Below, in pieces: positions 1 through 64,000 of a stretch of DNA of 64,000 bases. Both the position numbers and the translations under genes were made by a program. The stretch covers positions 434,001-498,000 of the forward strand of contig NZ_SGXT01000011.1 of assembly GCF_004216855.1 (NCBI RefSeq), given 5' to 3'. The notes under the pieces are model-generated. The model had not been told where the DNA came from and searched no databases. It saw only the letters and a program-made list of their open reading frames with translations. This DNA is from Microcella alkaliphila. GTDB lineage: Bacteria > Actinomycetota > Actinomycetes > Actinomycetales > Microbacteriaceae. Positions within the stretch are counted from its first letter, which is position 1. Each line of letters starts with the position of its first letter.

Positions 1-1740
1 GACGATGCGCTGTTCGCCCTTCCGACCGCCGACGGCGGCTGGAGTGACATCACGGCCGCCGAGTTTCACACGCAGGTGATCGCTCTGGCCAAGGGCTTCA
101 TTGCCGCGGGCGTCGAGCCCGGCGAGAAGATCGGGTTCATGTGTAAGACCCGCTACGAGTGGACCCTGGTCGACTTCGCAGCGTGGTTCGCCGGCGCCGT
201 CCTCGTCCCGATCTACGAGACGAGTTCGCCGAGCCAGATCCAGTACATCCTTGAAGATTCTGAGGCGCACCACCTGATCGTCGAGACCGCCGAGCACTAC
301 TCGCGCTTCGACGAGATCGCCAGCGACGTGCCGAGCATCGGCCACGTGTGGCAGATGCACCTCGGCGCGCTCGACAAGCTCGCCGCCGACGGCACGGACG
401 TCACCGACGAGGCCGTCGAGGCGCGCCGCACGGCGGCAGTGGGCAGCGACCTCGCGACCCTCATCTACACGTCCGGCTCGACGGGAGTGCCGAAGGGCGT
501 CATGCTGACGCACTCGAACTTCGTCGAGCTGTCACGCAACGCCCGCATCGCGATGAAGGAGGTCTTCGCGCCCGGCGCGTCGACGCTGCTGTTCATCACC
601 ACCGCCCACGTGTTCGCGCGCTTCATTTCGATCATCTGTGTGCACGGCGGCATCAAGGTCGGTCACCAGGCCGACACGAAGCAGCTCTTGCCCGCGCTCG
701 GCTCGTTCAAGCCGACCTTCCTGCTCGCCGTTCCGCGCGTGTTCGAGAAGGTCTACAACTCGGCCGAGCAGAAAGCTGAGGCCGGCGGCAAGGGCAAGAT
801 CTTCCGCAAGGCGGCCGACACCGCCGTCGAGTACTCGAAGGCCCTCGACACCGGCTCCGTGCCGCTCGGCCTAAAACTTCGCTTCACGCTGTTCGACAAG
901 CTCGTGTACTCGAAGCTGAAGAACGCGATGGGCGGCCGCGTGCAGTACGCCGTGTCGGGCTCGGCGCCGCTGGGCACGCGTCTCGGGCACTTCTTCCGCG
1001 CCCTGAACGTGCGCATCCTGGAGGGCTACGGCCTCACCGAAACGACGGCTCCCGCCTCGGTGAACCTTGTCAACAACTTCAAGATCGGCACGGTCGGCCC
1101 GGCGCTTCCGGGCGTCGGAATCGCCCTCGACGACGACGGCGAGATCCTCATCTCGGGCAACAACGTGTTCGCCGGCTACTGGAAGAAGCCTGAGGCAACA
1201 GCCGAGGTCATGACGGAGGACGGCTGGTTCCGCACCGGCGACATCGGCACGATCGACGCCGACGGCTACCTCACAATCACGGGCCGCAAGAAGGAGATCA
1301 TCGTCACCGCCGGTGGAAAGAACGTCGCCCCCGCCGTTCTGGAAGACCCGATCCGCGCGAACCCGATCGTCGGCCAGGTCGTCGTGGTGGGCGACCAGAA
1401 GCCGTTTATCTCGGCCCTCATCACGCTCGACCCCGAGATGCTGCCGGTGTGGCTCAACAACAACGGCGAGGACGCGCAGATGACGCTCGCCGACGCCGCT
1501 CAGCACCCCAAGGTGCTCGCCGAGGTGCAGAGCGCGATCGACGTCGCGAACGCCCGCGTGTCGCGCGCCGAATCCATCCGCAAGTTTGTGATTCTCGCGA
1601 CCGAGTTCACGGAGGCCTCGGGGCACCTCACGCCCAAGATGAGCATCAAGCGCCACGTCATCACGAAAGACTTCGCGTCGGTGATCGACGGGCTGTACTC
1701 GGCCTCGCCCGAGACGCAAGGAATCTCACTCGCGCAGTAG
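1..1740 (+). CDS. Long-chain fatty-acid--CoA ligase (FadD-type), 5' end outside window
   Basis: AMP-forming acyl-CoA synthetase that activates long-chain fatty acids through an acyl-adenylate. The frame is open from base 1, so the N-terminus lies outside the window; about 580 residues are visible. Seen in order: the AMP-binding loop (YTSGSTGVPKG), GYGLTETTAP in the acyl-adenylate region, GWFRTGDIG, and GRKKEIIVTAGGKNVAP near the C-terminal hinge. The overall pattern resembles mycobacterial FadD15-type enzymes of about 600 residues. It converges on the deformylase gene. Family assignment is firm; chain-length preference cannot be read. Confidence 0.95.
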   Translation, partial: DDALFALPTADGGWSDITAAEFHTQVIALAKGFIAAGVEPGEKIGFMCKTRYEWTLVDFAAWFAGAVLVPIYETSSPSQIQYILEDSEAHHLIVETAEHYSRFDEIASDVPSIGHVWQMHLGALDKLAADGTDVTDEAVEARRTAAVGSDLATLIYTSGSTGVPKGVMLTHSNFVELSRNARIAMKEVFAPGASTLLFITTAHVFARFISIICVHGGIKVGHQADTKQLLPALGSFKPTFLLAVPRVFEKVYNSAEQKAEAGGKGKIFRKAADTAVEYSKALDTGSVPLGLKLRFTLFDKLVYSKLKNAMGGRVQYAVSGSAPLGTRLGHFFRALNVRILEGYGLTETTAPASVNLVNNFKIGTVGPALPGVGIALDDDGEILISGNNVFAGYWKKPEATAEVMTEDGWFRTGDIGTIDADGYLTITGRKKEIIVTAGGKNVAPAVLEDPIRANPIVGQVVVVGDQKPFISALITLDPEMLPVWLNNNGEDAQMTLADAAQHPKVLAEVQSAIDVANARVSRAESIRKFVILATEFTEASGHLTPKMSIKRHVITKDFASVIDGLYSASPETQGISLAQ

Positions 1741-1766
1741 CGCGACACCGCACGGGATGCGCGTGG

Positions 1767-2267
1767 TCAGGGCCGCTGGAACCAGTCGGCGGTCCTGATC
1801 GCCCGCATCGCCTCGCGCTTCAGTTCCGGCTCGAGGCCCTCGACGTACACCCGGCCCTCGAGGTGATCCGTCTCGTGCTGCAGCGCCTGGGCAAGCAACC
1901 CCTCCCCCTCGACGGCGACGGCGTTGCCGTCGAGGTCGACGCCCTCGACGCGCGCCCACGGGTGACGCCGGCGCGGGTAGGCGAGCCCAGGAACCGAGAG
2001 GCACCCCTCATCGACGGGCTCGGCGTCGCCGCGCACCTCGACAAGCTGCGGGTTGATGATGTAGCCGAGGTCACCATCGATGTTGTAGCTGAACACGGCA
2101 AGCCCCACACCGATCTGGTTCGCGGCGACGCCCGCGCGCCCCGGAACCTGCACCGTGTCGAGCAGGTCGTCAACGAGCGCGCGCAACGACGCATCGAAGT
2201 GGACGACACGATCGGTGCGCGAGCGCAACACGGGGTCGCCGAAGAGGCGAATGGGGCGGACGGTCAT
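1767..2267 (-). CDS. def: Peptide deformylase
   Basis: Removes the N-terminal formyl group from nascent proteins, using a metal ion. The 166-residue protein carries all three family motifs: GVAANQIG (about residues 46-53), EGCLS with the metal-binding Cys at about 89, and QHETDH (130-135) with the two metal-binding His and the catalytic Glu. It starts 9 bp after the stop of the MinD-like gene on the same strand, so the two are probably co-transcribed. Actinobacteria often have two deformylases; this may not be the only copy. Confidence 0.95.
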   Translation of the reverse strand: MTVRPIRLFGDPVLRSRTDRVVHFDASLRALVDDLLDTVQVPGRAGVAANQIGVGLAVFSYNIDGDLGYIINPQLVEVRGDAEPVDEGCLSVPGLAYPRRRHPWARVEGVDLDGNAVAVEGEGLLAQALQHETDHLEGRVYVEGLEPELKREAMRAIRTADWFQRP

Positions 2268-2276
2268 CGTGCGCGA

Positions 2277-3587
2277 TCAGTACCCGTCGCGCGGAATGCC
2301 CTCGACCACCAGCGCGGCGAGCTCACGGGCCGCATGGCGGGTGTACGGCTTCAGGTCTTTCCACTTCACGACGGAGCCGGCAGCCAGCACCTCGTCGTAG
2401 GGGATGCGCACGATCTCGCGCACGCGGGAGGCGAAGTGCGCCTCGATCTCTTCGAGCTTCACCAGGTTCGTGCCCTGGGTGGCGGTATTGATCGCCACAA
2501 CCGCGTTGCGCACCAGCTCGTCGTAGCCGTTGGCCTCCAGCCAGGTCAGCGTCTCGCTGGCAAGGCGCGCCTCGTCGACGCTGCCGCCCGACACAATGAC
2601 GACGGAGTCAGCGCGCTCGAGAGTGGGGCGCATGACCGAGTGCACGATTCCCGTGCCGCAGTCGGTCAAGACGATCGAGTAGTAGCGCGCGGCGAGGTCG
2701 GCGACGACGTTGTAGTCGTCGGCGTCGAACGCCTCGGACAGCAACGGATCGGTGTCGCTGGCGAGCACATCCAGACGCGTCGCGTCGCGCGACACGAAAG
2801 TCGAAAAGTCGTTGTAGGCACCGATGGACGCGGCGCGGTTGACGACGTCACGCACCGTAGAGCGTGTCTGCTTCGCGACGCGCTCGGCGAGCGTGCCGCG
2901 ATCAGGGTTGGCATCGATCGCGATCACGCGGTCCTCGCGCACGGAAGCCAGCGCCATGCCGAGAAGAGTGGTCACGGTCGTCTTGCCGACGCCACCCTTG
3001 CGGGTCAGCACGGGCACGAAGCGGGCATTGAGACCGAGCGGCTGCGCGATGCGCGCATCCAACTCTTTACGCTCGCGAACGCGACGCGAGTCGCCGATGT
3101 TGACCTGCTTGAACGTGCTGAGGTACACGAACCGCGGCCAGGCACCTTCGGGGCCGTTCGGTCGGGAACGCTTCGGGTCGAGCAGACGGTCAGCCGTCAG
3201 CATTCCCGCTGCTTCGGGCTGGTGGTCCCCGTACATGACGCGGCGCGAGAGGTCAGCGGGGAGATCAGCCGGGTCGATGTCGCTGAGGTCGGGCTGGGTC
3301 AGGGCGCTGGCGAGCTGCTGGTCACCGAGCTGGATGGTCGTGGCGCCCGTCTGCAGCATCTCGACGATCTGCGGGTCAACGCCGCGCGCAGCGAGCTCCG
3401 CGGTCGGGTCGGGAGCCTCGTCAGGTGCCGGTTCGGGCAGCACGACGTCGATGGAAAGAGACTCGGGCACAGCGGCGATGAACTCGCTCCCGCCGCCGGG
3501 CTCGACGCCGTCATTGACGGTGCGGGGTGTAGACCCCCCGACCACGTCGGTCGAAACGTCGCCTGATGCGTCGCGTTTCTCGGCCAT
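2277..3587 (-). CDS. MinD/ParA-like P-loop ATPase with long N-terminal extension
   Basis: The 436-residue protein has an acidic/proline-rich N-terminal region of about 170 residues, then a SIMIBI ATPase domain beginning with the deviant Walker A motif TRKGGVGKTT and followed by IDANPDRGTL. The layout resembles the MinD-like proteins associated with actinobacterial type VII secretion (EspI-like), but no ESX genes are in the window, so the role is open. The ATG at 3587 is chosen because GGAAGGAGG lies 5 nt upstream; an ATG 15 bp further upstream has no such site. It precedes def by 9 bp. Confidence 0.85.
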   Translation of the reverse strand: MAEKRDASGDVSTDVVGGSTPRTVNDGVEPGGGSEFIAAVPESLSIDVVLPEPAPDEAPDPTAELAARGVDPQIVEMLQTGATTIQLGDQQLASALTQPDLSDIDPADLPADLSRRVMYGDHQPEAAGMLTADRLLDPKRSRPNGPEGAWPRFVYLSTFKQVNIGDSRRVRERKELDARIAQPLGLNARFVPVLTRKGGVGKTTVTTLLGMALASVREDRVIAIDANPDRGTLAERVAKQTRSTVRDVVNRAASIGAYNDFSTFVSRDATRLDVLASDTDPLLSEAFDADDYNVVADLAARYYSIVLTDCGTGIVHSVMRPTLERADSVVIVSGGSVDEARLASETLTWLEANGYDELVRNAVVAINTATQGTNLVKLEEIEAHFASRVREIVRIPYDEVLAAGSVVKWKDLKPYTRHAARELAALVVEGIPRDGY

Positions 3588-3655
3588 GCGGCCTCCTTCC
3601 AAAGTTCGACACGCCAGTGTAGCGGGGTCTTCGCCCCCCTCACTGACCCGGGTGT

Positions 3656-6600
3656 CTACTGCCCGGCGACGACGACGAGCAGGTCCCCGGCCTCCACCTG
3701 CTGCGTAGAGGGAATCGCTCGACGCTCAATCGTGCCCGCAATGGGGGTCGTGATGGCCGCCTCCATCTTCATCGCCTCAATCGTCGCGATGGTGGCGCCC
3801 GCCTCAACCTCGTCGCCCTCGTCGACCTGCAGCGTGACGACGCCGCTGAAGGGTGCGGCGACGTGGCCGGGCTTCCCCGGGTCTGCCTTCTCGGCCGAGG
3901 CCGCGTCGACGGCGACCGAGCGGTCGCGAATGAGCACGGGACGCAACTGACCGTTGAGCGTGGCCATGACCGTTCGCATGCCCTTCTCGTCCGCCTCGCT
4001 GATCGCCTCGAGACCCATGAACAGGGTGACGCCGCGCTCTATCTCGATGACGTGCTCTTCGCCCGGCTTCAGGCCGTACAGATAGTCGGGGGTTGCCAGC
4101 ACGGACACGTCGCCGTACTGCTCCCGCACCTGGAGGAACTGCTGCGTGGGCTGGGCGAACAGCAGCTGATTCAGCATGAGGCGACGCTCGTCGGTCGACC
4201 CGTCGAGCGCGGCGCGCTGGTCGTCGGTGAGCTCGGTGAGCCCGGGCTTTACGGTGCGCCCCTCGAGAACCTTGGTGCGGAACGGCTCGGGCCATCCGCC
4301 CGGCAGATCGCCGAGCTCGCCAGCCATGAAGCCGATCACCGAGTCGGGGATGTCGTAGTTCTGCGGGTTCCGCTCGAAGTCGTCGGGGTCGGCTCCCGCG
4401 GCGGCCATCTGCAGCGCGAGGTCACCGACCACCTTCGACGACGGGGTCACCTTCGTCGGCCGGCCGAGGATGCGGTTCGCCGCGGCATACCAGTCCTCGA
4501 TGAGCTCGAAGCGGTCGCCGAGGCCGAGAGCGATGGCCTGCTGGCGCAGGTTCGACAGCTGCCCGCCGGGGATCTCGTGGTGGTACACGCGTCCGGTCGG
4601 CCCGGGCAGGCCCGACTCGAACGGCTTGTAAGCGCGACGCACCGCCTCCCAGTAGGGCTCGAGGTCGCTGACGGCGCCGAGATCGAGACCGGTGTCACGC
4701 TCCGTGTGCGCGAGGGCTGCGACGAGGGCCGACAGCGACGGCTGCGACGTTGTTCCCGCCATCGGCGCGCTGGCCGCGTCGACGGCGTCGGCGCCCGCGT
4801 TCGCGGCGGCGAGCAGGGTGGCGAGCTGTCCCCCCGCCGTGTCGTGGGTGTGCACGTGCAGGGGCACGTCGAATCGGTCGCGCAGCGCCGTCACGAGCTT
4901 CTCGGCGGCGCCGGCGCGCAAGAGGCCCGCCATGTCCTTGATCGCAAGGATGTGCGCTCCAGCATCGACGATGCGCTCAGCAAGCCGCAGGTAGTAGTCG
5001 AGCGTGTAGAGGTCTTCCGCCGGATTCAACAGATCACCCGAGTAACACATGGCGACCTCGGCCACGGTGGTACCCGTGCCGAGGACCGCGTCGATGGCGG
5101 GCCGCATCTGGTCGACAACGTTGAGGGCGTCGAAGATGCGGAAGACGTCGATGCCGGTCTCGGCCGCCTCGCGCACGAACGCGTCGGTCACCTCGGTCGG
5201 GTACGGCGTGTAGCCGACCGTGTTTCGGCCGCGCAGCAGCATCTGAATCGCGACGTTCGGCAGGGCCTCGCGCATGGCGGCAAGACGCTGCCACGGGTCT
5301 TCTCCGAGGAAACGGAGGGCAACGTCGTAGGTCGCCCCACCCCAGGCCTCGACGCTCAGCAGCTGCGGGGTCAGTCGCGCCACGTGCGGCATGACAGCGA
5401 CGAGGTCGCGGGTGCGCACCCGCGTCGCCAAGAGCGACTGGTGCGCATCGCGGAAGGTGGTGTCGGTGACGGCGAGAGCGGTCTGTGCGCGCAGTTCGGC
5501 GGCGAAGCCGACCGGCCCGAGTTCGCGCAGACGGTCACGACTGCCCGCAGCGGGCGCCGCGTCGTAGTCGACCGCGGGCAGCTTCATGGCGGGGTCAATC
5601 ACGCCGTCGCCCGCGCCGTTCGGCTGGTTGACGGTGACGTCGGCGAGCCACGTGAGCATCTTCGTGCCGCGGTCCTTCGACGGGTTCATTGTCACCAGCC
5701 CGGGGCGCTCGTCGATGAACGACGTCGACAGATCGCCGGCGATCACCGCCGGGTCGTCGAGCACCGCCTGCAAGAACGGGATGTTCGTGGTGACGCCGCG
5801 GATACGGAACTCGGCGAGTCCGCGCTTGGCGCGGTTCACAGCCGTGGCGAAGTCACGACCGCGGCACGTCATCTTGGCGAGCATCGAGTCGAAGTGTGGG
5901 CTCACCTGCGCGCCGGCGGCAATGGTGCCGCCATCGAGGCGCACGCCCGCACCGCCGGGCGACCGATAGGTGGTGATCTTGCCGGTGTCGGGGCGGAACC
6001 CGCTCGCCGGGTCTTCCGTGGTGATGCGACACTGCAGGGCAGCACCGCGCAGCTGGATCTGATCCTGGGCGAGCCCGAGATCGCTCAGCGACTCGCCCGC
6101 AGCGATGAGCATCTGAGCGCGAACGAGGTCGACGTCGGTGACCTCCTCGGTCACCGTGTGCTCGACCTGGATGCGCGGATTCATTTCGATGAACACGTAC
6201 TCGCCAGCCCGTTCGCCCGCCGTGTCGAGCAGGAACTCGACGGTGCCGGCGTTCACGTAGCCGATCGACTTCGCGAACGCGACCGCGTCGCGATACATCG
6301 CCTGGCGGGTGTCGTCATCGAGGTTCGGGGCCGGGGCGATCTCGACCACCTTCTGGTGGCGGCGCTGGATCGAGCAGTCGCGCTCGAACAGGTGCACGGT
6401 CTCGCCGGAGCTATCGGCAAGAATCTGCACCTCGATGTGCCGCGGGCGCACGACGGCCTGCTCGACGAACATCGTCGCGTCGCCGAACGCGCTGTCGGCC
6501 TCGCGCATCGCCGCTTCGAGAGCGGGGCGCAGTTCCTCGCGGGTCTCGACCCGGCGCATCCCTCGCCCGCCGCCACCGGCGACGGCCTTCGCGAAGACGG

Positions 6601-7060
6601 GGAATCCGATCTCGTCGGCGGCCTCGAGGAGAACCTGGATGTCGGTGGTTGCGGGGCTCGACTTCAGAACGGGAACCCCTGCGGCAATCGCCTTCTCTTT
6701 GGCCGACACCTTGTTTCCGGCCATCTCGAGCACCTCGCGGGGTGGGCCGATGAATGCGATGCCGTTGGCGCGCGCCGCCTCGGCCAGGTCGGGGTTCTCG
6801 CTGAGGAACCCGTAGCCGGGGTAGATCGCATCGGCACCCGAGAGCTTCGCGACCCGAATGATCTCGTCAACGTTCAAGTAGGCCCGAACCGGGTGGCCCT
6901 CCTCGCCGATCTGATATGCCTCGTCGGCCTTCAGCCGGTGAAACGAGTTGCGATCTTCGTAGGGAAACACGGCGACCGTCTTGGCGCCCAGCTCAACCGC
7001 GGCGCGAAACGCCCGGATAGCAATTTCTCCACGATTAGCGACGAGGATCTTCTGAAACAT
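3656..7060 (-). CDS. pyc: Pyruvate carboxylase
   Basis: Biotin-dependent anaplerotic enzyme making oxaloacetate from pyruvate and bicarbonate. The 1134-residue chain has the full single-polypeptide order: biotin carboxylase domain (starting FQKILVANRGEIAIR; ATP-grasp loop GGGGRGMR), carboxyltransferase domain (DTTFRDAHQSLLATR; metal-site HTHDTAG), and a C-terminal biotinyl domain with EAMKMEA, the biotinylated Lys being about residue 1098. The start at 7060 follows AGGAAGGA; an in-frame ATG 29 codons upstream would add a basic tail unlike the family. It is divergent from the ParA gene. Confidence 0.98.
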   Translation of the reverse strand: MFQKILVANRGEIAIRAFRAAVELGAKTVAVFPYEDRNSFHRLKADEAYQIGEEGHPVRAYLNVDEIIRVAKLSGADAIYPGYGFLSENPDLAEAARANGIAFIGPPREVLEMAGNKVSAKEKAIAAGVPVLKSSPATTDIQVLLEAADEIGFPVFAKAVAGGGGRGMRRVETREELRPALEAAMREADSAFGDATMFVEQAVVRPRHIEVQILADSSGETVHLFERDCSIQRRHQKVVEIAPAPNLDDDTRQAMYRDAVAFAKSIGYVNAGTVEFLLDTAGERAGEYVFIEMNPRIQVEHTVTEEVTDVDLVRAQMLIAAGESLSDLGLAQDQIQLRGAALQCRITTEDPASGFRPDTGKITTYRSPGGAGVRLDGGTIAAGAQVSPHFDSMLAKMTCRGRDFATAVNRAKRGLAEFRIRGVTTNIPFLQAVLDDPAVIAGDLSTSFIDERPGLVTMNPSKDRGTKMLTWLADVTVNQPNGAGDGVIDPAMKLPAVDYDAAPAAGSRDRLRELGPVGFAAELRAQTALAVTDTTFRDAHQSLLATRVRTRDLVAVMPHVARLTPQLLSVEAWGGATYDVALRFLGEDPWQRLAAMREALPNVAIQMLLRGRNTVGYTPYPTEVTDAFVREAAETGIDVFRIFDALNVVDQMRPAIDAVLGTGTTVAEVAMCYSGDLLNPAEDLYTLDYYLRLAERIVDAGAHILAIKDMAGLLRAGAAEKLVTALRDRFDVPLHVHTHDTAGGQLATLLAAANAGADAVDAASAPMAGTTSQPSLSALVAALAHTERDTGLDLGAVSDLEPYWEAVRRAYKPFESGLPGPTGRVYHHEIPGGQLSNLRQQAIALGLGDRFELIEDWYAAANRILGRPTKVTPSSKVVGDLALQMAAAGADPDDFERNPQNYDIPDSVIGFMAGELGDLPGGWPEPFRTKVLEGRTVKPGLTELTDDQRAALDGSTDERRLMLNQLLFAQPTQQFLQVREQYGDVSVLATPDYLYGLKPGEEHVIEIERGVTLFMGLEAISEADEKGMRTVMATLNGQLRPVLIRDRSVAVDAASAEKADPGKPGHVAAPFSGVVTLQVDEGDEVEAGATIATIEAMKMEAAITTPIAGTIERRAIPSTQQVEAGDLLVVVAGQ

Positions 7061-7174
7061 TGCGTCCTTCCTGGCACGACGCCGAAGCGTCGCGTCGGGG
7101 GTGGTGGCCGGGGACGTCCGCGAATGGTGCGGATGCACGCGTTCCATAGCCTAGTGAAGGTAGGGTCTTCTTCC

Positions 7175-7978
7175 GTGCACGTACTGAGCATCAGCTCCCT
7201 CAAGGGAGGCGTCGGCAAGACGACGGTGACCCTCGGGCTCGCGTCTGCCGCGTTCTCGCGGGGCCTGCGCACTCTCGTCGTCGATCTCGACCCGCAGTCG
7301 GATGCATCCACGGGCATGGACATTCAGATCGCCGGCCGGCTGACGGTCGCCGACGTGCTGGCCTCGCCGAAGGAGCGCATCGTTCGCCAGGCGATTGCCC
7401 CGTCGGGCTGGACGCGTGGACGACCGGGAAAGGTCGACGTGCTCATCGGCAGCCCCAGCGCCATCAACTTCGACGGGCCGCACCCCTCGATTCGTGAGAT
7501 CTGGAAACTCGAAGAGGCTCTCGCGCACATCGAAAGCGAATACGACCTCGTGCTCGTCGACTGCGCCCCCTCGTTGAACGCCCTCACCCGCACGGCGTGG
7601 GCGGCGAGCGATCGAGTCATGGTGGTCACGGAGCCCGGGCTGTTTTCCGTCGCCGCCGCTGACCGAGCGCTGCGCGCGATCGAAGAAATCCGTCGCGGAC
7701 TGTCTCCGCGTCTCCAGCCGCTCGGCATTGTGGTGAACCGTGCACGTGTGCAAAGCCTTGAGCACCAGTTCCGCATCAAGGAGCTGCGCGACATGTTCGG
7801 CCCGCTGGTGCTCGCCCCGCAGCTGCCCGAGCGCACATCGCTCCAGCAGGCACAGGGTGCCGCGAAGCCGCTGCACGTGTGGCCGGGCGAAAGCTCTCAG
7901 GAGATGGCGCGCAACTTCGACCAGCTCCTCGACCGCGTGATGCGTACGGCGCGTATCGGCGAGTACGCCCAGCAGTAG
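7175..7978 (+). CDS. ParA-family ATPase
   Basis: The 267-residue ParA/Soj-type ATPase begins with SSLKGGVGKTTVTLG (deviant Walker A) followed by VDLDPQSDAS, the Walker A' Asp region, and later VLVDCAPSLN (Walker B). No ParB is adjacent, so this is probably not the chromosomal parAB locus; a ParA of this kind next to the MerR/FHA cluster suggests a polar-positioning role (inference). The GTG at 7175 is chosen: AAGGTAGGG lies upstream, and the same stretch holds TAGGGT 8 nt before the GTG, so either an RBS or a near-leaderless promoter is possible. Confidence 0.85.
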   Translation: MHVLSISSLKGGVGKTTVTLGLASAAFSRGLRTLVVDLDPQSDASTGMDIQIAGRLTVADVLASPKERIVRQAIAPSGWTRGRPGKVDVLIGSPSAINFDGPHPSIREIWKLEEALAHIESEYDLVLVDCAPSLNALTRTAWAASDRVMVVTEPGLFSVAAADRALRAIEEIRRGLSPRLQPLGIVVNRARVQSLEHQFRIKELRDMFGPLVLAPQLPERTSLQQAQGAAKPLHVWPGESSQEMARNFDQLLDRVMRTARIGEYAQQ

Positions 7979-7990
7979 CGTGCTGTTGCT

Positions 7991-8536
7991 CTAACTGGCG
8001 CGGGTCGCGCGGCGGGCGGCGAGTTCGTCTTTGGGGTCGGCAGTCGGGCTGGCATCGAGGTCGATGAGTTCGGTCTCGACCTCGCGCAGTACCTTGCCGA
8101 CGGCGATGCCGAAGACGCCCTGGCCGCGGCTGACGAGGTCGATGACCTCGTCATTGGAGGTGCAGAGGTAGACGCTCGCCCCGTCGCTCATGAGGGTCGT
8201 CTGGGCCAGGTCATGCACGCCGGATTCGCGCAGCTGCTCGACGGCCGTGCGAATCTGCTGCAGCGAAATGCCGGTATCGAGCAGCCGCTTCACTAGCTTC
8301 AGCACGAGAATGTCGCGGAAGCCGTAGAGGCGCTGCGTGCCCGAACCGGATGCGCCGCGAACGGTCGGCTCGACGAGTTGTGTGCGTGCCCAGTAATCGA
8401 GCTGGCGGTACGAGATGCCGGCGGCACGTGCGGCGACAGCGCCGCGGTATCCCGCCTCATCGTCGAGATCGGGCAGGCCGTCGGTGAAGAGCAGTTCGAG
8501 TTCGTAGCGTTCGTCGCGGCGGCTGCTGTCCGTCAT
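7991..8536 (-). CDS. MerR-family regulator (Rv1830-like)
   Basis: The 181-residue MerR-type DNA-binding protein has its winged-helix region centred on AAGISYRQLDYWART and TQRLYGFRDILVLKLVKRLL, then a dimerising helix and a C-terminal domain with no metal-binding cysteines. The second MerR gene, the FHA gene and the PgsA-like gene lie immediately upstream, an order resembling the Mycobacterium Rv1822-Rv1830 region, where the equivalent is Rv1830. It is the last of this set, 118 bp downstream of the ftsR-like gene, with its own upstream inverted repeat at 8563-8581. Confidence 0.85.
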   Translation of the reverse strand: MTDSSRRDERYELELLFTDGLPDLDDEAGYRGAVAARAAGISYRQLDYWARTQLVEPTVRGASGSGTQRLYGFRDILVLKLVKRLLDTGISLQQIRTAVEQLRESGVHDLAQTTLMSDGASVYLCTSNDEVIDLVSRGQGVFGIAVGKVLREVETELIDLDASPTADPKDELAARRATRAS

Positions 8537-8562
8537 GGCGCGTACCTAACCTTCAGTCTTAA

Positions 8563-8581
8563 CGTGACACTTGGCGTCACG
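8563..8581 (-). promoter_or_regulatory. Inverted repeat upstream of the MerR gene
   Basis: Arms CGTGAC and GTCACG (8563-8568 and 8576-8581) are separated by 7 bp and lie 27-45 bp upstream of the MerR start, where a MerR-type operator would overlap a promoter spacer. No ribosome binding site is visible before the start. The operator role is inferred from position and symmetry only. Confidence 0.4.
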
Positions 8582-8654
8582 CCCTTCACCCTAGCGAGCG
8601 CAAGACGCGCTGGCCGCGAGATCCGCCGACGACACGTCGGCGTGTCGGGCCTCC

Positions 8655-9359
8655 CTACGACTGTAGCCTGCCGAGCGCCGAACGGATCAGGCTGGATCGC
8701 ACGATTTCGAGCTGGCTGGCAATCTCACGAGCCAGTTCTGCCGCCTTCGCACGGCTGGAGGCGTCGTTACGGCGAGAGACCGGGATCAGTGCGCTCTCGA
8801 TGAGGCCCAGTTCACGCTCCGCTGAGGCGCGGAAGCCCCGCAGGTGACGGGGCTCGATGCCGGTGCGCTGCAGTTCCACAAGCGCGCGCAACACCTGCAC
8901 CGCGTCGTCACCGAAGGTGTCTGCCGGGGTGATCAGGGATGCGCTGATCGCGTCGCTGAGCAGACCGGGGGTCGCCTGCGCCTCGCGAATGAGTTCCTCG
9001 CGGCTGTAGCGACGGTCGCTCGAGAGGATCGACGGGACGGCTGCGTCGAGGCCGACCGGCAGGCGCGGGGTGCGCCCAGCGTCAAGGTCGTCGAGGTGCT
9101 CGCGAATGACCTTCAACGGCAGGTAGTGATCGCGCTGCATCGTGAGAATGAAGCGCAGCCGGTCGACGTCTGCTGCCGAGAACTTTCGGTAGCCCGAGTC
9201 GGTGCGCTCGGGTGCCACGAGGTTGCGCTCCTCCAAGAACCGCAGTTTCGAGGGCGTCAGGTCGGGGAACTCGGGACTGAGTTTGGCAAGCACCTGGCCG
9301 ATCGACAGTAGCCCCGCTGTCGCCGGCCGTCGCGCCTCAGCGGACGACCGTGCGGGCAT
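8655..9359 (-). CDS. ftsR: MerR-family regulator FtsR-like
   Basis: The 234-residue MerR protein has an N-terminal winged helix (LLSIGQVLAKLSPEF, then SKLRFLEERNLV and GYRKFSAADVDRLRF) and a long helical C-terminal domain without metal-binding cysteines. It matches the Rv1828/FtsR type, known in corynebacteria as a regulator linked to ftsZ expression. The ATG overlaps the FHA gene's TGA (ATGA at 9356-9359 read on the minus strand), so translation is probably coupled. The symbol is assigned by family and gene context, not by a search. Confidence 0.8.
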   Translation of the reverse strand: MPARSSAEARRPATAGLLSIGQVLAKLSPEFPDLTPSKLRFLEERNLVAPERTDSGYRKFSAADVDRLRFILTMQRDHYLPLKVIREHLDDLDAGRTPRLPVGLDAAVPSILSSDRRYSREELIREAQATPGLLSDAISASLITPADTFGDDAVQVLRALVELQRTGIEPRHLRGFRASAERELGLIESALIPVSRRNDASSRAKAAELAREIASQLEIVRSSLIRSALGRLQS

Positions 9360-9823
9360 CAGGCGCCCTGCGGCTGGTCGTGGCGCGATGAGTAGAAGGT
9401 CAGGTGGAACTTGCCCACCTGCACTTCGGCGCCGTCGACGAGGGGGACGGTGTCGTCGATGCGCTCGCCGTTGTAGAACGTGCCGTTCAGCGAACCGAGG
9501 TCACGAACGGCGAATTGGGTACCCGAGCGTACGAATTCTGCATGCTTGCGCGACACCGTCACGTCGTCGAGGAAGATGTCGGCGTCGGGGTGGCGACCGG
9601 CGATCGTCTGGTCGCTGTCGAGCAGGAATCGCGCGCCGGTGTTGGGGCCTCGGCGCACGATGAGCACGGCTGAACCCGACGGAAGGGCGCTGATGATGTC
9701 CAGTTCGCCCGTGCGGACACCGGCTTCCATCGCCGCCAATTGCGAGGCGAATTCGGGCCCGTAGTGCACCGTCGTGTCTTGCGGGCGGTACTCGCGTTCG
9801 CCGTCTGCCGTGTTGTCAGCCAT
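9359..9823 (-). CDS. garA: FHA-domain protein, GarA/OdhI-like
   Basis: The 154-residue protein has a short N-terminal tail and one forkhead-associated domain (RRGPNTGARF, GRHPDADIFL, VSRKHAEF, DLGSLNGTFYNGE). GarA/OdhI proteins bind and inhibit 2-oxoglutarate dehydrogenase and are switched off when a Ser/Thr kinase phosphorylates a tail threonine. The tail here reads QDTTVHYGPEFASQL, aligning with the ETTSVF-type phospho-motif. ATG 9823 follows AGGAGG. The gene overlaps the PgsA-like gene upstream by 8 bp and ftsR downstream by 1 bp. Confidence 0.85.
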   Translation of the reverse strand: MADNTADGEREYRPQDTTVHYGPEFASQLAAMEAGVRTGELDIISALPSGSAVLIVRRGPNTGARFLLDSDQTIAGRHPDADIFLDDVTVSRKHAEFVRSGTQFAVRDLGSLNGTFYNGERIDDTVPLVDGAEVQVGKFHLTFYSSRHDQPQGA

Positions 9824-10457
9824 CCGTCGTCCTCCTGTGTGCCAGCGTATCCGATGCATCTACTCTGTCGAGGGGGTGTTCACGGATGAGGACACGCGTT
9901 TGGCGCAGGTAGAGCAGGCCCGCCCACCAGTAGAGGAAGGCCCCCCACAGGGCGAAGGCCCAGCCGATGGGGTCAGATACGGCCGCGAGGGACGGGAAGG
10001 CCTGCCCGAGGACGAGGATGGGCAGCGCGTAGAACAGTGCGAAGGTCGCGGTTTTGCCGAGGTGATGAACGGGCAGCGGCCCGAATCGGTGCTGGGCGAG
10101 CACGACACCGAGCACGACCAGAAAGACGTCGCGACCGATGATCACCACGACGAGCCACCAGGGGACGACCCCTCGCACGGCGAGACCCAGGACGGCCGCC
10201 ATGATGAAGAGCCGGTCGGCGGCCGGATCGAGGAGTTGGCCGAGCTTCGTGATCTGGCCGAAGCGTCGGGCGATCACCCCATCGGCCCAATCGCTGACGG
10301 TGGACACCACGATCACGATGAGAGCCGCGACATCTTCGCCGACAACGACGAGGACAAAGAAAACGGGGACGAGCAGCAGACGCAGCGCGCTCAACGCGTT
10401 CGGAACGGTCCAGACGCGGTCGCTCACCACGGGCGAGGCGGGCGCGGGCTCGGACAC
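9816..10457 (-). CDS. CDP-alcohol phosphatidyltransferase (PgsA-like)
   Basis: Integral membrane enzyme of phospholipid headgroup transfer, 213 residues with about six hydrophobic segments. The family signature is present as DWADGVIARRFG followed by GQLLDPAADR, giving the DGxxAR...G...D...D pattern. The substrate alcohol (glycerol phosphate or inositol phosphate) cannot be decided, though gene order next to garA matches mycobacterial pgsA2. Start GTG 10457 lies 6 nt after a TAGACT -10 element; a GTG at 10463 directly abuts that element and is less likely. First gene of the pgsA-garA-ftsR operon. Confidence 0.85.
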   Translation of the reverse strand: MSEPAPASPVVSDRVWTVPNALSALRLLLVPVFFVLVVVGEDVAALIVIVVSTVSDWADGVIARRFGQITKLGQLLDPAADRLFIMAAVLGLAVRGVVPWWLVVVIIGRDVFLVVLGVVLAQHRFGPLPVHHLGKTATFALFYALPILVLGQAFPSLAAVSDPIGWAFALWGAFLYWWAGLLYLRQTRVLIREHPLDRVDASDTLAHRRTTDG

Positions 10458-10463
10458 GGCCAC

Positions 10464-10469
10464 AGTCTA
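10464..10469 (-). promoter_or_regulatory. -10 element, leaderless pgsA-garA-ftsR operon
   Basis: TAGACT on the minus strand ends 6 nt before GTG 10457, placing the expected transcript start at the start codon. No Shine-Dalgarno sequence is visible. Confidence 0.55.
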
Positions 10470-10558
10470 GTGACGCGCCGCTGCCCGCTCCGGGGAAGGA
10501 CAGCGCAGAGTTCGCTGTACGCGCCGTGCCGCAGTCGCCGGAAACGGCGAGCGAGGGT

Positions 10559-10564
10559 TACCGT
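10559..10564 (+). promoter_or_regulatory. -10 element of the LRV protein gene
   Basis: TACCGT, then 7 nt, then ATG 10572. The same TACCGT-N7-ATG arrangement occurs at the DEAD-box helicase gene. Confidence 0.5.
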
Positions 10565-10571
10565 ACCTGGC

Positions 10572-11033
10572 ATGTCGTGCATCCGGTTCAACACCCCCGC
10601 GCAGAAGCGCCAACTCGCCGAGAACGCCCCCGCGATGCAGCTCGGAACCGAGCCGGTGGCGCAGTTCCTCTCCCCCACGGTGACTGACTCCAAGCGGGAG
10701 CGCATTCGTCGACTGGCCGCGAGCGACGACCCGCGCATCCGTGAGAGCGCCGCGCTGTCGTACCACGCCCCCGACGAGGTGTACGAGGCGCTGGCCCACG
10801 ACCCCGAAGCGAGCGTGCGCAGCTGTCTCGCCCGCAACGAGCGCACGCCGTGCGATGTGCTGCGCACCCTCGCGGCCGATCCCGACGAGCAGGTGCGCGC
10901 GTGGGTGGCAATCAACTACTTCGTTCCCGCGGACGCGATGGAACGTCTCGCGGTCGACGAGAGCGACACCGTGCGCGCCCTTGTCGCTTGGAAGGCGTCG
11001 CTCGCCGGCGAAGCCCACCCCGTCGCCGTCTAG
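10572..11033 (+). CDS. LRV (leucine-rich repeat variant) protein
   Basis: The 153-residue protein is built of about four helical repeats of roughly 24 residues with the pattern LAxDPxxxVRxxxAxN: ASDDPRIRESAALSYHAP, AHDPEASVRSCLARN, AADPDEQVRAWVAIN and AVDESDTVRALVAWK. Repeats of this kind form binding scaffolds. No catalytic residues or transmembrane segments are seen, so the partner is unknown. It is expressed alone from a probable leaderless promoter and shares a 4-bp CTAG overlap with the convergent SDR gene. Confidence 0.75.
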   Translation: MSCIRFNTPAQKRQLAENAPAMQLGTEPVAQFLSPTVTDSKRERIRRLAASDDPRIRESAALSYHAPDEVYEALAHDPEASVRSCLARNERTPCDVLRTLAADPDEQVRAWVAINYFVPADAMERLAVDESDTVRALVAWKASLAGEAHPVAV

Positions 11034-11785
11034 CGCGAGCGGAACTGCCCAGCCGCCGACAGCGAGTCGGGCAGGATGCGGGCAAGCCCCGCGATGACCT
11101 TCCAGCGCAGTGTCGGGATTACGACACTGCGGCCGCGATCGATCGCCCGCATCGACTGCCGAACAACCGTCGGGGCGTCCAGCCACAGCGCCTTCGGGAT
11201 GCCGGAGACGTCGACCCCCATGCGCTCATGGAATTCGGTTCGCACAAATCCGGGAGCCACCGCTGTCACGCTCACGCCGCGGCGGCGATACGTCAGGTTC
11301 GCCCAGCGCGCGAACGACACGCCCCAGGCCTTTGCGGCGCCATAGGTGCCGCGCGGAGTGAATGCGGCCACGCTCGAGACGATGACGATGCGTCCCCCGC
11401 CGCCCGCGAGCATCCGCCTCAGGGCCGTCTGAGAGAGGCGCAGCGGAACGGCCACGTGAATCGCGAGGTGGCGCTGCTCGTCCTCGGCGTCGGTCGCGGC
11501 GAGGTCGCCGCCGATCCCGTAGCCGGCGTTGTTGATGAGCACGTCGACCGGGTCGGACTCGGACGCGATGCGGGCGTCAACGGCCTCGACCCCAGCCGCA
11601 TCGTGCAGGTCGGCCACCAGGGTCTCGACGGTGACTCCGTGCTGCGAGCGCATCCGCTCGGCGACCTCGTCGAGCCTGCTCGCGGTACGGGCGACCAGCA
11701 CGAGGTCGTCGCCGCGGGCCGCGAGCTGGCGGGCGAATTCGAGTCCGATACCGGCGGTTGCACCGGTGATGAGGGCACGCGTCAC
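11030..11785 (-). CDS. Short-chain dehydrogenase/reductase
   Basis: The 251-residue classical SDR starts with the nucleotide-binding TGATAGIGLEFA and continues with NNAGYG, SSVAAF and YGAAK, giving the catalytic Ser-Tyr-Lys set. The pattern after the glycine motif (VARTASRLDEVAERM) suggests NADP(H) preference (inference). The substrate is unknown. GTG 11785 is taken as start because TAGGCT ends 7 nt upstream and the protein then begins directly at the Rossmann fold. The stop overlaps the LRV gene's stop as CTAG. Confidence 0.85.
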   Translation of the reverse strand: MTRALITGATAGIGLEFARQLAARGDDLVLVARTASRLDEVAERMRSQHGVTVETLVADLHDAAGVEAVDARIASESDPVDVLINNAGYGIGGDLAATDAEDEQRHLAIHVAVPLRLSQTALRRMLAGGGGRIVIVSSVAAFTPRGTYGAAKAWGVSFARWANLTYRRRGVSVTAVAPGFVRTEFHERMGVDVSGIPKALWLDAPTVVRQSMRAIDRGRSVVIPTLRWKVIAGLARILPDSLSAAGQFRSR

Positions 11786-11792
11786 GACGCCG

Positions 11793-11798
11793 AGCCTA
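11793..11798 (-). promoter_or_regulatory. -10 element of the SDR gene
   Basis: TAGGCT on the minus strand followed by 7 nt and GTG 11785. It overlaps the last codons of the upstream G6PD gene, so the SDR can be transcribed separately. Confidence 0.5.
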
Positions 11799-13217
11799 GC
11801 CGCGCGACAGGTCGGTAAGCGGCGTCGACCAGCCGTCGGGGCCGGACGAGCCGGCCGGGTACTCGTCAAGCGGTACCGCGCCATCACGCCAGGCGGCGAG
11901 CACCGGATCGACGAGCGCCCAGCAGAGTTCGGCGGCCTCCGCGGGAACGCTCAACAGCGGATCGGCGGCCAGGATGCCGTCGAGCACCTCGCCGTATGCC
12001 GTGAGCTCACCCGACCCGAAGTCGGTGTCCAGCTGCACGCGGTCGAGCTCCAGCGGATCGCCCGGCCCGTTCAGGTCGAGGTCGACCGTGAGGTGCTCGG
12101 GCGTCAACGAGACGATGATGCGCGGCGCATCGGAAGCCCCGCGAAAGCCCCGCGGGAGGTGAGCGACCGGATGCAACGTCAGCTGCGCGTCCTTTCGTGG
12201 CGCGCCGACCGCTTTGCCGCTGCGCAGCATGATCGGTACCCCCGCCCAGCGGGCGTTCTCGACGGTGACGACGAATTCGGCGAGTGTCTCGGTCTCGTTC
12301 TCTGGGTCGACGCCGTCTTCGTCCGCATAGGCGGGCACGCCCTCGCCGTCGAGCTCGCCCGCCGTGTACCGCGCACGGCGGGAGGCGCGCGCCGGGTCGT
12401 CGGCAAGCGGCCGCATCGCCCGCAGCGCCTGCACGAGCGACCCGCGCAGGTCGTCGGCGTCGAGAGCGGCGGGCGCTTCCATCGTCATAAAGCCGGCGAC
12501 GAGCAGCAGATGGCTCTGGATCATGTCGACGAGCGCTCCCGCACTGTCGTAGTAGCCGGCGCGGCCCTCCAGCGCGAGCGTCTCGTCGTAGACGATGTCG
12601 ATGGCGGCGACATTGTCGCGATTCCACACGCTCTCGAACAAACGGTTGGCAAAGCGCAGCCCCAGGAGGTTCAACACGGTCGACTTGCCGAGGAAGTGGT
12701 CGACGCGGAACACCTGGTCATCGGCGACGCGCTCGGCGAGCAGCGCATTGAGTGTTCGGGCCGACTCGGCGTCGTGACCGAAGGGCTTCTCGAGGGCGAG
12801 GCGGGTTCCGTCGGGCAGGTCGCCGGGCCGCAGCGCCTCGACGGCCCGCACGGTGATGTCGGGCGGCAGGGCGAAGTAGAGGATCGGCGGATGCTCGGCG
12901 CTGGCCACAAGGTCACGCAACTGCCCGCGGTCGGTCGCGTCCACCGTGCGCCACCGGGCCGCGTCGACGGCGCGGTCGATCGCGGTCTTCGCGGCAGCCG
13001 CATCGGGAACGTCACCGAGCGCATCCAGGCCGTTTTCGAGGGCCTCACGCACGATTTCGCGCCATGCGGCGTCGTCGCTCTCACTGTGGCCCGCTCCGAC
13101 AAGGGTGAGGCGCAATTCCGGGTTTCGGGCGAGTACTCCGGCGAGCCCCGGCACCAGCAGGCGCTTCGTGAGGTCGCCACCGGCGCCGAGGATGATGAGC
13201 GTCTGATCGGACTGCAT
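11796..13217 (-). CDS. zwf: Glucose-6-phosphate dehydrogenase
   Basis: First step of the oxidative pentose phosphate pathway, producing NADPH. The 473-residue protein has the N-terminal LGAGGDLTKRLLVPGL cofactor motif, LEKPFGHD, and the substrate-site RVDHFLGKS (family RIDHYLGKE). The usual final Glu of that motif is Ser here. Length is slightly under the usual 490-510, so this may be a second, divergent zwf-like copy rather than the main enzyme. Start ATG 13217 follows a TACGGT element by 6 nt. Divergent from the GH15 gene. Confidence 0.85.
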   Translation of the reverse strand: MQSDQTLIILGAGGDLTKRLLVPGLAGVLARNPELRLTLVGAGHSESDDAAWREIVREALENGLDALGDVPDAAAAKTAIDRAVDAARWRTVDATDRGQLRDLVASAEHPPILYFALPPDITVRAVEALRPGDLPDGTRLALEKPFGHDAESARTLNALLAERVADDQVFRVDHFLGKSTVLNLLGLRFANRLFESVWNRDNVAAIDIVYDETLALEGRAGYYDSAGALVDMIQSHLLLVAGFMTMEAPAALDADDLRGSLVQALRAMRPLADDPARASRRARYTAGELDGEGVPAYADEDGVDPENETETLAEFVVTVENARWAGVPIMLRSGKAVGAPRKDAQLTLHPVAHLPRGFRGASDAPRIIVSLTPEHLTVDLDLNGPGDPLELDRVQLDTDFGSGELTAYGEVLDGILAADPLLSVPAEAAELCWALVDPVLAAWRDGAVPLDEYPAGSSGPDGWSTPLTDLSRG

Positions 13218-13223
13218 CGAGTC

Positions 13224-13229
13224 ACCGTA
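13224..13229 (-). promoter_or_regulatory. -10 element of the zwf-like gene
   Basis: TACGGT on the minus strand, 6 nt before ATG 13217; leaderless type. Confidence 0.5.
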
Positions 13230-13269
13230 TCGAGGCCGCCTCGAAGATGCGTCTGCTTGGATGATTCTC

Positions 13270-15048
13270 ATGGCCGAGCCTCTGGAGAATTACGCCCTCG
13301 TCGGAGACTGCCGATCGGCGGCACTCATCGGCCGCACCGGATCGATCGACTGGCTGTGCCTGCCGCGCTTCGACTCGTCGTCTCTGCTCGCTCGGATCCT
13401 CGGCGACGAGCGCCACGGGCACTGGTCGCTGAACCCGGTCGGCGCCGTCGAATGCACCTCGCGTCGCTACGAGGAGGACACGTTCGTCCTCGTGACCCGG
13501 TGGGAGACCCCGACCGGCGTCATCGAGGTCACCGATTGGATGCCGATCGAGAACGGCGAGAGCGACATCGTGCGGCGGGTGACCGGCCTTGAGGGCGAGG
13601 TGACGGTCGAGCAGGTGCTGCGCATCCGCTTCGATTACGCCGATGCGATGCCGTGGGTGCGTCAAACAGGCACGGAGGATGCCCCGGAACTCACCGCCAT
13701 CGCCGGCCCTGACGCGGTCGTCGTGCGCGGCCCCCGGTTCACCGCGGTCGATCACGCACACCGCGCCGAGTTCACCGTGAGCGCGGGCGAGACCGTCGAC
13801 ACCGTGCTGACGTGGTTCCCCTCGCACAAGTCGCCCCGCCCGCCGCAAGACGTGGACACGATGCTCGAGACCACGCGCGCGTGGTGGCAGAACTGGGCGC
13901 GGACGTGCACTCCGCCGGGCGCGTACGACGAACACGTGCGCCGCTCGCTGCTCGTCCTGCGAGCGCTCACCCACGAGTCGACCGGCGGCATCGTCGCCGC
14001 CCCGACGACGAGCCTGCCGGAGGAGATCGGGGGCGGACGCAACTGGGACTACCGCTACGTCTGGATCCGCGACGCCGCCCTCACCCTCGAGGCACTCATG
14101 ATCCACGGCTACCAGGACGAGGCAAGTGCGTGGCGCGACTGGCTATTGCGGGCGATCGCCGGCGACCCGGAAGACGTGCAGATCATGTACGGCCTCTCGG
14201 GCGCGCGCTACCTGTACGAGCGCGAGATCGAGAGCCTCCCCGGCTACGAGGGCTCCTCCCCCGTGCGCGTCGGAAACGGCGCCTACGACCAATTCCAGGG
14301 CGACATCTTCGGCGAGCTCATGATCGCCCTGGAAGACGCACGCGAGCTCGGGGTGCACGAGGACGACTTCTCGTGGTCGCTCCAGGTGCGACTGCTCGAG
14401 TGGGTTGCGACCCAACTCGACCGCGCCGATAACGGCATCTGGGAGATCCGCGGGCCGCTGCGCACCTTCACGCACTCCCGAGCGATGCTGTGGGCAGCCT
14501 TCGACCGCGGCATCCGCGCGATCGAGCAGTTCGACCTGACCGGGCCGCTCGCCGAGTGGAAGGCCACTCGCGAGCGCTTGCGCACCGAGATCGAGGAGCA
14601 CGGTTTCGACGCTGAGCGCGGTCACTACCGTCAGCACTACGACACAGTCGAAGTCGACGCGTCGCTGCTGCAGCTCGCCCAGATCGGCTACGTCGCCTAC
14701 GACGACGATCGGATGCTCGGAACGGTCGCCGAGATCGAACGCACGTTGCTGCGCAAGGGACTCCCGCTGCGCTACCGCACGGAAAGCGGGGTCGATGGCC
14801 TGGAGGGTGACGAGCATCCGTTCCTCACCTGCGCCTTCTGGCTGGTCGAGCAGTACGCCCGCTCGGGCCGCCTCGACGACGCGGTTACCCTCATGGACCG
14901 GCTGGTCGGCATCACGAACGACGTGGGGCTGCTCAGTGAGGAGTACGACGTCGACGATGAGCGGCACCTCGGCAATACCCCGCAGGCGCTGTCGCACCTC
15001 GCTCTCGTGCGGGCGGCCGACGCGATCTCGGAGGCGCGGGCGACGTGA
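13270..15048 (+). CDS. Glycoside hydrolase family 15 protein (glucoamylase/trehalase-like)
   Basis: The 592-residue cytoplasmic protein (no signal peptide) starts with the conserved ENYALVGDCRSAALIGRTG and SIDWLCLPRFDSSS segment and contains the (alpha/alpha)6 barrel motifs GGGRNWDYRYVWIRD and the C-terminal GLLSEEYD with a catalytic-type Glu. Actinobacterial members act on trehalose or short alpha-glucans; the substrate here is inferred only. ATG 13270 gives the family-typical N-terminus; an ATG at 13261 would add MIL. The S4 gene starts in a GTGA overlap at its stop. Confidence 0.85.
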   Translation: MAEPLENYALVGDCRSAALIGRTGSIDWLCLPRFDSSSLLARILGDERHGHWSLNPVGAVECTSRRYEEDTFVLVTRWETPTGVIEVTDWMPIENGESDIVRRVTGLEGEVTVEQVLRIRFDYADAMPWVRQTGTEDAPELTAIAGPDAVVVRGPRFTAVDHAHRAEFTVSAGETVDTVLTWFPSHKSPRPPQDVDTMLETTRAWWQNWARTCTPPGAYDEHVRRSLLVLRALTHESTGGIVAAPTTSLPEEIGGGRNWDYRYVWIRDAALTLEALMIHGYQDEASAWRDWLLRAIAGDPEDVQIMYGLSGARYLYEREIESLPGYEGSSPVRVGNGAYDQFQGDIFGELMIALEDARELGVHEDDFSWSLQVRLLEWVATQLDRADNGIWEIRGPLRTFTHSRAMLWAAFDRGIRAIEQFDLTGPLAEWKATRERLRTEIEEHGFDAERGHYRQHYDTVEVDASLLQLAQIGYVAYDDDRMLGTVAEIERTLLRKGLPLRYRTESGVDGLEGDEHPFLTCAFWLVEQYARSGRLDDAVTLMDRLVGITNDVGLLSEEYDVDDERHLGNTPQALSHLALVRAADAISEARAT

Positions 15049-15437
15049 CGGCCGCTGGCGGGGTCGGCGGGGCGACACAGGCACGCGTTGACGCGTGGGC
15101 CTGGGCGATTCGCCTGTTTTCGACCCGCTCGGCGGCGACCGCTGCCTGCAAGGCGGGGCACCTGAAGGTGAATGGATCGACGGTGAAGCCCGCCCACCCG
15201 GTTAAGGTCGGAGACACGGTGCGGGCGCTGACCCCGGGTGGCGAGCGCATCGTCGTCGTCACCGGCATCATCGTCAAGCGCACCTCGGCGGCGAAGGCGG
15301 CCGAACACTACGATGACCGCACTCCCCCGCCCCCGCCAAAGGAGGAGCGCGTTTTGCCGGTGCTGCGCGAGCGCGGGGCAGGACGCCCGACCAAGCGCGA
15401 CCGGCGCGAGATTGAGCGATTGCGCGGACGCGACTGA
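15045..15437 (+). CDS. S4-domain RNA-binding protein (Hsp15-like)
   Basis: The 130-residue basic protein has an N-terminal S4 fold (ARVDAWAWAIRLFSTRSAAT, then GHLKVNGSTVKPAHPVKVGD) and a charged tail rich in Arg/Lys. Hsp15-type proteins bind stalled 50S subunits carrying nascent chains; that role is inferred from the domain. It begins in the GTGA overlap with the GH15 gene, so the two are translationally coupled although functionally unrelated. Confidence 0.85.
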   Translation: MTAAGGVGGATQARVDAWAWAIRLFSTRSAATAACKAGHLKVNGSTVKPAHPVKVGDTVRALTPGGERIVVVTGIIVKRTSAAKAAEHYDDRTPPPPPKEERVLPVLRERGAGRPTKRDRREIERLRGRD

Positions 15438-15501
15438 GCGCTTCCTCGACGCTGCCTGTGGGAACCGCCCACTCGCCGACCCGCGGCCCCACACTCGACG
15501 G

Positions 15502-16465
15502 GTGCGCCTTCGACGATCTTCGACCGACGACCCGGGAATGACGCGGCGCCGTCGCGGACGCGGGTACTCCTACAGTGACGCGGACGGCAGGCCCGTCACC
15601 GACCCGGCGACGCTGGAGCGGATCACCTCGCTCGTCATTCCGCCCGCCTGGACCGACGTGTGGATCTGCGCTGACGAGCGCGGGCATCTCCAGGCCGCCG
15701 GGACGGACGCCGACGGACGCCGACGGACGGCGACAGTACCGCTACCACCTGGGGTGGACGGTACGCGCCGAGCGGCGCAAGTACGCCCGCGTGCGCGAGC
15801 TCGCCGGGTGTACGACCCCCCTGCGCCGACGCATCACCACCGACCTCCGCAGTGAGGTTCCGCAGGCCCGCGCCACGGCGATCGCGGCTCGACTCATCGA
15901 CGCGCTGGGGGTGCGACTCGGCGACGAACGGTACGCGCTCGAGCACGGCACGGTGGGTGCCCTCACGCTGGAATGGCAGCACGTCGAGATCGACGGCGCT
16001 CGGGTGCACCTCGATTTCCCGGCAAAATCGGGCGTGCGCTGGCAGGCGACGCTGCGCGACGCCGACCTGGCCGCGGCGCTGGACGCCGTGCCGCGAGGGC
16101 GTCGCGTACGACTGACCGAGTGGCGCGATGCCGAGGGCCGGCATCGCGTCAGCGCACGAGCGCTCACTGACTACCTGTCGATCGCGAGCGGGTGCGCCGT
16201 GACGCCGAAAGACCTGCGCACGCTCCTCGGCTCGCGCACTGCCGCCGAGGTGCTGGCCCGGTCGGGGCCGCTCCCCCGCGCCGAGCAGGACGCCGTCATC
16301 CTCTCGGCGGTGGATACCGTCGCGGAGACGCTGCGCAACACGCGCGCCGTGGCGCGTTCGTCATACATCGATCCCGTGGTGATCGAACGGTTCCGCCGCG
16401 GCCGCGTCGCCGCTCTCACGCGCGCGGGCGTCTCAGATCGGGCGTACGCCGACCTCGTCAGGTGA
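15502..16465 (+). pseudogene. DNA topoisomerase IB, frameshifted by a 10-bp tandem duplication
   Basis: Poxvirus-like type IB topoisomerase. The first part reads RLRRSSTDDPGMTRRRRGRG, LVIPPAWTDVWIC and GTDADGR in one frame; the rest (RRQYRYHLGW, GALTLEWQHV, VTPKDLRTLLGSRTAAEV and the active-site region SSYIDPVVIERF with the catalytic-type Tyr) is in the +1 frame. The switch is at 15706-15725, where GACGCCGACG occurs twice; deleting one copy restores the family sequence exactly (GTDADGRRQYRYH). GTG 15502 gives the usual family N-terminus, with CACACT 6 nt before it. Either a recent null, a slippage-switchable allele, or an assembly artefact. Confidence 0.85.
15706..15725 (+). repeat. 10-bp tandem duplication inside topoisomerase IB
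   Basis: Two exact adjacent copies of GACGCCGACG (15706-15715 and 15716-15725), followed by a related GACGGCGAC. Ten bases cannot be absorbed in frame. Confidence 0.9.
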
Positions 16466-16471
16466 CGCGGC

Positions 16472-17425
16472 TCACAGCCCCAGAGCCTCGAGGGATGCGC
16501 GGATCGCCTCCGCGCTGTGGTGCAGCTGCCGCTCCTCCTCCGCCGAGAACGGCGCGTCGATGACCCGCGAGACACCGCGCGCATCGACGATGCTCGGCAC
16601 GGACAGCGCAACACCGCTGACGCCCCGGTAGTCGTCGAGCACGCTCGAGACGGGCAGGATCGCGCCCTCGTCATGCAGGATCGCCTCGACGATGCGCGCG
16701 CCGGACAGCCCAATCGCGTAGTTCGTCGCACCCTTGCCCGCGATGATGGTGTATGCCGCGTTCTTGACCTCCTCGGCGATCTCGTCGAGCTCTTCGACCG
16801 TGAGGCTCGCCCCCTCCTCGTCGATCCACTCGCGAATGGGGATCGGGCCGATGCGGCTTTGTGACCACAGGGGGAACTCGCTGTCGCCGTGCTCCCCGAC
16901 GATCATGGCGTGCACGCTCGCGGCGCTCACCCCGAGGCGTTCTGCCAGTCGCCACCGCAACCGCGACGAGTCGAGCACCGTGCCGCTCGAGAACACCCGC
17001 GCGGGCTCGAGCTCGCTGAACTGCTGGGCGGCGACCGCCAACACGTCGCACGGGTTCGTCACGAGCATGAACACGGCATTCGGTGCACGCTCGACGAGGC
17101 GCGGCATGAGATCGCGCAGGATCTCGACGTTGACCCCCGCGAGGTCGAGTCGGCTCTGGCCGGGGTGCTGCTTGGCACCGGCTGTGATCACCACGACGTT
17201 GGCCCCCTCCACCACGTCGAGGTCGGCACCGCCACTAATGGCGCTCGAACCGGTGAACGGGGTACCGTGCGCGAGGTCGAGAATCTCGGCGTTCACGCGC
17301 GCCTCGTCAATGTCGTACAACACCACCTCGCGTGCGCTCTCGCGAATAAGGGAGGCGTAGGCGAGGGCGGTGCCCACCGCGCCTGCTCCGACGATGGCCA
17401 AACGGGAATTGTCGATGACTGCCAT
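16472..17425 (-). CDS. ldh: L-lactate dehydrogenase
   Basis: NAD-dependent interconversion of pyruvate and L-lactate. The 317-residue protein shows GAGAVGTALAYA (NAD-binding), ITAGAKQHPGQSRLDL (mobile loop; Gln at the pyruvate-selecting position indicates lactate rather than malate dehydrogenase), VTNPCD, and GEHGDSEF with the catalytic His. ATG 17425 is preferred because AGGGTGG lies 5 nt upstream; an ATG three codons earlier overlaps that site. Confidence 0.95.
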   Translation of the reverse strand: MAVIDNSRLAIVGAGAVGTALAYASLIRESAREVVLYDIDEARVNAEILDLAHGTPFTGSSAISGGADLDVVEGANVVVITAGAKQHPGQSRLDLAGVNVEILRDLMPRLVERAPNAVFMLVTNPCDVLAVAAQQFSELEPARVFSSGTVLDSSRLRWRLAERLGVSAASVHAMIVGEHGDSEFPLWSQSRIGPIPIREWIDEEGASLTVEELDEIAEEVKNAAYTIIAGKGATNYAIGLSGARIVEAILHDEGAILPVSSVLDDYRGVSGVALSVPSIVDARGVSRVIDAPFSAEEERQLHHSAEAIRASLEALGL

Positions 17426-17447
17426 GACATCCACCCTGGCCGAAGGA

Positions 17448-17696
17448 TCACCCCGCTGTCGAGGGTCCTTCGACCCATTCGGAGGCGGTGTCAGGGTCGA
17501 CCAGCGATTGCAGATGCGCCACGAGCATCCCCTCGGCCGCGCCCGACGGGACTGCCTCGTTGAGCGCGATCCGCGGCGCCTGCTCCACCGGCAGCATTCC
17601 GAAGCCGCTGGTGCTGAGGGAACCGATGACGCAGCCCGCCACGGTGCGGCGAGAAATGTCTGAGAGCTCGGTGAGGGTGTCGCCCCAGTGCGCCAT
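17448..17696 (-). CDS. Small protein of unknown function
   Basis: An 82-residue acidic protein without a recognised domain, transmembrane segment or cysteine pair. Support for a real gene: a TAGTCT element 6 nt before the ATG (leaderless type), codon use like its neighbours, and tight packing 23 bp upstream of ldh on the same strand. It could share a transcript with ldh. Confidence 0.6.
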   Translation of the reverse strand: MAHWGDTLTELSDISRRTVAGCVIGSLSTSGFGMLPVEQAPRIALNEAVPSGAAEGMLVAHLQSLVDPDTASEWVEGPSTAG

Positions 17697-17702
17697 GCCC
17701 GG

Positions 17703-17708
17703 AGACTA
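17703..17708 (-). promoter_or_regulatory. -10 element of the 82-residue protein gene
   Basis: TAGTCT on the minus strand, 6 nt before ATG 17696. Confidence 0.5.
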
Positions 17709-17713
17709 GCGCG

Positions 17714-17762
17714 CGAGCACCCCCGGGCCGACGGAGACAGGCCGTCGCACCGGGGGTGCTCG
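17714..17762 (-). terminator. Long stem-loop after the HesB-like gene
   Basis: Perfect 13-bp arms (CGAGCACCCCCGG at 17714-17726, CCGGGGGTGCTCG at 17750-17762) enclose a smaller internal hairpin (GACGG/CCGTC). It sits 35 bp downstream of the HesB-like stop. No U-tract follows, so it is either an unconventional terminator or a structural element upstream of the next promoter. Confidence 0.6.
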
Positions 17763-17796
17763 TGGGCGTCGTCAGGGGCGACGACGGGGTGCTGCG

Positions 17797-18084
17797 TTAC
17801 GACGCCTGCTCGCCGATGGCGAAGCGAACGTTGCCGTCCTCCGCGACCTGCGCGTCGAGCACCTTGTCGGCGAGGGCGACGGACGCGTTCTGCTCGAGGA
17901 ATACACGGGCAGCGCCGTTCTCGACCACCTGGTCGCCGTCAACGGGGGCGGGCGCGACCGACACGGCGAACTGCGTCGAGTCAGCTCCACCGGAGTCGAT
18001 GCGCAGGCCGGCGGTACCGGGGTCGGCCTCGCGTGCGACGAGGTTCTCGATGACGGTGCTGGCGGTCGGGGTGAGGGTGAGCAT
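17797..18084 (-). CDS. HesB/IscA-fold protein lacking iron-sulfur cysteines
   Basis: The 95-residue protein has the general A-type carrier layout (TASTVIENLVA at the start, GLRIDSG, then VFLEQNASVALADKVLD and GNVRFAIG), but contains no cysteine at all. IscA/HesB cluster assembly needs three conserved Cys, so this protein cannot hold a cluster in the usual way; its role is unknown. The start is supported by GGAAGGAG upstream. Confidence 0.75.
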   Translation of the reverse strand: MLTLTPTASTVIENLVAREADPGTAGLRIDSGGADSTQFAVSVAPAPVDGDQVVENGAARVFLEQNASVALADKVLDAQVAEDGNVRFAIGEQAS

Positions 18085-18188
18085 GGCTGCTCCTTCCGGA
18101 TCGCGGGCAATAAGTCAGCCACGATTCCGCACACCCCGCGGACTCTTCAAGCGGTGCGCAGCGATACGGAGGGTTCTCCCACGAAGCT

Positions 18189-18591
18189 TTGCGCACATTG
18201 TGCGGCTCACCCGCGACGTGGGTAATTGCTACCGACAATGCCGGTGACGCGGGTGGTTCCTCCAGCGTTGCACTGGTCACCCTGCCGATCGACGGCGGGG
18301 TTCCCTTCCCCGACGTCTTCTTCCCGACCGACGCATTTATCGAGGGCTCGTACGGCACCGACACCAACGCCAACACCGAGGTCTGGAATGTGCAGCTGAC
18401 GAGCGCCGACCCCGCCGCTGAGGTCGCCGCGGTCGAAGCTGCCTACGCGGGCGCGATGGCCCTCAGCGCGTCGGAGGACCCCGCAAACGGGCTCTACAGT
18501 CGGTCATTCTGTGACACAGCGGCAGGACTCGCGGTTGTGTACGGCTGGCGGTGACGTGATCAGCATCACGGTCGAAGCCGACCTCGACTAA
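18189..18591 (+). pseudogene. Remnant of an unidentified gene, 3' frameshift
   Basis: One frame (18189-18554) gives a 121-residue protein that begins without a good start and ends in VVYGWR. A different frame runs on without pause to TAA 18591 as GGDVISITVEADLD. Removing four bases (TGGC) from GGCTGGCGG at about 18543-18551 would join them as VVYGGDVISITVEADLD, which reads like a natural C-terminus. Both N-terminus and reading frame therefore look damaged. No family recognised. Alternatively, the shorter frame is a real variant protein. Confidence 0.4.
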
Positions 18592-18643
18592 GGCGCAGCG
18601 CCCGACCGTTACGGTCTCCCGGCCGTCACGCGGCGGCCGGGGT

Positions 18644-18649
18644 TAGCAT
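18644..18649 (+). promoter_or_regulatory. -10 element of the membrane protein gene
   Basis: TAGCAT, 6 nt before ATG 18656. Confidence 0.5.
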
Positions 18650-18655
18650 GCCCGC

Positions 18656-19324
18656 ATGTCGACAGCGCGACCCGCGATGCCCGGCCGCCGCCCCCCGGTC
18701 ATGTCGTCGGGGCAGGTCACCCGCACACTGCTGCTGGTCGCGCTGATCGCGATGGTCGTCGGCGGCCTGTCGTTTCAGCTGGGCACGGCCGACACGTCGT
18801 TCGATCGTCCCGGCGAGGTTGTGCTGCTGTTCGTCGACGTGGCTCCGCTGCTGTGGTTCGCCGCGGCTCCGATCGTGCTCAGCACGCTGCGCTGGCAGGC
18901 GCTGGATGCTCGGCTCAAGTGGGTGACGCTGGCCGCGGTGATCGCGGCGGCCGTCGCGGTCGCGGTGCGGCTGTTCGCGCTCGACGACCCGCCGCTGGCG
19001 GCGGTCGTCGACCCCTTCACGGCGGCGTTCCCCGTGTGGGTGCTCGCGGCGGTGCTGTTCATTCGCACTCGGGCGCGACGGTTCGCCGCCGGAACGGATG
19101 AGGGCATCACGCTCGTAGGCATGGCGCTGGGCTTCGGTGCCGCGGCCGCGGGGGTGGCGCTCGGCGCCCTGCGCCTCGTGCTCGTCGGCCCGATCGCGAC
19201 GCCCGGCGTCCCGGTCGTTCCGGTGAACGAGAGCCCGACCGTCACCTTCCTCACCGCCGCCACCTTCGCGATGGTCGGCGGGCTGTTCTGGCTCGTGGAT
19301 CGCACGCGGTCGCCGCGGCGGTGA
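18656..19324 (+). CDS. Membrane protein of unknown function
   Basis: The 222-residue protein has about six hydrophobic segments (for example LLLVALIAMVVGGLSF, LLWFAAAPIVLSTL, VTLAAVIAAAVAVAV, VWVLAAVLFI, ALGFGAAAAGVALGAL and FLTAATFAMVGGLFW) and short Arg-rich loops. No family is recognised. It is monocistronic with a probable leaderless promoter and lies 34 bp before the GlcD-type oxidase gene, which has its own -10-like element. Confidence 0.7.
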   Translation: MSTARPAMPGRRPPVMSSGQVTRTLLLVALIAMVVGGLSFQLGTADTSFDRPGEVVLLFVDVAPLLWFAAAPIVLSTLRWQALDARLKWVTLAAVIAAAVAVAVRLFALDDPPLAAVVDPFTAAFPVWVLAAVLFIRTRARRFAAGTDEGITLVGMALGFGAAAAGVALGALRLVLVGPIATPGVPVVPVNESPTVTFLTAATFAMVGGLFWLVDRTRSPRR

Positions 19325-19358
19325 GCCGAGACCGGGGTAACCGCGACACAATGGCGCC

Positions 19359-20726
19359 GTGACTACCGACCGCACGTCTGCCCTCGACGAGCTGCGGGCT
19401 GCCCTCGGCGCCGCACTCTCCACCGATGCCACCGAGCTCGAGGCGGCGCGCGCCGACAAGTCGGGGCAGCGCTCAGCCGCAGCGCCCCTCGCGATCGTGC
19501 ACGCCGCGTCGGTCGCCGACGTGCAGGCGGCCTTACGCATCGCGAGCGCGCACCGCCTCCCCGTCGTGCCGCGCGGCGCCGGCACGGGGCTTGCTGGTGG
19601 TGCGATGGCGGGCGCAGACCGGCTGGTGTTGTCGACGGCGCGCATGACGCGCATCCATGAGATTGACGCCGTCGACCAGATCGCGGTTGTCGAGCCGGGC
19701 GTCATCGTCGCCGAGCTGGATGCCGCCGCCCGCAAGCAAGGGCTTTTCTACGCGCCCGACCCGGCGAGCCGGGCGTGGGCAACCATCGGCGGCACGGTCG
19801 CGACCGGCGCCGGCGGCCTCATGTGCGTGAAGTATGGAGTCACCCGTGAGGCGGTGCTCGGCCTCGACGTCGTGCTCGCCGACGGAACGCTCATGCGACT
19901 CGGCCACCGCACCGTGAAGGGAGTCACGGGGCTCGACCTCGTCGGCCTGATGGTGGGCAGCGAGGGAACGCTCGGCGTCGTCGTCGGTGCGACGGTGCGA
20001 CTGCTGCCGGTTCCGGCGGGGACGACCGCGACGATCGGCGCCCACCTGCCGTCGGTCGTGGCCGCGGGCGCGGCTTCCGCGGCCATCATGGCGAGCGGGG
20101 TGCGTCCAGCGGCGCTCGAGATCATCGATCCACTCGCGCTGTCACGCATTCACGCGTATCTCGGGCTGCCGCTGCCGCTCGACGGCACCACGCACCTGCT
20201 GATGCAGACGGATGGCCCGCAGGCCATCGCGGATGCCGAGTCAGCGCTCGCCCTCGTGCGCGCGGCGGGTGGCGACGGTGACGTGTCGACCGACGACGCG
20301 AGCGCCGAGCAGTTGCTCACCGTCCGCCGGTCCTTCCACGCCGCGATGGAGGCGCACGGCACGGTCCTGATCGAGGACGTGGCCGTGCCGAGGCGCCGGC
20401 TTCCCGAGATGTTCGCCGCGATCGAGCGCATCTCGGCCGAGTTCGGCGTCGAGATTCCGACGGTCGCCCACGCGGGCGACGGCAACCTGCACCCCAACTT
20501 CGTCTATTCGGGGGATGCTGTGCCCGAGCCGGTCTGGCAGGCCGCGCACGCGGTATTCCGCGAGGCGCTCGCCCTCGGCGGCACCCTCACGGGCGAGCAC
20601 GGTGTCGGCGTGCTGAAGAAGCGCCATCTCGTCGACGAGCTCGGCGAGCACCAGCTCGCTCTGCAACGGCGCATCAAGGCGGCGTTCGACCCGCTCGGCA
20701 TCATGAACCCCGACGCGGTGTTCTAG
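19359..20726 (+). CDS. FAD-linked oxidase, GlcD/D-lactate dehydrogenase type
   Basis: The 455-residue flavoprotein oxidises a 2-hydroxy acid (glycolate, D-lactate or similar). It has an N-terminal FAD-binding PCMH-type domain (RGAGTGLAGG; DPASRAWATIGG; GSEGTLGVV) and a C-terminal FAD-linked oxidase domain with the HAGDGNLHPN metal/substrate motif and GEHGVG near the end. GTG 19359 lies 6 nt after CACAAT. Separate GlcE/GlcF subunits are absent nearby, which favours a single-subunit D-lactate or 2-hydroxyglutarate dehydrogenase (inference). Stop overlaps the convergent gene as CTAG. Confidence 0.88.
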   Translation: MTTDRTSALDELRAALGAALSTDATELEAARADKSGQRSAAAPLAIVHAASVADVQAALRIASAHRLPVVPRGAGTGLAGGAMAGADRLVLSTARMTRIHEIDAVDQIAVVEPGVIVAELDAAARKQGLFYAPDPASRAWATIGGTVATGAGGLMCVKYGVTREAVLGLDVVLADGTLMRLGHRTVKGVTGLDLVGLMVGSEGTLGVVVGATVRLLPVPAGTTATIGAHLPSVVAAGAASAAIMASGVRPAALEIIDPLALSRIHAYLGLPLPLDGTTHLLMQTDGPQAIADAESALALVRAAGGDGDVSTDDASAEQLLTVRRSFHAAMEAHGTVLIEDVAVPRRRLPEMFAAIERISAEFGVEIPTVAHAGDGNLHPNFVYSGDAVPEPVWQAAHAVFREALALGGTLTGEHGVGVLKKRHLVDELGEHQLALQRRIKAAFDPLGIMNPDAVF

Positions 20727-21439
20727 GGCCTGCGCGCACGCCCGACGTACACGCCGTTGACCGATTCACCCTCCGTCAGAGGGTTGGCGAAGGCGACAGT
20801 GTGCCCGGCGACATCGTCGAACGCGGCCTCCAGGTCGCTGAGCGTGCCCGCGTGTGGGCGTTCGTCTGACCACAGCGCGAAGACGCCGCCCGGCCGCAGC
20901 CGCTCGGCCAGTCGACGAAAACCGGCAACCGTGTAGAGGTCGGCGTGTGAGGCGTCCAGCGTGTGCTGAGGCGTGTGGTCGACATCGAGCAGAATGGCGT
21001 CAACCGGTTCGCGGGGAGTGCCATCAGGCTGGTCACCGCGCGCCCACGCGAAGAAGTCGGCGGCGACGAGCCGGGTGCGGGAGTCGCTGGCGAGCCGGTC
21101 ACTCACCGGTAGAAGCCGACGCTCGTGCCAATCGATGACGGGTCGCAGCGCATCGATCACCACAAGTGAGTGGATGCGCGCATCATCGAGGACGGTCACC
21201 GCCGTGTACCCGAGTCCCAGACCTCCGACGACGACGTCGAGAGGCCCGTCACCGTGGACGGCGGCGAGACCGAGCCGGGCGAGCTCTTCCTCGGCAACCG
21301 TGAACAGGCTCGACATGAGGAACTCATCGCCCAGCTTGACCTCGTAGACCTCCGCGTCGATGACGGGGTCGTGGCGACGGCGCAGCACGAGCTCCCCCAT
21401 GGGTGTGGACTCGACGGCGAGCTCAGCGAAGCGGCGCAT
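20723..21439 (-). CDS. Spermidine synthase-like methyltransferase-fold protein
   Basis: The 238-residue protein has a Rossmann fold like polyamine aminopropyltransferases: VVVGGLGLGYTAVTVLDD, VVIDALRPVIDWH, AILLDVDHTPQHTL and LRPGGVFALWSDE. The N-terminal beta-strand domain of true spermidine synthases is short. The polyamine-binding pattern is not evident, so the substrate is unknown. TAGCCT lies 6 nt before the ATG. Confidence 0.75.
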   Translation of the reverse strand: MRRFAELAVESTPMGELVLRRRHDPVIDAEVYEVKLGDEFLMSSLFTVAEEELARLGLAAVHGDGPLDVVVGGLGLGYTAVTVLDDARIHSLVVIDALRPVIDWHERRLLPVSDRLASDSRTRLVAADFFAWARGDQPDGTPREPVDAILLDVDHTPQHTLDASHADLYTVAGFRRLAERLRPGGVFALWSDERPHAGTLSDLEAAFDDVAGHTVAFANPLTEGESVNGVYVGRARRP

Positions 21440-21445
21440 CGAGCC

Positions 21446-21451
21446 AGGCTA
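21446..21451 (-). promoter_or_regulatory. -10 element of the spermidine synthase-like gene
   Basis: TAGCCT on the minus strand, 6 nt before ATG 21439. Confidence 0.5.
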
Positions 21452-21512
21452 ACCCGCAGGCCACCCTGCTACGGTCAGGCACCGGCTCTCGCTGGTCGCG
21501 AAGGAGCATCTC

Positions 21513-22637
21513 ATGCAACCGCACCAGCCGCTCGCGGCCGTTCTCCCCCTCGGCTCGACCGCCGTCGTGTACTGCGACGGCGCATTCGGCGATGCCGACG
21601 GCAAGACGGCGAACGGCCTTGTTCGGCACTCCGAGCTCTACGACATCGTGAGCGTCGTCGACGCGCGCTTCGCCGGCCGCGACGCGAGCGACATTCTCGA
21701 CGGCGTGGCCCCGGGCATCCCCGTCGTGGGGGACTTGGCCGAGGCACTCGCCCTGCGCGCCGACCTACCCGATTACCTCATCTGGGGCATCGCGCCCGCC
21801 GACGGGGTACTGACCGACGCGCACCGCGCCGTGTTGCTCGACGCAATCTCGCGCGGCATGCACATCATCAATGGCCTGCACGAACTGCTCGGCGACGACG
21901 CCGAGATGTCAGCGGCGGCACGCCTCAGCAGCGTGACGATCACCGACGTGCGCCGGCAGCGCCTCGCCAAGGACCTGCGCTTGTACTCGGGCCGCATTCG
22001 CACGGTTACGTGTCCGCGCATCGCCGTTCTCGGCACGGACGGCTCGATCGGCAAACGCACGACGGCGACCATCCTCGTCGCGGCGCTGCGCGCACGTGGC
22101 CTCAAGGCGGTGCTCGTCGGAACAGGGCAGACAACGATCATGCAGGGCGGTCTCTACGGCGCCGCGGTCGATGCGATGGTGCCGCAGTACCGATCGGGCG
22201 AGGTCGAACACCAAGTAGTGCGAGCCTTTGAAGCCGAAAACCCCGACGTCATCGTCATCGAGGGGCAGGGCGCGCTGAGCCACCCCGCGTACCTCAGTTC
22301 GGGCGCCATCATTCGAGGAAGCAGGCCCACCGGGGTCATCGTGCAGCACGCCCCTGCGCGCCTCATGCGCGACGACTTTCCGAACGAGCCGATGCCCAGC
22401 CTCGCGCACGAAATCGCGCTCATCGAGTTGTTCGGGCACACGCGCGTGATCGGCATCACCCTCAATCACGAGCACCTGTCGGATGCGCAGATCACCGCGA
22501 CCATCGACCAGTACACCCGTGATTACGCGCTTCCCGTGACGGATGCGCTCAGCCGGCCGGCCACGGAACTGGCTGACATGGTTATCGGCTCCGACCCGCG
22601 GCTGCGCGCTGCACAGACGCACGCCGCGAACGGCTAG
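21513..22637 (+). CDS. DUF1611-family protein (DgcN-like)
   Basis: The 374-residue protein has an N-terminal domain (LPLGSTAVVYCDGAFGD; GIAPADG) and a C-terminal P-loop-like domain starting LGTDGSIGKRTTA, followed by VVGTGQTTIMQG-like and VIEGQGALSHPAY segments. DUF1611 members include DgcN, which in marine bacteria acts in D-glutamate breakdown with a DgcA racemase. No dgcA-like gene is adjacent, so that role is only a possibility. AAGGAG lies 6 nt before the ATG. Stop overlaps the flavodoxin gene as CTAG. Confidence 0.8.
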   Translation: MQPHQPLAAVLPLGSTAVVYCDGAFGDADGKTANGLVRHSELYDIVSVVDARFAGRDASDILDGVAPGIPVVGDLAEALALRADLPDYLIWGIAPADGVLTDAHRAVLLDAISRGMHIINGLHELLGDDAEMSAAARLSSVTITDVRRQRLAKDLRLYSGRIRTVTCPRIAVLGTDGSIGKRTTATILVAALRARGLKAVLVGTGQTTIMQGGLYGAAVDAMVPQYRSGEVEHQVVRAFEAENPDVIVIEGQGALSHPAYLSSGAIIRGSRPTGVIVQHAPARLMRDDFPNEPMPSLAHEIALIELFGHTRVIGITLNHEHLSDAQITATIDQYTRDYALPVTDALSRPATELADMVIGSDPRLRAAQTHAANG

Positions 22638-23149
22638 CGAAAACTGACGGCCGCTGCCCCGACACGGTCACGACCGAACTGCCGGGCGCGTTCCAGTTCC
22701 CCGGGCAGGACGGGCCCGTCGTACCCGACGATGGAGAACGAGGTGGGGCGCTGCGTGAGCGGAAGACCCGCAGACTTCGCGACGCGTCGTGCCGCCCAGG
22801 CCGCAGAGCCGGGCAGCCGCTTCACCTGTTCAACTTTGGTGTCGAAAGTGGCCACCAGAATGTGACGAGCGTCGGCCTCAATGCGTGCCATCCACTCACG
22901 GATACCGCTCGCGCTTGGCTGTGTGGCCCCCTTCGCGATCGCCTCGTCCCGAGTTGCGGGTCGGCTGAGCGAAAAAGCGTGCGTGAGAGCGCCGATCACG
23001 AGCAGGTCGACGCCCTCGAGACGTGTTGGCGCATCATCGACGCGCACGACACGTGCGTCACCGGCGGCAGCGAGACCCTCCGCAACGGCGTACGCAATGC
23101 GCTCAGTGTTGCCCCAGTGCGACTCGACGACGACGAGAGAGGTGGTCAT
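22634..23149 (-). CDS. Flavodoxin-domain protein
   Basis: The 171-residue protein begins VVVESHWGNTERIAYAVAEGL, the FMN phosphate loop of flavodoxins (usual T/SxTGNT, here SHWGNT), followed by LLVIGALTHAFSLSRP. The redox partner is unknown. It converges on the DUF1611 gene with a shared CTAG and lies 40 bp upstream of the BCCT transporter stop. Confidence 0.8.
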   Translation of the reverse strand: MTTSLVVVESHWGNTERIAYAVAEGLAAAGDARVVRVDDAPTRLEGVDLLVIGALTHAFSLSRPATRDEAIAKGATQPSASGIREWMARIEADARHILVATFDTKVEQVKRLPGSAAWAARRVAKSAGLPLTQRPTSFSIVGYDGPVLPGELERARQFGRDRVGAAAVSFR

Positions 23150-23189
23150 GTCTCGACGCTACGAGCCGCACCGGGGCCGTGACAGGGGC

Positions 23190-24833
23190 TTAGGTCCGGT
23201 CGTCCGTGAGCACGGGGTCAACCTCGAGGCCGTAGTGGTCTCCGATTTCGTCGACCAGTTCGGCGCGCTCGGCGCGATCGGCGATTCGGCCCTCGCGGCG
23301 GAACGCGACCACCAGAGCGGCGCAGGCGAGCAGGAGCACGACCGAGAACGGCAGTGCCGCAATGATGGACGCCGTCTGCAGCGCGCTGAGGCCACCGACC
23401 AGCAGCAGCGAGATCGCGAGCAGGGCGACGACCACGACGAAGAAGGCGCGCACCCAGCGGCGAGGCTCGGGGTCGCCACCGGTCGCGAGCATCCCCATCA
23501 CGAGCGAACCCGAGTCGGCCGACGTGATGAAGAAGATCGAGATCAGGAGGATCGCGCCGAGGATCAGCGCGGCACCGCCGGGAGCCGACCCCAGCACGGC
23601 AAATAGGGCGCCCTCCGTGTCAACTCCCCCATCAGCGCTGACGAGGCCACCGGCGCCGTAGAGCTCCGTGTAGATCGCGGTGCCGCCGAGCACCGAGAAC
23701 CAGAGGAAGGTGATGATCGTCGGCACGAGCATGACGCCGACGACGAACTCGCGAACGGTGCGGCCCTTCGAGATGCGGGCGATGAAGATGCCCACGAACG
23801 GCGCCCACGCGATCCACCAGCCCCAGTAGAAGCTCGTCCAGCCGGCCTGCCAGGCCTCGCCCTCGGCACCCGCGAAGGCACTCACGGTGAAGCTGAGGGC
23901 GATGAAGTCGCCGAGGTAGTTGCCGATCGACTGCACGAACTGGCGCAGCAGGAACTGCGTCGGACCGACCACGAGCAGGAACACGACGAGGAACCCGGCT
24001 AGCGCGAGGTTGATGTTGGAGAGCCACTTCATGCCGCGGTTGATGCCAGACAGCACCGATGCCAGCACGGCGACCGAGATCACGGCGATGACGGCGACGA
24101 GCGTCACATCGTTTGCCTCGGCGATGCCGGCTGCCTCGAGGCCCGCCCCGATCTGCAGTACGCCGAGTCCGAGCGACGTCGCGACACCGAACAGCGTTCC
24201 GACGAGGGCAACGACGTCGATGACGTTGCCGAGGCCACCCCTGACGCGCTTGCCGAACAGCGGCTCGAGAGTCCAGCGCACCGAGATCGGCCGACCGCGG
24301 CGGTGAATGGCGTAGGCAAGGCCGAGGCCCAGGGCGACGTAGATCGCCCACGCGTGCACGCCCCAGTGCAGGTAGGTCTGCGACATGGCGGCCTGGGCGA
24401 GCTCGATGTCGGTGCCCTCAACGCCGGGGCGCGGGTTCGCGAAGTGGTTGAGCGGCTCAGCCACACCCCAGAACACGAGGCCGATGCCCATTCCGGCGGC
24501 GAACAGCAGCGCGAACCACGAGCGGTAGCCGAACTCGGGCTCGTCATCGTCTGTGCCGAGCCTGATGCGGCCGTAGCGGCTGAAAGCGGCCCACAGCCCG
24601 AACACGACGAAGAACGCGGCGATGAGGACGTAGTACCAGTTGAACCAGGAAATGATCGATGCCTGCACCGCACCGAAGCCGGTCTCCGCGGCGTCGGGCG
24701 CGACGAGCGTGAACGCGACGAAGCCGACGGTCAGGACGGCCGCTGGCCAGAAGACCCAGCGCTTGATGGGGTAGCGCTCAGCGGGTGGCGCGGTGGATGC
24801 GGGACTCGGGGTACGTGCGATCGGTTCAGTCAC
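23190..24833 (-). CDS. BCCT-family transporter (betaine/choline/carnitine type)
   Basis: The 547-residue protein has the twelve hydrophobic segments of BCCT carriers and the family signatures GMGIGLVFWGVAEPL (TM3 unwound region) and YWGWWIAWAPFVGIFIARIS. These carriers take up trimethylammonium compounds, usually with sodium, as osmoprotectants; the exact substrate is not evident. The C-terminal tail is moderately charged, as in osmosensing members. GTG 24833 follows TAGGCT by 8 nt. Confidence 0.92.
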   Translation of the reverse strand: MTEPIARTPSPASTAPPAERYPIKRWVFWPAAVLTVGFVAFTLVAPDAAETGFGAVQASIISWFNWYYVLIAAFFVVFGLWAAFSRYGRIRLGTDDDEPEFGYRSWFALLFAAGMGIGLVFWGVAEPLNHFANPRPGVEGTDIELAQAAMSQTYLHWGVHAWAIYVALGLGLAYAIHRRGRPISVRWTLEPLFGKRVRGGLGNVIDVVALVGTLFGVATSLGLGVLQIGAGLEAAGIAEANDVTLVAVIAVISVAVLASVLSGINRGMKWLSNINLALAGFLVVFLLVVGPTQFLLRQFVQSIGNYLGDFIALSFTVSAFAGAEGEAWQAGWTSFYWGWWIAWAPFVGIFIARISKGRTVREFVVGVMLVPTIITFLWFSVLGGTAIYTELYGAGGLVSADGGVDTEGALFAVLGSAPGGAALILGAILLISIFFITSADSGSLVMGMLATGGDPEPRRWVRAFFVVVVALLAISLLLVGGLSALQTASIIAALPFSVVLLLACAALVVAFRREGRIADRAERAELVDEIGDHYGLEVDPVLTDDRT

Positions 24834-24946
24834 GTGAATCCAGCCTAGAAAACGCTCTCGGCCAGATCAGTTCAGATATGGAGGAACCGGTCAGGAACGT
24901 CTGCCATCGCGTGGGTGCGCGCGCACGCGCACGCTTGGGGCATGCA

Positions 24947-24978
24947 CGTGGGGGCCCGCCGGATGGCGAGCCCCCACG
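24947..24978 (-). terminator. Stem-loop after the aldehyde dehydrogenase gene
   Basis: Arms CGTGGGGGC (24947-24955) and GCCCCCACG (24970-24978) pair perfectly around a 14-nt loop that itself can pair GCC/GGC. It lies 17 bp past the aldehyde dehydrogenase stop. No U-tract. Confidence 0.6.
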
Positions 24979-24994
24979 GAACGATCTGCGCCCG

Positions 24995-26365
24995 TTAGGC
25001 GATGCGGATCATCTTCTTGTTGACGAACTCGTCGATGCCGAGCGTTCCGAGCTCGCGGCCCGAGCCCGAGTTCTTCACGCCGCCGAAGGGCAGTTCGGGG
25101 CTGTCGGCGAGCACGCAGTTGACGTACACCATGCCAGCGTCGATCTGGTCGGCGACGCGGGCAGCCTGCTCCTCGTCGGTCGTGAACAGGTACGAACCGA
25201 GCCCGAACGGCGTGTCGTTGGCGAGCTCGACCGCCTCGGCCTCGTTCGCCACCTTGAACACCTGCGCGACGGGGCCGAAGAATTCTTCGTAGTAGGCCGA
25301 GTTGCCCGGCTTCACGTTCGCAAGCACGGTGGCCGAGAAGTAGGTGCCCTCGCGGGTACCCCCGACGAGTACTTCTGCGCCGCCGGCGACGGCGCGCTCG
25401 ACCTGGTCGGCGAGGTTGTCGGCGGCCTGCGCGCTCGACAGCACGCCGTACGCGGCCTCACCCTTCATGGGGTCGCCCGGGCCGACCTCGCCCATCTTGG
25501 CGACGAACTTCTCAAGGAAGGCGTCGTACAGCTCCTCAACGACGATGAAGCGCTTGGCACCGTTGCACGACTGGCCGCTGTTGTCGACACGCGCGTTGAC
25601 GGCCATCTCGACCGTCGCATCCAGGTCGTCGGTCGACAGCAGGATGAACGGGTCGCTGCCGCCGAGCTCGAGCACGACCTTCTTCAGGTGACGTCCGGCT
25701 TGCTCGGCAACCGCGGCACCGGCACGTTCGGAACCGGTCAGCGAGACGCCCGCAACGCGCGGGTCGGCGATGATCGTCGACACCTGCTCGTTGGTCGCGT
25801 AGACGTTGACGTAGGCACCCTTCGGGAAGCCCGCGTCGTCGAAGATCTGCTGAATCGCGGCGGCCGACTCGGGGCACTGCGCGGCGTGCTTCAGGATGAT
25901 CGTGTTGCCGAGAACGAGGTTCGGGCCGGCAAAACGCGACACCTGGTAGTACGGGAAGTTCCACGGCATGATGCCGAGCAAGACGCCCAGGGGGCTCTTG
26001 CGGATGACGGCGCTGCCCTCGCTGCCCTCGACGAGGTCGACCGGCTCGTCGGCGAGCAGGCCGGGACCGTTGTCGGCGTAGTACTGGTAGATGTCGGCCG
26101 AGAAGTCGACCTCGCCGAGGGCGTCGCCGATGGGCTTGCCCATTTCGCGCACGATGATCTCGGCGAGTTCCTGCCGGCGCTCGCGGTGCAGCTCGGCGAC
26201 GCGGGTGATGAGCGCGGCGCGCTCCTCGCGGGTGGTCGACCGCGCCCAGTCGCGGCTGGCGGCGTGAGCCGCGTCGATCGCGGCGGCGATGTCGGCGTCG
26301 GTGGCCGTCGGGTACTCCTTGACGGTTTCGCCCGTCGCCGGGTTGATCACGGCGTACTTGCTCAT
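24995..26365 (-). CDS. NAD(P)-dependent aldehyde dehydrogenase (succinate-semialdehyde dehydrogenase type)
   Basis: The 456-residue ALDH-superfamily enzyme has MPWNFPYYQV, LTGSERAGAAV, LELGGSDPF with the general-base Glu, and NSGQSCNGAKRF with the nucleophilic Cys. Length and motifs match GabD/Sad-type semialdehyde dehydrogenases. Next to the CoA-transferase and glutaryl-CoA dehydrogenase genes, glutarate semialdehyde is a plausible substrate (inference). AAGGAG precedes ATG 26365. A stem-loop follows the stop. Confidence 0.9.
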   Translation of the reverse strand: MSKYAVINPATGETVKEYPTATDADIAAAIDAAHAASRDWARSTTREERAALITRVAELHRERRQELAEIIVREMGKPIGDALGEVDFSADIYQYYADNGPGLLADEPVDLVEGSEGSAVIRKSPLGVLLGIMPWNFPYYQVSRFAGPNLVLGNTIILKHAAQCPESAAAIQQIFDDAGFPKGAYVNVYATNEQVSTIIADPRVAGVSLTGSERAGAAVAEQAGRHLKKVVLELGGSDPFILLSTDDLDATVEMAVNARVDNSGQSCNGAKRFIVVEELYDAFLEKFVAKMGEVGPGDPMKGEAAYGVLSSAQAADNLADQVERAVAGGAEVLVGGTREGTYFSATVLANVKPGNSAYYEEFFGPVAQVFKVANEAEAVELANDTPFGLGSYLFTTDEEQAARVADQIDAGMVYVNCVLADSPELPFGGVKNSGSGRELGTLGIDEFVNKKMIRIA

Positions 26366-26517
26366 GGGACTCCTTGAGTGTCGTCGGTGGTGGTCGCCGG
26401 CCGATCGGATGCGGCGACGGTGCACGCTGTCGCCCCCACCCTAGGGCCTCACGACTGTCCGTCGTGTCGACATCGAGGCGATTATCAGCGCCTACTTCGC
26501 CGCCGTGTATAGCCGAC

Positions 26518-27660
26518 CTAGTCGGGGGCGGCGAGCCACGCACGCAAGGCCGCTCCGTCGGCGTCGAGTGCGGGCGGCGCGGTCGGCGTGACGGGCGTGA
26601 AGGCCGAGTACCGCACCGGGTACCGTACCTGCGCCGGGTGCCCCTCCCCCACGTCGACGAGCGGGTCAAGGCCGAGGGATTCCGCCAGCGCGATCGCGGA
26701 CGGGATGTCGCCGACGCGACCGGCGGGGAGGCCGGCGGCGAGCATCCGATTGACCGCATCGTCGACGGGGATGCTCGCGAGCGCGCCCTCGAGGACGGCG
26801 ATCAGTTCGGCGCGGTTTCCGACCCGCGCGCCATTGCTCGCGAACCGCGGATCGTCGGCGAACGCGGGTGCGTCGAGCGCGACGGTCAGCGCCCGGAATT
26901 GGCGATCGGATCCGACCGCGACCGCGAGGATCCCGTCGGCGGCGCGCAGCGTCTCATAGGGCGCGATCGAGGGGTGCTGGTTGCCCATCGCCCGCGGGGC
27001 GACACCGGTTGCGAGATAACTCGACGCCTGGTTCGCGAGCGACGCGAGCAGCGAACTCAACAGGTCGACCTCGACGTGCTGACCCTCACCCGTGTGCTCG
27101 CGGTGGCGCAGGGCGGCGAAGATGCCGATGACGGCATCCTTCGCGGCCAAAAGATCGACGAGCGCGACGCCGACCTTGCGCGGCTCACCGTCGGGGTCGC
27201 CCGTGATGCTCATGAGCCCACCGACCGCCTGCACCAGGAAGTCGTAGCCGGGCAGGTGCGCGCCCGCGCCCGAGCCGAAGCCCGTGATGGAACAGTAAAC
27301 GGCCCGTGGGTTCGCGCGGTGCACAGCGTCGGGGTCGAGGCCGAAGCGGGCAAGCGACCCCGTGCGGAAGTTCTCGAGCACGACGTCGGCGCGGGCCGCG
27401 AGGGTGCGGGCGAGGGACGCGTCGTCGGGGTTCGCAAGATCGAGGGCGATCGACTCTTTCGACCGGTTCGCCGACTCGAAGTAGGCGCTCGACGAGCCCG
27501 CCCATGGTGGCCCGAACGCCCGCGTGTCGTCACCCGTGCCGGGCCGCTCAACCTTGATGACGCGGGCGCCGAGGTCGGCGAGCCACATGCTCGCCGACGG
27601 GCCGGCCAAGACGCGGCTGAAGTCGGCGACGAGAATGCCATCGAGGGGGCCTGGGCTCAC
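26518..27660 (-). CDS. CaiB/BaiF-family CoA-transferase (possible glutarate CoA-transferase)
   Basis: The 380-residue family III CoA-transferase begins GILVADFSRVLAGPSASMWLADLGARV and contains GYDFLVQAVGGLMSITGD, which includes the Asp that forms the acyl-enzyme anhydride in this family. It is divergent from, and 58 bp from, a glutaryl-CoA dehydrogenase gene, pointing to a succinyl-CoA:glutarate CoA-transferase role (inference by context). GTG 27660 lies 6 nt after TACAGT. Confidence 0.85.
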   Translation of the reverse strand: MSPGPLDGILVADFSRVLAGPSASMWLADLGARVIKVERPGTGDDTRAFGPPWAGSSSAYFESANRSKESIALDLANPDDASLARTLAARADVVLENFRTGSLARFGLDPDAVHRANPRAVYCSITGFGSGAGAHLPGYDFLVQAVGGLMSITGDPDGEPRKVGVALVDLLAAKDAVIGIFAALRHREHTGEGQHVEVDLLSSLLASLANQASSYLATGVAPRAMGNQHPSIAPYETLRAADGILAVAVGSDRQFRALTVALDAPAFADDPRFASNGARVGNRAELIAVLEGALASIPVDDAVNRMLAAGLPAGRVGDIPSAIALAESLGLDPLVDVGEGHPAQVRYPVRYSAFTPVTPTAPPALDADGAALRAWLAAPD

Positions 27661-27666
27661 GCCGCC

Positions 27667-27672
27667 ACTGTA
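27667..27672 (-). promoter_or_regulatory. -10 element of the CoA-transferase gene
   Basis: TACAGT on the minus strand, 6 nt before GTG 27660; it faces the divergent gcdH promoter region. Confidence 0.5.
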
Positions 27673-27718
27673 GCCCCGCCGTCGAGCGCGCACCGCGCGA
27701 AGGTGCATCATGGTGCGC

Positions 27719-28903
27719 ATGACACGTACTCCGCTCACCCCCGACGAGGTGGCCGCTGATCCGATCGGACTCGACGCGATGCTGAGCGACGACGAGCGCG
27801 CCGTGCGCGACCGCGTGCGCGCCTTCGTCGACACTGAGCTTCGTCCTCACCTCGCCGAGTGGTACGAGAACGCAGTACTGCCGCGCGAGCTGCTGCCAGC
27901 CTTCGGCGAGCTGGGGGTGCTCGGCATGATGCTCGCGGGCGACGGACTGCCGGGCCGCAGCGCCGTCGAGTACGGCCTCGCCGCCGCCGAGCTCGAGGCG
28001 GCCGACTCGGGGTTACGCACCGTCGTGTCGGTGCAGGGATCGCTCGCGATGACCGCGATCCACACGTTCGGCACGGACGACCAGAAGGCCCAGCACCTAA
28101 CGGGCATGGCCGCCGGCCACATTGTCGGCTGCTTCGGGCTCACCGAGCCGAACGCGGGCAGCGACCCCGGCTCGATGACCACGTACGCCCGCCGCGACGG
28201 CGACGACTGGGTACTCACGGGAGCGAAGCGCTGGATCGGCCTCGCCTCCATCGCGGACATCGCCGTCGTCTGGGCGCAGACCGACGACGGCATCCGCGGT
28301 TTCATCGTGCCGACCGACGCTCCCGGGTTCACGGCGACGCCCATCACGGCGAAGCTGTCAATGCGCGCCTCCGTACAGTGCGACCTGACCTTCGACGATG
28401 TTCGTCTGCCCGCCGACGCGCTGCTTCCCGGCGCTCGGGGCCTGAGTGGCCCCTTCACGTGCCTCAACTCGGCGCGCTACGGCATCGTGTGGGGGGCGAT
28501 GGGCGCCGCCCGCGACAGCCTCGAGGCCGCCCGCCGCTACGCGCTCGACCGGGTCGCGTTCGAGCGGCCGATCGCCGCCGCTCAACTCACGCAGGCGAAG
28601 CTCGCCGACATGACGGTGCAGGTCTCCACCGGCACGCTGCTCGCCCTGCACCTCGGCCGGCTCAAAGACCAGGGTCTGCTGCAGCCGCACCAGATCTCGA
28701 TCGGCAAGCTCAACAACGTGCGCACCGCCGTCGCGGTCGCTCAGAGCGCGCGCACGATCCTCGGCGGCAACGGCATCACGGGCGACTACTCCCCTATGCG
28801 CCACGCGCAGAACCTCGAGTCGGTGCGCACCTACGAGGGCACCGACGAGGTGCACGCCCTCGTCATCGGCTCCGCGCTGACGGGGCTGCCAGCGTTTCGG
28901 TAG
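27719..28903 (+). CDS. gcdH: Glutaryl-CoA dehydrogenase
   Basis: The 394-residue acyl-CoA dehydrogenase converts glutaryl-CoA to crotonyl-CoA. Visible signatures: ADSGLRTVVSVQGSL, CFGLTEPNAGSDPGSM (FAD/substrate loop), RPIAAAQLTQAKLADM, ILGGNGITGDYSPMRH and TYEGTDEVH with the catalytic Glu. The GDYSPMRHAQNLESVRTYEGT region is characteristic of the glutaryl-CoA subfamily. ATG 27719 (CATCAT 7 nt before) is preferred over ATG 27710; the difference is three residues. Confidence 0.92.
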   Translation: MTRTPLTPDEVAADPIGLDAMLSDDERAVRDRVRAFVDTELRPHLAEWYENAVLPRELLPAFGELGVLGMMLAGDGLPGRSAVEYGLAAAELEAADSGLRTVVSVQGSLAMTAIHTFGTDDQKAQHLTGMAAGHIVGCFGLTEPNAGSDPGSMTTYARRDGDDWVLTGAKRWIGLASIADIAVVWAQTDDGIRGFIVPTDAPGFTATPITAKLSMRASVQCDLTFDDVRLPADALLPGARGLSGPFTCLNSARYGIVWGAMGAARDSLEAARRYALDRVAFERPIAAAQLTQAKLADMTVQVSTGTLLALHLGRLKDQGLLQPHQISIGKLNNVRTAVAVAQSARTILGGNGITGDYSPMRHAQNLESVRTYEGTDEVHALVIGSALTGLPAFR

Positions 28904-28951
28904 GGATGCGCGGGGTCGGCTTCGGCGCGGCACCGGCCGGCGGGCCGGCGC

Positions 28952-29272
28952 TTAGGCGCCGGCCGTGACCGCCAGCACCAGCACGAGCGAGCTCGCGATC
29001 ATCGTCAGGAAGGCGGCCGCGAGCAGGGCGAGGCGCAGCCGACCGGGGCGGACGGCGAAACGGGCCACGAGCATCCCGAGGGTGAGGGCGGCGGCGATCG
29101 CCGCGCCGACGAGCGCGACGGATGAGTCGAGGCGCGCCCAGAGCGCGACGAACATGCCGCCGACGAGCACGGAGGTGATGAGGCCCATCACCACCCACAC
29201 GGTGCCGGAGGCGGTCGTCAGCTGCGGCTGCGCGCGCACGCGGGTCGGGTCGGGCTGCGGAGTGTCGGCCAT
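28952..29272 (-). CDS. Small membrane protein
   Basis: The 106-residue protein has a polar N-terminus and three hydrophobic segments (VWVVMGLITSVLVGGMFVAL, VALVGAAIAAALTLGMLVA, LALLAAAFLTMIASSLVLVL). No family recognised. It lies between gcdH (convergent) and the GAPDH gene on the same strand. GGTGGG precedes the ATG. Confidence 0.65.
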   Translation of the reverse strand: MADTPQPDPTRVRAQPQLTTASGTVWVVMGLITSVLVGGMFVALWARLDSSVALVGAAIAAALTLGMLVARFAVRPGRLRLALLAAAFLTMIASSLVLVLAVTAGA

Positions 29273-29335
29273 CGACCCACCGTGGCAGCCCGACCTGGCA
29301 GAGCGGTCAGGAAGCGGTGCCCCGGGGATCGACGC

Positions 29336-30784
29336 TCAGACGAGGACGCGCTCGGGCACGACCACGGGGTGTGCGCCCGCCATCGTCTCGAGCACGCGAA
29401 TCACCTGCGAGCTGTAGCCGAACTCGTTGTCGTACCAGACGTAGACGATGAGGTGGCGGCCCTCGCAGATGGTCGCGAGCCCGTCGACGATGCCCGCGCG
29501 ATGCGACCCCACGAAGTCGGTCGACACCACCTCCGGTGACTCGATGTAGTCGATCTGCTGACGCAGCTCAGAGTGCAGCGACATGCGGCGCAGGTGCTCG
29601 TTCACCTCGTCGCGCGTCGTCTCGTCGCGCAGGGTGAGGTTCAGAATGGCCATCGAGACGTCGGGCGTGGGCACCCGAATCGCGTTTCCGGTCAGCTTGC
29701 CGGCCAACTGCGGAAGCGCCTTCGCCACCGCCTTCGCGGCCCCCGTCTCGGTGATGACCATGTTGAGCGCAGCGCTGCGGCCGCGTCGGTCGCCCGAGTG
29801 GAAGTTGTCGATCAGGTTCTGGTCGTTCGTGTACGAGTGCACCGTCTCGACGTGGCCGTGCTCGATGCCCCACGCATCGTCGATGACCTTCAGAACGGGA
29901 GTCACCGCGTTGGTGGTGCAGGATGCAGCGGTCACGATGGCATCGTCGGCCTCGATGGCGGCGTGGTTGATGCCGTGCACGATGTTCTTCAGCGCGCCCT
30001 TGCCGGGAGCCGTCAGCAGAACGCGGGCGACACCGGGCGCGCGGAGGTGCTGGCTGAGGCCCTCTTCGTCGCGCCAACGCCCCGTGTTGTCGACGACGAT
30101 CGCATCGTGAATGCCGTGCGCCGTGTAGTCAACGCGGTCGGGAGCGTCCGCGTAGATGACCTGGATGAGCGTGCCATTCGCGAGGATCGTGTTCGCCTCC
30201 TCGTCGACGGTGATCGAGCCGTCGAAGGGGCCGTGCACGCTGTCGCGGCGCAACAGGCTCGCGCGCTTGACGAGGTCGTTGGCGCCGCCGCGACGCACGA
30301 CGATCGCCCGCAGTCGCAGGCCCGAGCCGCTTCCGGAGTGCGCGACGAGGATGCGGGCAAGCAGTCGCCCGATGCGTCCAAAGCCATACAACACGACGTC
30401 GGTGGGGGCAGTGGGGGCCGCGGTCGGCATGACGGCGGCGAGTTCGTCGCGCAGGAACTCGATGAGGTCGCGGTCGTCGTCCGACGCGGCGTGGCCCGTC
30501 ACGAGGCGCGCGATGTCGAGGGAGGCGGGGCCCGGCTGGATCGCGAGCAGAGCATCCAGAACCCGGTGCGAGTCGGCGAGCGCCAGCTCGTCTCCCGTCA
30601 CGTGCTGGGCGTAGCGGTGGGCGCGCAGGATTCCGGTCGCCGATTCGTTAATGAGGCGGCGGCCGTGGATGCTCGTCACCACCCCGTGGTCGCGGTACAG
30701 CCGCCCGATCAGGGGGATCAGCTGTTCGGCTGCGGCCTCGCGCTCTTTCCAGGCGGCGTGGATGGTCGTGACGTCATCGCTCAC
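29336..30784 (-). CDS. gap: Glyceraldehyde-3-phosphate dehydrogenase, long actinobacterial form
   Basis: The 482-residue protein has an N-terminal extension of about 125 residues (helical, starting SDDVTTIHAAWKEREAAAEQ) before the Rossmann motif YGFGRIGRLLAR, then the catalytic ASCTTNAVTP with the active-site Cys and the C-terminal YVWYDNEFGYSSQV. The extension marks a second GAPDH class distinct from the about 335-residue glycolytic enzyme; it may serve gluconeogenesis or NADP use (inference). GTG 30784 is preceded by AAGGAA. Confidence 0.9.
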   Translation of the reverse strand: MSDDVTTIHAAWKEREAAAEQLIPLIGRLYRDHGVVTSIHGRRLINESATGILRAHRYAQHVTGDELALADSHRVLDALLAIQPGPASLDIARLVTGHAASDDDRDLIEFLRDELAAVMPTAAPTAPTDVVLYGFGRIGRLLARILVAHSGSGSGLRLRAIVVRRGGANDLVKRASLLRRDSVHGPFDGSITVDEEANTILANGTLIQVIYADAPDRVDYTAHGIHDAIVVDNTGRWRDEEGLSQHLRAPGVARVLLTAPGKGALKNIVHGINHAAIEADDAIVTAASCTTNAVTPVLKVIDDAWGIEHGHVETVHSYTNDQNLIDNFHSGDRRGRSAALNMVITETGAAKAVAKALPQLAGKLTGNAIRVPTPDVSMAILNLTLRDETTRDEVNEHLRRMSLHSELRQQIDYIESPEVVSTDFVGSHRAGIVDGLATICEGRHLIVYVWYDNEFGYSSQVIRVLETMAGAHPVVVPERVLV

Positions 30785-30879
30785 TGTGGCGTTCCTTGGC
30801 TTCCCGGCGCGCGGTCGCTGCCGTGTCGAGGGTGATCGGGGACACGTGGTGGCGGTGGTGCCTCCGATGCTACCTGTCG

Positions 30880-32094
30880 CTACGCGTCGGCGGCGGCCAG
30901 CTGCCCGCAGGCGCCGTCGATCTCTTTTCCGCGGGTGTCGCGCAGCGTCGTCGGAATTCCGGCGTCGTTCAGTCGACGCACGAACTCGTTCTGCACGGCC
31001 CTCTCCGACGCCGTCCAGATCGAGCCGGGGGTCGGGTTCAGCGGGATGGGGTTCACGTGCACCCAGCCGCGCCCCCGCTCGTGCAGCTTCTGCGCAAGCA
31101 GGTCGGCCCGCCACGCGTGGTCGTTCATGTCTTTGATGAGCGCGTACTCGATCGAGACCCGACGACCGGTCTTGTCGAAGTAGTCGCGGGCCGCATCCAG
31201 CGCCTCATCGACCTTCCAGCGCGAGTTGACCGGAATCAGCTCGTCGCGCAGCTGGTCGTCGGGCGCGTGCAGGCTGAGGGCGAACGTGACGGGAATCTTC
31301 TCGTCGGCGAGCTTGCGAATCGCGGGCACGAGACCCACGGTCGAGACGGTGATGTTGCGGGCGCTCATGCCGAGCCCGTGCGGCTGCGGGGCGACCATCG
31401 TGCGCACGGCACTCATGAGTCGGGCGTAGTTCGCGAGCGGCTCGCCCATGCCCATGAAGACGATGTTGCTGACCCGGTCGGGCGTCTCGTCACCCTTCTT
31501 GCGCCCTCCTAGCTCGGCGCGGGCGAGCGCGCGGTTCGCCGCGACCACCTGGTCAACAATCTCGGCCGCCGACATGTTGCGGGTGAGCCCCGCCTGGCCC
31601 GTCGCGCAGAACGGGCAGTTCATTCCGCAGCCGGCCTGGCTCGAGACACACAGGGTGATGCGACCGGGGTAGCGCATCAGCACCGACTCGACGAGGGCTC
31701 CGTCGTGCAGCTTCCAGAGGAACTTGATGGTGTCGCCGTTGTCGGTCGCGAGGCGCCGCACCTCGGTGAGCAGCGGCGGCATGAGATCGACGACGAGCTC
31801 GTCGCGGCCAGCGGCCGGCAGGTCGGTCATCGCGGCCGAGTCGGTCGTGTAGTGCGTGAAGTAGTGGGTCGACAGCTGCTTCGCGCGGAAGGCGGGAAGA
31901 CCGCGATCCGTGACCGCCTGGATGCGCGCATCCTGGTCGAGATCCGCCCAGTGCACGGGGGGCTTTCCTCGCTTCGGGGAGGCGAACTGCAGCAGCGGCC
32001 GCCCCTCGGTGTCGAGCTTCTGCTGCCAGCCCTCCGTCTGCGGGCGCACCTGACGGGTCTCGCCGTTGTTGCGGATGCCGCCAGAAGAAGCCAT
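30880..32094 (-). CDS. rlmN: Dual-specificity RNA methyltransferase RlmN
   Basis: Radical-SAM enzyme methylating A2503 of 23S rRNA and A37 of some tRNAs. The 404-residue protein carries the cluster motif [30 protein letters not shown] and the C-terminal [18 protein letters not shown] with the methyl-carrying Cys. ATG 32094 lies 6 nt after TACCCT (leaderless type). A second, diverged copy of its first 50 or so codons lies at 34309-34491. Confidence 0.96.
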
Positions 32095-32100
32095 GCCTCT

Positions 32101-32106
32101 AGGGTA
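32101..32106 (-). promoter_or_regulatory. -10 element of rlmN
   Basis: TACCCT on the minus strand, 6 nt before ATG 32094. Confidence 0.5.
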
Positions 32107-32158
32107 CGGGGCGCCAGTGAGGCAGCGAGCAGGGGTCCGCACACGACCGTAGTCAGTG

Positions 32159-32187
32159 ATGACAGTATATAGTATTCCTGCTACATT
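32159..32187 (+). promoter_or_regulatory. Promoter of the ABC-transporter/HTH cassette
   Basis: ATGACA (32159-32164, one mismatch to TTGACA), a 17-bp spacer and TACATT (32182-32187), an almost ideal housekeeping promoter. The spacer contains the A/T-rich near-palindrome GTATATAGTAT, strikingly A/T-rich for this genome and a candidate operator for the cassette's own HTH protein. Confidence 0.65.
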
Positions 32188-32221
32188 ACGTCTCACGATA
32201 ACAACACGTCAGGAGTCAGCC

Positions 32222-33118
32222 ATGACACGAGACATCGTCGTCCGCGCCCGCGGTGTGGCCATGAGCTACGGCGCAAAACGCGTACTCGACAGCATCGATC
32301 TCGACATTCATCGGGGCGAGGTCATCGCGCTCCTGGGCGCCAACGGCGCAGGAAAGACCACGACGATTGAGATACTGGAGGGCGTCCGCTCGCCCACCGC
32401 GGGAACGGTAGAGGTGCTCGGAATCGACCCCGTTCGCGCCGGTGTTGAGCACCGAGCCCGAGTCGGAGTTGTCCTGCAGTCGTGGCGAGATCACGGGCGG
32501 TGGCGCGTGCGCGAGTTCCTGCACCACTTCTTCGTCCTGCATTCGCCATTTCGCAAACATGACAGCTGGGCGGTTGACGACCTGCTGGAACGGGTCGGTC
32601 TCGCCGACAAGGCGCGGGCTCGCATCATGTCGCTTTCCGGCGGGCAGCGTCGCCGACTCGACGTGGCGGTGGGGCTGATGGGCAACCCGGAACTACTCTT
32701 CCTCGACGAACCCACGGCGGGTTTCGATCCACACGCGCGACGGGAATTCCACGAACTCATGCACGAGTTGGTGGACGCCCGCGCGACCACCATCCTGCTC
32801 ACCACTCACGACCTCGCCGAGGCGGAGCGCCTCGCCGACCGCATCCTCATTCTGCATAACGGTCGCATCGCCGCGAACGGCAGCGCCGACGCCCTTGCCC
32901 GAGAAGTCGCGGGCACCACGGAAGTGCGGTGGACCGCCCGCGGTGAGCGTTTCGTGCACTCGACCGAATCGGCTACGAGGTTTGTGCGAGACCTACTCGC
33001 CCGCGACCCCGACGTCGACGACCTCGAGGTTCGCCGAACCACCCTGGAGGACACCTACCTGACCATGGTTGCCCAGCACGAGGCGGCCGACGCCGAGACG
33101 AACGGAGAGCGAGCATGA
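32222..33118 (+). CDS. ABC transporter ATP-binding protein
   Basis: The 298-residue ATPase has Walker A GANGAGKTTT, signature LSGGQRRRLD, Walker B LLFLDEPTAGFDP and switch LTTHD, followed by a C-terminal extension of about 80 residues typical of drug/bacteriocin-export ATPases of the ABC-2 type. AGGAG lies 6 nt before ATG 32222. The permease gene starts in an ATGA overlap at its stop. Export is inferred from the ABC-2 partner; the substrate is unknown. Confidence 0.92.
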   Translation: MTRDIVVRARGVAMSYGAKRVLDSIDLDIHRGEVIALLGANGAGKTTTIEILEGVRSPTAGTVEVLGIDPVRAGVEHRARVGVVLQSWRDHGRWRVREFLHHFFVLHSPFRKHDSWAVDDLLERVGLADKARARIMSLSGGQRRRLDVAVGLMGNPELLFLDEPTAGFDPHARREFHELMHELVDARATTILLTTHDLAEAERLADRILILHNGRIAANGSADALAREVAGTTEVRWTARGERFVHSTESATRFVRDLLARDPDVDDLEVRRTTLEDTYLTMVAQHEAADAETNGERA

Positions 33119-33966
33119 CAATCACGAGCGGCGCGGTTCGCGCGGGAGCGATGCGCGGGTGGGTGGAGTTTCGCAACAGCCTCCAGACGCCTACGGACGT
33201 CATCTACTACGTCATCGGCGCGGCAGGCTTCTCGGCCGCCGTGTGGTTTTTCCGCGACGACGTGATCCCCGAGCTCGGCATCTCCACGGCGGCCGTCATC
33301 TTTCCCAGCGTGCTCGCCCTCATGACCCTCTTTGTCGGTGCCTACGGACTCGCAACTCTCGTGTCAACCGAGCGTGAAGACGGCACCCTCTTGCGGCTCG
33401 CGATGCAGCCCGCAGGGACATTCACATACGCGTGGGGGCAAACCGTCCGCACCTTGCTCGAGTTGGCGTTCACATTCGGGATGTTCACGATCCTGGCCAG
33501 CATCCTCGTTCCCGACCTCTGGGCTCGCGGAATCGGAGGCGCGTCGATAGCCGTGGGCTTTCTCCTGCTCGGCGTCCTCGCGTGTCTGCCCCTCGGATTC
33601 GTCGTCGGGTCCCTGTTCAATAACCCGCGGTCGGTGGGTGGGTGGGGCTTCCTCGTGACGGGGGCGATCGTCGCCGCCTCGGGCGTCTTCCTCCCCCTGA
33701 GTGAGTTGCCGACGTGGGTGCAGATCGCCGGTCAAGTCCTCCCCCTGTACTGGCTTGGGCTCGGACTGCGCAGCGCCCTCCTCCCCGCGGATTTCGCGGT
33801 GGTCGAGCTCGGTGAGAGTTGGCGCACGCTGGAATCGATCGGGATGCTCGGGCTCTGGGCTGCCATGGGCCTCGTGCTTGCCCCGATTCTCCTGCAACGA
33901 GTGGCACGCAGAGAGTCGCTGGCAACGCTGGCGACGCGACGCGAGAAGGCGATGCAGCGTGTCTGA
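33115..33966 (+). CDS. ABC-2 type transporter permease
   Basis: The 283-residue membrane protein has six hydrophobic segments, with TEREDGTLLRLAMQPAG in the amphipathic coupling region and PLYWLGLGLRSALLP before the last segment, the usual ABC-2 permease layout. It overlaps the ATPase gene by 4 bp and the HTH gene by 8 bp, so the three form one tightly coupled operon. Confidence 0.9.
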   Translation: MTITSGAVRAGAMRGWVEFRNSLQTPTDVIYYVIGAAGFSAAVWFFRDDVIPELGISTAAVIFPSVLALMTLFVGAYGLATLVSTEREDGTLLRLAMQPAGTFTYAWGQTVRTLLELAFTFGMFTILASILVPDLWARGIGGASIAVGFLLLGVLACLPLGFVVGSLFNNPRSVGGWGFLVTGAIVAASGVFLPLSELPTWVQIAGQVLPLYWLGLGLRSALLPADFAVVELGESWRTLESIGMLGLWAAMGLVLAPILLQRVARRESLATLATRREKAMQRV

Positions 33967-34225
33967 GAAGACGGCGACCGAGCGCACCGAGCAGGTGCAC
34001 AACCGGATCGCCATGCTTCGCGTCGAGCGCGGCATCAGCCGACGACAGTTTTCCGAACAACTCGGGGTGCACTACCAAACGGTGGGGTATCTGGAACGGG
34101 GTGAGTACAGCCCAAGCCTGCACCTCGCGCTGCGTATCGCCGACTACTTCGATGTCCCGGTTGAGTTCATCTTTTCTCTGGAACCCTTTGCGCCCATCGG
34201 CCAGCAAGCCGCGCGGAGACCGTGA
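33959..34225 (+). CDS. XRE-family HTH regulator of the ABC cassette
   Basis: The 88-residue Cro/C1-type protein is close to a bare helix-turn-helix: RIAMLRVERGISRRQFSEQL, GVHYQTVGYLERGEYSPSL, then ALRIADYFDVPVEFIFSLEPF. This compact form is typical of regulators next to ABC-2 exporters. GTG 33959 overlaps the permease stop by 8 bp. It probably controls its own operon through the A/T-rich promoter at 32159-32187 (inference). Confidence 0.88.
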   Translation: MSEKTATERTEQVHNRIAMLRVERGISRRQFSEQLGVHYQTVGYLERGEYSPSLHLALRIADYFDVPVEFIFSLEPFAPIGQQAARRP

Positions 34226-34259
34226 CGGCTATGCGGTGACGCCAACCGGGCAAGGCGCG

Positions 34260-34308
34260 TACCGTCAGGGGAATGACGCCTCCTGAGACGCCCGATACGA
34301 CCGAGGCC
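34260..34308 (+). repeat. Duplicated promoter and first codons of the DEAD-box helicase gene
   Basis: TACCGT, 7 nt, then ATGACGCCTCCTGAGACGCC and onward to about 34308 repeats 35101-35149 with only a few differences, encoding the same first 12 residues (MTPPETPDTTEA). The similarity stops abruptly where the rlmN-derived sequence begins. The -10 element is intact, so it may still fire, but it would transcribe antisense to cinA. Confidence 0.85.
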
Positions 34309-34491
34309 GATCCGTCTCGAGATTCGCCCAGTGAACCGGCGGCTTGCCCCGCTTCGGGGAGGCGAACTGCAGCAGGGGGCGGCCCGCGGCGTCTAGCTTC
34401 TGCTGCCAGCCCTCGGTGGCGGGGCGTACCTGACGGGTCTCGCCGCTATTGCGGATGCCGCCGGAACGAGCTGTTACTCAAGAGTACGGGC
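34309..34491 (-). pseudogene. Diverged 5' remnant of rlmN
   Basis: Read on the minus strand this encodes [19 protein letters not shown], then [20 protein letters not shown] and KPPVHWANLE, matching residues 4 to about 55 of the intact RlmN. By eye there are about 20 nucleotide differences over 150 bp but only about six residue changes, most differences being synonymous. The start codon is gone (GTTACTC in place of the CATGCCTCT region), while a TACTCT element persists at the promoter position. The pattern fits an allele that diverged while functional and was truncated later. Confidence 0.85.
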
Positions 34492-34502
34492 TACGCGCGG
34501 CC

Positions 34503-34997
34503 TCAGTGTGCGCGGAGGCGCGCCATGAGAGCCACCAGTGCGCGTTCGACAACCTGGTCCACAATCTCCGACGGTGTGCCGGTGAACACGTGTGTCTGCG
34601 CCGTTCCGATGCCCCGCGCGTGCACGCCAATGACCACGGTGCCCGCCGGCAGACCCTCCGAGCCGCCCGGACCGCCCACACCTGTCACGGCAACGGCGGC
34701 GTCTGCGCCCAGCAGTCGACGCACGCCCCATGCCATCTGGCGGGCGCAAGTTTCTGTGACCACGGGGCCAACACCGACCCCCAGAGCGCGAAATTTTGAC
34801 TCCGGGCGGTACGCCACGACGCCTCCCGCGAACCAGTCGCTGGCACCTGGCGCCGCGCCCAGCGTCGATGCGATCGCACCACTCGTGAGCGACTCAGCGC
34901 ACGCGAGGATGAGTGATTGCTCACGCGCGTAACCGGCAATCTCATCCGCAAGGCGCGATGCAGATGGAGGAGCGGAGGTCGAGTCAGTCGAGGTCAC
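34503..34997 (-). CDS. CinA C-terminal-like nicotinamide-nucleotide amidohydrolase
   Basis: The 164-residue stand-alone CinA/PncC domain has CAESLTSGAIASTL, SDWFAGGVVAYRPESK and VTGVGGPGGSEGLPAGTV. It recycles NMN to nicotinic acid mononucleotide in the pyridine nucleotide cycle. It lacks the N-terminal MoCF-like half of full CinA. It is the cargo of the second rlmN-helicase unit. GTG 34997 is the likely start; no clear RBS is seen. Confidence 0.88.
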   Translation of the reverse strand: MTSTDSTSAPPSASRLADEIAGYAREQSLILACAESLTSGAIASTLGAAPGASDWFAGGVVAYRPESKFRALGVGVGPVVTETCARQMAWGVRRLLGADAAVAVTGVGGPGGSEGLPAGTVVIGVHARGIGTAQTHVFTGTPSEIVDQVVERALVALMARLRAH

Positions 34998-35100
34998 CCG
35001 ACACCGTTACGAAATGACCCGCACGTCGTCAGGGGGCTTGACGCAGACCTGGCGAATTCCTTCGGCATCGGCAACGGTACGTCGCGCGGCCAAACCCGCG

Positions 35101-35106
35101 TACCGT
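35101..35106 (+). promoter_or_regulatory. -10 element of the DEAD-box helicase gene
   Basis: TACCGT, 7 nt before ATG 35114; duplicated at 34260-34265. Confidence 0.55.
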
Positions 35107-35113
35107 TAAGGGC

Positions 35114-36988
35114 ATGACGCCTCCAGAGACGCCCGATACGACCGAGGCAGACAACGCCACACCCCTGCCGAAATTCTCTGAACTCGGGCTCAGCGACGCC
35201 GTGATGGCCGCGCTGACCGACGTCGGCTACGAGACCCCCTCCGCCATCCAGGCGGCGACGATCCCGACACTGCTGGCTGGGCGCGACGTCGTGGGCCTCG
35301 CCCAGACCGGCACCGGCAAGACGGCCGCGTTCGCGTTGCCGATCCTGTCGCGCCTTGACGTGTCGCAGCGCACACCGCAGGCGCTCGTGCTCGCCCCCAC
35401 CCGCGAGCTCGCTCTGCAGGTCTGTGAGGCGTTCGAGCGCTACGCCGCACACCTTCCCGGCGTGAGCGTTCTGCCCGTCTACGGAGGCCAGGGCTATGGC
35501 GTGCAGCTGTCGGCGCTGCGCCGCGGCGTGCACGTCATCGTCGGCACGCCCGGCCGCATCATGGACCACCTCGACAAGGGCACCCTCGACCTGTCTGAGC
35601 TGAAGTACCTCGTGCTCGACGAGGCCGACGAGATGCTGAAGATGGGCTTCGCGGAAGACGTTGAGACGATCCTCGCCGACACGCCCGACGACAAGCAGGT
35701 CGCCCTGTTCTCGGCGACCATGCCCGCCTCGATTCGCCGGATCGCGCAGCAGCACCTCAACGATCCCGAAGAAATCAGCGTCAAGACGAAGACGACCACG
35801 TCGTCGACGATCACGCAGCGCTACCTCGTCGTGTCGTACCAGCAGAAGGTCGACGCCCTCACGCGCATCCTCGAGGTCGAGAACTTCGACGGCATGATCG
35901 TGTTCGTTCGCACGAAGAACGAGACCGAGACGCTGGCCGAGAAGCTGCGCGCCCGCGGATACTCCGCCCAGGCGATCAACGGCGACGTGCCGCAGGTGCA
36001 GCGCGAACGCACGGTCGAGCAGCTGAAGAACGCGAAGCTCGACATCCTCGTCGCCACCGACGTCGCCGCCCGCGGCCTCGACGTCGAGCGCATCAGCCAC
36101 GTCGTCAACTTCGACATTCCCGTCGACACCGAGAGCTACGTGCACCGCATCGGCCGCACGGGCCGCGCCGGCCGCACGGGCGACGCGATCAGCTTCGTCA
36201 CTCCGCGCGAGCGGCGCCTGCTGGATGCGATCGAGCGCGCCACCCGCCAGCCGCTCACGCAGATGCACCTGCCGACGGTCGACGACGTCAACGCCACGCG
36301 ACTCACCCGCTTCGACGACGCCATCAGCGAGGCACTCGGCAAGACCGACCTGATCGAAACGTTCCGGGGCATCATCGACCACTACGTCGAGCACCACGAT
36401 GTGCCGGAAGCCGACGTCGCCGCCGCGCTCGCGGTCGTCGCGCAGGGCGGCACTCCCCTGCTGCTTACGGAGGACGACATCCGCCCGCCGAAGATGCCGC
36501 GCGACGATCGCTCGCGGGATGCCGGCGGCCGGGATGGCGGCCGGGATGCTCGCGGCGACTCCGAGCGCCCGCCGCGTCGCGAACGCCGTAACGGTCCGCC
36601 GCTCGCGCCGTACCGCATCGAGGTCGGCCGCCGGCACCGCGTCGAGCCTCGCCAGATCGTCGGAGCGCTCGCGAACGAGGGCGGGCTGTCGCGCGACGAC
36701 TTCGGGGCGATCGACATCAAGCTCGACTTCTCGATCGTCGAGCTGCCCGCCGAGATGTCGACCGCGACGCTGAAGAAGCTCGCCGACACCCGCATCAGCG
36801 GGCGCCTGATCGAGTTGAAGAGTGACCGCGGCCCGCGTAAGAAGGACCGCGGCGGGTTCCGCGACCGCAACGACCGCGGGGGTCGCGCTGGTGATGCGCG
36901 CGGCGGCGGCGACGCGCGCGGCAGCTTCTCGCGCGAGAGCGACGACCGCCCGGCCCGCAAGCCCCGCCAGAAGCGCCGCGACGGCTAG
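35114..36988 (+). CDS. deaD: DEAD-box ATP-dependent RNA helicase (DeaD/CsdA-type)
   Basis: The 624-residue helicase has the Q-motif region (FSELGLSDAVMAAL...ETPSAIQ), motif I AQTGTGKTAA, motif II DEAD, motif III SAT and motif VI HRIGRTGRAGRTG, then a C-terminal DbpA-like RNA-binding domain (PYRIEVGRRHRVEPRQIVGAL) and an Arg/Gly/Asp-rich tail. Acts in ribosome assembly and RNA decay, often cold-induced. The first 12 codons and the promoter are duplicated upstream at 34260-34308. Confidence 0.95.
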   Translation: MTPPETPDTTEADNATPLPKFSELGLSDAVMAALTDVGYETPSAIQAATIPTLLAGRDVVGLAQTGTGKTAAFALPILSRLDVSQRTPQALVLAPTRELALQVCEAFERYAAHLPGVSVLPVYGGQGYGVQLSALRRGVHVIVGTPGRIMDHLDKGTLDLSELKYLVLDEADEMLKMGFAEDVETILADTPDDKQVALFSATMPASIRRIAQQHLNDPEEISVKTKTTTSSTITQRYLVVSYQQKVDALTRILEVENFDGMIVFVRTKNETETLAEKLRARGYSAQAINGDVPQVQRERTVEQLKNAKLDILVATDVAARGLDVERISHVVNFDIPVDTESYVHRIGRTGRAGRTGDAISFVTPRERRLLDAIERATRQPLTQMHLPTVDDVNATRLTRFDDAISEALGKTDLIETFRGIIDHYVEHHDVPEADVAAALAVVAQGGTPLLLTEDDIRPPKMPRDDRSRDAGGRDGGRDARGDSERPPRRERRNGPPLAPYRIEVGRRHRVEPRQIVGALANEGGLSRDDFGAIDIKLDFSIVELPAEMSTATLKKLADTRISGRLIELKSDRGPRKKDRGGFRDRNDRGGRAGDARGGGDARGSFSRESDDRPARKPRQKRRDG

Positions 36989-37105
36989 CGGGGAGCGGTA
37001 GCGCGCCGCGCCCCGCGCGTCAATCCCCTCCGACCCCGCATGACCAGGGTGTACGGTACGGTTCACTGCACGGCGATCCCGCTCGCAGTGACAAGGAGGC
37101 GTGAC

Positions 37106-37333
37106 ATGACCACCATCACCTGGAGCGTCGTACCGGGAGTCCCCCACCTCGCCCTCGTCGGCCGCAAGGGCACCGAGGTCGTCGCGACGATCGAGACCGA
37201 CGGAATCCTGCGCTACCGACTGATTGCGGCGAACGGCAGGATGCTCGGGCGCTTCGAATCCATCGGCGAAGCCCAGGCGGCCCTGCATACGTTCGAAATC
37301 GAGCGCGAGATGCGCGAGGGCCAGCTCACGTGA
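37106..37333 (+). CDS. Small conserved protein of unknown function
   Basis: The 75-residue protein (ITWSVVPGVPHLALVGRKGT, RYRLIAANGRMLGRFESIGE) looks like a small beta-rich fold. AAGGAGG lies 6 nt before ATG 37106, one of the best ribosome sites in the window. A 7-bp inverted repeat TCACTGC/GCAGTGA lies in the leader (about 37063-37091). It is coupled to the next gene by GTGA. Confidence 0.7.
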   Translation: MTTITWSVVPGVPHLALVGRKGTEVVATIETDGILRYRLIAANGRMLGRFESIGEAQAALHTFEIEREMREGQLT

Positions 37334-37545
37334 GCGGCCCCGCGATCGAAACGTGGTGGCCTGAGCTGTCGATCGGCGCGCGCCACGCGCTGAACGACGC
37401 GCTCGCCGAGGAGCGCAATCCGCACCTCCCGGAGTCGGTGCTCGCCGAGATCGAGTCGATCACCGGCGATACGCGCGATGCCGATGACGCGCTCAGCGAC
37501 GACGAGCGCGCGTTCATCGAAACGCAGCAGGAGCAGGTCGACTAG
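37330..37545 (+). CDS. Small acidic protein of unknown function
   Basis: The 71-residue acidic protein starts WWPELSIGARHALNDAL and ends with a charged helix (ALSDDERAFIETQQEQVD). GTG 37330 overlaps the preceding stop (GTGA), so the two small proteins are probably made together and may interact. The stop shares CTAG with the convergent gene. Confidence 0.65.
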   Translation: MSGPAIETWWPELSIGARHALNDALAEERNPHLPESVLAEIESITGDTRDADDALSDDERAFIETQQEQVD

Positions 37546-37973
37546 CGACGCCCGCTCGCGGCCCACACGGTCGAGAGGTGCGCGCCCGCGTCGTCGTCGC
37601 GCACTCGCTGCCAGTTGCGACCGCCGCGCTGCAGGGTCTGCACTATGGCGGCGGGCAGCTCGTCATCGCCCAGCGGTGTCGACCGCCAATCGCACGGCCG
37701 CACATGCACAAGATCGACAGCGTGTGCCTCGGCCGAATCGTCGCGCGCGTACGGGCCCGCGAGACGTCCGAGATAGACGTCGCCCCGAGCATCCAGTGTG
37801 ATGACGAACGCGCCGTCGGGCGCGGAGGCGAAGCGGTCGACCCGCCGCGCGAGGCGTTCCCGCTGGCCGGCATCGCCGTCGTCAATGCGGTCGCCGATTC
37901 CGACGACGCCGATCTCGAGCGCGCGCGTAACCGCAGCGCCGTCATCGGGGATGCTCGCCGACCGTGACCGCAT
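37542..37973 (-). CDS. Protein with a possible PUA/EVE-like fold
   Basis: About 143 residues if started at ATG 37973. The core FVITLDARGDVYLGRLAGPY followed by VHVRPCDWRSTPLGDDELP resembles the small beta-domain (PUA/EVE-like) found in restriction-associated proteins, where it binds modified bases; this is a pattern impression only. A TTG at 38099 would extend the frame into argG and is unlikely. Lies downstream of argG on the same strand. Confidence 0.55.
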   Translation of the reverse strand: MRSRSASIPDDGAAVTRALEIGVVGIGDRIDDGDAGQRERLARRVDRFASAPDGAFVITLDARGDVYLGRLAGPYARDDSAEAHAVDLVHVRPCDWRSTPLGDDELPAAIVQTLQRGGRNWQRVRDDDAGAHLSTVWAASGRR

Positions 37974-38052
37974 CGGCGCACGGAACACGGGCACCGCCCC
38001 GGGCGCGGCCGGGGCCGATTCTGCCGAGGGCGTGCCCGCTGCCACAGCGTCG

Positions 38053-39531
<1,479 letters not shown>

Positions 39532-39642
39532 TCAAGCCCTAGATCGCCGACTCCCCGCCGTGACACAGTGTTCCATCATGACCCGCGTCTACCCTTCATT
39601 TTCCCCGCGCATCGTCCCGCCGCACCGAATCTCCGCACGCTG

Positions 39643-39948
39643 ATGGGGCAGTTCATATATGGAGGGTCCGCCACGAACTCCTTCGAGATCGACGATCGAA
39701 TTCTCGCTCACCTAGAAATTGCGATCGGCACGAAGTTTCGTCGAAACGAGTCGTTCATCCTGACGTTGCGGGGACGAGAACTTCCGTCGGGCTCTGGCTA
39801 CCGGGAGTTCTGGATGCACCCGGCCATCTGGATGCAGTTTCGCATCGACCGCCCGGAACGAGCGCGACCGATCAACGCGGCATGGGTGGCGACGATGGTT
39901 GCCGCCGCGTCGACCGATCGCGGGCTCAGCCTGATCCGAGAGCCCTAG
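39643..39948 (+). CDS. DUF7882-like protein, paralogue A
   Basis: The 101-residue protein starts MGQFIYGGSATNSFEIDDRI and continues LAHLEIAIGTKFRRNESF, REFWMHPAIWMQFRI and RPINAAWVATM. It is clearly homologous to the products at 43520-43840 and 43797-44165. The family is common in Microbacteriaceae and often labelled DNA ligase in automatic annotation, for which nothing in the sequence speaks. Function unknown. No clear RBS or -10 element stands close to the ATG. Confidence 0.75.
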   Translation: MGQFIYGGSATNSFEIDDRILAHLEIAIGTKFRRNESFILTLRGRELPSGSGYREFWMHPAIWMQFRIDRPERARPINAAWVATMVAAASTDRGLSLIREP

Positions 39949-39957
39949 AGCACCGAC

Positions 39958-40593
39958 TCAGGAGAGGGCATCGCGAATCGCGCCCTCCGCCTTGGACAGC
40001 ACGGCGGGCCCGGGGTCCGTTCCGTGGAATCGTGGGTCGGGTCGGGTCGGCGGCCCCATGGGAACCCGAGAGCTTGGCCCATCGACGTAACTAAACTCGC
40101 CGTGCCCGTCTGGGGTCGGACCGGATGCCCACGAACCCTCTGCCGCGGCCTGGCCGTCGGAGAAGTTCAGGTACTCGTACGCGTGCTCGGATGCCTCCTT
40201 GCTGCGCGGGAAGGTGCTCGGCACGGGCAGCGCCTCGCGGTTTTCCTCTTGCAGCTCGCGCGCGGCGGCGATCCACTGATTCTGATGCATCGTGTCGCGG
40301 GCGATGAGGAACGACAGCATGCTCTTCACGCCCGCATCGTCAGTCATCGAGTGCAGGCGGGCGATCATGATGGCGAGCATCTCCACGTGGCCGAACTCTT
40401 CCGCGGCGATTCCGTAAAGCAAATCGCGGTACTTGCCGGGCAGATGACAGTTCCAGGCCTGGAAGCCGTACTGCATGGCGACCGTGATCTCGCCGTACTG
40501 CCCGCCGAGCACCTCCTGCAGGCGCCGGGCGTATACCGCGTCCGGCTTGTCGGGTGTCGCGTCGAACTGCAGTTCCTGACGGTGGAAGAACAT
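39958..40593 (-). CDS. Manganese catalase-like protein with an internal deletion
   Basis: The 211-residue protein has MFFHRQELQF at the start, QYGEITVAMQY (Glu35), AAEEFGHVEML (Glu66, His69), then jumps from MIARL (residue 80) straight to HSMTDDAGVKSML and RDTMHQNQW (His103). In full-length dimanganese catalases about 78 more residues lie between these blocks and include the fourth ligand Glu (Glu148 in L. plantarum numbering, where His103 here corresponds to His181). The frame is intact. A normal dimetal site therefore seems impossible. GAAGGGG precedes ATG 40593. Confidence 0.8.
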   Translation of the reverse strand: MFFHRQELQFDATPDKPDAVYARRLQEVLGGQYGEITVAMQYGFQAWNCHLPGKYRDLLYGIAAEEFGHVEMLAIMIARLHSMTDDAGVKSMLSFLIARDTMHQNQWIAAARELQEENREALPVPSTFPRSKEASEHAYEYLNFSDGQAAAEGSWASGPTPDGHGEFSYVDGPSSRVPMGPPTRPDPRFHGTDPGPAVLSKAEGAIRDALS

Positions 40594-40718
40594 AAAATCC
40601 CCTTCGGACGGGCCCGCGCAATGAGCGGACGGTGAGTCGGCGACGCTACGCCGCACCTCGGCTGATCCCGCGGGGCATGACAGGATGCCGGGCGCAGAGG
40701 ATCGTGTGCCCGCCCGCT

Positions 40719-40729
40719 GTCAACCCCCT
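40719..40729 (-). promoter_or_regulatory. AGGGGGTTGAC element upstream of the catalase-like gene
   Basis: On the minus strand AGGGGGTTGAC, containing a TTGACA-like -35, lies about 126 bp upstream of the catalase-like start. The identical 11-mer occurs at 44283-44293, about 118 bp upstream of another minus-strand start. No convincing -10 is paired with it. The rest of this 226-bp divergent spacer shows nothing else clear. Confidence 0.3.
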
Positions 40730-40819
40730 GCCCGTGCGGCCACGACGCGAGGATGCTCGACGCATGACATCCACATCGCCACGCCCGCCCGGCCGCTGCC
40801 AGCGCAAGGGAGGCGTCCG

Positions 40820-42010
40820 ATGAGGGCCGTCACCTGGCAGGGTCATCGCTCACTCGAGGTCGCCGATGTCCCCGCACCGCGGATCGAGCAGCCGACCGAT
40901 GCGATCATCCGTGTGACTGCGACCGCTGTCTGCGGTTCCGACCTTCACCTGTACGAACTACTCGGTGCGTTCATCAAGCCGGGGGACATCCTCGGTCACG
41001 AGCCGATGGGCATTGTCACCGAGGTCGGCCCGGGGGTGTCGAGCCTTGCTGTGGGCGACCGCGTCGTCGTGCCCTTCCCCATCGCCTGCGGCTCGTGCCC
41101 GATGTGCCTTCGAGGACTGCACACGCAGTGCGAGACGACCCAGAACCGCGACCACGGGATGGGCGCCTCCCTCTTCGGCTACACCTCGCTGTACGGCTCC
41201 GTGCCGGGCGGGCAGGCCGAGTATCTGCGGATACCCCTTGCCGATGCGACCTCCATCCGCATCGACGGCACGCTGCCGGATGAGCGGTACCTCTTCCTCA
41301 GCGACATCATCCCGACGGCCTGGCAGGCGGTCGAGTACGCCGAGCTGCAGGAGGGCGAGACCCTTCTCGTGCTCGGGCTCGGTCCGGTCGGCCAGCTGGC
41401 CGCGCGAGTCGGCCGGCTGCGCGGCGCCCGCGTGATTGGCGTCGATCCGGTGCCCGAGCGGCGCGCGATGGCCGCGCGGCACGGCGTCCACGCGCTCGAC
41501 GTTGACGAACTCAACACGGTCGTTGAGCTCACCGAGGGCCGGGGTGCCGACCGGGTGGTCGACGCGGTCGGCACCGAGGCGAGCGGCAATCCCGTCGTCA
41601 AGGCAGCCCAGGCCGCCACGGCACGCCTGCCGAAGGCGATCGCCCGCCCCGTTCTCGAGGCGACGGGCGTCGACCGCCTGCAGGCGCTGCACACGGCGAT
41701 CGACCTGGTTCGCCGCGGCGGCACCGTGTCTCTTGCCGGCGTGTACATCGGAGATGCCGACGTCCTGCCGGTGAAGACGATGTTCGACAAGCAGCTCACG
41801 CTGCGGATGGGCCAGTGCAACGTGCAGCGCTGGATCGACGAGCTCCTGCCGATCGTGGAAGACCCGGCGGACCCGCTGGGCCTCTCCGACCTCGTCACGC
41901 ACCGCGGAACGCTCGAGGACGCGCCGCGCTTGTACGAGCTGTTCCAGAAGAAGGAGGACGGCTGCATCAAGGTCGTCCTCTACCCCGAGGGCGCGGAGGT
42001 CACCGCGTGA
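40820..42010 (+). CDS. Zinc-dependent alcohol dehydrogenase (formaldehyde dehydrogenase-like)
   Basis: The 396-residue MDR-family enzyme has VCGSDLHLYELLG (catalytic zinc), GHEPMGIVTEVG, the structural-zinc cysteine lobe CGSCPMCLRGLHTQC, and the NAD fold LVLGLGPVGQLAA. The insertion pattern resembles glutathione-independent formaldehyde dehydrogenases. AAGGGAGG precedes ATG 40820. The next gene starts in a GTGA overlap, so the two enzymes form an operon. Confidence 0.88.
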   Translation: MRAVTWQGHRSLEVADVPAPRIEQPTDAIIRVTATAVCGSDLHLYELLGAFIKPGDILGHEPMGIVTEVGPGVSSLAVGDRVVVPFPIACGSCPMCLRGLHTQCETTQNRDHGMGASLFGYTSLYGSVPGGQAEYLRIPLADATSIRIDGTLPDERYLFLSDIIPTAWQAVEYAELQEGETLLVLGLGPVGQLAARVGRLRGARVIGVDPVPERRAMAARHGVHALDVDELNTVVELTEGRGADRVVDAVGTEASGNPVVKAAQAATARLPKAIARPVLEATGVDRLQALHTAIDLVRRGGTVSLAGVYIGDADVLPVKTMFDKQLTLRMGQCNVQRWIDELLPIVEDPADPLGLSDLVTHRGTLEDAPRLYELFQKKEDGCIKVVLYPEGAEVTA

Positions 42011-43509
42011 GCGGGCAGCACGGCCCGCTCTCGCTCTGGCACGCCACCTCCTCGGGCATCGAGGCGGATACGGGCATCCCGCAGCGCGCGGACGTCGTCG
42101 TGGCAGGAGGCGGCCTCGCCGGCGTCGCCACCGCCCTGCTGCTCGCGAGGGAGGGCCGTGACGTCGTGCTGCTCGAGGCCGACCGCATCGGCGGGCGGAC
42201 GACGGGCAACACCACGGCGAAGGTCAGCGCCCTGCAGGGGACCATGTACAGCAGCATCCGCGCCCACAACGGCGACGATGCCGTTCGCGACTACGCGGCG
42301 GCCACCCTGGATGCGCAGGCCTGGCTGCTCGACGAACTGCGCGGCGCGGGCGGCGTCGTGGAGGAACGGACGTCGCTCAGCTACGCGACGACCGATGAGG
42401 GCGTCGCCGCGCTGACCGAGGAGGCGGACGCGCTGGCCGTGGCGGGCATCGGTGCCGAGTGGTGCTCCCCCAGCGGCGTCGAGCTGCCCGTGACTGTGCG
42501 CGGCGCCCTTCGGCTCGACGGGCAGCATCAAATTCAGCCGCTCGATGCGCTGTCGGTCCTCGCCCGCCGCGCGCGTGCGGCGGGCGCGAAGCTCATCGAA
42601 GGAGTTCGCGTGCGCGATGTCGAGATCGACCGCGACGGGGTCTCGGTCCGCCTCGATGACGCGACGGTCCGGGCCGAGCACATCGTCGTCGCGACGGGCC
42701 TGCCCATCGTTGACCGCGGACTCTTCTTCGCCCACATGGTGCCCTCTCGCCAGTACGTGGGGGCGTTCAGTGTCCCCGGCGGCGCGCCCGAGATGGCGAT
42801 GAGCTTGTCCGTCGACCCCATTGAGCGATCGCTGCGGGATGCCCGCGGTCCGGATGGCGAGCGACTGGTTGTCGTCGGCGGCGACAGCTTCACGACGGGC
42901 CGGGACGAGAACACGGCCGAGCGACTCGCCGCTGTCGTCGATTGGGCGTCGACAACCTTTGCGGGTGCGTCGCTCGTAACGTGGTGGGCCGCGCAGGACT
43001 ATCAACCCGAGCACCACATGCCCTTCGCCGGCCCCGTACCGCGAAGCCATGGCCGCGCCTACGCCGCGACCGGTTTCGCCAAGTGGGGCATGACGGGTGC
43101 CATGCTCGCAGCACGCATCATCGCGGGAGAACTCGCCGATGCTCCGATGCCGTGGGCACCGGCCTTCCATGGTCGGCGCGGCTCCGCGCGCACCCTCGGC
43201 AGCATCGTCGGAGCGAACGCCGCCGTCGCAAAGGAGATGATCGCGGGGTGGGCGCGGCCGTCGCCCGCCGCGCCGTCCGCCCCCGAGGTGGACCGCGAGG
43301 GGGTCGTGCCTGTCACCTCGGAGGGCGCGGAACCCGGATGCGCACTGCGCACGGTGTGCACGCATCTCGGAGGAGTTCTTCGGTGGAACACCGCCGAGGA
43401 GTCGTGGGATTGCCCGCTGCACGGCTCGCGGTTCGACGTGGAGGGCCGCGTCATCGAGGGGCCGGCCACCCGTGACCTTTCCCGCACGAACAATTCGGCT
43501 AGCGAGTAG
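42007..43509 (+). CDS. FAD-dependent oxidoreductase with C-terminal Rieske domain
   Basis: The 500-residue fusion has an N-terminal DAO-type FAD domain (VVVAGGGLAGVATALLLARE, LLEADRIGGRTTGNTTAKVS) and a C-terminal Rieske [2Fe-2S] domain with CTHLGG and CPLHGSRFD supplying the two Cys and two His ligands. Electrons probably pass between FAD and the cluster; the substrate is unknown. It is translationally coupled to the alcohol dehydrogenase gene. Its TAG stop forms part of the -10 element of the next gene. Confidence 0.9.
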   Translation: MSGQHGPLSLWHATSSGIEADTGIPQRADVVVAGGGLAGVATALLLAREGRDVVLLEADRIGGRTTGNTTAKVSALQGTMYSSIRAHNGDDAVRDYAAATLDAQAWLLDELRGAGGVVEERTSLSYATTDEGVAALTEEADALAVAGIGAEWCSPSGVELPVTVRGALRLDGQHQIQPLDALSVLARRARAAGAKLIEGVRVRDVEIDRDGVSVRLDDATVRAEHIVVATGLPIVDRGLFFAHMVPSRQYVGAFSVPGGAPEMAMSLSVDPIERSLRDARGPDGERLVVVGGDSFTTGRDENTAERLAAVVDWASTTFAGASLVTWWAAQDYQPEHHMPFAGPVPRSHGRAYAATGFAKWGMTGAMLAARIIAGELADAPMPWAPAFHGRRGSARTLGSIVGANAAVAKEMIAGWARPSPAAPSAPEVDREGVVPVTSEGAEPGCALRTVCTHLGGVLRWNTAEESWDCPLHGSRFDVEGRVIEGPATRDLSRTNNSASE

Positions 43510-43512
43510 TGT
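43507..43512 (+). promoter_or_regulatory. -10 element of DUF7882-like paralogue B
   Basis: TAGTGT, 7 nt before ATG 43520. Its first three bases are the stop codon of the FAD-Rieske gene. Confidence 0.5.
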
Positions 43513-43519
43513 TCCCCAG

Positions 43520-43840
43520 ATGGGGACGTTGTATTACGCGGGCAGTGAAGTGGCGATTCCGTTCGACGACGAGGCCTTGGCGCACCTGAAGGTGCTCGCC
43601 ACGGCGAAGTTGCGGCGCGGCGAGAGCTTCACCGTAAGTTGGGAACACCCACCTGGCGAACGACCGGGACGCTCGACAATCTGGGTGCATCCGACCATAC
43701 CCCTGCGCTTCGTCTTCGACTCGCTCGACCAGCCGGAGTTGGATCGAGCCTGGCTCGAAAGCCTGTCAACGTCAGCGAATCTCTCAGGCGGGATTGTCAT
43801 CGACTCCGAGCACGTGCAGCAAGACCACGACTCGGCGTAG
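43520..43840 (+). CDS. DUF7882-like protein, paralogue B
   Basis: The 106-residue protein starts MGTLYYAGSEVAIPFDDEAL and continues AHLKVLATAKLRRGESFTVS, STIWVHPTIPLRFVF and LDRAWLESLS, the same order as paralogues A and C. Function unknown. It overlaps the convergent paralogue C by 44 bp, so the two C-termini are encoded on opposite strands of the same DNA. Confidence 0.78.
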   Translation: MGTLYYAGSEVAIPFDDEALAHLKVLATAKLRRGESFTVSWEHPPGERPGRSTIWVHPTIPLRFVFDSLDQPELDRAWLESLSTSANLSGGIVIDSEHVQQDHDSA

Positions 43841-44165
43841 CGCTGGCGGAGGCGGCCGGCGCCGACTCTTCCGGCTCGGGAACGATCCGCAGACCAGTGG
43901 GCCCGCTCGCCTCGCGGAAGAGCGTTTCAACCCAGGCTCGGTTGAGGCGCGGTTCGCGGCTGCCGAAGAAGTGGAACTGGATGGGCACGGCCGGGTGCAC
44001 CCAGAAGCTCCGCCTGCCGCTGCCCTCTGCGGGCGGCAGGTCGAATTCGAACATGAAGGGTTCCGATCGGCGGAGCTTGGTGGTCATCACCATGCGCAGG
44101 TGAGCGAGCACACGGTCATCAATGTCGACCGTAGTGGAGGGTACTCCGTAGATGAATTTCCCCAT
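43797..44165 (-). CDS. DUF7882-like protein, paralogue C
   Basis: The 122-residue protein starts MGKFIYGVPSTTVDIDDRV and continues LAHLRMVMTTKLRRSEPFMF, SFWVHPAVPIQFHFF and RLNRAWVETLF, with an extra Ala/Ser/Arg-rich tail of about 20 residues. Its promoter (TAGTGT, 6 nt before the ATG) is overlapped by a perfect 20-bp palindrome, so this copy is probably regulated. Confidence 0.8.
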   Translation of the reverse strand: MGKFIYGVPSTTVDIDDRVLAHLRMVMTTKLRRSEPFMFEFDLPPAEGSGRRSFWVHPAVPIQFHFFGSREPRLNRAWVETLFREASGPTGLRIVPEPEESAPAASASATPSRGLAARARSR

Positions 44166-44171
44166 GGCCAG

Positions 44172-44177
44172 ACACTA
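44172..44177 (-). promoter_or_regulatory. -10 element of DUF7882-like paralogue C
   Basis: TAGTGT on the minus strand, 6 nt before ATG 44165; its last bases overlap the palindrome at 44175-44194. Confidence 0.5.
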
Positions 44178-44194
44178 CCCCCGAACGGGGGTAG
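44175..44194 (-). promoter_or_regulatory. Perfect GC-rich palindrome over a promoter, candidate operator
   Basis: CTACCCCCGAACGGGGGTAG has 9-bp perfect arms around AA and overlaps the -10 element of paralogue C. The G/C-run arms with TAC/GTA ends resemble operators of CsoR/RcnR/FrmR-type repressors; no such regulator is in the window. The remaining spacer to 44345 holds one AGGGGGTTGAC element (44283-44293, minus strand) and nothing else clear. Confidence 0.55.
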
Positions 44195-44345
44195 ACGGTC
44201 AGTGCGACGTATACGAAACATTTCGCACGCTCACGCAAGGGTTATAGATGGTCGCGCGCGATGTCATACACATGCACCATCCGTCAACCCCCTCCCGCGA
44301 AACGGCCGTCCCGGGCATGTCGTGGAGCGCTCGTGCGACGTCGGC

Positions 44346-45476
44346 TCAAAGCCGTCGCACGACGACGAGCCGGTAGACGACCCGACGCATTGCGCGCCGT
44401 GCGAGCACGAGCACGGCCCCCCGTCGCAGCCAGTCACGGGGCGATGTAGGGTCACCGAGGCGCATGAAGAATGATGCGCGGCGTTGTGCGCGGCGCGCTA
44501 CGCGGCTGACTGCGCGCGAGTAGCGACGAAAAACGATGCGGTCGTGGATGCTCGCGCGCGTGAGCTCGTCGGCGAGCGTCTGCGCCGCCCCCCATCCGAT
44601 CGTCAGCCCCTGGCCCCCGATGGGGCTCACCGTGGTCGCCGCATCCCCCGCGATCACCACCCGACCATGGACGAGTCGCCGTCGGCGCCGACTTTGCGCG
44701 GCGAAGACGGATACGGGACCGTGGATGATGCCGACCGAGCATCCGGTGCGGTCGTGCACGAGCATCCGGAACTGGTCATCGTCGAGCGCAGCGTCGTTGT
44801 CGCGCCAGGCCACCCAGCGCCGGCGACCGCCGGGCAGCGGGAACGACTCGACGACGCCGCCCGGCGAGGCGATGAGCGCGACCGAGCCGGCCTGATCCTC
44901 GGTGGTCGCCTCCGCCTCCGCCATGGCGTACCAGCGCTTCGGGCCGACGAGGCGAGCGGGTCCGGCAAACGTTTCGCTGAGGCGCCCGTTCGTGCCGTCG
45001 ACGAGCAGAGCGATTGCAGCGGAGAGTTCGAGTGTGTCGCCGCCGATGCGCGCGCTGACGCGCACGCAGGAACCCTCCTCGGTCACGGCGGTCACCGTCA
45101 CGCCGCGCTGCAGCGCTCTGGGCGCGAGGGCGTGCAGGCGCTGCTCGAGCAGCTCTTCTACGCGGTTCTGGCCCAGCACGACGGGGCCGGGGAAGTCGCG
45201 CGGGTCGAACGTGACCGCCGCCCGGCGACCGTCGATGCCAACGAACGCGCCGTCCGTCAGTGCGAGCGCCTCCGCGCGCACGGCGTCGCCGACCCCGACC
45301 GCGTCGAGCGCGTCGAGAGCGGCGGGATGGATGCCGAATGCGCGCGGGCGGTCGGCGATCGTTGCACGGCGCTCGAGCACCCGCACCGTGAGGCCGCGGT
45401 CGGCGAGCAGGCACGCGAGCAGGATGCCGTTACCGCCGCCGCCCACGATGGCGACGTCGACGGTGCGCTCACTCAT
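44346..45476 (-). CDS. FAD-dependent oxidoreductase of the type III PKS cluster
   Basis: The 376-residue flavoprotein of the PHBH/geranylgeranyl-reductase class has VAIVGGGGNGILLACLLADRG, VLERRATIADRPRAFGIH and the second FAD motif GRVVIAGDAATTVSPIGGQG. It overlaps the methyltransferase gene by 8 bp and is the third gene of the T3PKS operon, where it would oxidise or hydroxylate the polyketide product (inference). Confidence 0.85.
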   Translation of the reverse strand: MSERTVDVAIVGGGGNGILLACLLADRGLTVRVLERRATIADRPRAFGIHPAALDALDAVGVGDAVRAEALALTDGAFVGIDGRRAAVTFDPRDFPGPVVLGQNRVEELLEQRLHALAPRALQRGVTVTAVTEEGSCVRVSARIGGDTLELSAAIALLVDGTNGRLSETFAGPARLVGPKRWYAMAEAEATTEDQAGSVALIASPGGVVESFPLPGGRRRWVAWRDNDAALDDDQFRMLVHDRTGCSVGIIHGPVSVFAAQSRRRRRLVHGRVVIAGDAATTVSPIGGQGLTIGWGAAQTLADELTRASIHDRIVFRRYSRAVSRVARRAQRRASFFMRLGDPTSPRDWLRRGAVLVLARRAMRRVVYRLVVVRRL

Positions 45477-46197
45477 GGGGCCGCTCGTGGCGAATGACCA
45501 GGCGCCAGGGCACTCGATAGTGGCGGACGCTCCAGCCGGGCGGAAGCGCGTGGCGCAACTCGCGGGGCGTGTGCGATCGACGGATGCTGATCAGCCCGTC
45601 GACGTGCAGCAACGATCCGCGAAACAGGGTCGGGTACAACACGCGCATGCCGAGGTCGTAGCCGACGTAACCGAGCCTGCTGCGCGCAAGGTCATGATGG
45701 GCGGCGACCCCACCGGGGGCGAGCAGCGCTTCCGAGTCGGCGAAAAGCGCCCCGAGCTCGCGGGCATCGAGGTGGTGCACGACGTGGTTCGACAGCACCA
45801 CGTCGAACCGTTCCCCCGCCGCCACGAGGTCGGCCGTGGTCGCCTCCCGTAGGTCGAGGCCCGGCGGCAGCGCCTGCGTGCGCGCCCACCCGATCGCGCG
45901 CGGGTCGGGGTCGATCGCGACGACCTCGAGCGGGAGGCCCGCTCGGGCCGCTCTGGTGAGTAGCGCCCGTGGGAGGTCCGCTCCCCCGGTGCCGATGTCG
46001 AGCACGCGCACGGGCCGGCTGGCCGATCTGCCCATCGCACGGGGTGCAATCTCGTCGGCGAAGATCCCGCCAATGTCGCTCACGGCCGCGTTTACCGTGG
46101 CGAAGTGCCCGTACGTCAGCTCCAGGGCATCTACGTCGCAGTCTGGGTCGTCCATCAGTTCACGAGCATCCGCCGCTCGGTGTCGCAAGTCGATCAC
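45469..46197 (-). CDS. SAM-dependent methyltransferase of the type III PKS cluster
   Basis: The 242-residue class I methyltransferase has VLDIGTGGADLPRALLTR (SAM motif I), VVAIDPDPRAIGWA and DVVLSNHVVHHLDARELGAL. It starts with GTG 7 bp after the polyketide synthase stop and overlaps the FAD gene, so it probably methylates the product of the neighbouring synthase. Confidence 0.87.
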   Translation of the reverse strand: MIDLRHRAADARELMDDPDCDVDALELTYGHFATVNAAVSDIGGIFADEIAPRAMGRSASRPVRVLDIGTGGADLPRALLTRAARAGLPLEVVAIDPDPRAIGWARTQALPPGLDLREATTADLVAAGERFDVVLSNHVVHHLDARELGALFADSEALLAPGGVAAHHDLARSRLGYVGYDLGMRVLYPTLFRGSLLHVDGLISIRRSHTPRELRHALPPGWSVRHYRVPWRLVIRHERPHE

Positions 46198-46204
46198 GGC
46201 GGGA

Positions 46205-47371
46205 CTATCCCGTGACGACGGTCATGAGCGTCGACTCGACGGTGAGGCCCGGGCCGAAGGCAAGCGCGATCAGGCGATCGCCGGGCTCGGCGTATGCCTC
46301 AAGGTTGCGCTGCATGACGACCATGACGGTGGCGCTCGACACGTTTCCGATGGCGCGCAGCACGTCGCGCGACGGGGCCACCTGCTGGGGTTCGAGGCCG
46401 AGGCTCTCCTCGACCTTGTCGACGATGCTGCGCCCACCGGGATGCACGGCCCAGCGCGCGACCGCTCTTCCAAGTCCGTCCTCGGCGAGAGCGCTGGCAA
46501 GCTCGGGAACAGAGGACACGAGCGGCCGCAGGGCCGCCGCGATGTGCTCGCCGATGATCTGCGGCACGGCGGTCGACAAGACCATGTCAAAGCCCTCGTC
46601 GCCGATCGTCCACGCCATGTCGCCCTCGCCGACGGGCGTCACGGCCGTCTCGGAGCGATCGAGTCGCAGGCCACGCTCGCCAGCGCCGAGCGGGCGGCGA
46701 CTCACGATGCCGGCGACTCCCGCGTCGCCGAACAGCGAGTTCGCGACGATCAGGTCGGGGTCGTCACTCGCGTGCAGGTGCAGTGTGCACAACTCCACAC
46801 TCACGACGAGCACCACGGCCTCGGGATCAGCGGCGCAGAACTGTGCCGCCATGCGCAGGGCCGGGAGCGCGGCGTAGCAGCCCATGAATCCCAGGTGGTA
46901 TCGCTGCACTGCCGGGTCGAGGCCGAGATTGCGCGCGATGAGGTATTCGGGGCCCGGGGCGAAGAAGCCCGTGCACGAGACGGTGATCACGTGCGTGACG
47001 TCGGCCGCTTCAATGCCGTCAGCGGCATGTATCGCGCGTCGGGCGGCCTCCACGAACATCGGCCCGGCCGCCGCGATGTAGTGGTCGTTGCGCGCCTTTG
47101 TGCCCGGAGCGTGCAAAGCACCCGTCGCCTCGTCGATGTAGGCGGGGGCGACGCCCCGCGCGTCCGGGTTGTTGTCGCCGAAGTCGGTGATGACGGTGTG
47201 CCGGGTGTCGATGCCCGACGAGTCGAATGCCGTGGCGACGAGGCGTTGCCCCAGCCGGCTGAGCCCCTCCTGGCCGGAGAAGATGTCGCGCACCCGATCT
47301 TGCTCGATAACGATGTCGGGCAGCACCGTGCTGATGGCGCGCAGGACGGCGGTGGGGTGGTGGGCACTCAT
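46205..47371 (-). CDS. Type III polyketide synthase
   Basis: The 388-residue chalcone synthase-fold enzyme has the nucleophilic Cys in TVSCTGFFAPG, GFMGCYAALPALR, the catalytic His in WAVHPGGRSIVD and the Asn in GNVSSATVM. Enzymes of this kind extend fatty acyl-CoA starters with malonyl-CoA to alkylpyrones or alkylresorcinols. With the two genes downstream it forms a compact three-gene biosynthetic operon. No RBS is seen; CAGCAT lies 6 nt before the ATG. Confidence 0.93.
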   Translation of the reverse strand: MSAHHPTAVLRAISTVLPDIVIEQDRVRDIFSGQEGLSRLGQRLVATAFDSSGIDTRHTVITDFGDNNPDARGVAPAYIDEATGALHAPGTKARNDHYIAAAGPMFVEAARRAIHAADGIEAADVTHVITVSCTGFFAPGPEYLIARNLGLDPAVQRYHLGFMGCYAALPALRMAAQFCAADPEAVVLVVSVELCTLHLHASDDPDLIVANSLFGDAGVAGIVSRRPLGAGERGLRLDRSETAVTPVGEGDMAWTIGDEGFDMVLSTAVPQIIGEHIAAALRPLVSSVPELASALAEDGLGRAVARWAVHPGGRSIVDKVEESLGLEPQQVAPSRDVLRAIGNVSSATVMVVMQRNLEAYAEPGDRLIALAFGPGLTVESTLMTVVTG

Positions 47372-47546
47372 GACGGAATGCTGTCAGACGGCAGCGCTGC
47401 TCGGGGCCGTTTGCCAGCCCCCGCCCAGTCCACGTGCGGTTTCCTGGTCTGTCGCGGTGAGTGTGCTGTGCGCCCGATGCGCAGAGCTGCCGTCGGCGTC
47501 GGCGTCCGGGCACCCTGGGGGCACGAACGGAACAGGGAGGCTCACG

Positions 47547-47816
47547 GTGCCGAAGAACGACGACAACCCCAGCGTGAAGGACGAGAAGCTCTACGAGAGC
47601 CTTCGCGACGACGGCGCATCCAAGGAGAAGGCGGCGCGCATCGCGAACGCCGCCGCGCGCGACGGACGCGACGCGGTGGGCGCGCGCGGCGGCTCCAGCG
47701 GTTCGTACGACGATTGGACGGTCGACGAACTGCGCGGCCGGGCGAAAGAGCTCGGCATCACCGGCTACAGCGAACTGCGCAAAGACGAACTCATCGAGAA
47801 GTTGCGGTCACACTAG
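47547..47816 (+). CDS. Rho-N/SAP-like domain protein
   Basis: The 89-residue basic protein has an N-terminal KDEKLYESLRDDGASKEKAA segment (as in small DUF7218-type proteins) and a C-terminal Rho N-terminal-like helix pair, DDWTVDELRGRAKELGITGY, then SELRKDELIEKLRSH. Such domains bind nucleic acid. GGGAGG lies 6 nt before GTG 47547. Confidence 0.8.
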   Translation: MPKNDDNPSVKDEKLYESLRDDGASKEKAARIANAAARDGRDAVGARGGSSGSYDDWTVDELRGRAKELGITGYSELRKDELIEKLRSH

Positions 47817-47833
47817 ACCGCGCGGCGCCCGAC

Positions 47834-48859
47834 TCAGCGCGCTCCCGCCGTTGCCACGACCGGCGGCAGCACGTGACGAAGGACGTCAGCGAGCGTCACC
47901 ACGCCGACCATCTCTGTGCCGCGCATAATGATCGCTAGCTGGACGCTGTCCGCCTGCATCATCGTCAGCGCCTCGTGCACGAGCGTGCCCGCCTCGATGC
48001 GGTAGGCAGGGCGCGCAAACCTCGACGCGGGCTCCGTGGAGTCGGCGAGCAGCGTGTCCCGCACGTGCACGACGCCCGGTAGCCCATCATCGTCACCATC
48101 ATCGATGAGGATGCGCAGGTGACCGGTACGCCGCGCAGTCGCCTGCACGTCGGCAACGCTCGATTGGGCCGCAACCGTCGTCGGGCGCACACCGGACGAG
48201 ATCAGCGTCTCAACGACCATGGTCTGAAGGTCGAGCACGCCCGAGATCTGACTGCGCACCTCCGGCTCGAGCACACCGGCCTGCGCCGAGTGCTCGACCA
48301 GATGGCGAATGGTGGCCGCATCCTGTCCGCCGACGGCGGCACGATCGACCGGCTCGACGCCGGTCGCGGCGACGAGCCGGTTGGCGATCGCGTTGATGGC
48401 CGTCAGCAGCGGTCGAAGCACGGTGACGAAGGCGCGCGACGGCAGGCCGATGACCTTCGCCGACAGCTCCGGGTGGGCAATGGCCCACGACTTCGGGGCC
48501 ATCTCTCCCACAACGAGGTGTAAGAACGTGACCACGAGCAGCGCGAGCACGAACGCAATGGTGGTCGACAGCCACTCCGGCATCCACCCCGCGAATACAG
48601 GCTCCAGGAGGGCTTCGACCCCGGGCTTGGTGATCGCGCCGAGCGCGAACGTGCAGGCCGTGATGCCGAGCTGAGCGACGGCGAGCATCATGGTCAGCTC
48701 GTTGACGCTGCGCAGCGCGGCGCGGGCAGAGCGGCTGGTGGCCGCCTCCTCTTCCAGGCGGTGGCGGCGGGCGCCGAGCAGCGCGAACTCGATAACGACG
48801 AAGAACGCCGACAGCACGATTAGGCCGATCGTGATCAGAAGGATCGCAAGGACGCTCAT
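47834..48859 (-). CDS. CNNM/CorC-HlyC family membrane protein (short form)
   Basis: The 341-residue protein has an N-terminal DUF21/CNNM membrane domain of about four segments (FFVVIEFALLGARRHRLEEEA; VAQLGITACTFALGAI; VVGEMAPKSWAIA) and a cytoplasmic CBS pair. It lacks the C-terminal CorC/HlyC domain present in its neighbour. Such proteins take part in magnesium/cobalt transport. ATGA overlap with the longer paralogue upstream. Confidence 0.88.
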   Translation of the reverse strand: MSVLAILLITIGLIVLSAFFVVIEFALLGARRHRLEEEAATSRSARAALRSVNELTMMLAVAQLGITACTFALGAITKPGVEALLEPVFAGWMPEWLSTTIAFVLALLVVTFLHLVVGEMAPKSWAIAHPELSAKVIGLPSRAFVTVLRPLLTAINAIANRLVAATGVEPVDRAAVGGQDAATIRHLVEHSAQAGVLEPEVRSQISGVLDLQTMVVETLISSGVRPTTVAAQSSVADVQATARRTGHLRILIDDGDDDGLPGVVHVRDTLLADSTEPASRFARPAYRIEAGTLVHEALTMMQADSVQLAIIMRGTEMVGVVTLADVLRHVLPPVVATAGAR

Positions 48860-50292
48860 CGTGCATCCCCTTCGATGGATGCGCGGTCCGCGTCGTCGTC
48901 GCTCGCGTCGTCCGCGGGCACGATCTCGACGGGGCCCGTCGCGGCGCGCTCGATGAGCCGCACGCGCAGCTCACTCGGCACGTGCCGGTCGATCTCGAGA
49001 ACCTCGATCTCGAGGTATCGGCGAACCGGATCATCGTCGATGAAGTCGCCGCCCTCGATGGGCAGTTCGACCGTGATCACTTCGCCGACGCCGGGGAGGT
49101 CGCCGCGGGCCGCAATCAACAGCCCCGCGATCGTCTCGTAGTCGCCGGCGGGGAGGTCGTGGCCGACGGCGCGTTCCACCTCGTCAACGTGAACGTCGCC
49201 GTCCATGCTCCACTCGTCGTCGGCGAGGCGCTCGACGACCTCGTCGAGCTCTGCGTCGTGCTCGTCGGTGATCTCACCGACGACTTCTTCGGCGAGATCT
49301 TCGAGCGTGAGCACGCCCGCGAATCCGCCGTACTCGTCGATGACGCAGGCGAGCTCGTTGCGGGTGCCGGTGAGCTGCGCAAGCGCGTCGGGAAGCCGCA
49401 TGAGTGTCGGCACGACGAGCGCCTCGCGCATGAGCTCGGTGACGGGCCGGTCACCGGGAAGTGGGCTGCGTAGCAGGTCGGCCAACTGCACGACACCGAT
49501 CGGCTCCTCGTCGTCGTTGACGACGGGGTAGCGCGTGTGACCCGTCGCCATGAGGGTGCGGACCTCGTCGATCGTCGCGGTCGGGCGAACGATGTCGACG
49601 TGCGCGCGCGGAATCATGGCGTGCTCGACGTCTTGGTTCGGGAAGTCGAGGATGCGGTCGAGGATGATCGACAACCCTTCGGGCAGGTCGCCGCTCTCGC
49701 GCGAGTCGTCGATGATGTGCTCGAGGTCGGCGGCCGACGCGCTCGTGTCGAGGTCGTGCACTGGCTCGATGCGCAACAGGCGTAGGAAGGCGTTGGCCGA
49801 CTTGTCGAAGATCGTGATCAGCCAGCCGAAGGCGGCCAAGTAGATCGTGGTCGAGCGCGCCAGGAAACGAGCGACCGGTTCGGGGTTGGCGATCGCAAGG
49901 TTCTTCGGAAACAGTTCGCCGAAGATCATTTGCACGACACTCGCGACGACGAGCACGCCCACCGTCCCGACTCCGATCGCGATGCCCGTCGCGACACCGG
50001 CATCGCCGAGCATCGCACCGATCGGCTCACCCACGAGCGGCTCGGCGACGTAGCCGACGAGCAGGCCGGTCACAGTGATGCCGAGCTGCGCGCCCGACAG
50101 CATGAATGATGTGCGCTTCGTGACCGCGAGTGCCCGCTGCGCCGAGCGATCGCCCGCCTCAGAGCGGGCGCCAAGCTTCACGCGATCGACCGACATGTAC
50201 GCAAATTCCTGAGCGACGAAGTAGCCGTTCGCGGCGATGATCACGAGGATCGCGACGATGCCGACGATGAGAAGAATGACAGCCTCGGTCAC
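48856..50292 (-). CDS. CNNM/CorC-HlyC family membrane protein (full length)
   Basis: The 478-residue protein has a DUF21 membrane domain (GYFVAQEFAYMSVDRVKLGA; GAQLGITVTGLLVGYVAEPL; FGELFPKNLAIANPEPVA), two CBS motifs (MIPRAHVDIV, ARNELACVIDEYGGFAGVLT type) and a C-terminal CorC/HlyC transporter-associated domain. It is translationally coupled to the shorter paralogue; the pair is a common actinobacterial arrangement and may form a heteromer (inference). Confidence 0.92.
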   Translation of the reverse strand: MTEAVILLIVGIVAILVIIAANGYFVAQEFAYMSVDRVKLGARSEAGDRSAQRALAVTKRTSFMLSGAQLGITVTGLLVGYVAEPLVGEPIGAMLGDAGVATGIAIGVGTVGVLVVASVVQMIFGELFPKNLAIANPEPVARFLARSTTIYLAAFGWLITIFDKSANAFLRLLRIEPVHDLDTSASAADLEHIIDDSRESGDLPEGLSIILDRILDFPNQDVEHAMIPRAHVDIVRPTATIDEVRTLMATGHTRYPVVNDDEEPIGVVQLADLLRSPLPGDRPVTELMREALVVPTLMRLPDALAQLTGTRNELACVIDEYGGFAGVLTLEDLAEEVVGEITDEHDAELDEVVERLADDEWSMDGDVHVDEVERAVGHDLPAGDYETIAGLLIAARGDLPGVGEVITVELPIEGGDFIDDDPVRRYLEIEVLEIDRHVPSELRVRLIERAATGPVEIVPADDASDDDADRASIEGDAR

Positions 50293-50350
50293 GGGGTCAC
50301 CCCCGTCGGGCGTCGATCAGTGCGGGTCAGATGTGAGTAGCAACTATGTC

Positions 50351-50374
50351 CAGGGTCGTCTTGCGACGACCCTG
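50351..50374 (-). terminator. Stem-loop between the DadA-like and CorC genes
   Basis: Perfect 10-bp arms CAGGGTCGTC and GACGACCCTG around a 4-nt loop that reads GCAA on the minus strand, a stable GNRA tetraloop. It lies about 150 bp past the DadA-like stop and 58 bp before the CorC start. No U-tract follows. A second near-perfect hairpin (CGCGCATCC/GGATGCGCG) lies at 50488-50506. Either terminator or corC leader structure. Confidence 0.5.
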
Positions 50375-50522
50375 AGTGCGTGGTGTGATCCACGAGTGTT
50401 CGATTCCTCCAGAGGAAAAACGGGTGGTGTGGCAATCAGGATACGGGTATCGCTGAGAAATCGCTCGATTCGTTGCGGAGGCCACCACGCGCATCCGGGA
50501 TGCGCGGGTCGGCGCCCGCCGC

Positions 50523-51932
50523 TCAGCGCCCGCTGATCACGTCGGCGATGCGCGCCACACGTGAGGTGTGGGTGAGCCCGCGGAACTCGGAGCGGTCGGC
50601 CCAGCGGTAGGCGCCGTAGATGACCCGCGTGGCGACCCACCGCAGCGGCTCGGGCTCCCATCTGCGGGTGCGCTGGCCAACCCACGGCAGTCTTGTGATC
50701 GGGGTGTCGGCGCCGGTCACGAGGTCGGCGAGGGTTCGCCCGGCGAGGTTCGTCGCCGTGACGCCGGTGCCGACATAGCCGCCGGCCGCCCCAAGCCCCG
50801 TTTCCGCGTCGTACTGCACGGTCGCCCGCCAGTTGCGGGGCACGCCGAGCACGCCGCTCCAGGTGTGGGCGATGCCCACGTCGCCGATCACGGGAAACCA
50901 CTCGCGCACCAGCGCCGACAGGCTCGACCAGGTCGCCTCGTCGGTCAGCCCGTCGGTGTCGAAGCGGCTCGCCCAGTGGTACGGCGTGCCGCGGCCGCCG
51001 ATCGCGATGCGGCCATCGGGGGTGCGCTGTGCGTAGGCGTAGACGTGCGACAGGTCTTCCAGCGTCTCGAATCCCTGCCAGCCGATCTCAGCCCACATGT
51101 CGTCGGTGAGCGGCTCGGTGATGATCATCGACGAGTTGAGCGGAAGCCAGTCACGCTTCCTGCCGGGCAGTCGGGTTGTGAAGCCCTCGGTGGCGCGCAA
51201 CACGTGGCGGGCACGCACGACGCCGTGCTCGGTGCGGGCGACGCCCTGTTCGATGTCGGTCACGCGCGTGTTCTCGTAGATGCGCACGCCGCGGCGGCGC
51301 ACGGCATCGGCAAGTCCGAGCGCGAGCTTCGCAGGGTGGATGCGCGCGCAATGGGGCTGCCACAGTCCGCCCCGCGTCTCGGCGACGTTGACGCGGGCGC
51401 GGCTCTCAGCGGCACTCAGCTCGACGACGCCCTCCTCGGGCCACTTTTCGGCGTGGTCGACATATTTCGCGACGCGGCGACGCTGGGCCTCATTGCGCGC
51501 GACGAGCAGGCTGCCGCCCTTCGTCGCCTCGGCATCGATGCCCTCGCGCGCGCAGACCGCGAGCACCTCGTCGACCGTCGCGTTCAACTCAGTCTGGAAC
51601 GCGCGAACCGCCTCAACCCCGTGCTTCGCCGCGTAGCCGTCGTGTCCACCCGTGATGGTGTTCGTCAGCCACCCGCCGTTGCGCCCCGATGCCCCGTAAC
51701 CGACGCGGTGCTGCTCGAGCACGACGATCGACAGGGACGGGTCGCGCTCGGCCAGGTAGTAGGCGGTCCAGAGGCCCGTGTAGCCGGCGCCGACGATGAC
51801 GACGTCGGCCTCCGCGTCGACGGCCAGCGGCTCGCCGACGGGTACGGGGCCGAGGTCTGACATCCAGTACGAGATCTCGCCGTTGCGGGCGGGGGCGGGC
51901 GCGGGGGCGGCACCGGATGCGCGTCGTGGCAT
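50523..51932 (-). CDS. FAD-dependent amine oxidoreductase (DadA/PuuB-like)
   Basis: The 469-residue DAO-superfamily protein has ADVVIVGAGYTGLWTAYYLAE, VGYGASGRNGGWLTNTITGG (a pattern typical of gamma-glutamylputrescine oxidase relatives), IAIGGRGTPYH and GYVGTGVTATNLAGRTLADL. It oxidises an amine or D-/imino acid of unknown identity. The Ala/Pro-rich first 15 residues may be a start-site overextension. Confidence 0.85.
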   Translation of the reverse strand: MPRRASGAAPAPAPARNGEISYWMSDLGPVPVGEPLAVDAEADVVIVGAGYTGLWTAYYLAERDPSLSIVVLEQHRVGYGASGRNGGWLTNTITGGHDGYAAKHGVEAVRAFQTELNATVDEVLAVCAREGIDAEATKGGSLLVARNEAQRRRVAKYVDHAEKWPEEGVVELSAAESRARVNVAETRGGLWQPHCARIHPAKLALGLADAVRRRGVRIYENTRVTDIEQGVARTEHGVVRARHVLRATEGFTTRLPGRKRDWLPLNSSMIITEPLTDDMWAEIGWQGFETLEDLSHVYAYAQRTPDGRIAIGGRGTPYHWASRFDTDGLTDEATWSSLSALVREWFPVIGDVGIAHTWSGVLGVPRNWRATVQYDAETGLGAAGGYVGTGVTATNLAGRTLADLVTGADTPITRLPWVGQRTRRWEPEPLRWVATRVIYGAYRWADRSEFRGLTHTSRVARIADVISGR

Positions 51933-51966
51933 ACGACTATTCTGCCGCCGGCGGCACCGGCTCGTT

Positions 51967-51972
51967 TACGCT
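51967..51972 (+). promoter_or_regulatory. -10 element of the DUF1304-nnrE operon
   Basis: TACGCT, 6 nt before ATG 51979. Confidence 0.5.
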
Positions 51973-51978
51973 GGCCGC

Positions 51979-52380
51979 ATGCTCATCGCCGCCCTCGCAC
52001 TACTGGGTTTCGGCGTGCTGTTTCACGGCGCGGCGTTTGTGCTCGAGTCGCTGCTGTGGGGTCGCCCCGCAACCCGCCGCCTGTTCGGCGTGCGCGGCGA
52101 CGACGCCGTCGAGGCCACGCGACTTTTCGCCGCCAACCAGGGCGTCTACAACCTCGTGCTCGCCGCGATCACGAGCGCGGGGTTTGTGCTTCTGATCGGC
52201 GATGCAGGCTCCGTCGTCGGGGCGACCCTCGCATGTGCCGGCGGCGCCGCCATGACGATCGCCGGCGTAGCGCTGCTGGTCACGTCTCGCCGCGCGTGGC
52301 GGGCGGCCCTCCTGCAGGCCGCTCCTCCGGCCCTCGGATGCGCGCTGCTTATCTCCGCCCTCGTCGCCGCAGGGGCATGA
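51979..52380 (+). CDS. DUF1304-like membrane protein
   Basis: The 133-residue protein has four hydrophobic segments, with FHGAAFVLESLLWGRPATRR and FAANQGVYNLVLAA resembling the small DUF1304 membrane family. Function unknown. It overlaps the epimerase gene by ATGA. Confidence 0.75.
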   Translation: MLIAALALLGFGVLFHGAAFVLESLLWGRPATRRLFGVRGDDAVEATRLFAANQGVYNLVLAAITSAGFVLLIGDAGSVVGATLACAGGAAMTIAGVALLVTSRRAWRAALLQAAPPALGCALLISALVAAGA

Positions 52381-53078
52381 TGACCAGGGTGCTCGCACCG
52401 CCGTTCCCCGAGCACCTCGTCGGCTGGAGCGTCGCCGAGGTCCTCGCCGCCGAGCAGCCGCTCCTCGCGGCCGGCGAACCGCTCATGCAGCGCGCAGCCG
52501 ACGGGCTCGCCGAGGTGGTGCGTGAGCAGCTCGCGTCCACGGCCAGTGGCCCCCGTTCGGCCGGCCCCGCGCCCCGGGTGCTCGCCCTCGTCGGCGCCGG
52601 CAACAACGGCGGCGACGCACTGTGGGCGTGCGCGCGCGTCGCGGCAGACGACGTACCGGTGGCGGTGCAGGCGACGGCCACGAGCATCCATGAGGCGGGG
52701 AGGGATGCGGCGGTCGCCGCCGGCGCGCGCCTCATCGAGGCGGCGCAGCTCGACGACGCGCTCGCCACCGCGGAGGTTGTCGTTGACGGGATCCTCGGCA
52801 TCGGGTCGGCGGGTAGAGCAGCCCTGCGCGGGGCTGCCCGCGATGCGGTGCTGCAGGTTCGAGCACATCCACGGTTCGGTGAGCTGAGCGTGGTGGCGTG
52901 CGACCAGCCCAGCGGCGTCGATGCCGACAGCGGCGATGTTCCCGACCCTGATGCAGTGCTGCCCGCCACCGTCACGGTCACGTTCGGGGCGGTGAAGCGC
53001 GGGCTACGGCGCCCGCCCGCGCGTGAGATCTGCGGCGAACTGCGGCTCGTCGACATTGGGCTCACGCGCCCCGTCTGA
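52377..53078 (+). CDS. nnrE: NAD(P)H-hydrate epimerase (YjeF_N-type)
   Basis: Repairs hydrated NAD(P)H by epimerising it. The 233-residue protein has LVGAGNNGGDALWACARVA (nucleotide motif), VVDGILGIGSAGRAALRG and ACDQPSGVDADSGDVPD. It lacks the C-terminal dehydratase domain that many bacterial enzymes have fused, so the dehydratase must be elsewhere. Coupled to the membrane protein gene by ATGA. Confidence 0.88.
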   Translation: MMTRVLAPPFPEHLVGWSVAEVLAAEQPLLAAGEPLMQRAADGLAEVVREQLASTASGPRSAGPAPRVLALVGAGNNGGDALWACARVAADDVPVAVQATATSIHEAGRDAAVAAGARLIEAAQLDDALATAEVVVDGILGIGSAGRAALRGAARDAVLQVRAHPRFGELSVVACDQPSGVDADSGDVPDPDAVLPATVTVTFGAVKRGLRRPPAREICGELRLVDIGLTRPV

Positions 53079-53089
53079 CGGAGCGGCCG

Positions 53090-53884
53090 TCAGCGCAGCG
53101 ATACCAGCTCGCTGAGGTCGTCGCTCGGCAACTCATCGATCGTCGCCGACACGGTCAGCTCGGTGAGGTCGACGAACGCGCCGTGGATGCTGAGGAATGC
53201 GGTGTCAGCCGCATCGCGACCGGTGGCGATGCGTACGAGGGATGAGCGCGGGGCGAGAGCCGTCGCATCCACGACCCGCCAGACACCATCGACGGCGACC
53301 TCGGCAACGGCGTGGAAGTCCATGGGGTCGAGGCCCGGCGCGTAGACAGACACGAGGCGCGCGGGCACGTCGAGCGCGCGCAGCAAGGCAACGACGAGGT
53401 GCGCGTAATCGCGGCACACGACCTTGCCGCCGAGCAGGGTGCGCACGGCCCCGTCGGTGGGCAGGCTCGACCCGGGAACGTAGTCGAGGTGCGTACCGAC
53501 CCATGAGCTCACGCCGGCGACGAGGTCGTGCCCGCTCAGCCCAGCGAACTCGCGCGCGGCGGTGGCGACGAGTTCGTCGGCCTCGCAGTATCGGCTCGGG
53601 CGCAGGAACGTGATCTCGTCCAGGGGCGTGACGATCTGCGGCTCGGCGCGACCCGTCACCGTCGCGCGATAGCGAACGCTGACCTTCCCCTCCCCCACGT
53701 CGCACACGTGCAGGCGGTTGCCGTGAGTGTCGCGTAGTTCACTCACGACAACGGGTTCGTCACCGTGCACGACATCGAATTCTTCATCGACGCCGTCGAG
53801 GCTCGAGTGGGTGGCGACGGAGAGCACGAGCCGCGCTTCCCCGCGCGCAGTGAGCGACATGTCGGCGGTGCAGGTTCGGCGCAT
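53090..53884 (-). CDS. Transglutaminase-like protein
   Basis: The 264-residue protein has an N-terminal beta domain (MSLTARGEARLVLSVATH) and a C-terminal transglutaminase/protease-like core with GGKVVCRDYAHLVVALLRAL (Cys), MDFHAVAEVAVDGVW (His) and RVVDATALAPR (Asp), i.e. a complete catalytic triad. No signal peptide, so it acts in the cytoplasm. The substrate is unknown. Confidence 0.87.
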   Translation of the reverse strand: MRRTCTADMSLTARGEARLVLSVATHSSLDGVDEEFDVVHGDEPVVVSELRDTHGNRLHVCDVGEGKVSVRYRATVTGRAEPQIVTPLDEITFLRPSRYCEADELVATAAREFAGLSGHDLVAGVSSWVGTHLDYVPGSSLPTDGAVRTLLGGKVVCRDYAHLVVALLRALDVPARLVSVYAPGLDPMDFHAVAEVAVDGVWRVVDATALAPRSSLVRIATGRDAADTAFLSIHGAFVDLTELTVSATIDELPSDDLSELVSLR

Positions 53885-53933
53885 CCCGCGATGATCGCAG
53901 AGTTGTATTGCCGCCGTGTGACGTCGGCGGCGA

Positions 53934-54425
53934 TCAGCCGTCAGCGAGCAGCGCGTCGATCTGCGCCATCGCCGACGACATGCCCTCGACCATCCCCATC
54001 TCGGCCAGCTCGTCGAGCGCTTCACGGCTGGGGAACGTCGAGACCAGCGTCATGCGCGTCGTGCCCTCCCCCGCATCCTCCAGCCGTGCCTCCGCGTGGG
54101 TGACGGGCATGTCGGGCACGGGGTTTCCGTCGGCATCGGCGAATCCGTCGTCGAACGCCAAACGGTGTGGCGCCTCGACGTCTGTCATGCGCCACCACCC
54201 CGCCGACGTCTCGCCGTCGGGCCCGGTCATGACGTACCGCATCTCGCCGCCCGGCTCGAGTTCGTGCCGCGTGAAGGTGGCCGGCCACTCCGGCGGACCC
54301 CACCACCGCTCGAGCTGCCGCGGGTCGGCCCACACCTGCCAGACGCGCTCGACGGGCGCGGCGAATTCCGCGACGAACGTCAGAGTGAGCGCGTCACGGT
54401 CGATCGCGTGGTCACGCACGGTCAT
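53934..54425 (-). CDS. SRPBCC (AHSA1-type) protein
   Basis: The 163-residue START-fold protein shows FVAEFAAPVERVWQVWADPR, WWGPPEWPATFTRHELEPGG and GWWRMTDVEAPHRLAFDDGF. It lies 14 bp downstream of an ArsR gene on the same strand, the usual pairing in which the ArsR protein represses the SRPBCC gene. The ligand is unknown. Confidence 0.88.
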   Translation of the reverse strand: MTVRDHAIDRDALTLTFVAEFAAPVERVWQVWADPRQLERWWGPPEWPATFTRHELEPGGEMRYVMTGPDGETSAGWWRMTDVEAPHRLAFDDGFADADGNPVPDMPVTHAEARLEDAGEGTTRMTLVSTFPSREALDELAEMGMVEGMSSAMAQIDALLADG

Positions 54426-54439
54426 GGTCGGTCCTTCCG

Positions 54440-54778
54440 TCAGCCCTCGGCGAGGAGGGCGGTGATCTGGTCGGCACGGTGCCGCCAGAGGGCTTCATAG
54501 CTGTCGAGTACCTTCCGCGCGAGCCGCACGGCGTCGCGGTCCGCCGTCACGATCTGCTCGCGGCCGCGTCGGCGCTTCGACACCAGGGATGCGCGCTCCA
54601 GCACCGAAACATGCTTCTGCACCGCGGCGAAGCTCATCTCGTAGCGCTCCGCGAGCGCCGACACGCTCTGTTCGCGGTGGATGACGCGGGCGACGATGTC
54701 GCGCCGCGTGCGATCGGCGAGCGCGCGGAACAGGGCGTCGACCTGATCGTCGGTGAGGGCATCCGTTTGTACAACCAT
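54440..54778 (-). CDS. ArsR-family repressor
   Basis: The 112-residue winged-helix protein has LFRALADRTRRDIVARVI, SVSALAERYEMSFAAVQKHV (recognition helix) and LVSKRRRGREQIV. No metal-binding cysteines are present, as is usual for SRPBCC-linked members. A palindrome overlaps its start codon, indicating autoregulation. Confidence 0.9.
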   Translation of the reverse strand: MVVQTDALTDDQVDALFRALADRTRRDIVARVIHREQSVSALAERYEMSFAAVQKHVSVLERASLVSKRRRGREQIVTADRDAVRLARKVLDSYEALWRHRADQITALLAEG

Positions 54779-54785
54779 TTGGTTG
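54772..54785 (-). promoter_or_regulatory. ArsR operator over the start codon
   Basis: CAACCATTTGGTTG (6-bp perfect arms, extended outward with one mismatch) spans the arsR start codon and lies just downstream of a TAACGT -10 element (54787-54792, 8 nt before the ATG). Binding here would block the initiating polymerase. Confidence 0.65.
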
Positions 54786-54811
54786 CACGTTAGACCGCGC
54801 GAACGACCGCG

Positions 54812-55155
54812 TCAAGCCCCCGCGTCGTACCCACCGAGAAGGGCGTCGATCTGCCCGATGCCCTCGACGTAGCCCTGCTCGGCACCGTACTCGACCGCCT
54901 CGGCGAACGCCTCATCGGTGTGGAACACCGAGCGCAAGGTCATGCGGCTGCTCTCGCCGATCTGCTCGAACGTCACCGTCGTGCGGTTGTCGGGTTCGGG
55001 GGTCTCGTCGCGGGGTAGGCGGGCGGACCCCACCACTTCTCGAGCAGGTCGCGTTCTGCCCACACCCGCCAGAATTCGGCCACGGGCGCGGCGAACTCGG
55101 CGACGAAGGTCATAGTTCTCGTCGTAGCGTCGGCGTTCGAGCTGGTCACGGTCAT
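54812..55155 (-). pseudogene. SRPBCC protein gene with internal out-of-frame deletion
   Basis: The first half reads MTFVAEFAAPVAEFWRVWAE and RDLLEKWWGPPAYPAT, parallel to the intact paralogue at 53934-54425. The other frame then gives DETPEPDNRTTVTFEQIGES, SRMTLRSVFHTDEAFAEAV and GQIDALLGG. The junction is near 55005-55015. By comparison with the paralogue about 60 residues are missing and the two parts are out of frame. GGAGG lies before ATG 55155. Confidence 0.8.
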
Positions 55156-55190
55156 GGTGAGGTTCCCTCCCGCGCGGTGGGCCCCCAGAG

Positions 55191-55196
55191 TAGCCT
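55191..55196 (+). promoter_or_regulatory. -10 element of the SRPBCC gene at 55204
   Basis: TAGCCT, 7 nt before ATG 55204. Confidence 0.5.
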
Positions 55197-55203
55197 CACC
55201 GAC

Positions 55204-55659
55204 ATGACCGACGTAGGCCCCTCCGGATTCCGTTCGACCCGCGACATCGCGGCCGCCCCCGAGCGCGTGTGGGAGGTGCTGACCACGCCCAGCGCATTCG
55301 CGACGTGGTTCGGCACGGACGCCGTCGAGGTCCCGCTCGACCGTCTCACCTGGCGCGCTGTTGCCGGCGAGCCGTGGTCGGCCCAGATGGTGCTCCCGGG
55401 CGGGGCGACGATCGATTGGGAAGGCGAGATGCTCACGGTCGATGCCCCGAGCATCCTGTCGTTCACGATCACCGACGACGCGTCGATCGATCAACGCGAC
55501 ACGGTCATGTTCGAGCTCGCCGGCGCCGAGGCGAATGGATGCTCGCTGACGCTCTCGCAGACCGGCGGCGGCCTCGACGTCGACGGCTACGCGCAGGCGG
55601 CGGCCGGGTGGGCCGGATTCGTCGACGCGATCGAGCGACTGGCTGCCGCCAGCCGGTGA
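55204..55659 (+). CDS. SRPBCC/START-like protein
   Basis: The 151-residue protein starts FRSTRDIAAAPERVWEVLTT and has ATWFGTDAVEVPLDRLTWRA and GWAGFVDAIERL, a polyketide-cyclase/AHSA1-like fold more distant from the two neighbours on the other strand. Divergent from the broken SRPBCC copy; ligand unknown. Confidence 0.8.
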   Translation: MTDVGPSGFRSTRDIAAAPERVWEVLTTPSAFATWFGTDAVEVPLDRLTWRAVAGEPWSAQMVLPGGATIDWEGEMLTVDAPSILSFTITDDASIDQRDTVMFELAGAEANGCSLTLSQTGGGLDVDGYAQAAAGWAGFVDAIERLAAASR

Positions 55660-55660
55660 G

Positions 55661-56239
55661 TCACCCCCGGAACGGCGGTTCTGGTCTCGGCTCGGGTTCG
55701 GGAGGACCGATGTCGAAGATGCGTTCCACACGCGCGAATGCGACCGGACTCATCGCGTCGCCGGGGAAGTATGCGCCGTAGAGGTCATCGACCTCATCGG
55801 CCGACCGTAGACCCAACAGGGTGATGAGTTTCGCCACGTCTCCCGCATCCCGGTTACCCCTGCGCTCCATCGCTTTCACCTTCATAGCGAGCAGCGCACC
55901 GGGCGGGGCGATGGCCACGCGACACGTTTCGTTGTCAAGCACTGTGTTCCACTCGACCTCTTCGCCCCACGCGGGGATAAAGAGCGCAGCTTTCGTGTTG
56001 AGCCAGTCGTCAGGCCACCCGCGTTCTCGAGCGATCGCGCGCACGTGGGGGGCGAGAGCTGCCTCGTCGGAAATACGCGCGTCAATGTCAACAGTGGTGC
56101 GGCGGTCGAAGTATCCGAGACGAAGCGCGGCGCCCCCAATGATCTCGATCGTCACGCCCGTGACTCCCGCGTCCCGGGCCCGAGCAATCAGCTCGCTCAA
56201 CGCCGAGATGATGTCGTCGCGGTCGAGAGGGAATCCCAT
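55661..56239 (-). CDS. Nucleotidyltransferase-fold protein (AbiEii/DUF6036-like), putative toxin
   Basis: The 192-residue protein has EIIGGAALRLGYFDRRTTVD followed by IDARISDEA, the GG..(x)..DxDxR nucleotidyltransferase pattern, and ALLAMKVKAMERRGNRDAGD further on, as in AbiEii/DUF6036 proteins. ATG 56239 overlaps the TGA of the HTH gene (TGATG), so translation is coupled. The HTH-nucleotidyltransferase order resembles toxin-antitoxin modules; toxicity is inferred. Confidence 0.78.
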   Translation of the reverse strand: MGFPLDRDDIISALSELIARARDAGVTGVTIEIIGGAALRLGYFDRRTTVDIDARISDEAALAPHVRAIARERGWPDDWLNTKAALFIPAWGEEVEWNTVLDNETCRVAIAPPGALLAMKVKAMERRGNRDAGDVAKLITLLGLRSADEVDDLYGAYFPGDAMSPVAFARVERIFDIGPPEPEPRPEPPFRG

Positions 56240-56808
56240 CAGACGCTCTCCCATTCGGCGGCGTCCACCAACACGTTTCTCTGCAAGAACGGCAGCGGAA
56301 CATGATTGCGGGGCGGCTCCATATCAAAGGGCGAGCTCGCGAGAGTCGTCGGGTTCTCAAGCCGCTCACCAAAGCCGGCGACCCACGACGGCACGGGCAA
56401 GCCTCGCTCTCCGAGCCGCCAATCCACCAGCGCAGCAATAGTCGCGTCCCACAGAGGGACAGCGGTGCTGGCGGGCGCCTCCGCGCACAAGAGAACGGCC
56501 TCGACAGGTTCTGCGACCAGCAATGCGTCGGCGAGTGACAGCAAAGCACGCCGCCCGTCGTCTGATCTGTCAGCCTGCAGGGCGTCGGTTACGACGACCC
56601 CGACCTCCGCCGCGGTCGGGTACACACTTGGGAATGCGACGAGGTGGTGGTTCGTGACGTGCAACCAGCGGGCAACTGTGTCTACACGCGGCGCACGATG
56701 CCCGGACTCGATAAAGGACACCGCAGCTTGGCTCGTGCCGATAGCGTCGGCCAACTCGGCCTGACCGAGCCCGCGGCGAACCCGCGCATCTCTGAGCAAC
56801 TGCTTCAT
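56239..56808 (-). CDS. XRE-family HTH protein, putative antitoxin/regulator
   Basis: The 189-residue protein has an N-terminal HTH (LLRDARVRRGLGQAELADAI, GTSQAAVSFIESGHRAPRVD) and a C-terminal domain of unknown type ending LQRNVLVDAAEWESV. AGGGAGG precedes the ATG. An A/T-rich inverted repeat lies immediately upstream, suggesting autoregulation of the two-gene operon. Confidence 0.82.
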   Translation of the reverse strand: MKQLLRDARVRRGLGQAELADAIGTSQAAVSFIESGHRAPRVDTVARWLHVTNHHLVAFPSVYPTAAEVGVVVTDALQADRSDDGRRALLSLADALLVAEPVEAVLLCAEAPASTAVPLWDATIAALVDWRLGERGLPVPSWVAGFGERLENPTTLASSPFDMEPPRNHVPLPFLQRNVLVDAAEWESV

Positions 56809-56822
56809 CGCACCTCCCTAAA

Positions 56823-56838
56823 ATATCTTAAACGATAT
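56823..56838 (-). promoter_or_regulatory. Operator-like inverted repeat of the XRE-nucleotidyltransferase operon
   Basis: ATATCTTAAACGATAT: perfect 5-bp arms with a 6-bp spacer, very A/T-rich for this genome, 15 bp upstream of the XRE start. A -10 element (TAAGAT or TATTTT on the minus strand) probably overlaps it. Confidence 0.55.
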
Positions 56839-56918
56839 ACCCGTCGACGGAGAACTTTTGCGTCACTCCACAAGGCGGATGCTCGCCCTCTTCGCGGCCG
56901 CATCTCACCTCGCGGGCG

Positions 56919-56924
56919 TAGCGT
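56919..56924 (+). promoter_or_regulatory. -10 element of msrB
   Basis: TAGCGT, 6 nt before ATG 56931. Confidence 0.5.
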
Positions 56925-56930
56925 GCATCC

Positions 56931-57401
56931 ATGACCGAAGGAAACATCCCCCGGCACGACCCGGCCGACTACCGGGCGACCGCCGATCAGCTGTCTCGCC
57001 TCACGCCGCTGCAGCACAAGGTGACGCAAAACGACGGCACCGAGCCGCCGTTTCGCAACGAGTACCACGACAACAAAGCCGAGGGGCTGTATGTCGACGT
57101 GGTGTCTGGCCAGCCGCTGTTCTCCTCGCGCGACAAGTACGACTCCGGCACCGGATGGCCGAGCTTCACGCGTCCCATCCAGGAGGATGCCGTCACGACC
57201 CGCATCGACCGCGGTCTGTTCATGAAGCGGGTCGAGGTGCGATCCTCCGGCGCCGACAGTCACCTCGGGCACGTGTTCGATGACGGCCCACGCGATCGCG
57301 GCGGCATGCGCTACTGCATGAACTGGGCGTCACTACGGTTCATCCCGGTCGCCGAGCTCGAGGCCGAGGGGTACGGCGAATACCGGGTGCTGTTCGACTA
57401 G
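56931..57401 (+). CDS. msrB: Peptide-methionine (R)-S-oxide reductase
   Basis: Repairs methionine-R-sulfoxide in proteins. The 156-residue enzyme has [43 protein letters not shown] and [13 protein letters not shown] with the catalytic Cys (family RYCINSASLRF). The two CxxC zinc motifs are absent, so this is the zinc-free subtype. Stop overlaps the P450 remnant as CTAG. Confidence 0.93.
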
Positions 57402-57788
57402 ACAGCCTCGGCGGCCACCCCCATGTCGGGGTCGATCGGCGCGGACGTCGTCACCCGCGGCTGTGCCGTGAAGCGCAGCCCGAACGGGTCGAGCGTTCCC
57501 GGCAACGGCTGCCGGGGGTCGAGAACTCCGCTGGTCAGTTCCAGCTCGCGCTCGGTGACGAGTCGGGCGACGACCGTGCTCGTGATGTGCAGCACGAGGT
57601 TGCGCGCCGGGCAGATCGCGGGGCCGGCGCTAAACGGGATGAACGGCCAATCCTCCGAGGTGCGTTCGTGCAGGAAGTGCTCGGGCTCGAAGCGGTGGGC
57701 GGCCTCGACGCTTGTGTCGTCGCGGTGGAAGAAGGGGGCGTAGATGAACACGCTCGTGTCCTCCGGCATCGAGCCGCCGGGCCATGGC
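57398..57788 (-). pseudogene. Cytochrome P450 C-terminal fragment
   Basis: Only the last third of a P450 is present: PGGSMPEDTSVFIYAPFFHR, FEPEHFLHER, and the haem loop FIPFSAGPAICPARNLVL with the Cys ligand, to the natural-looking C-terminus. The I-helix, ExxR motif and everything before are missing; upstream the sequence changes to M20-peptidase remnants. Non-functional by all appearances. Confidence 0.85.
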
Positions 57789-58234
57789 GACGGCGCCCGC
57801 TGCCTGCGCTTCGCCGCGCACGATGCGTTCAATGGCGGCCAGCACACCCGCACGCACCGTCGAGTCGAACGTGCGAATAGAGAGCTTCAGTTCGGCCGAG
57901 TCCGGGATGATATTGACCGCCGCGCCCGTACAGGGTGACCCGGAGCGCGTCGGAGGCGGCGAATGCGGGCCCCACGCGCATCCCGATGGCACCGGCCGGA
58001 AGCGGAGCGACGTGCTGGCCAATCACGACGTCGGGCGTGCCGAAGCGGTCGAAGAGCCCGTCGTTCCCCATCGCGCGGGTGCCAGCACCCTTCTCTTCGG
58101 CGGGCTGGAAGACGGCGAGGATGCGCCCGCTCCACGACGCGTCGGCCGCGAGCGCGTCTCGGCGAAACTCAGCTCGGGTGCGCGTGGAGGTCGCGGTAGA
58201 GGTCAGCGAGCTGCTCGAGTGCTGCGTCGGTCAT
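57789..58234 (-). pseudogene. M20-family amidohydrolase remnant with multiple lesions
   Basis: From ATG 58234 the frame gives TDAALEQLADLYRDLHAHP, then an apparent one-base deletion near 58178 (the next frame reads ELSFAETR), a jump over about 90 residues including the metal-binding region to ASWSGRILAVFQPAEEKGAG, FGTPDVVIGQHVAPLPAGAI and ASDALRVTLYGRGG, and then after another frame change and gap NIIPDSAELKLSIRTFDSTV. At least three separate lesions, so decay is old. Confidence 0.85.
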
Positions 58235-58251
58235 GGTGAGCCATCGACCAC

Positions 58252-59975
<1,724 letters not shown>

Positions 59976-60109
59976 TCGCCCACGCGCACGAAAATCACCT
60001 CTCCGGCGACCTCGCCTGCGACCGACTAGCCAAGTCCGTCGACGTAGAAGCGCCGCGCGGCGGCGAGCTCGCCGACGGCACGAGTGATGACGCTGACGCG
60101 GGGGTCCAT
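59976..60109 (-). pseudogene. VOC-family (glyoxalase-like) N-terminal stump
   Basis: From ATG 60109: MDPRVSVITRAVGELAAARR, FYVDGLG, then TAG (60026-60028) where the family has Trp, then SVAGEVAGEVIFVRVG before joining the EamA stump. Premature stop plus truncation. Confidence 0.75.
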
Positions 60110-60127
60110 GGCTGCCGGCGGTGGGCG

Positions 60128-60544
60128 CTACTCGGCGGTGGGACGCTCGCCGATCGCGGTGCCGGGCTTGCGACCCGTGCCCGGTGCGTGCTTCTCGCGC
60201 TCGTCGACGAGCCATTCGGGCATCTCGTCGATGATGGCGCGAATCTCGGCAGTCGTCAGTGAGTCGCTGACGCCGTTGCGGGCGAGCGCCGAGTTCGAGA
60301 CGCCGAGGCGGCGCGACACCTCTTCGCGCGGGTGCGGGCCCTCTTTGCGCAGGGTGACGAGCCACTCGGGCGGGTTCTCGTTCAGCTCGTTCAGCTGCGT
60401 GCGGGTGATCGGGGTCGCCTGAAACTCCTCCGGCGTCGCCGGCAGGAAGACGTTCAGCTTCTTCGCCGCCGTCGCCGGGCTGAGCAGCTGCTCCTTCTTC
60501 GGCTTCGGCTGCTGGCGGCGGTCCTCACGCGGGGTCTCGGTCAT
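60128..60544 (-). CDS. DUF5997-like protein
   Basis: The 138-residue charged protein has LSPATAAKKLNVFLPATPEE, TRTQLNELNENPPEWLVTLR and PHPREEVSRRLGVSNSALAR, a helical, possibly HTH-like actinobacterial family annotated DUF5997. No membrane segment. Function unknown. Confidence 0.78.
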   Translation of the reverse strand: MTETPREDRRQQPKPKKEQLLSPATAAKKLNVFLPATPEEFQATPITRTQLNELNENPPEWLVTLRKEGPHPREEVSRRLGVSNSALARNGVSDSLTTAEIRAIIDEMPEWLVDEREKHAPGTGRKPGTAIGERPTAE

Positions 60545-60617
60545 GGTGACGAGCGTACGGGAGTCTGGGCACGGGGCGGGATTGTCTGCGTTGTGCAGAT
60601 GCCCATTACCTAGCCGC

Positions 60618-60633
60618 TGATATCACGATATCA
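60618..60633 (+). promoter_or_regulatory. VapB operator-like inverted repeat
   Basis: TGATATCACGATATCA: perfect 6-bp arms around CACG, 29 bp upstream of the vapB start, in an A/T-rich stretch. Typical position for autorepression by a VapBC complex. Confidence 0.65.
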
Positions 60634-60661
60634 TTCTCGCTAGCAGCAGTAAGGGGAAGAA

Positions 60662-60886
60662 GTGGTCGACATCTTGATTCGCGGGCTCGATGCCAACACT
60701 GTCGCGCGGCTGGACGCGCGAGCGTCAGCTCTCGGCATTTCACGTAGCGAGTACCTCCGTCGGCAACTCGACGCAGCCGGAAGCGGCGAGGTACCAGCGA
60801 ACGTGTCCGCCGATGACCTGCGACGGGCGGCACGCGCCGCTCGCGATCTCGGAGACCCTGACGTCATGGCGGCGGCGTGGCAGTGA
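60662..60886 (+). CDS. vapB: VapB/FitA-type antitoxin
   Basis: The 74-residue ribbon-helix-helix protein starts [20 protein letters not shown] and [19 protein letters not shown] (DNA-binding), followed by a C-terminal toxin-neutralising tail. AAGGGGAAG precedes GTG 60662. The toxin gene starts in its stop (GTGA). Confidence 0.9.
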
Positions 60887-61287
60887 CCACGTGGCTGATC
60901 GATAAGTCCGCATACATTCGCCTCGACAGCAGCCCCGACATCGATCTGTGGGCGAACCGCATTTCGCGTGGCCTGGTTCACGTGAGCGGCGTGACCCGCC
61001 TCGAGATCGGCTATTCGATGCGTAGCGGTCGAGACTTTGAGATCGAGTTCGGTGCGCCGCCCCTCTCGCTACTACCCGTCGAGCACCTCACCCCTGGCAT
61101 CGAAGAGCGAGCACTCGAGATTCAGCGTGCCCTCGCGCTCCGGGGCCTCCATCGGGCGCCCTCGATTCCTGACCTTCTCATCGCCGCTACTGCAGAGTTG
61201 GCAGGCTGCACGGTTCTGGCGGTCGACAAAGACTTCGACATCATCGCCACCGAGACCGGACAGCCGGTCGAGTGGCTATCGACCTAG
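60883..61287 (+). CDS. vapC: VapC-type PIN-domain toxin
   Basis: The 134-residue PIN ribonuclease has the acidic residues in [11 protein letters not shown] (Asp), [10 protein letters not shown] (Glu), [12 protein letters not shown] (Asp) and [11 protein letters not shown] (Asp). GTG 60883 overlaps the antitoxin stop. A complete type II toxin-antitoxin pair; the RNA target (tRNA or rRNA) is unknown. Confidence 0.9.
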
Positions 61288-61288
61288 G

Positions 61289-61294
61289 TACCCT
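61289..61294 (+). promoter_or_regulatory. -10 element of the LysR-substrate-domain gene
   Basis: TACCCT, 6 nt before ATG 61301, directly after the vapC stop. Confidence 0.5.
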
Positions 61295-61300
61295 TGCCGC

Positions 61301-61855
61301 ATGCCCGAACCGCTTGAGGTCGCCTTCGTCACGGGCGTCACCCCCACCAAGTGGGAGCGCATCTGGCGCGAGCGCCGCCCCGGCGGCCGCATCCACCTGA
61401 CCCCCATGACGCAGGATGCTGCGCTCACCGCCCTCGCGGACCGCACCGCCCACATGGCCCTCCTCCGCGACGTCACCGCCGACGACGACCGCCACGCGAT
61501 CCCGCTCTACCGCGAGCAGCCGGTGCTGGTCTCGCCGAAGGGCTCGCTCGCGGCCGGCCTCGACGACCTGAGCGTCGTCGACCTCGACGACCTTGACGGG
61601 CTCGCCGTGCTCGACGTCGACCTCGTCGCCGGAACGGGCGCCGAGGCGGTCGAACTGGTCGCCGCGAACGTCGGGGTCGCCGTCATGCCGCAGTCGGTCG
61701 CGCGGCAGCACTCGCGCAAAGACGTCGTTGCCAAACCGATCCGGGATGCGGCAGACACCGGCATCTCCCTCGTGTGGCCGGTGACCGGCGCGCATCCCCT
61801 CGCCGACGTGTTCATCGGCATCGTGCGCGGGCGCACGGCGAACAGTTCGCGGTAG
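61301..61855 (+). CDS. LysR substrate-binding-domain protein without HTH
   Basis: The 184-residue protein resembles a type 2 periplasmic-binding fold as found in LysR regulators: LEVAFVTGVTPTKWERIWRE, HMALLRDVTADDDRHAIPLY and ANVGVAVMPQSVARQHSRKD. The DNA-binding N-terminus is absent and the start begins directly at the domain, so it is a stand-alone sensor-like protein, a form seen in other actinobacteria. Confidence 0.75.
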   Translation: MPEPLEVAFVTGVTPTKWERIWRERRPGGRIHLTPMTQDAALTALADRTAHMALLRDVTADDDRHAIPLYREQPVLVSPKGSLAAGLDDLSVVDLDDLDGLAVLDVDLVAGTGAEAVELVAANVGVAVMPQSVARQHSRKDVVAKPIRDAADTGISLVWPVTGAHPLADVFIGIVRGRTANSSR

Positions 61856-61880
61856 CGGCGACCCTGGCGCCAAAAAGAAA

Positions 61881-61903
61881 ACCCGGCCCCAGAGGGGCCG
61901 GGT
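61881..61903. terminator. Bidirectional intrinsic terminator
   Basis: Perfect 10-bp arms ACCCGGCCCC and GGGGCCGGGT with loop AGA. The plus side is preceded by CAAAAAGAAAA, which on the minus strand gives a strong U-tract (TTTTCTTTTTG), so it is a canonical terminator for the NYN gene; toward the plus strand it is weaker (GGTGTTT). Confidence 0.88.
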
Positions 61904-61937
61904 GGTGTTTGACGAGAATACCAGGTTCGCTATTCGC

Positions 61938-62546
61938 TCACCAGGCAACGGGCTCCGTGACACGGTGTCCAACGCGAGCCGGAAGTTGATGAGCTCGCCA
62001 GTCTTCGGCGGTGAGCTGGTGCCACCAATGTTGACCCGCGCCCTCCCCGGGGTCTCCCGCCAGCTTTCCGGCGAGATAGCCCCTCGTCGGGTTGACGAGA
62101 CCCAGTGGCACCCGCCCGCGGACAAAAGAAATAGGAAAGGCGAGGTCACTGTCATTCGACACGACGACTACCGCATCAACGTCCCCGCTCATCACGTCGA
62201 TCAGCATGTGTGATGCGACGTTGACATCGGATCCCTTCTCTTCTCGTCTCGCCCCGGAGGCCATGAAGCGCCCCGCAGGGGCGTCCACCTGCGCACCGTC
62301 TTGAACCATCAGGGGCCACCGTGGATGCGTCACAATCGGCTTCCCGTTGCGCCCTGCGGTCGCGAGCGGGGCGGTGGCGATACGCACCACATAGTTGCCG
62401 AAGCTCATCCGGTCGACAGAACCAGATTGCGTTAGTGCGCGCAGATAGACGTCCTGCTCCCGTTGTCCAGACGCATTGCTCGCGCCGCTGACCCCGCGTC
62501 CGCCGTAGTACAGGTTGAATCCATCGATGTAGGCGCCGATTCGCAT
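61938..62546 (-). CDS. NYN-domain (PIN-like nuclease fold) protein
   Basis: The 202-residue protein starts MRIGAYIDGFNLYYGGRG (first Asp of the NYN/LabA fold) and has KGSDVNVASHMLIDVMSGDV, DAVVVVSNDSDLAFPI with the remaining acidic residues. NYN proteins are predicted RNases, often in defence or RNA turnover. It lies directly after the truncated TacT-like stump and may have displaced it. TACCCT is 8 nt before the ATG; a terminator follows. Confidence 0.87.
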   Translation of the reverse strand: MRIGAYIDGFNLYYGGRGVSGASNASGQREQDVYLRALTQSGSVDRMSFGNYVVRIATAPLATAGRNGKPIVTHPRWPLMVQDGAQVDAPAGRFMASGARREEKGSDVNVASHMLIDVMSGDVDAVVVVSNDSDLAFPISFVRGRVPLGLVNPTRGYLAGKLAGDPGEGAGQHWWHQLTAEDWRAHQLPARVGHRVTEPVAW

Positions 62547-62589
62547 GGGGCGAGAGGGTAAACCGATTCCCAGGAGCCACGCCGGCATC

Positions 62590-62719
62590 CCTCACAGAGT
62601 GCCGCGCACTTACGCAGCGCGAGGGCACGAAACCAAGAATTTTGCGAGTCGACTCCGCAGTCGACCTTTCCGACGGTGTCGCCACAAGCCAACGCCCGGG
62701 GCCAGGAGAACTGGCTCAC
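62590..62719 (-). pseudogene. GNAT toxin (TacT-type) N-terminal stump
   Basis: GTG 62719 overlaps the antitoxin stop (GTGA). The frame reads PRALACGDTVGKVDCGVDSQ, NSWFRALALRKC, resembling the FDCGVxxLDxWLxxRAL opening of TacT/DUF1778-linked acetyltransferases, and loses the pattern after about 45 residues. The acetyl-CoA-binding part is absent; the NYN gene follows. Confidence 0.6.
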
Positions 62720-62991
62720 TCGGTCGAGAAGTGCGACTCACGCGTGAGCAGGTCGGCGAGACCCGCGTTGACGGCGCCCGGCATATCGATGGCGTCCACA
62801 AATTTCGCCCACGCATCTTCCGAGAGCCCGACCTGCCGCTCTTCAGTCAGCACGCGCCGCGCGGCCTCAAGCGCGGCCTGCTTGACGAATGCGGAGGTCG
62901 TCAGCCCCAGCGCGTCTGACGCCGCCTCAAGCTCCGTCTTCTGCTGGGCGGGAAGGCGGAATTCAACCCGATCCGTGGCGGAAGAACTCAT
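62716..62991 (-). CDS. DUF1778 (TacA-type) antitoxin, orphan
   Basis: The 91-residue ribbon-helix-helix protein has RVEFRLPAQQKTELEAASDA, LGLTTSAFVKQAALEAARRV and a C-terminal toxin-binding helix. TAAGTT lies 7 nt before ATG 62991. Its cognate GNAT toxin is reduced to a stump at 62590-62719. Confidence 0.85.
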   Translation of the reverse strand: MSSSATDRVEFRLPAQQKTELEAASDALGLTTSAFVKQAALEAARRVLTEERQVGLSEDAWAKFVDAIDMPGAVNAGLADLLTRESHFSTE

Positions 62992-62998
62992 GCATTGC

Positions 62999-63004
62999 AA
63001 CTTA
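62999..63004 (-). promoter_or_regulatory. -10 element of the DUF1778 antitoxin gene
   Basis: TAAGTT on the minus strand, 7 nt before ATG 62991. An 8-bp palindrome TTGCGCAA lies at 63032-63039 and CATATG at 63008-63013, possible operator half-sites. Confidence 0.45.
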
Positions 63005-63058
63005 TGTCATATGGCCGGAATTGCCCAGAGGTTGCGCAATACGGGGACGCGCCCGGCG

Positions 63059-63441
63059 TCAGCCGATCGACACCATCACGCTCAACACCGTCAGCACCAC
63101 GCACACCGGCGCCATCGTGTACCGCTCGGGCTTCGAGCGCGAGATGCCGTTCATGACGATGCCGAGCGCCGAGTAGGCCACGATCACCCAGATGCCGACG
63201 TCGACGACGACGCCGGCAGCAGTTCGACGAGGCCGGCGCGCTGCAGCACGACGACGGCGAACAGCGCGTACAGCAGGATCGAGACGACACTGCCGATGCG
63301 CTTCGCCGTCGGCAGCACGCGATCCTGCCCACCCCACGCGAAGTGGCCGAGCGGGGCACCCGCGATCAGCGCGAGTTGGAAGAGCGCCAGCGCGGCCATG
63401 AGCGCCACAAAGGCGAGCGCCGCGAGGTTCTGCGCATTCAT
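63059..63441 (-). pseudogene. Small membrane protein gene with a single-base frameshift
   Basis: From ATG 63441: NLAALAFVALMAALALFQLA and RIGSVVSILLYALFAVVVLQ in one frame, ending ELLPASSSTSASG. The neighbouring frame continues VVVDVGIWVIVAYSALGIVM and MAPVCVVLTVLSVMVSIG to 63059. One base inserted near 63205-63220, inside a GTCGTCGTC run, would join them into a four-segment membrane protein of about 127 residues. May be a sequencing error. Family not recognised. Confidence 0.7.
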
Positions 63442-63463
63442 GTCCAACTTCAGCCTCCCCCGG

Positions 63464-63469
63464 TATTCT
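63464..63469 (+). promoter_or_regulatory. -10 element of the MNT gene
   Basis: TATTCT, 6 nt before GTG 63476. Confidence 0.5.
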
Positions 63470-63475
63470 CGCGGT

Positions 63476-63802
63476 GTGTCGACTGCCGCCGCTACTCCCG
63501 AGACACTCGCACTGCGCGAGCTTCTCAGCGCGCGCCGCAAAGAATTCGAGGCGCTCCTGAAGAAGTACGGCGCTACCCACCCCAAGCTCTTCGGGTCGGT
63601 AGCTCGCGGCGATGCCGGGCCCGATAGCGACATCGACATCGTCGTCACGATGGACCCTGCCGACGGCAACCTCCTCATGCGTGCGTCAGGGCTTATGGAA
63701 GAGACACGAAAGCTCTTCGGCCGCAACGACATCGACATTTTTCCGACTCAGCTACTCAAGCCTTCGATCTCCGAGTCTGCTGCCGAGGGCCTCGACACGT
63801 AG
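63476..63802 (+). CDS. MNT-type nucleotidyltransferase, orphan
   Basis: The 108-residue protein has the minimal nucleotidyltransferase motif LFGSVARGDAGPDSDIDIVV (GSxxRG...SDxD). In HEPN/MNT modules the MNT protein is the antitoxin, adenylylating the HEPN ribonuclease. No HEPN gene follows; the selO gene on the other strand begins 17 bp later. Either an orphan or a split module. Confidence 0.83.
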   Translation: MSTAAATPETLALRELLSARRKEFEALLKKYGATHPKLFGSVARGDAGPDSDIDIVVTMDPADGNLLMRASGLMEETRKLFGRNDIDIFPTQLLKPSISESAAEGLDT

Positions 63803-63819
63803 CGAGACAGATCCGCTCC

Positions 63820-64000
63820 CTACGTCCCACAGAACGTCGTGTACGGCCCCGACCCGGCCGGGGCCCCGGCGGCATACCGCTCAAGCCCCGGCCGCTCCTC
63901 GAACGGCCGCCTCACCACATCGACGAGCGCTTCGAACGGTGCCATATCCCCCGCCGTCGCCGCCGTTAGCGCCTCCTCCACGAGGTGGTTGCGCGGAATG
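63820..64000 (-). CDS. selO: SelO/YdiU-type protein adenylyltransferase, C-terminal part
   Basis: The last 60 residues of a pseudokinase-fold AMPylator; the rest lies beyond the window. Visible: [11 protein letters not shown] (conserved helix), [16 protein letters not shown] and the invariant C-terminus PYTTFCGT with the Cys implicated in redox control. Bacterial SelO adenylylates metabolic enzymes under oxidative stress. Confidence 0.85.

Follow-up and report, generated by a model that had tools for sequence, protein, structure and literature searches.

The gap between rlmN and deaD in Microcella is a genuine cargo site, where small sets of genes come and go in one clade of the genus, and in the genome analysed here two alternative cargoes lie side by side in it. 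Probably, an end-joined fragment derived from an rlmN-ABC-deaD allele integrated beside an rlmN-cinA-deaD allele, and the product then spread by homologous recombination. As a rule, turnover in gaps between core genes is deduced solely from which genomes have or lack a gene; at this locus the join has been kept, two alternative cargoes are found together, and a second species (G002) dates the ABC part against the flanks. The scar of two broken gene starts can be read as a record of how recombination adds genes where no mobile element is visible, and a model in which cargo is added through one homologous and one illegitimate event, and then spreads by homologous exchange, becomes testable at a single 5-kb locus.

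Layout of the locus and structure of the scar

All positions refer to the window, the whole stretch of 64,000 nucleotides of Microcella alkaliphila (G000) that was analysed. Between the intact rlmN and the intact deaD, the window genome carries an ABC-ABC-XRE cassette, the scar, and a PncC/CinA-type gene (cinA). Pfam and NCBIfam searches assigned the encoded proteins to RlmN, an ABC-2 type ATPase and permease, an HTH_3 regulator, a PncC/CinA C-terminal domain, and a DeaD-type helicase. The left flank, rlmN (30880-32094, minus strand), matched Radical_SAM in Pfam and, above the cut-off, the RlmN equivalog TIGR00048 in NCBIfam. The first cargo slot, on the plus strand, contains the ATPase gene (32222-33118; ABC_tran), the permease gene (33115-33966; ABC2_membrane_3 and ABC2_membrane), and the gene of the XRE-type regulator (33959-34225; HTH_3). 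The second slot contains cinA (34503-34997, minus strand; CinA PF02464 in Pfam and PncC_domain TIGR00199 above the NCBIfam cut-off), and deaD (35114-36988, plus strand; DEAD, Helicase_C, DeaD_dimer, and DbpA) forms the right flank. PADLOC, applied to the ABC cassette and cinA, yielded partial matches that were confined to the domains of the ATPase and the HTH protein, and the permease and cinA had no match; a defence role of the cassette is not claimed.

The scar between the two slots consists of truncated starts of both flanking genes. The deaD stump (34256-34311, plus strand) contains about 17 bp of promoter, with the box TACCGT at 34260-34265, followed by 13 codons (34273-34311); over 55 nt (34256-34310) it is 91% identical to the promoter and start of the intact deaD (35097-35151). 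The rlmN stump (34310-34490, minus strand) contains 55 codons (34310-34474), the start codon of which has changed from ATG to ACA, and a promoter remnant that reaches to about 34490. Together these 181 nt form a direct repeat, 82% identical to the 5' end and promoter of the intact rlmN (31930-32110, minus strand). At the junction, codon 13 of deaD is fused to codon 55 of rlmN, and the two nucleotides AT (34310-34311) are common to the deaD-like and the rlmN-like sequence. The two copies of the rlmN 5' end are spaced by 2,380 bp, a unit comprising the ABC cassette, the deaD stump, and the rlmN stump. A search of the genome with the rlmN stump (E <= 1e-15) retrieved two places only, the stump itself and the intact gene. 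The same gene order, the same junction and the loss of the start codon were also found in G002, a second Microcella genome assembled as one contig. The two-unit arrangement that the earlier note had described, a full rlmN with the ABC cassette and a helicase stump followed by an rlmN stump with cinA and the full helicase, is thus exactly the topology present; both remnants required slight corrections of extent, the helicase remnant having been given as 12 codons ending at 34308 and the minus-strand rlmN remnant as 34309-34491. The deaD stump opens a reading frame antisense to cinA (219 codons in G000, 260 in G002), which we read as one of the long open frames common in high-GC DNA, and we rejected the idea that the scar acts as an antisense or coding element.

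Variable content of the gap in the genus

The genus sample comprised 26 genomes. In 16 of them rlmN and deaD lay on the same contig and the gap could be measured; the other 10 were not scorable or lacked the adjacency. Among these 16 genomes, 12 different gap contents were found. An ABC-XRE set without cinA, together with two other genes, is present in G010; cinA without ABC occurs in G020 and, together with a small membrane gene, in G014; and both cinA and ABC-XRE share one gap in G022. These results bear out the proposal that the gap is a cargo-exchange site, and they show that the order seen in the window is not uniform among relatives. The further proposal, that two single-cargo alleles were the parents, agrees with the separate occurrence of the cargoes, but neither exact parental unit (rlmN-ABC-XRE-deaD or rlmN-cinA-deaD) was found among the genomes examined, the nearest being G010 and G014. 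No scar was detected in the other double-cargo gaps, those of G010 and G022, so scarless routes exist. Close homologues of the permease were found in 5 of the 26 genomes, in all cases at this locus.

The right flank, deaD, is itself a settler at the locus, because rlmN was not found upstream of deaD at any of 76 loci outside Microcella (up to 9 kb upstream examined), and because some Microcella genomes carry the same cargo families between rlmN and argG, without deaD.

Several candidates for further scars were rejected. In G001 and G025, a 52-bp match (94%) to the region upstream of deaD in G011 overlaps the start of an ArsR-type gene; G011 also has an ArsR-type gene beside deaD, and the match was therefore read as shared cargo. 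Two weak matches, one in G004 (48 bp, 77-82%, within a sigma-factor gene) and one of G025 to rlmN (35 bp, 83%), were taken as chance, and the matches in G014 are its own rlmN start.

Divergence between the two scar-bearing genomes

Change-point models of the G000-G002 divergence with four to seven segments all delimited a low-divergence segment at 32115-34488, comprising the ABC cassette and the scar and corresponding to about one 2,380-bp rlmN repeat unit. In this segment 20 of 2365 sites (0.8%) differ, compared with 7.6% in the left flank (29000-32114, including rlmN) and 13-41% in the cinA slot. The dS values were 0.013 for the ATPase gene and 0.015 for the XRE gene (range 0.013-0.023 for ABC and XRE genes), compared with 0.18-0.35 for GAPDH, rlmN, argG, and deaD beyond codon 60; for deaD alone, dS was 0.42 in codons 1-60 and 0.18 thereafter, and for cinA it was 0.744. 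Because the ABC genes are near-identical between two species with well diverged flanks, they arrived, or were re-exchanged, after their neighbours diverged. Judged by these divergences, the ABC part is a young arrival beside an older cinA slot; both cargoes were retained side by side, as had been proposed, but they are not equally old. Between G000 and G010, dS of the ABC genes (1.08-1.25) exceeds that of the flanking genes (0.35-0.54), which indicates that simple vertical descent does not account for the two ABC alleles.

With three, eight or nine segments the right edge was placed at 34278, inside the deaD stump. The BIC values were 3814.8 for seven segments, 3816.7 for five, and 3820.6 for eight (edge 34278), and the favoured edges lie within about 5 bases of the rlmN repeat ends (32110 and 34490). 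The scar contains 7 differences over 34279-34488, four of which fall within 34279-34307. Only 3 of the 165 sites of the stump codons differ, although the median dS of the two genomes is 0.169, so the scar also looks younger than the flanks; that it is as old as the flanks was dropped, because the lowest-BIC models also put it in the young segment. We have a modest preference for a young tract that includes the scar rather than ending at 34278. With the edge at 34278, the ABC cassette alone would be young and the scar older, which fits slightly worse.

The ABC module is not uniquely young: in a genome control over 395 kb, 17 of 319 genes had a dS below 0.03, three of them the ABC, ABC and XRE genes, and 55 of 666 aligned 500-base tiles were at least 98.5% identical. 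The discordant dS at the locus, as a possible signal that homologous recombination is more frequent at the flanks than in the rest of the core genome, has to be read against this control.

Candidate routes to the double-cargo locus

From the variable gap, the scar, the shared junction and the discordant divergence, all of which are observed, we infer end-joining, a single crossover, a direction, and a donor. Gains and losses in the gap would occur by recombination at the core-gene flanks. An rlmN-cinA-deaD allele would have been the recipient, and part of an rlmN-ABC-ABC-XRE-deaD allele would have been added to it. At the 2-bp overlap, a single illegitimate join would have connected codon 13 of deaD to codon 55 of rlmN, and a homologous crossover, also single, would have set the fragment at rlmN, most simply as an end-joined fragment that entered by a single crossover. 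The predicted product is the ABC cassette with both stumps, with a copy of the rlmN 5' end on either side. The junction would have a single origin, and at a later stage the ABC part, most probably together with the scar, would have passed between the ancestors of G000 and G002 by ordinary homologous recombination; alternatively, a third lineage may have been its source for the ancestor of G000, of G002, or of both. The cinA slot and the deaD start would have been exchanged separately from the ABC part. A ComEC-type gene was found in 21 of 26 genomes including G000, its presence being no proof of competence. Ku was found in 6 of 26 genomes and not in G000, G002 or G010, and Ku-type end joining was thus rejected as the specific route.

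The strongest alternative, which we nevertheless consider unlikely, joins the same two alleles by homology-facilitated illegitimate recombination (HFIR) of a linear fragment, or by unequal exchange between chromosomes differing in cargo. It would yield the identical order from one illegitimate join, has been described in naturally competent species (PMC3240628, PMC5361080), and is not set apart from integration of a closed fragment by any observation at this locus. Of the features of an HFIR product, the illegitimate join with a 2-bp overlap is present, while the sequence gives no unique place for the homologous end. Such a product should also have lost recipient DNA where the illegitimate join lies, but at this locus no such loss was found and both flanks are partly duplicated instead. 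In the E. coli test of HFIR by Amarir-Bouhram et al. 2011 (PMC3240628), which included single crossovers of end-joined circles, a PCR product of the duplication ascribed to a single crossover of a circle was obtained for 56 of 60 recombinant clones, 14 of which were sequenced; single-crossover duplications thus predominated, though in plasmid conjugation. Out-of-register recombination, as invoked in the earlier note, would give the same join of two alleles and, as a route, ranks below the integration of a closed fragment.

A tandem duplication within the lineage appears rather improbable. An ancestor with cinA and ABC in one gap, as found in G022, would have duplicated the interval, followed by loss of cinA from copy 1, of ABC from copy 2, and of most of the inner deaD and rlmN; one duplication and at least three deletions would be required, and this route does not predict that the ABC tract should be young and the neighbouring cinA slot old. 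The ancestry of the rlmN stump bears on this route in both directions. The stump is closest to the intact rlmN of G000 and G002 (82-84% over 165 sites), groups with them in the tree (bootstrap 88), and has an N-terminal deletion in common with them, as expected from a duplication. However, it differs from the intact gene at 28 of 165 aligned bases, and 17 of these differences are at third codon positions, where about 9 would be expected if evenly spread; a truncated copy should not diverge in this way. The claim that the differences are mostly synonymous therefore holds as a tendency. Divergence under selection in another lineage is favoured by the third-position bias, but not by the grouping, and the two rlmN sequences are only in part each other's closest relatives, since the intact rlmN of G025 is equally close to the stump beyond codon 12 (83-85%). 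Codons 19-43 of the stump lean to a group other than the intact G000 and G002 genes, a mixed donor signal. This signal might point to a crossover inside rlmN codons 14-19, but the foreign-looking N-terminus of the intact gene that would then be expected was not seen.

Transport of the cassette by a site-specific or transposable element, to which the sharp edges of the young tract might point, is highly improbable: the edges are copies of the core gene rlmN, integrase and transposase families were absent from the 16 proteins Pfam-scanned from gaps, phage matches were not obtained, and plasmid matches in 77 records (60-90% identity) in no case covered 80% of the query. An assembly artefact, conceivable for a window genome of 20 contigs, is refuted by the same junction, with 7 differences, in the one-contig G002, unless the error is common to both.

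Integration of an end-joined fragment is of a kind already known, and the locus is an unusually readable case of it. Oliveira et al. 2017 (PMC5635113) described hotspots of horizontal transfer that are flanked by core genes and lack mobile elements. Like these, the rlmN–deaD gap varies in content while its core-gene borders stay fixed, shows signs of homologous exchange at the flanks, and has no recognised mobile element, here among the scanned genes; unlike these, alternative cargoes were added side by side with the join preserved, species of one genus rather than strains of one species were compared, and deaD, one of the two flanks, settled at the locus only recently. For the Vibrio T6SS immunity arrays, Kirchberger et al. 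2017 (PMC5361080) described homology-anchored illegitimate insertion; in the authors' model, as in ours, insertion is additive and anchored by homology at one end, remnants of displaced genes persist, and the products then spread by homologous recombination. In contrast to these arrays, effector and immunity genes are absent here, and what remains is the beginning of each of two housekeeping flanking genes rather than orphan cargo. The E. coli test offers a further parallel in its single-crossover class: a homologous locus is partly duplicated beside inserted DNA, there after laboratory plasmid conjugation and here with a natural chromosomal fragment.

We regard it as unlikely that the scar makes the ABC cassette a recombinase-free mobile unit and that, jointly, the stumps serve as an internal homology island. 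If the former were true, a unit of about 2,380 bp, with a direct copy of the rlmN 5' end on either side, could enter or leave wherever there is an intact rlmN promoter, homologous recombination being sufficient; if the latter were true, the two cargo slots could exchange independently with single-cargo relatives.

A TACCCT box lies 6-7 nt before the rlmN ATG in all 22 intact rows of the alignment, and in both rlmN and deaD the distance between a -10-like box and the start codon is no more than about 15 bp. With boxes that near, nearly the whole gap is free to change, which suggests that compact promoters of the two genes may explain the tolerance of turnover between them.

The locus and its scar

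In the window, intact rlmN (30880-32094, minus strand) and intact deaD (35114-36988, plus strand) flank a gap with two cargoes: an ABC ATPase, an ABC-2 permease and an XRE-type regulator (32222-34225, plus strand; the ABC cassette) and a PncC/CinA-type gene (cinA; 34503-34997, minus strand). A scar lies between these: the deaD promoter, with 13 codons, recurs at 34256-34311 (91% over 55 nt in a repeat search) and runs directly into a second rlmN 5' end (34310-34490; 82% over 181 nt). Inspection of the sequence and alignments revealed a 2-base overlap of deaD-like and rlmN-like sequence at the junction, and alignment of the rlmN 5' ends showed that the start codon of the rlmN stump is gone (ATG to ACA). 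At E <= 1e-15, the stump sequence was found at two places in this genome (G000), the stump itself and intact rlmN. The same junction was present on the one-contig chromosome of G002, another genome of the genus. The tandem order proposed in the earlier note (rlmN, cargo, deaD stump, rlmN stump, cargo, deaD) is thus real.

Both flanking genes are preceded by promoter-like boxes that are conserved over the genus. For deaD, a TACCGT box (within 35101-35113 in the window) lies 6-7 nt before the ATG in the 23 genomes with a captured start (all except G007, G012 and G016), and for rlmN, a TACCCT box (within 32095-32107) was found at the same distance in 22 of 22 intact rows. The DNA upstream of both boxes was little conserved. 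Judging from these motifs, leaderless transcripts are possible for both genes, and, by analogy with actinobacterial leaderless promoters, about 15 bp of upstream DNA could suffice for expression. These short promoters may be a reason why the gap tolerates turnover.

Divergence at the locus

Of the 790 tiles that cover 395 kb, 666 could be aligned between G000 and G002, with a median identity of 95.1%, and the 319 reciprocal-best gene pairs had a median dS of 0.169 (interquartile range 0.106-0.350). At the locus, dS was 0.013, 0.023 and 0.015 for the ABC genes and the XRE gene, 0.24 for GAPDH, 0.24 and 0.35 for codons 1-60 and the rest of rlmN, 0.42 and 0.18 for deaD up to and beyond codon 60, 0.74 for cinA, and 0.33 (partial gene) or 0.23 (full gene) for argG. 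Change-point fitting was applied to 29000-38000, and the BIC was lowest at seven segments. In the models with four to seven segments, 20 of 2365 sites (0.8%) differed in the segment 32115-34488, the edges of which were within about 5 bases of the rlmN repeat ends (32110 and 34490). Divergence was 7.6% to the left, and two segments of 13.3% and 40.9% followed to the right, over most of cinA and the DNA up to deaD. With three, eight or nine segments, the right edge instead fell within the deaD stump, at 34278, and 34279-34307 contained four of the seven differences in the scar; on that reading, only the ABC cassette would be young. A young unit of cassette plus scar is favoured over the cassette alone, since the two genomes differ at 3 of the 165 sites in the stump codons, far under the median dS.

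Recent gene flow between the two lineages is general, as 17 of the 319 genes had a dS below 0.03. Among these, three neighbouring genes at 20723-23149 (dS 0.007-0.021) form another tract recently common to both species. The region 39643-45476, another variable zone close to argG, was highly divergent from G002 (dS 0.99, 1.01 and 0.52 in three genes, several tiles unaligned).

Between G000 and G010 (M. putealis), dS was 1.08-1.25 for the ABC and XRE genes, compared with 0.35-0.54 for GAPDH, rlmN and deaD, and therefore the two genomes carry different cassette alleles in the same gap. For deaD codons 1-60, dS to G010 was 0.67 in G002 and 0.35 in G000, whereas the values for the rest of the gene were similar (0.45 and 0.40). 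This pattern may mean that a foreign cinA-deaD start was acquired by G002.

Origin of the stump and formation of the join

The two stumps were 98.2% alike over 165 aligned sites, over which they were 82-84% identical to intact rlmN of G000 and G002 and at most 80% to that of other genomes. Beyond codon 12 (126 sites), G025 tied with intact G000/G002 rlmN (83-85%). In a tree, the stumps and the intact G000/G002 genes were separated from the rest (bootstrap 88), and the two intact genes grouped together, apart from the stumps (bootstrap 94). An N-terminal gap is common to the stumps and G000/G002 rlmN; of the 22 intact rows, none of the remaining 20 had it in this form. Nine sites in codons 2-14, four of which rest on only two comparison rows, also join the stump with G000/G002. 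In codons 19-43, six sites join it with the M. alkalica/Yonghaparkia group (two of these also match G010), and one, codon 39, with G000/G002. The proposed divergence of the stump in another lineage was thus only partly borne out: the stump groups with its own intact rlmN, but codons 19-43 favour the other group. Its differences from the intact gene do tend to be synonymous, 17 of 28 being at third codon positions, which fits divergence under continued function. Among 299 genomes sampled from the family, none matched the stump better than its own intact rlmN. The stump probably came from a close lineage, possibly mosaic, that is not among the sampled genomes.

The scar was formed once, because G000 and G002 agree exactly in the junction, the overlap and the loss of the start codon. 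To produce the observed order, an illegitimate join and a homologous crossover are required, one of each. Most likely, and most economically, a fragment of an rlmN-ABC-deaD allele would have been closed end to end, and a single crossover at rlmN would then have placed it next to a cinA already resident there. Integration of a linear fragment and unequal exchange are not separated from closed-fragment integration by the data. The core of the earlier idea of two joined alleles stands, but the parental alleles are missing and the cargoes are unlike in age. A ComEC-type gene was found in 21 of the 26 genus genomes, including G000, and Ku in 6 of 26; Ku was absent from G000, G002 and G010.

The join belongs to a known kind of phenomenon. 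In an E. coli conjugation test, 56 of the 60 recombinants gave a PCR product that indicates a partial duplication, and sequencing confirmed this for 14; the authors attribute these clones to a circle that recombined by a single crossover (PMC3240628). Core-gene-flanked hotspots, many of which lack mobile elements, have been described with homologous recombination at the flanks (PMC5635113), and for Vibrio arrays the model is illegitimate insertion anchored by homology, with later spread through homologous recombination (PMC5361080). Among the titles and abstract openings examined on Microcella genomes and on rlmN/deaD in Microbacteriaceae, none concerned this locus, which is not proof that it is unreported.

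Cargo in the genus

The 26 genus genomes were searched for deaD, rlmN, cinA and the ABC permease, and the gap was measurable, with rlmN and deaD on one contig, in 16 (G017 from a separate stretch). Contents were predicted with a simple codon-based gene caller, and the names follow from a Pfam scan of a single representative of each cluster. The gap is a cargo site, as the earlier note had proposed, with 12 different contents in 16 genomes: ABC-ABC-XRE, scar and cinA (G000, G002); ABC-ABC-XRE, membrane protein and SatD-like (G010); the latter two genes alone (G008, G009); cinA, small membrane protein, ABC-ABC-XRE, YCII and ECF-type sigma (G022); cinA, small membrane protein, AHSA1 and ArsR-type (G020); small membrane protein and cinA (G014); AHSA1, ArsR-type, PfkB and SurE (G001, G025); AHSA1 and ArsR-type (G003, G011); AHSA1 (G024); small ORF, YCII, sigma, AHSA1 and ArsR-type (G004); YCII, AHSA1 and ArsR-type (G005); and a fatty-acid desaturase (G017). 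The ArsR-type gene matched HTH_20 slightly under the cut-off, and its label is tentative; the two membrane proteins had no family match in the Pfam scan. A search of 15 of the 16 gaps with rlmN and deaD 5' ends detected the scar only in G000 and G002. AHSA1 of G011 (L043 8931-9416) was 49-50% identical to the G001, G003 and G024 copies, compared with 92-96% for rlmN, and probably reflects an exchange of alleles at this site.

In G006 and G007, rlmN and deaD are more than 1 Mb apart, and in G019 they are on different large contigs. They are also on different contigs in G013, G018, G021 and G023, with no rlmN in the examined stretch upstream of deaD, and one of them is absent or broken in G012, G015 and G016. 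A search of G015 found no rlmN; several cargo sets are piled up before its deaD (L044 2825-8742): AHSA1, membrane protein with SatD-like, PfkB with SurE, and two singletons.

The cargo is tied to the site. Five of the 26 genomes had a close permease homologue (70-100% identity; next best 33%), which lay in the gap in four and just after deaD in G016. For the gap cinA, close homologues (E 7.9e-36 or better; next 9.4e-13) were present in six of the 26, within the gap in five and just after deaD in G008; a more distant homologue is widespread elsewhere in the genomes. In the family sample, 7 of 299 genomes had the permease at E <= 1e-60, and the six that do not belong to the genus showed 43-51%.

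Cargo families such as YCII also lie between rlmN and argG, without deaD, in G019 and G006, and the G019 stretch includes AHSA1, the ArsR-type gene and part of the sigma gene. Among 80 named deaD loci, rlmN was upstream in all 4 genus loci and, within up to 9 kb, in none of the 76 outside the genus. For these two reasons, deaD seems to be a later arrival in a variable zone between rlmN and argG. A small membrane protein gene at 28952-29272 adjoins the GAPDH-type gene; its cluster, the G022 member of which had no Pfam match, is that of cinA's small companion in the G014, G020 and G022 gaps and after deaD in G008.
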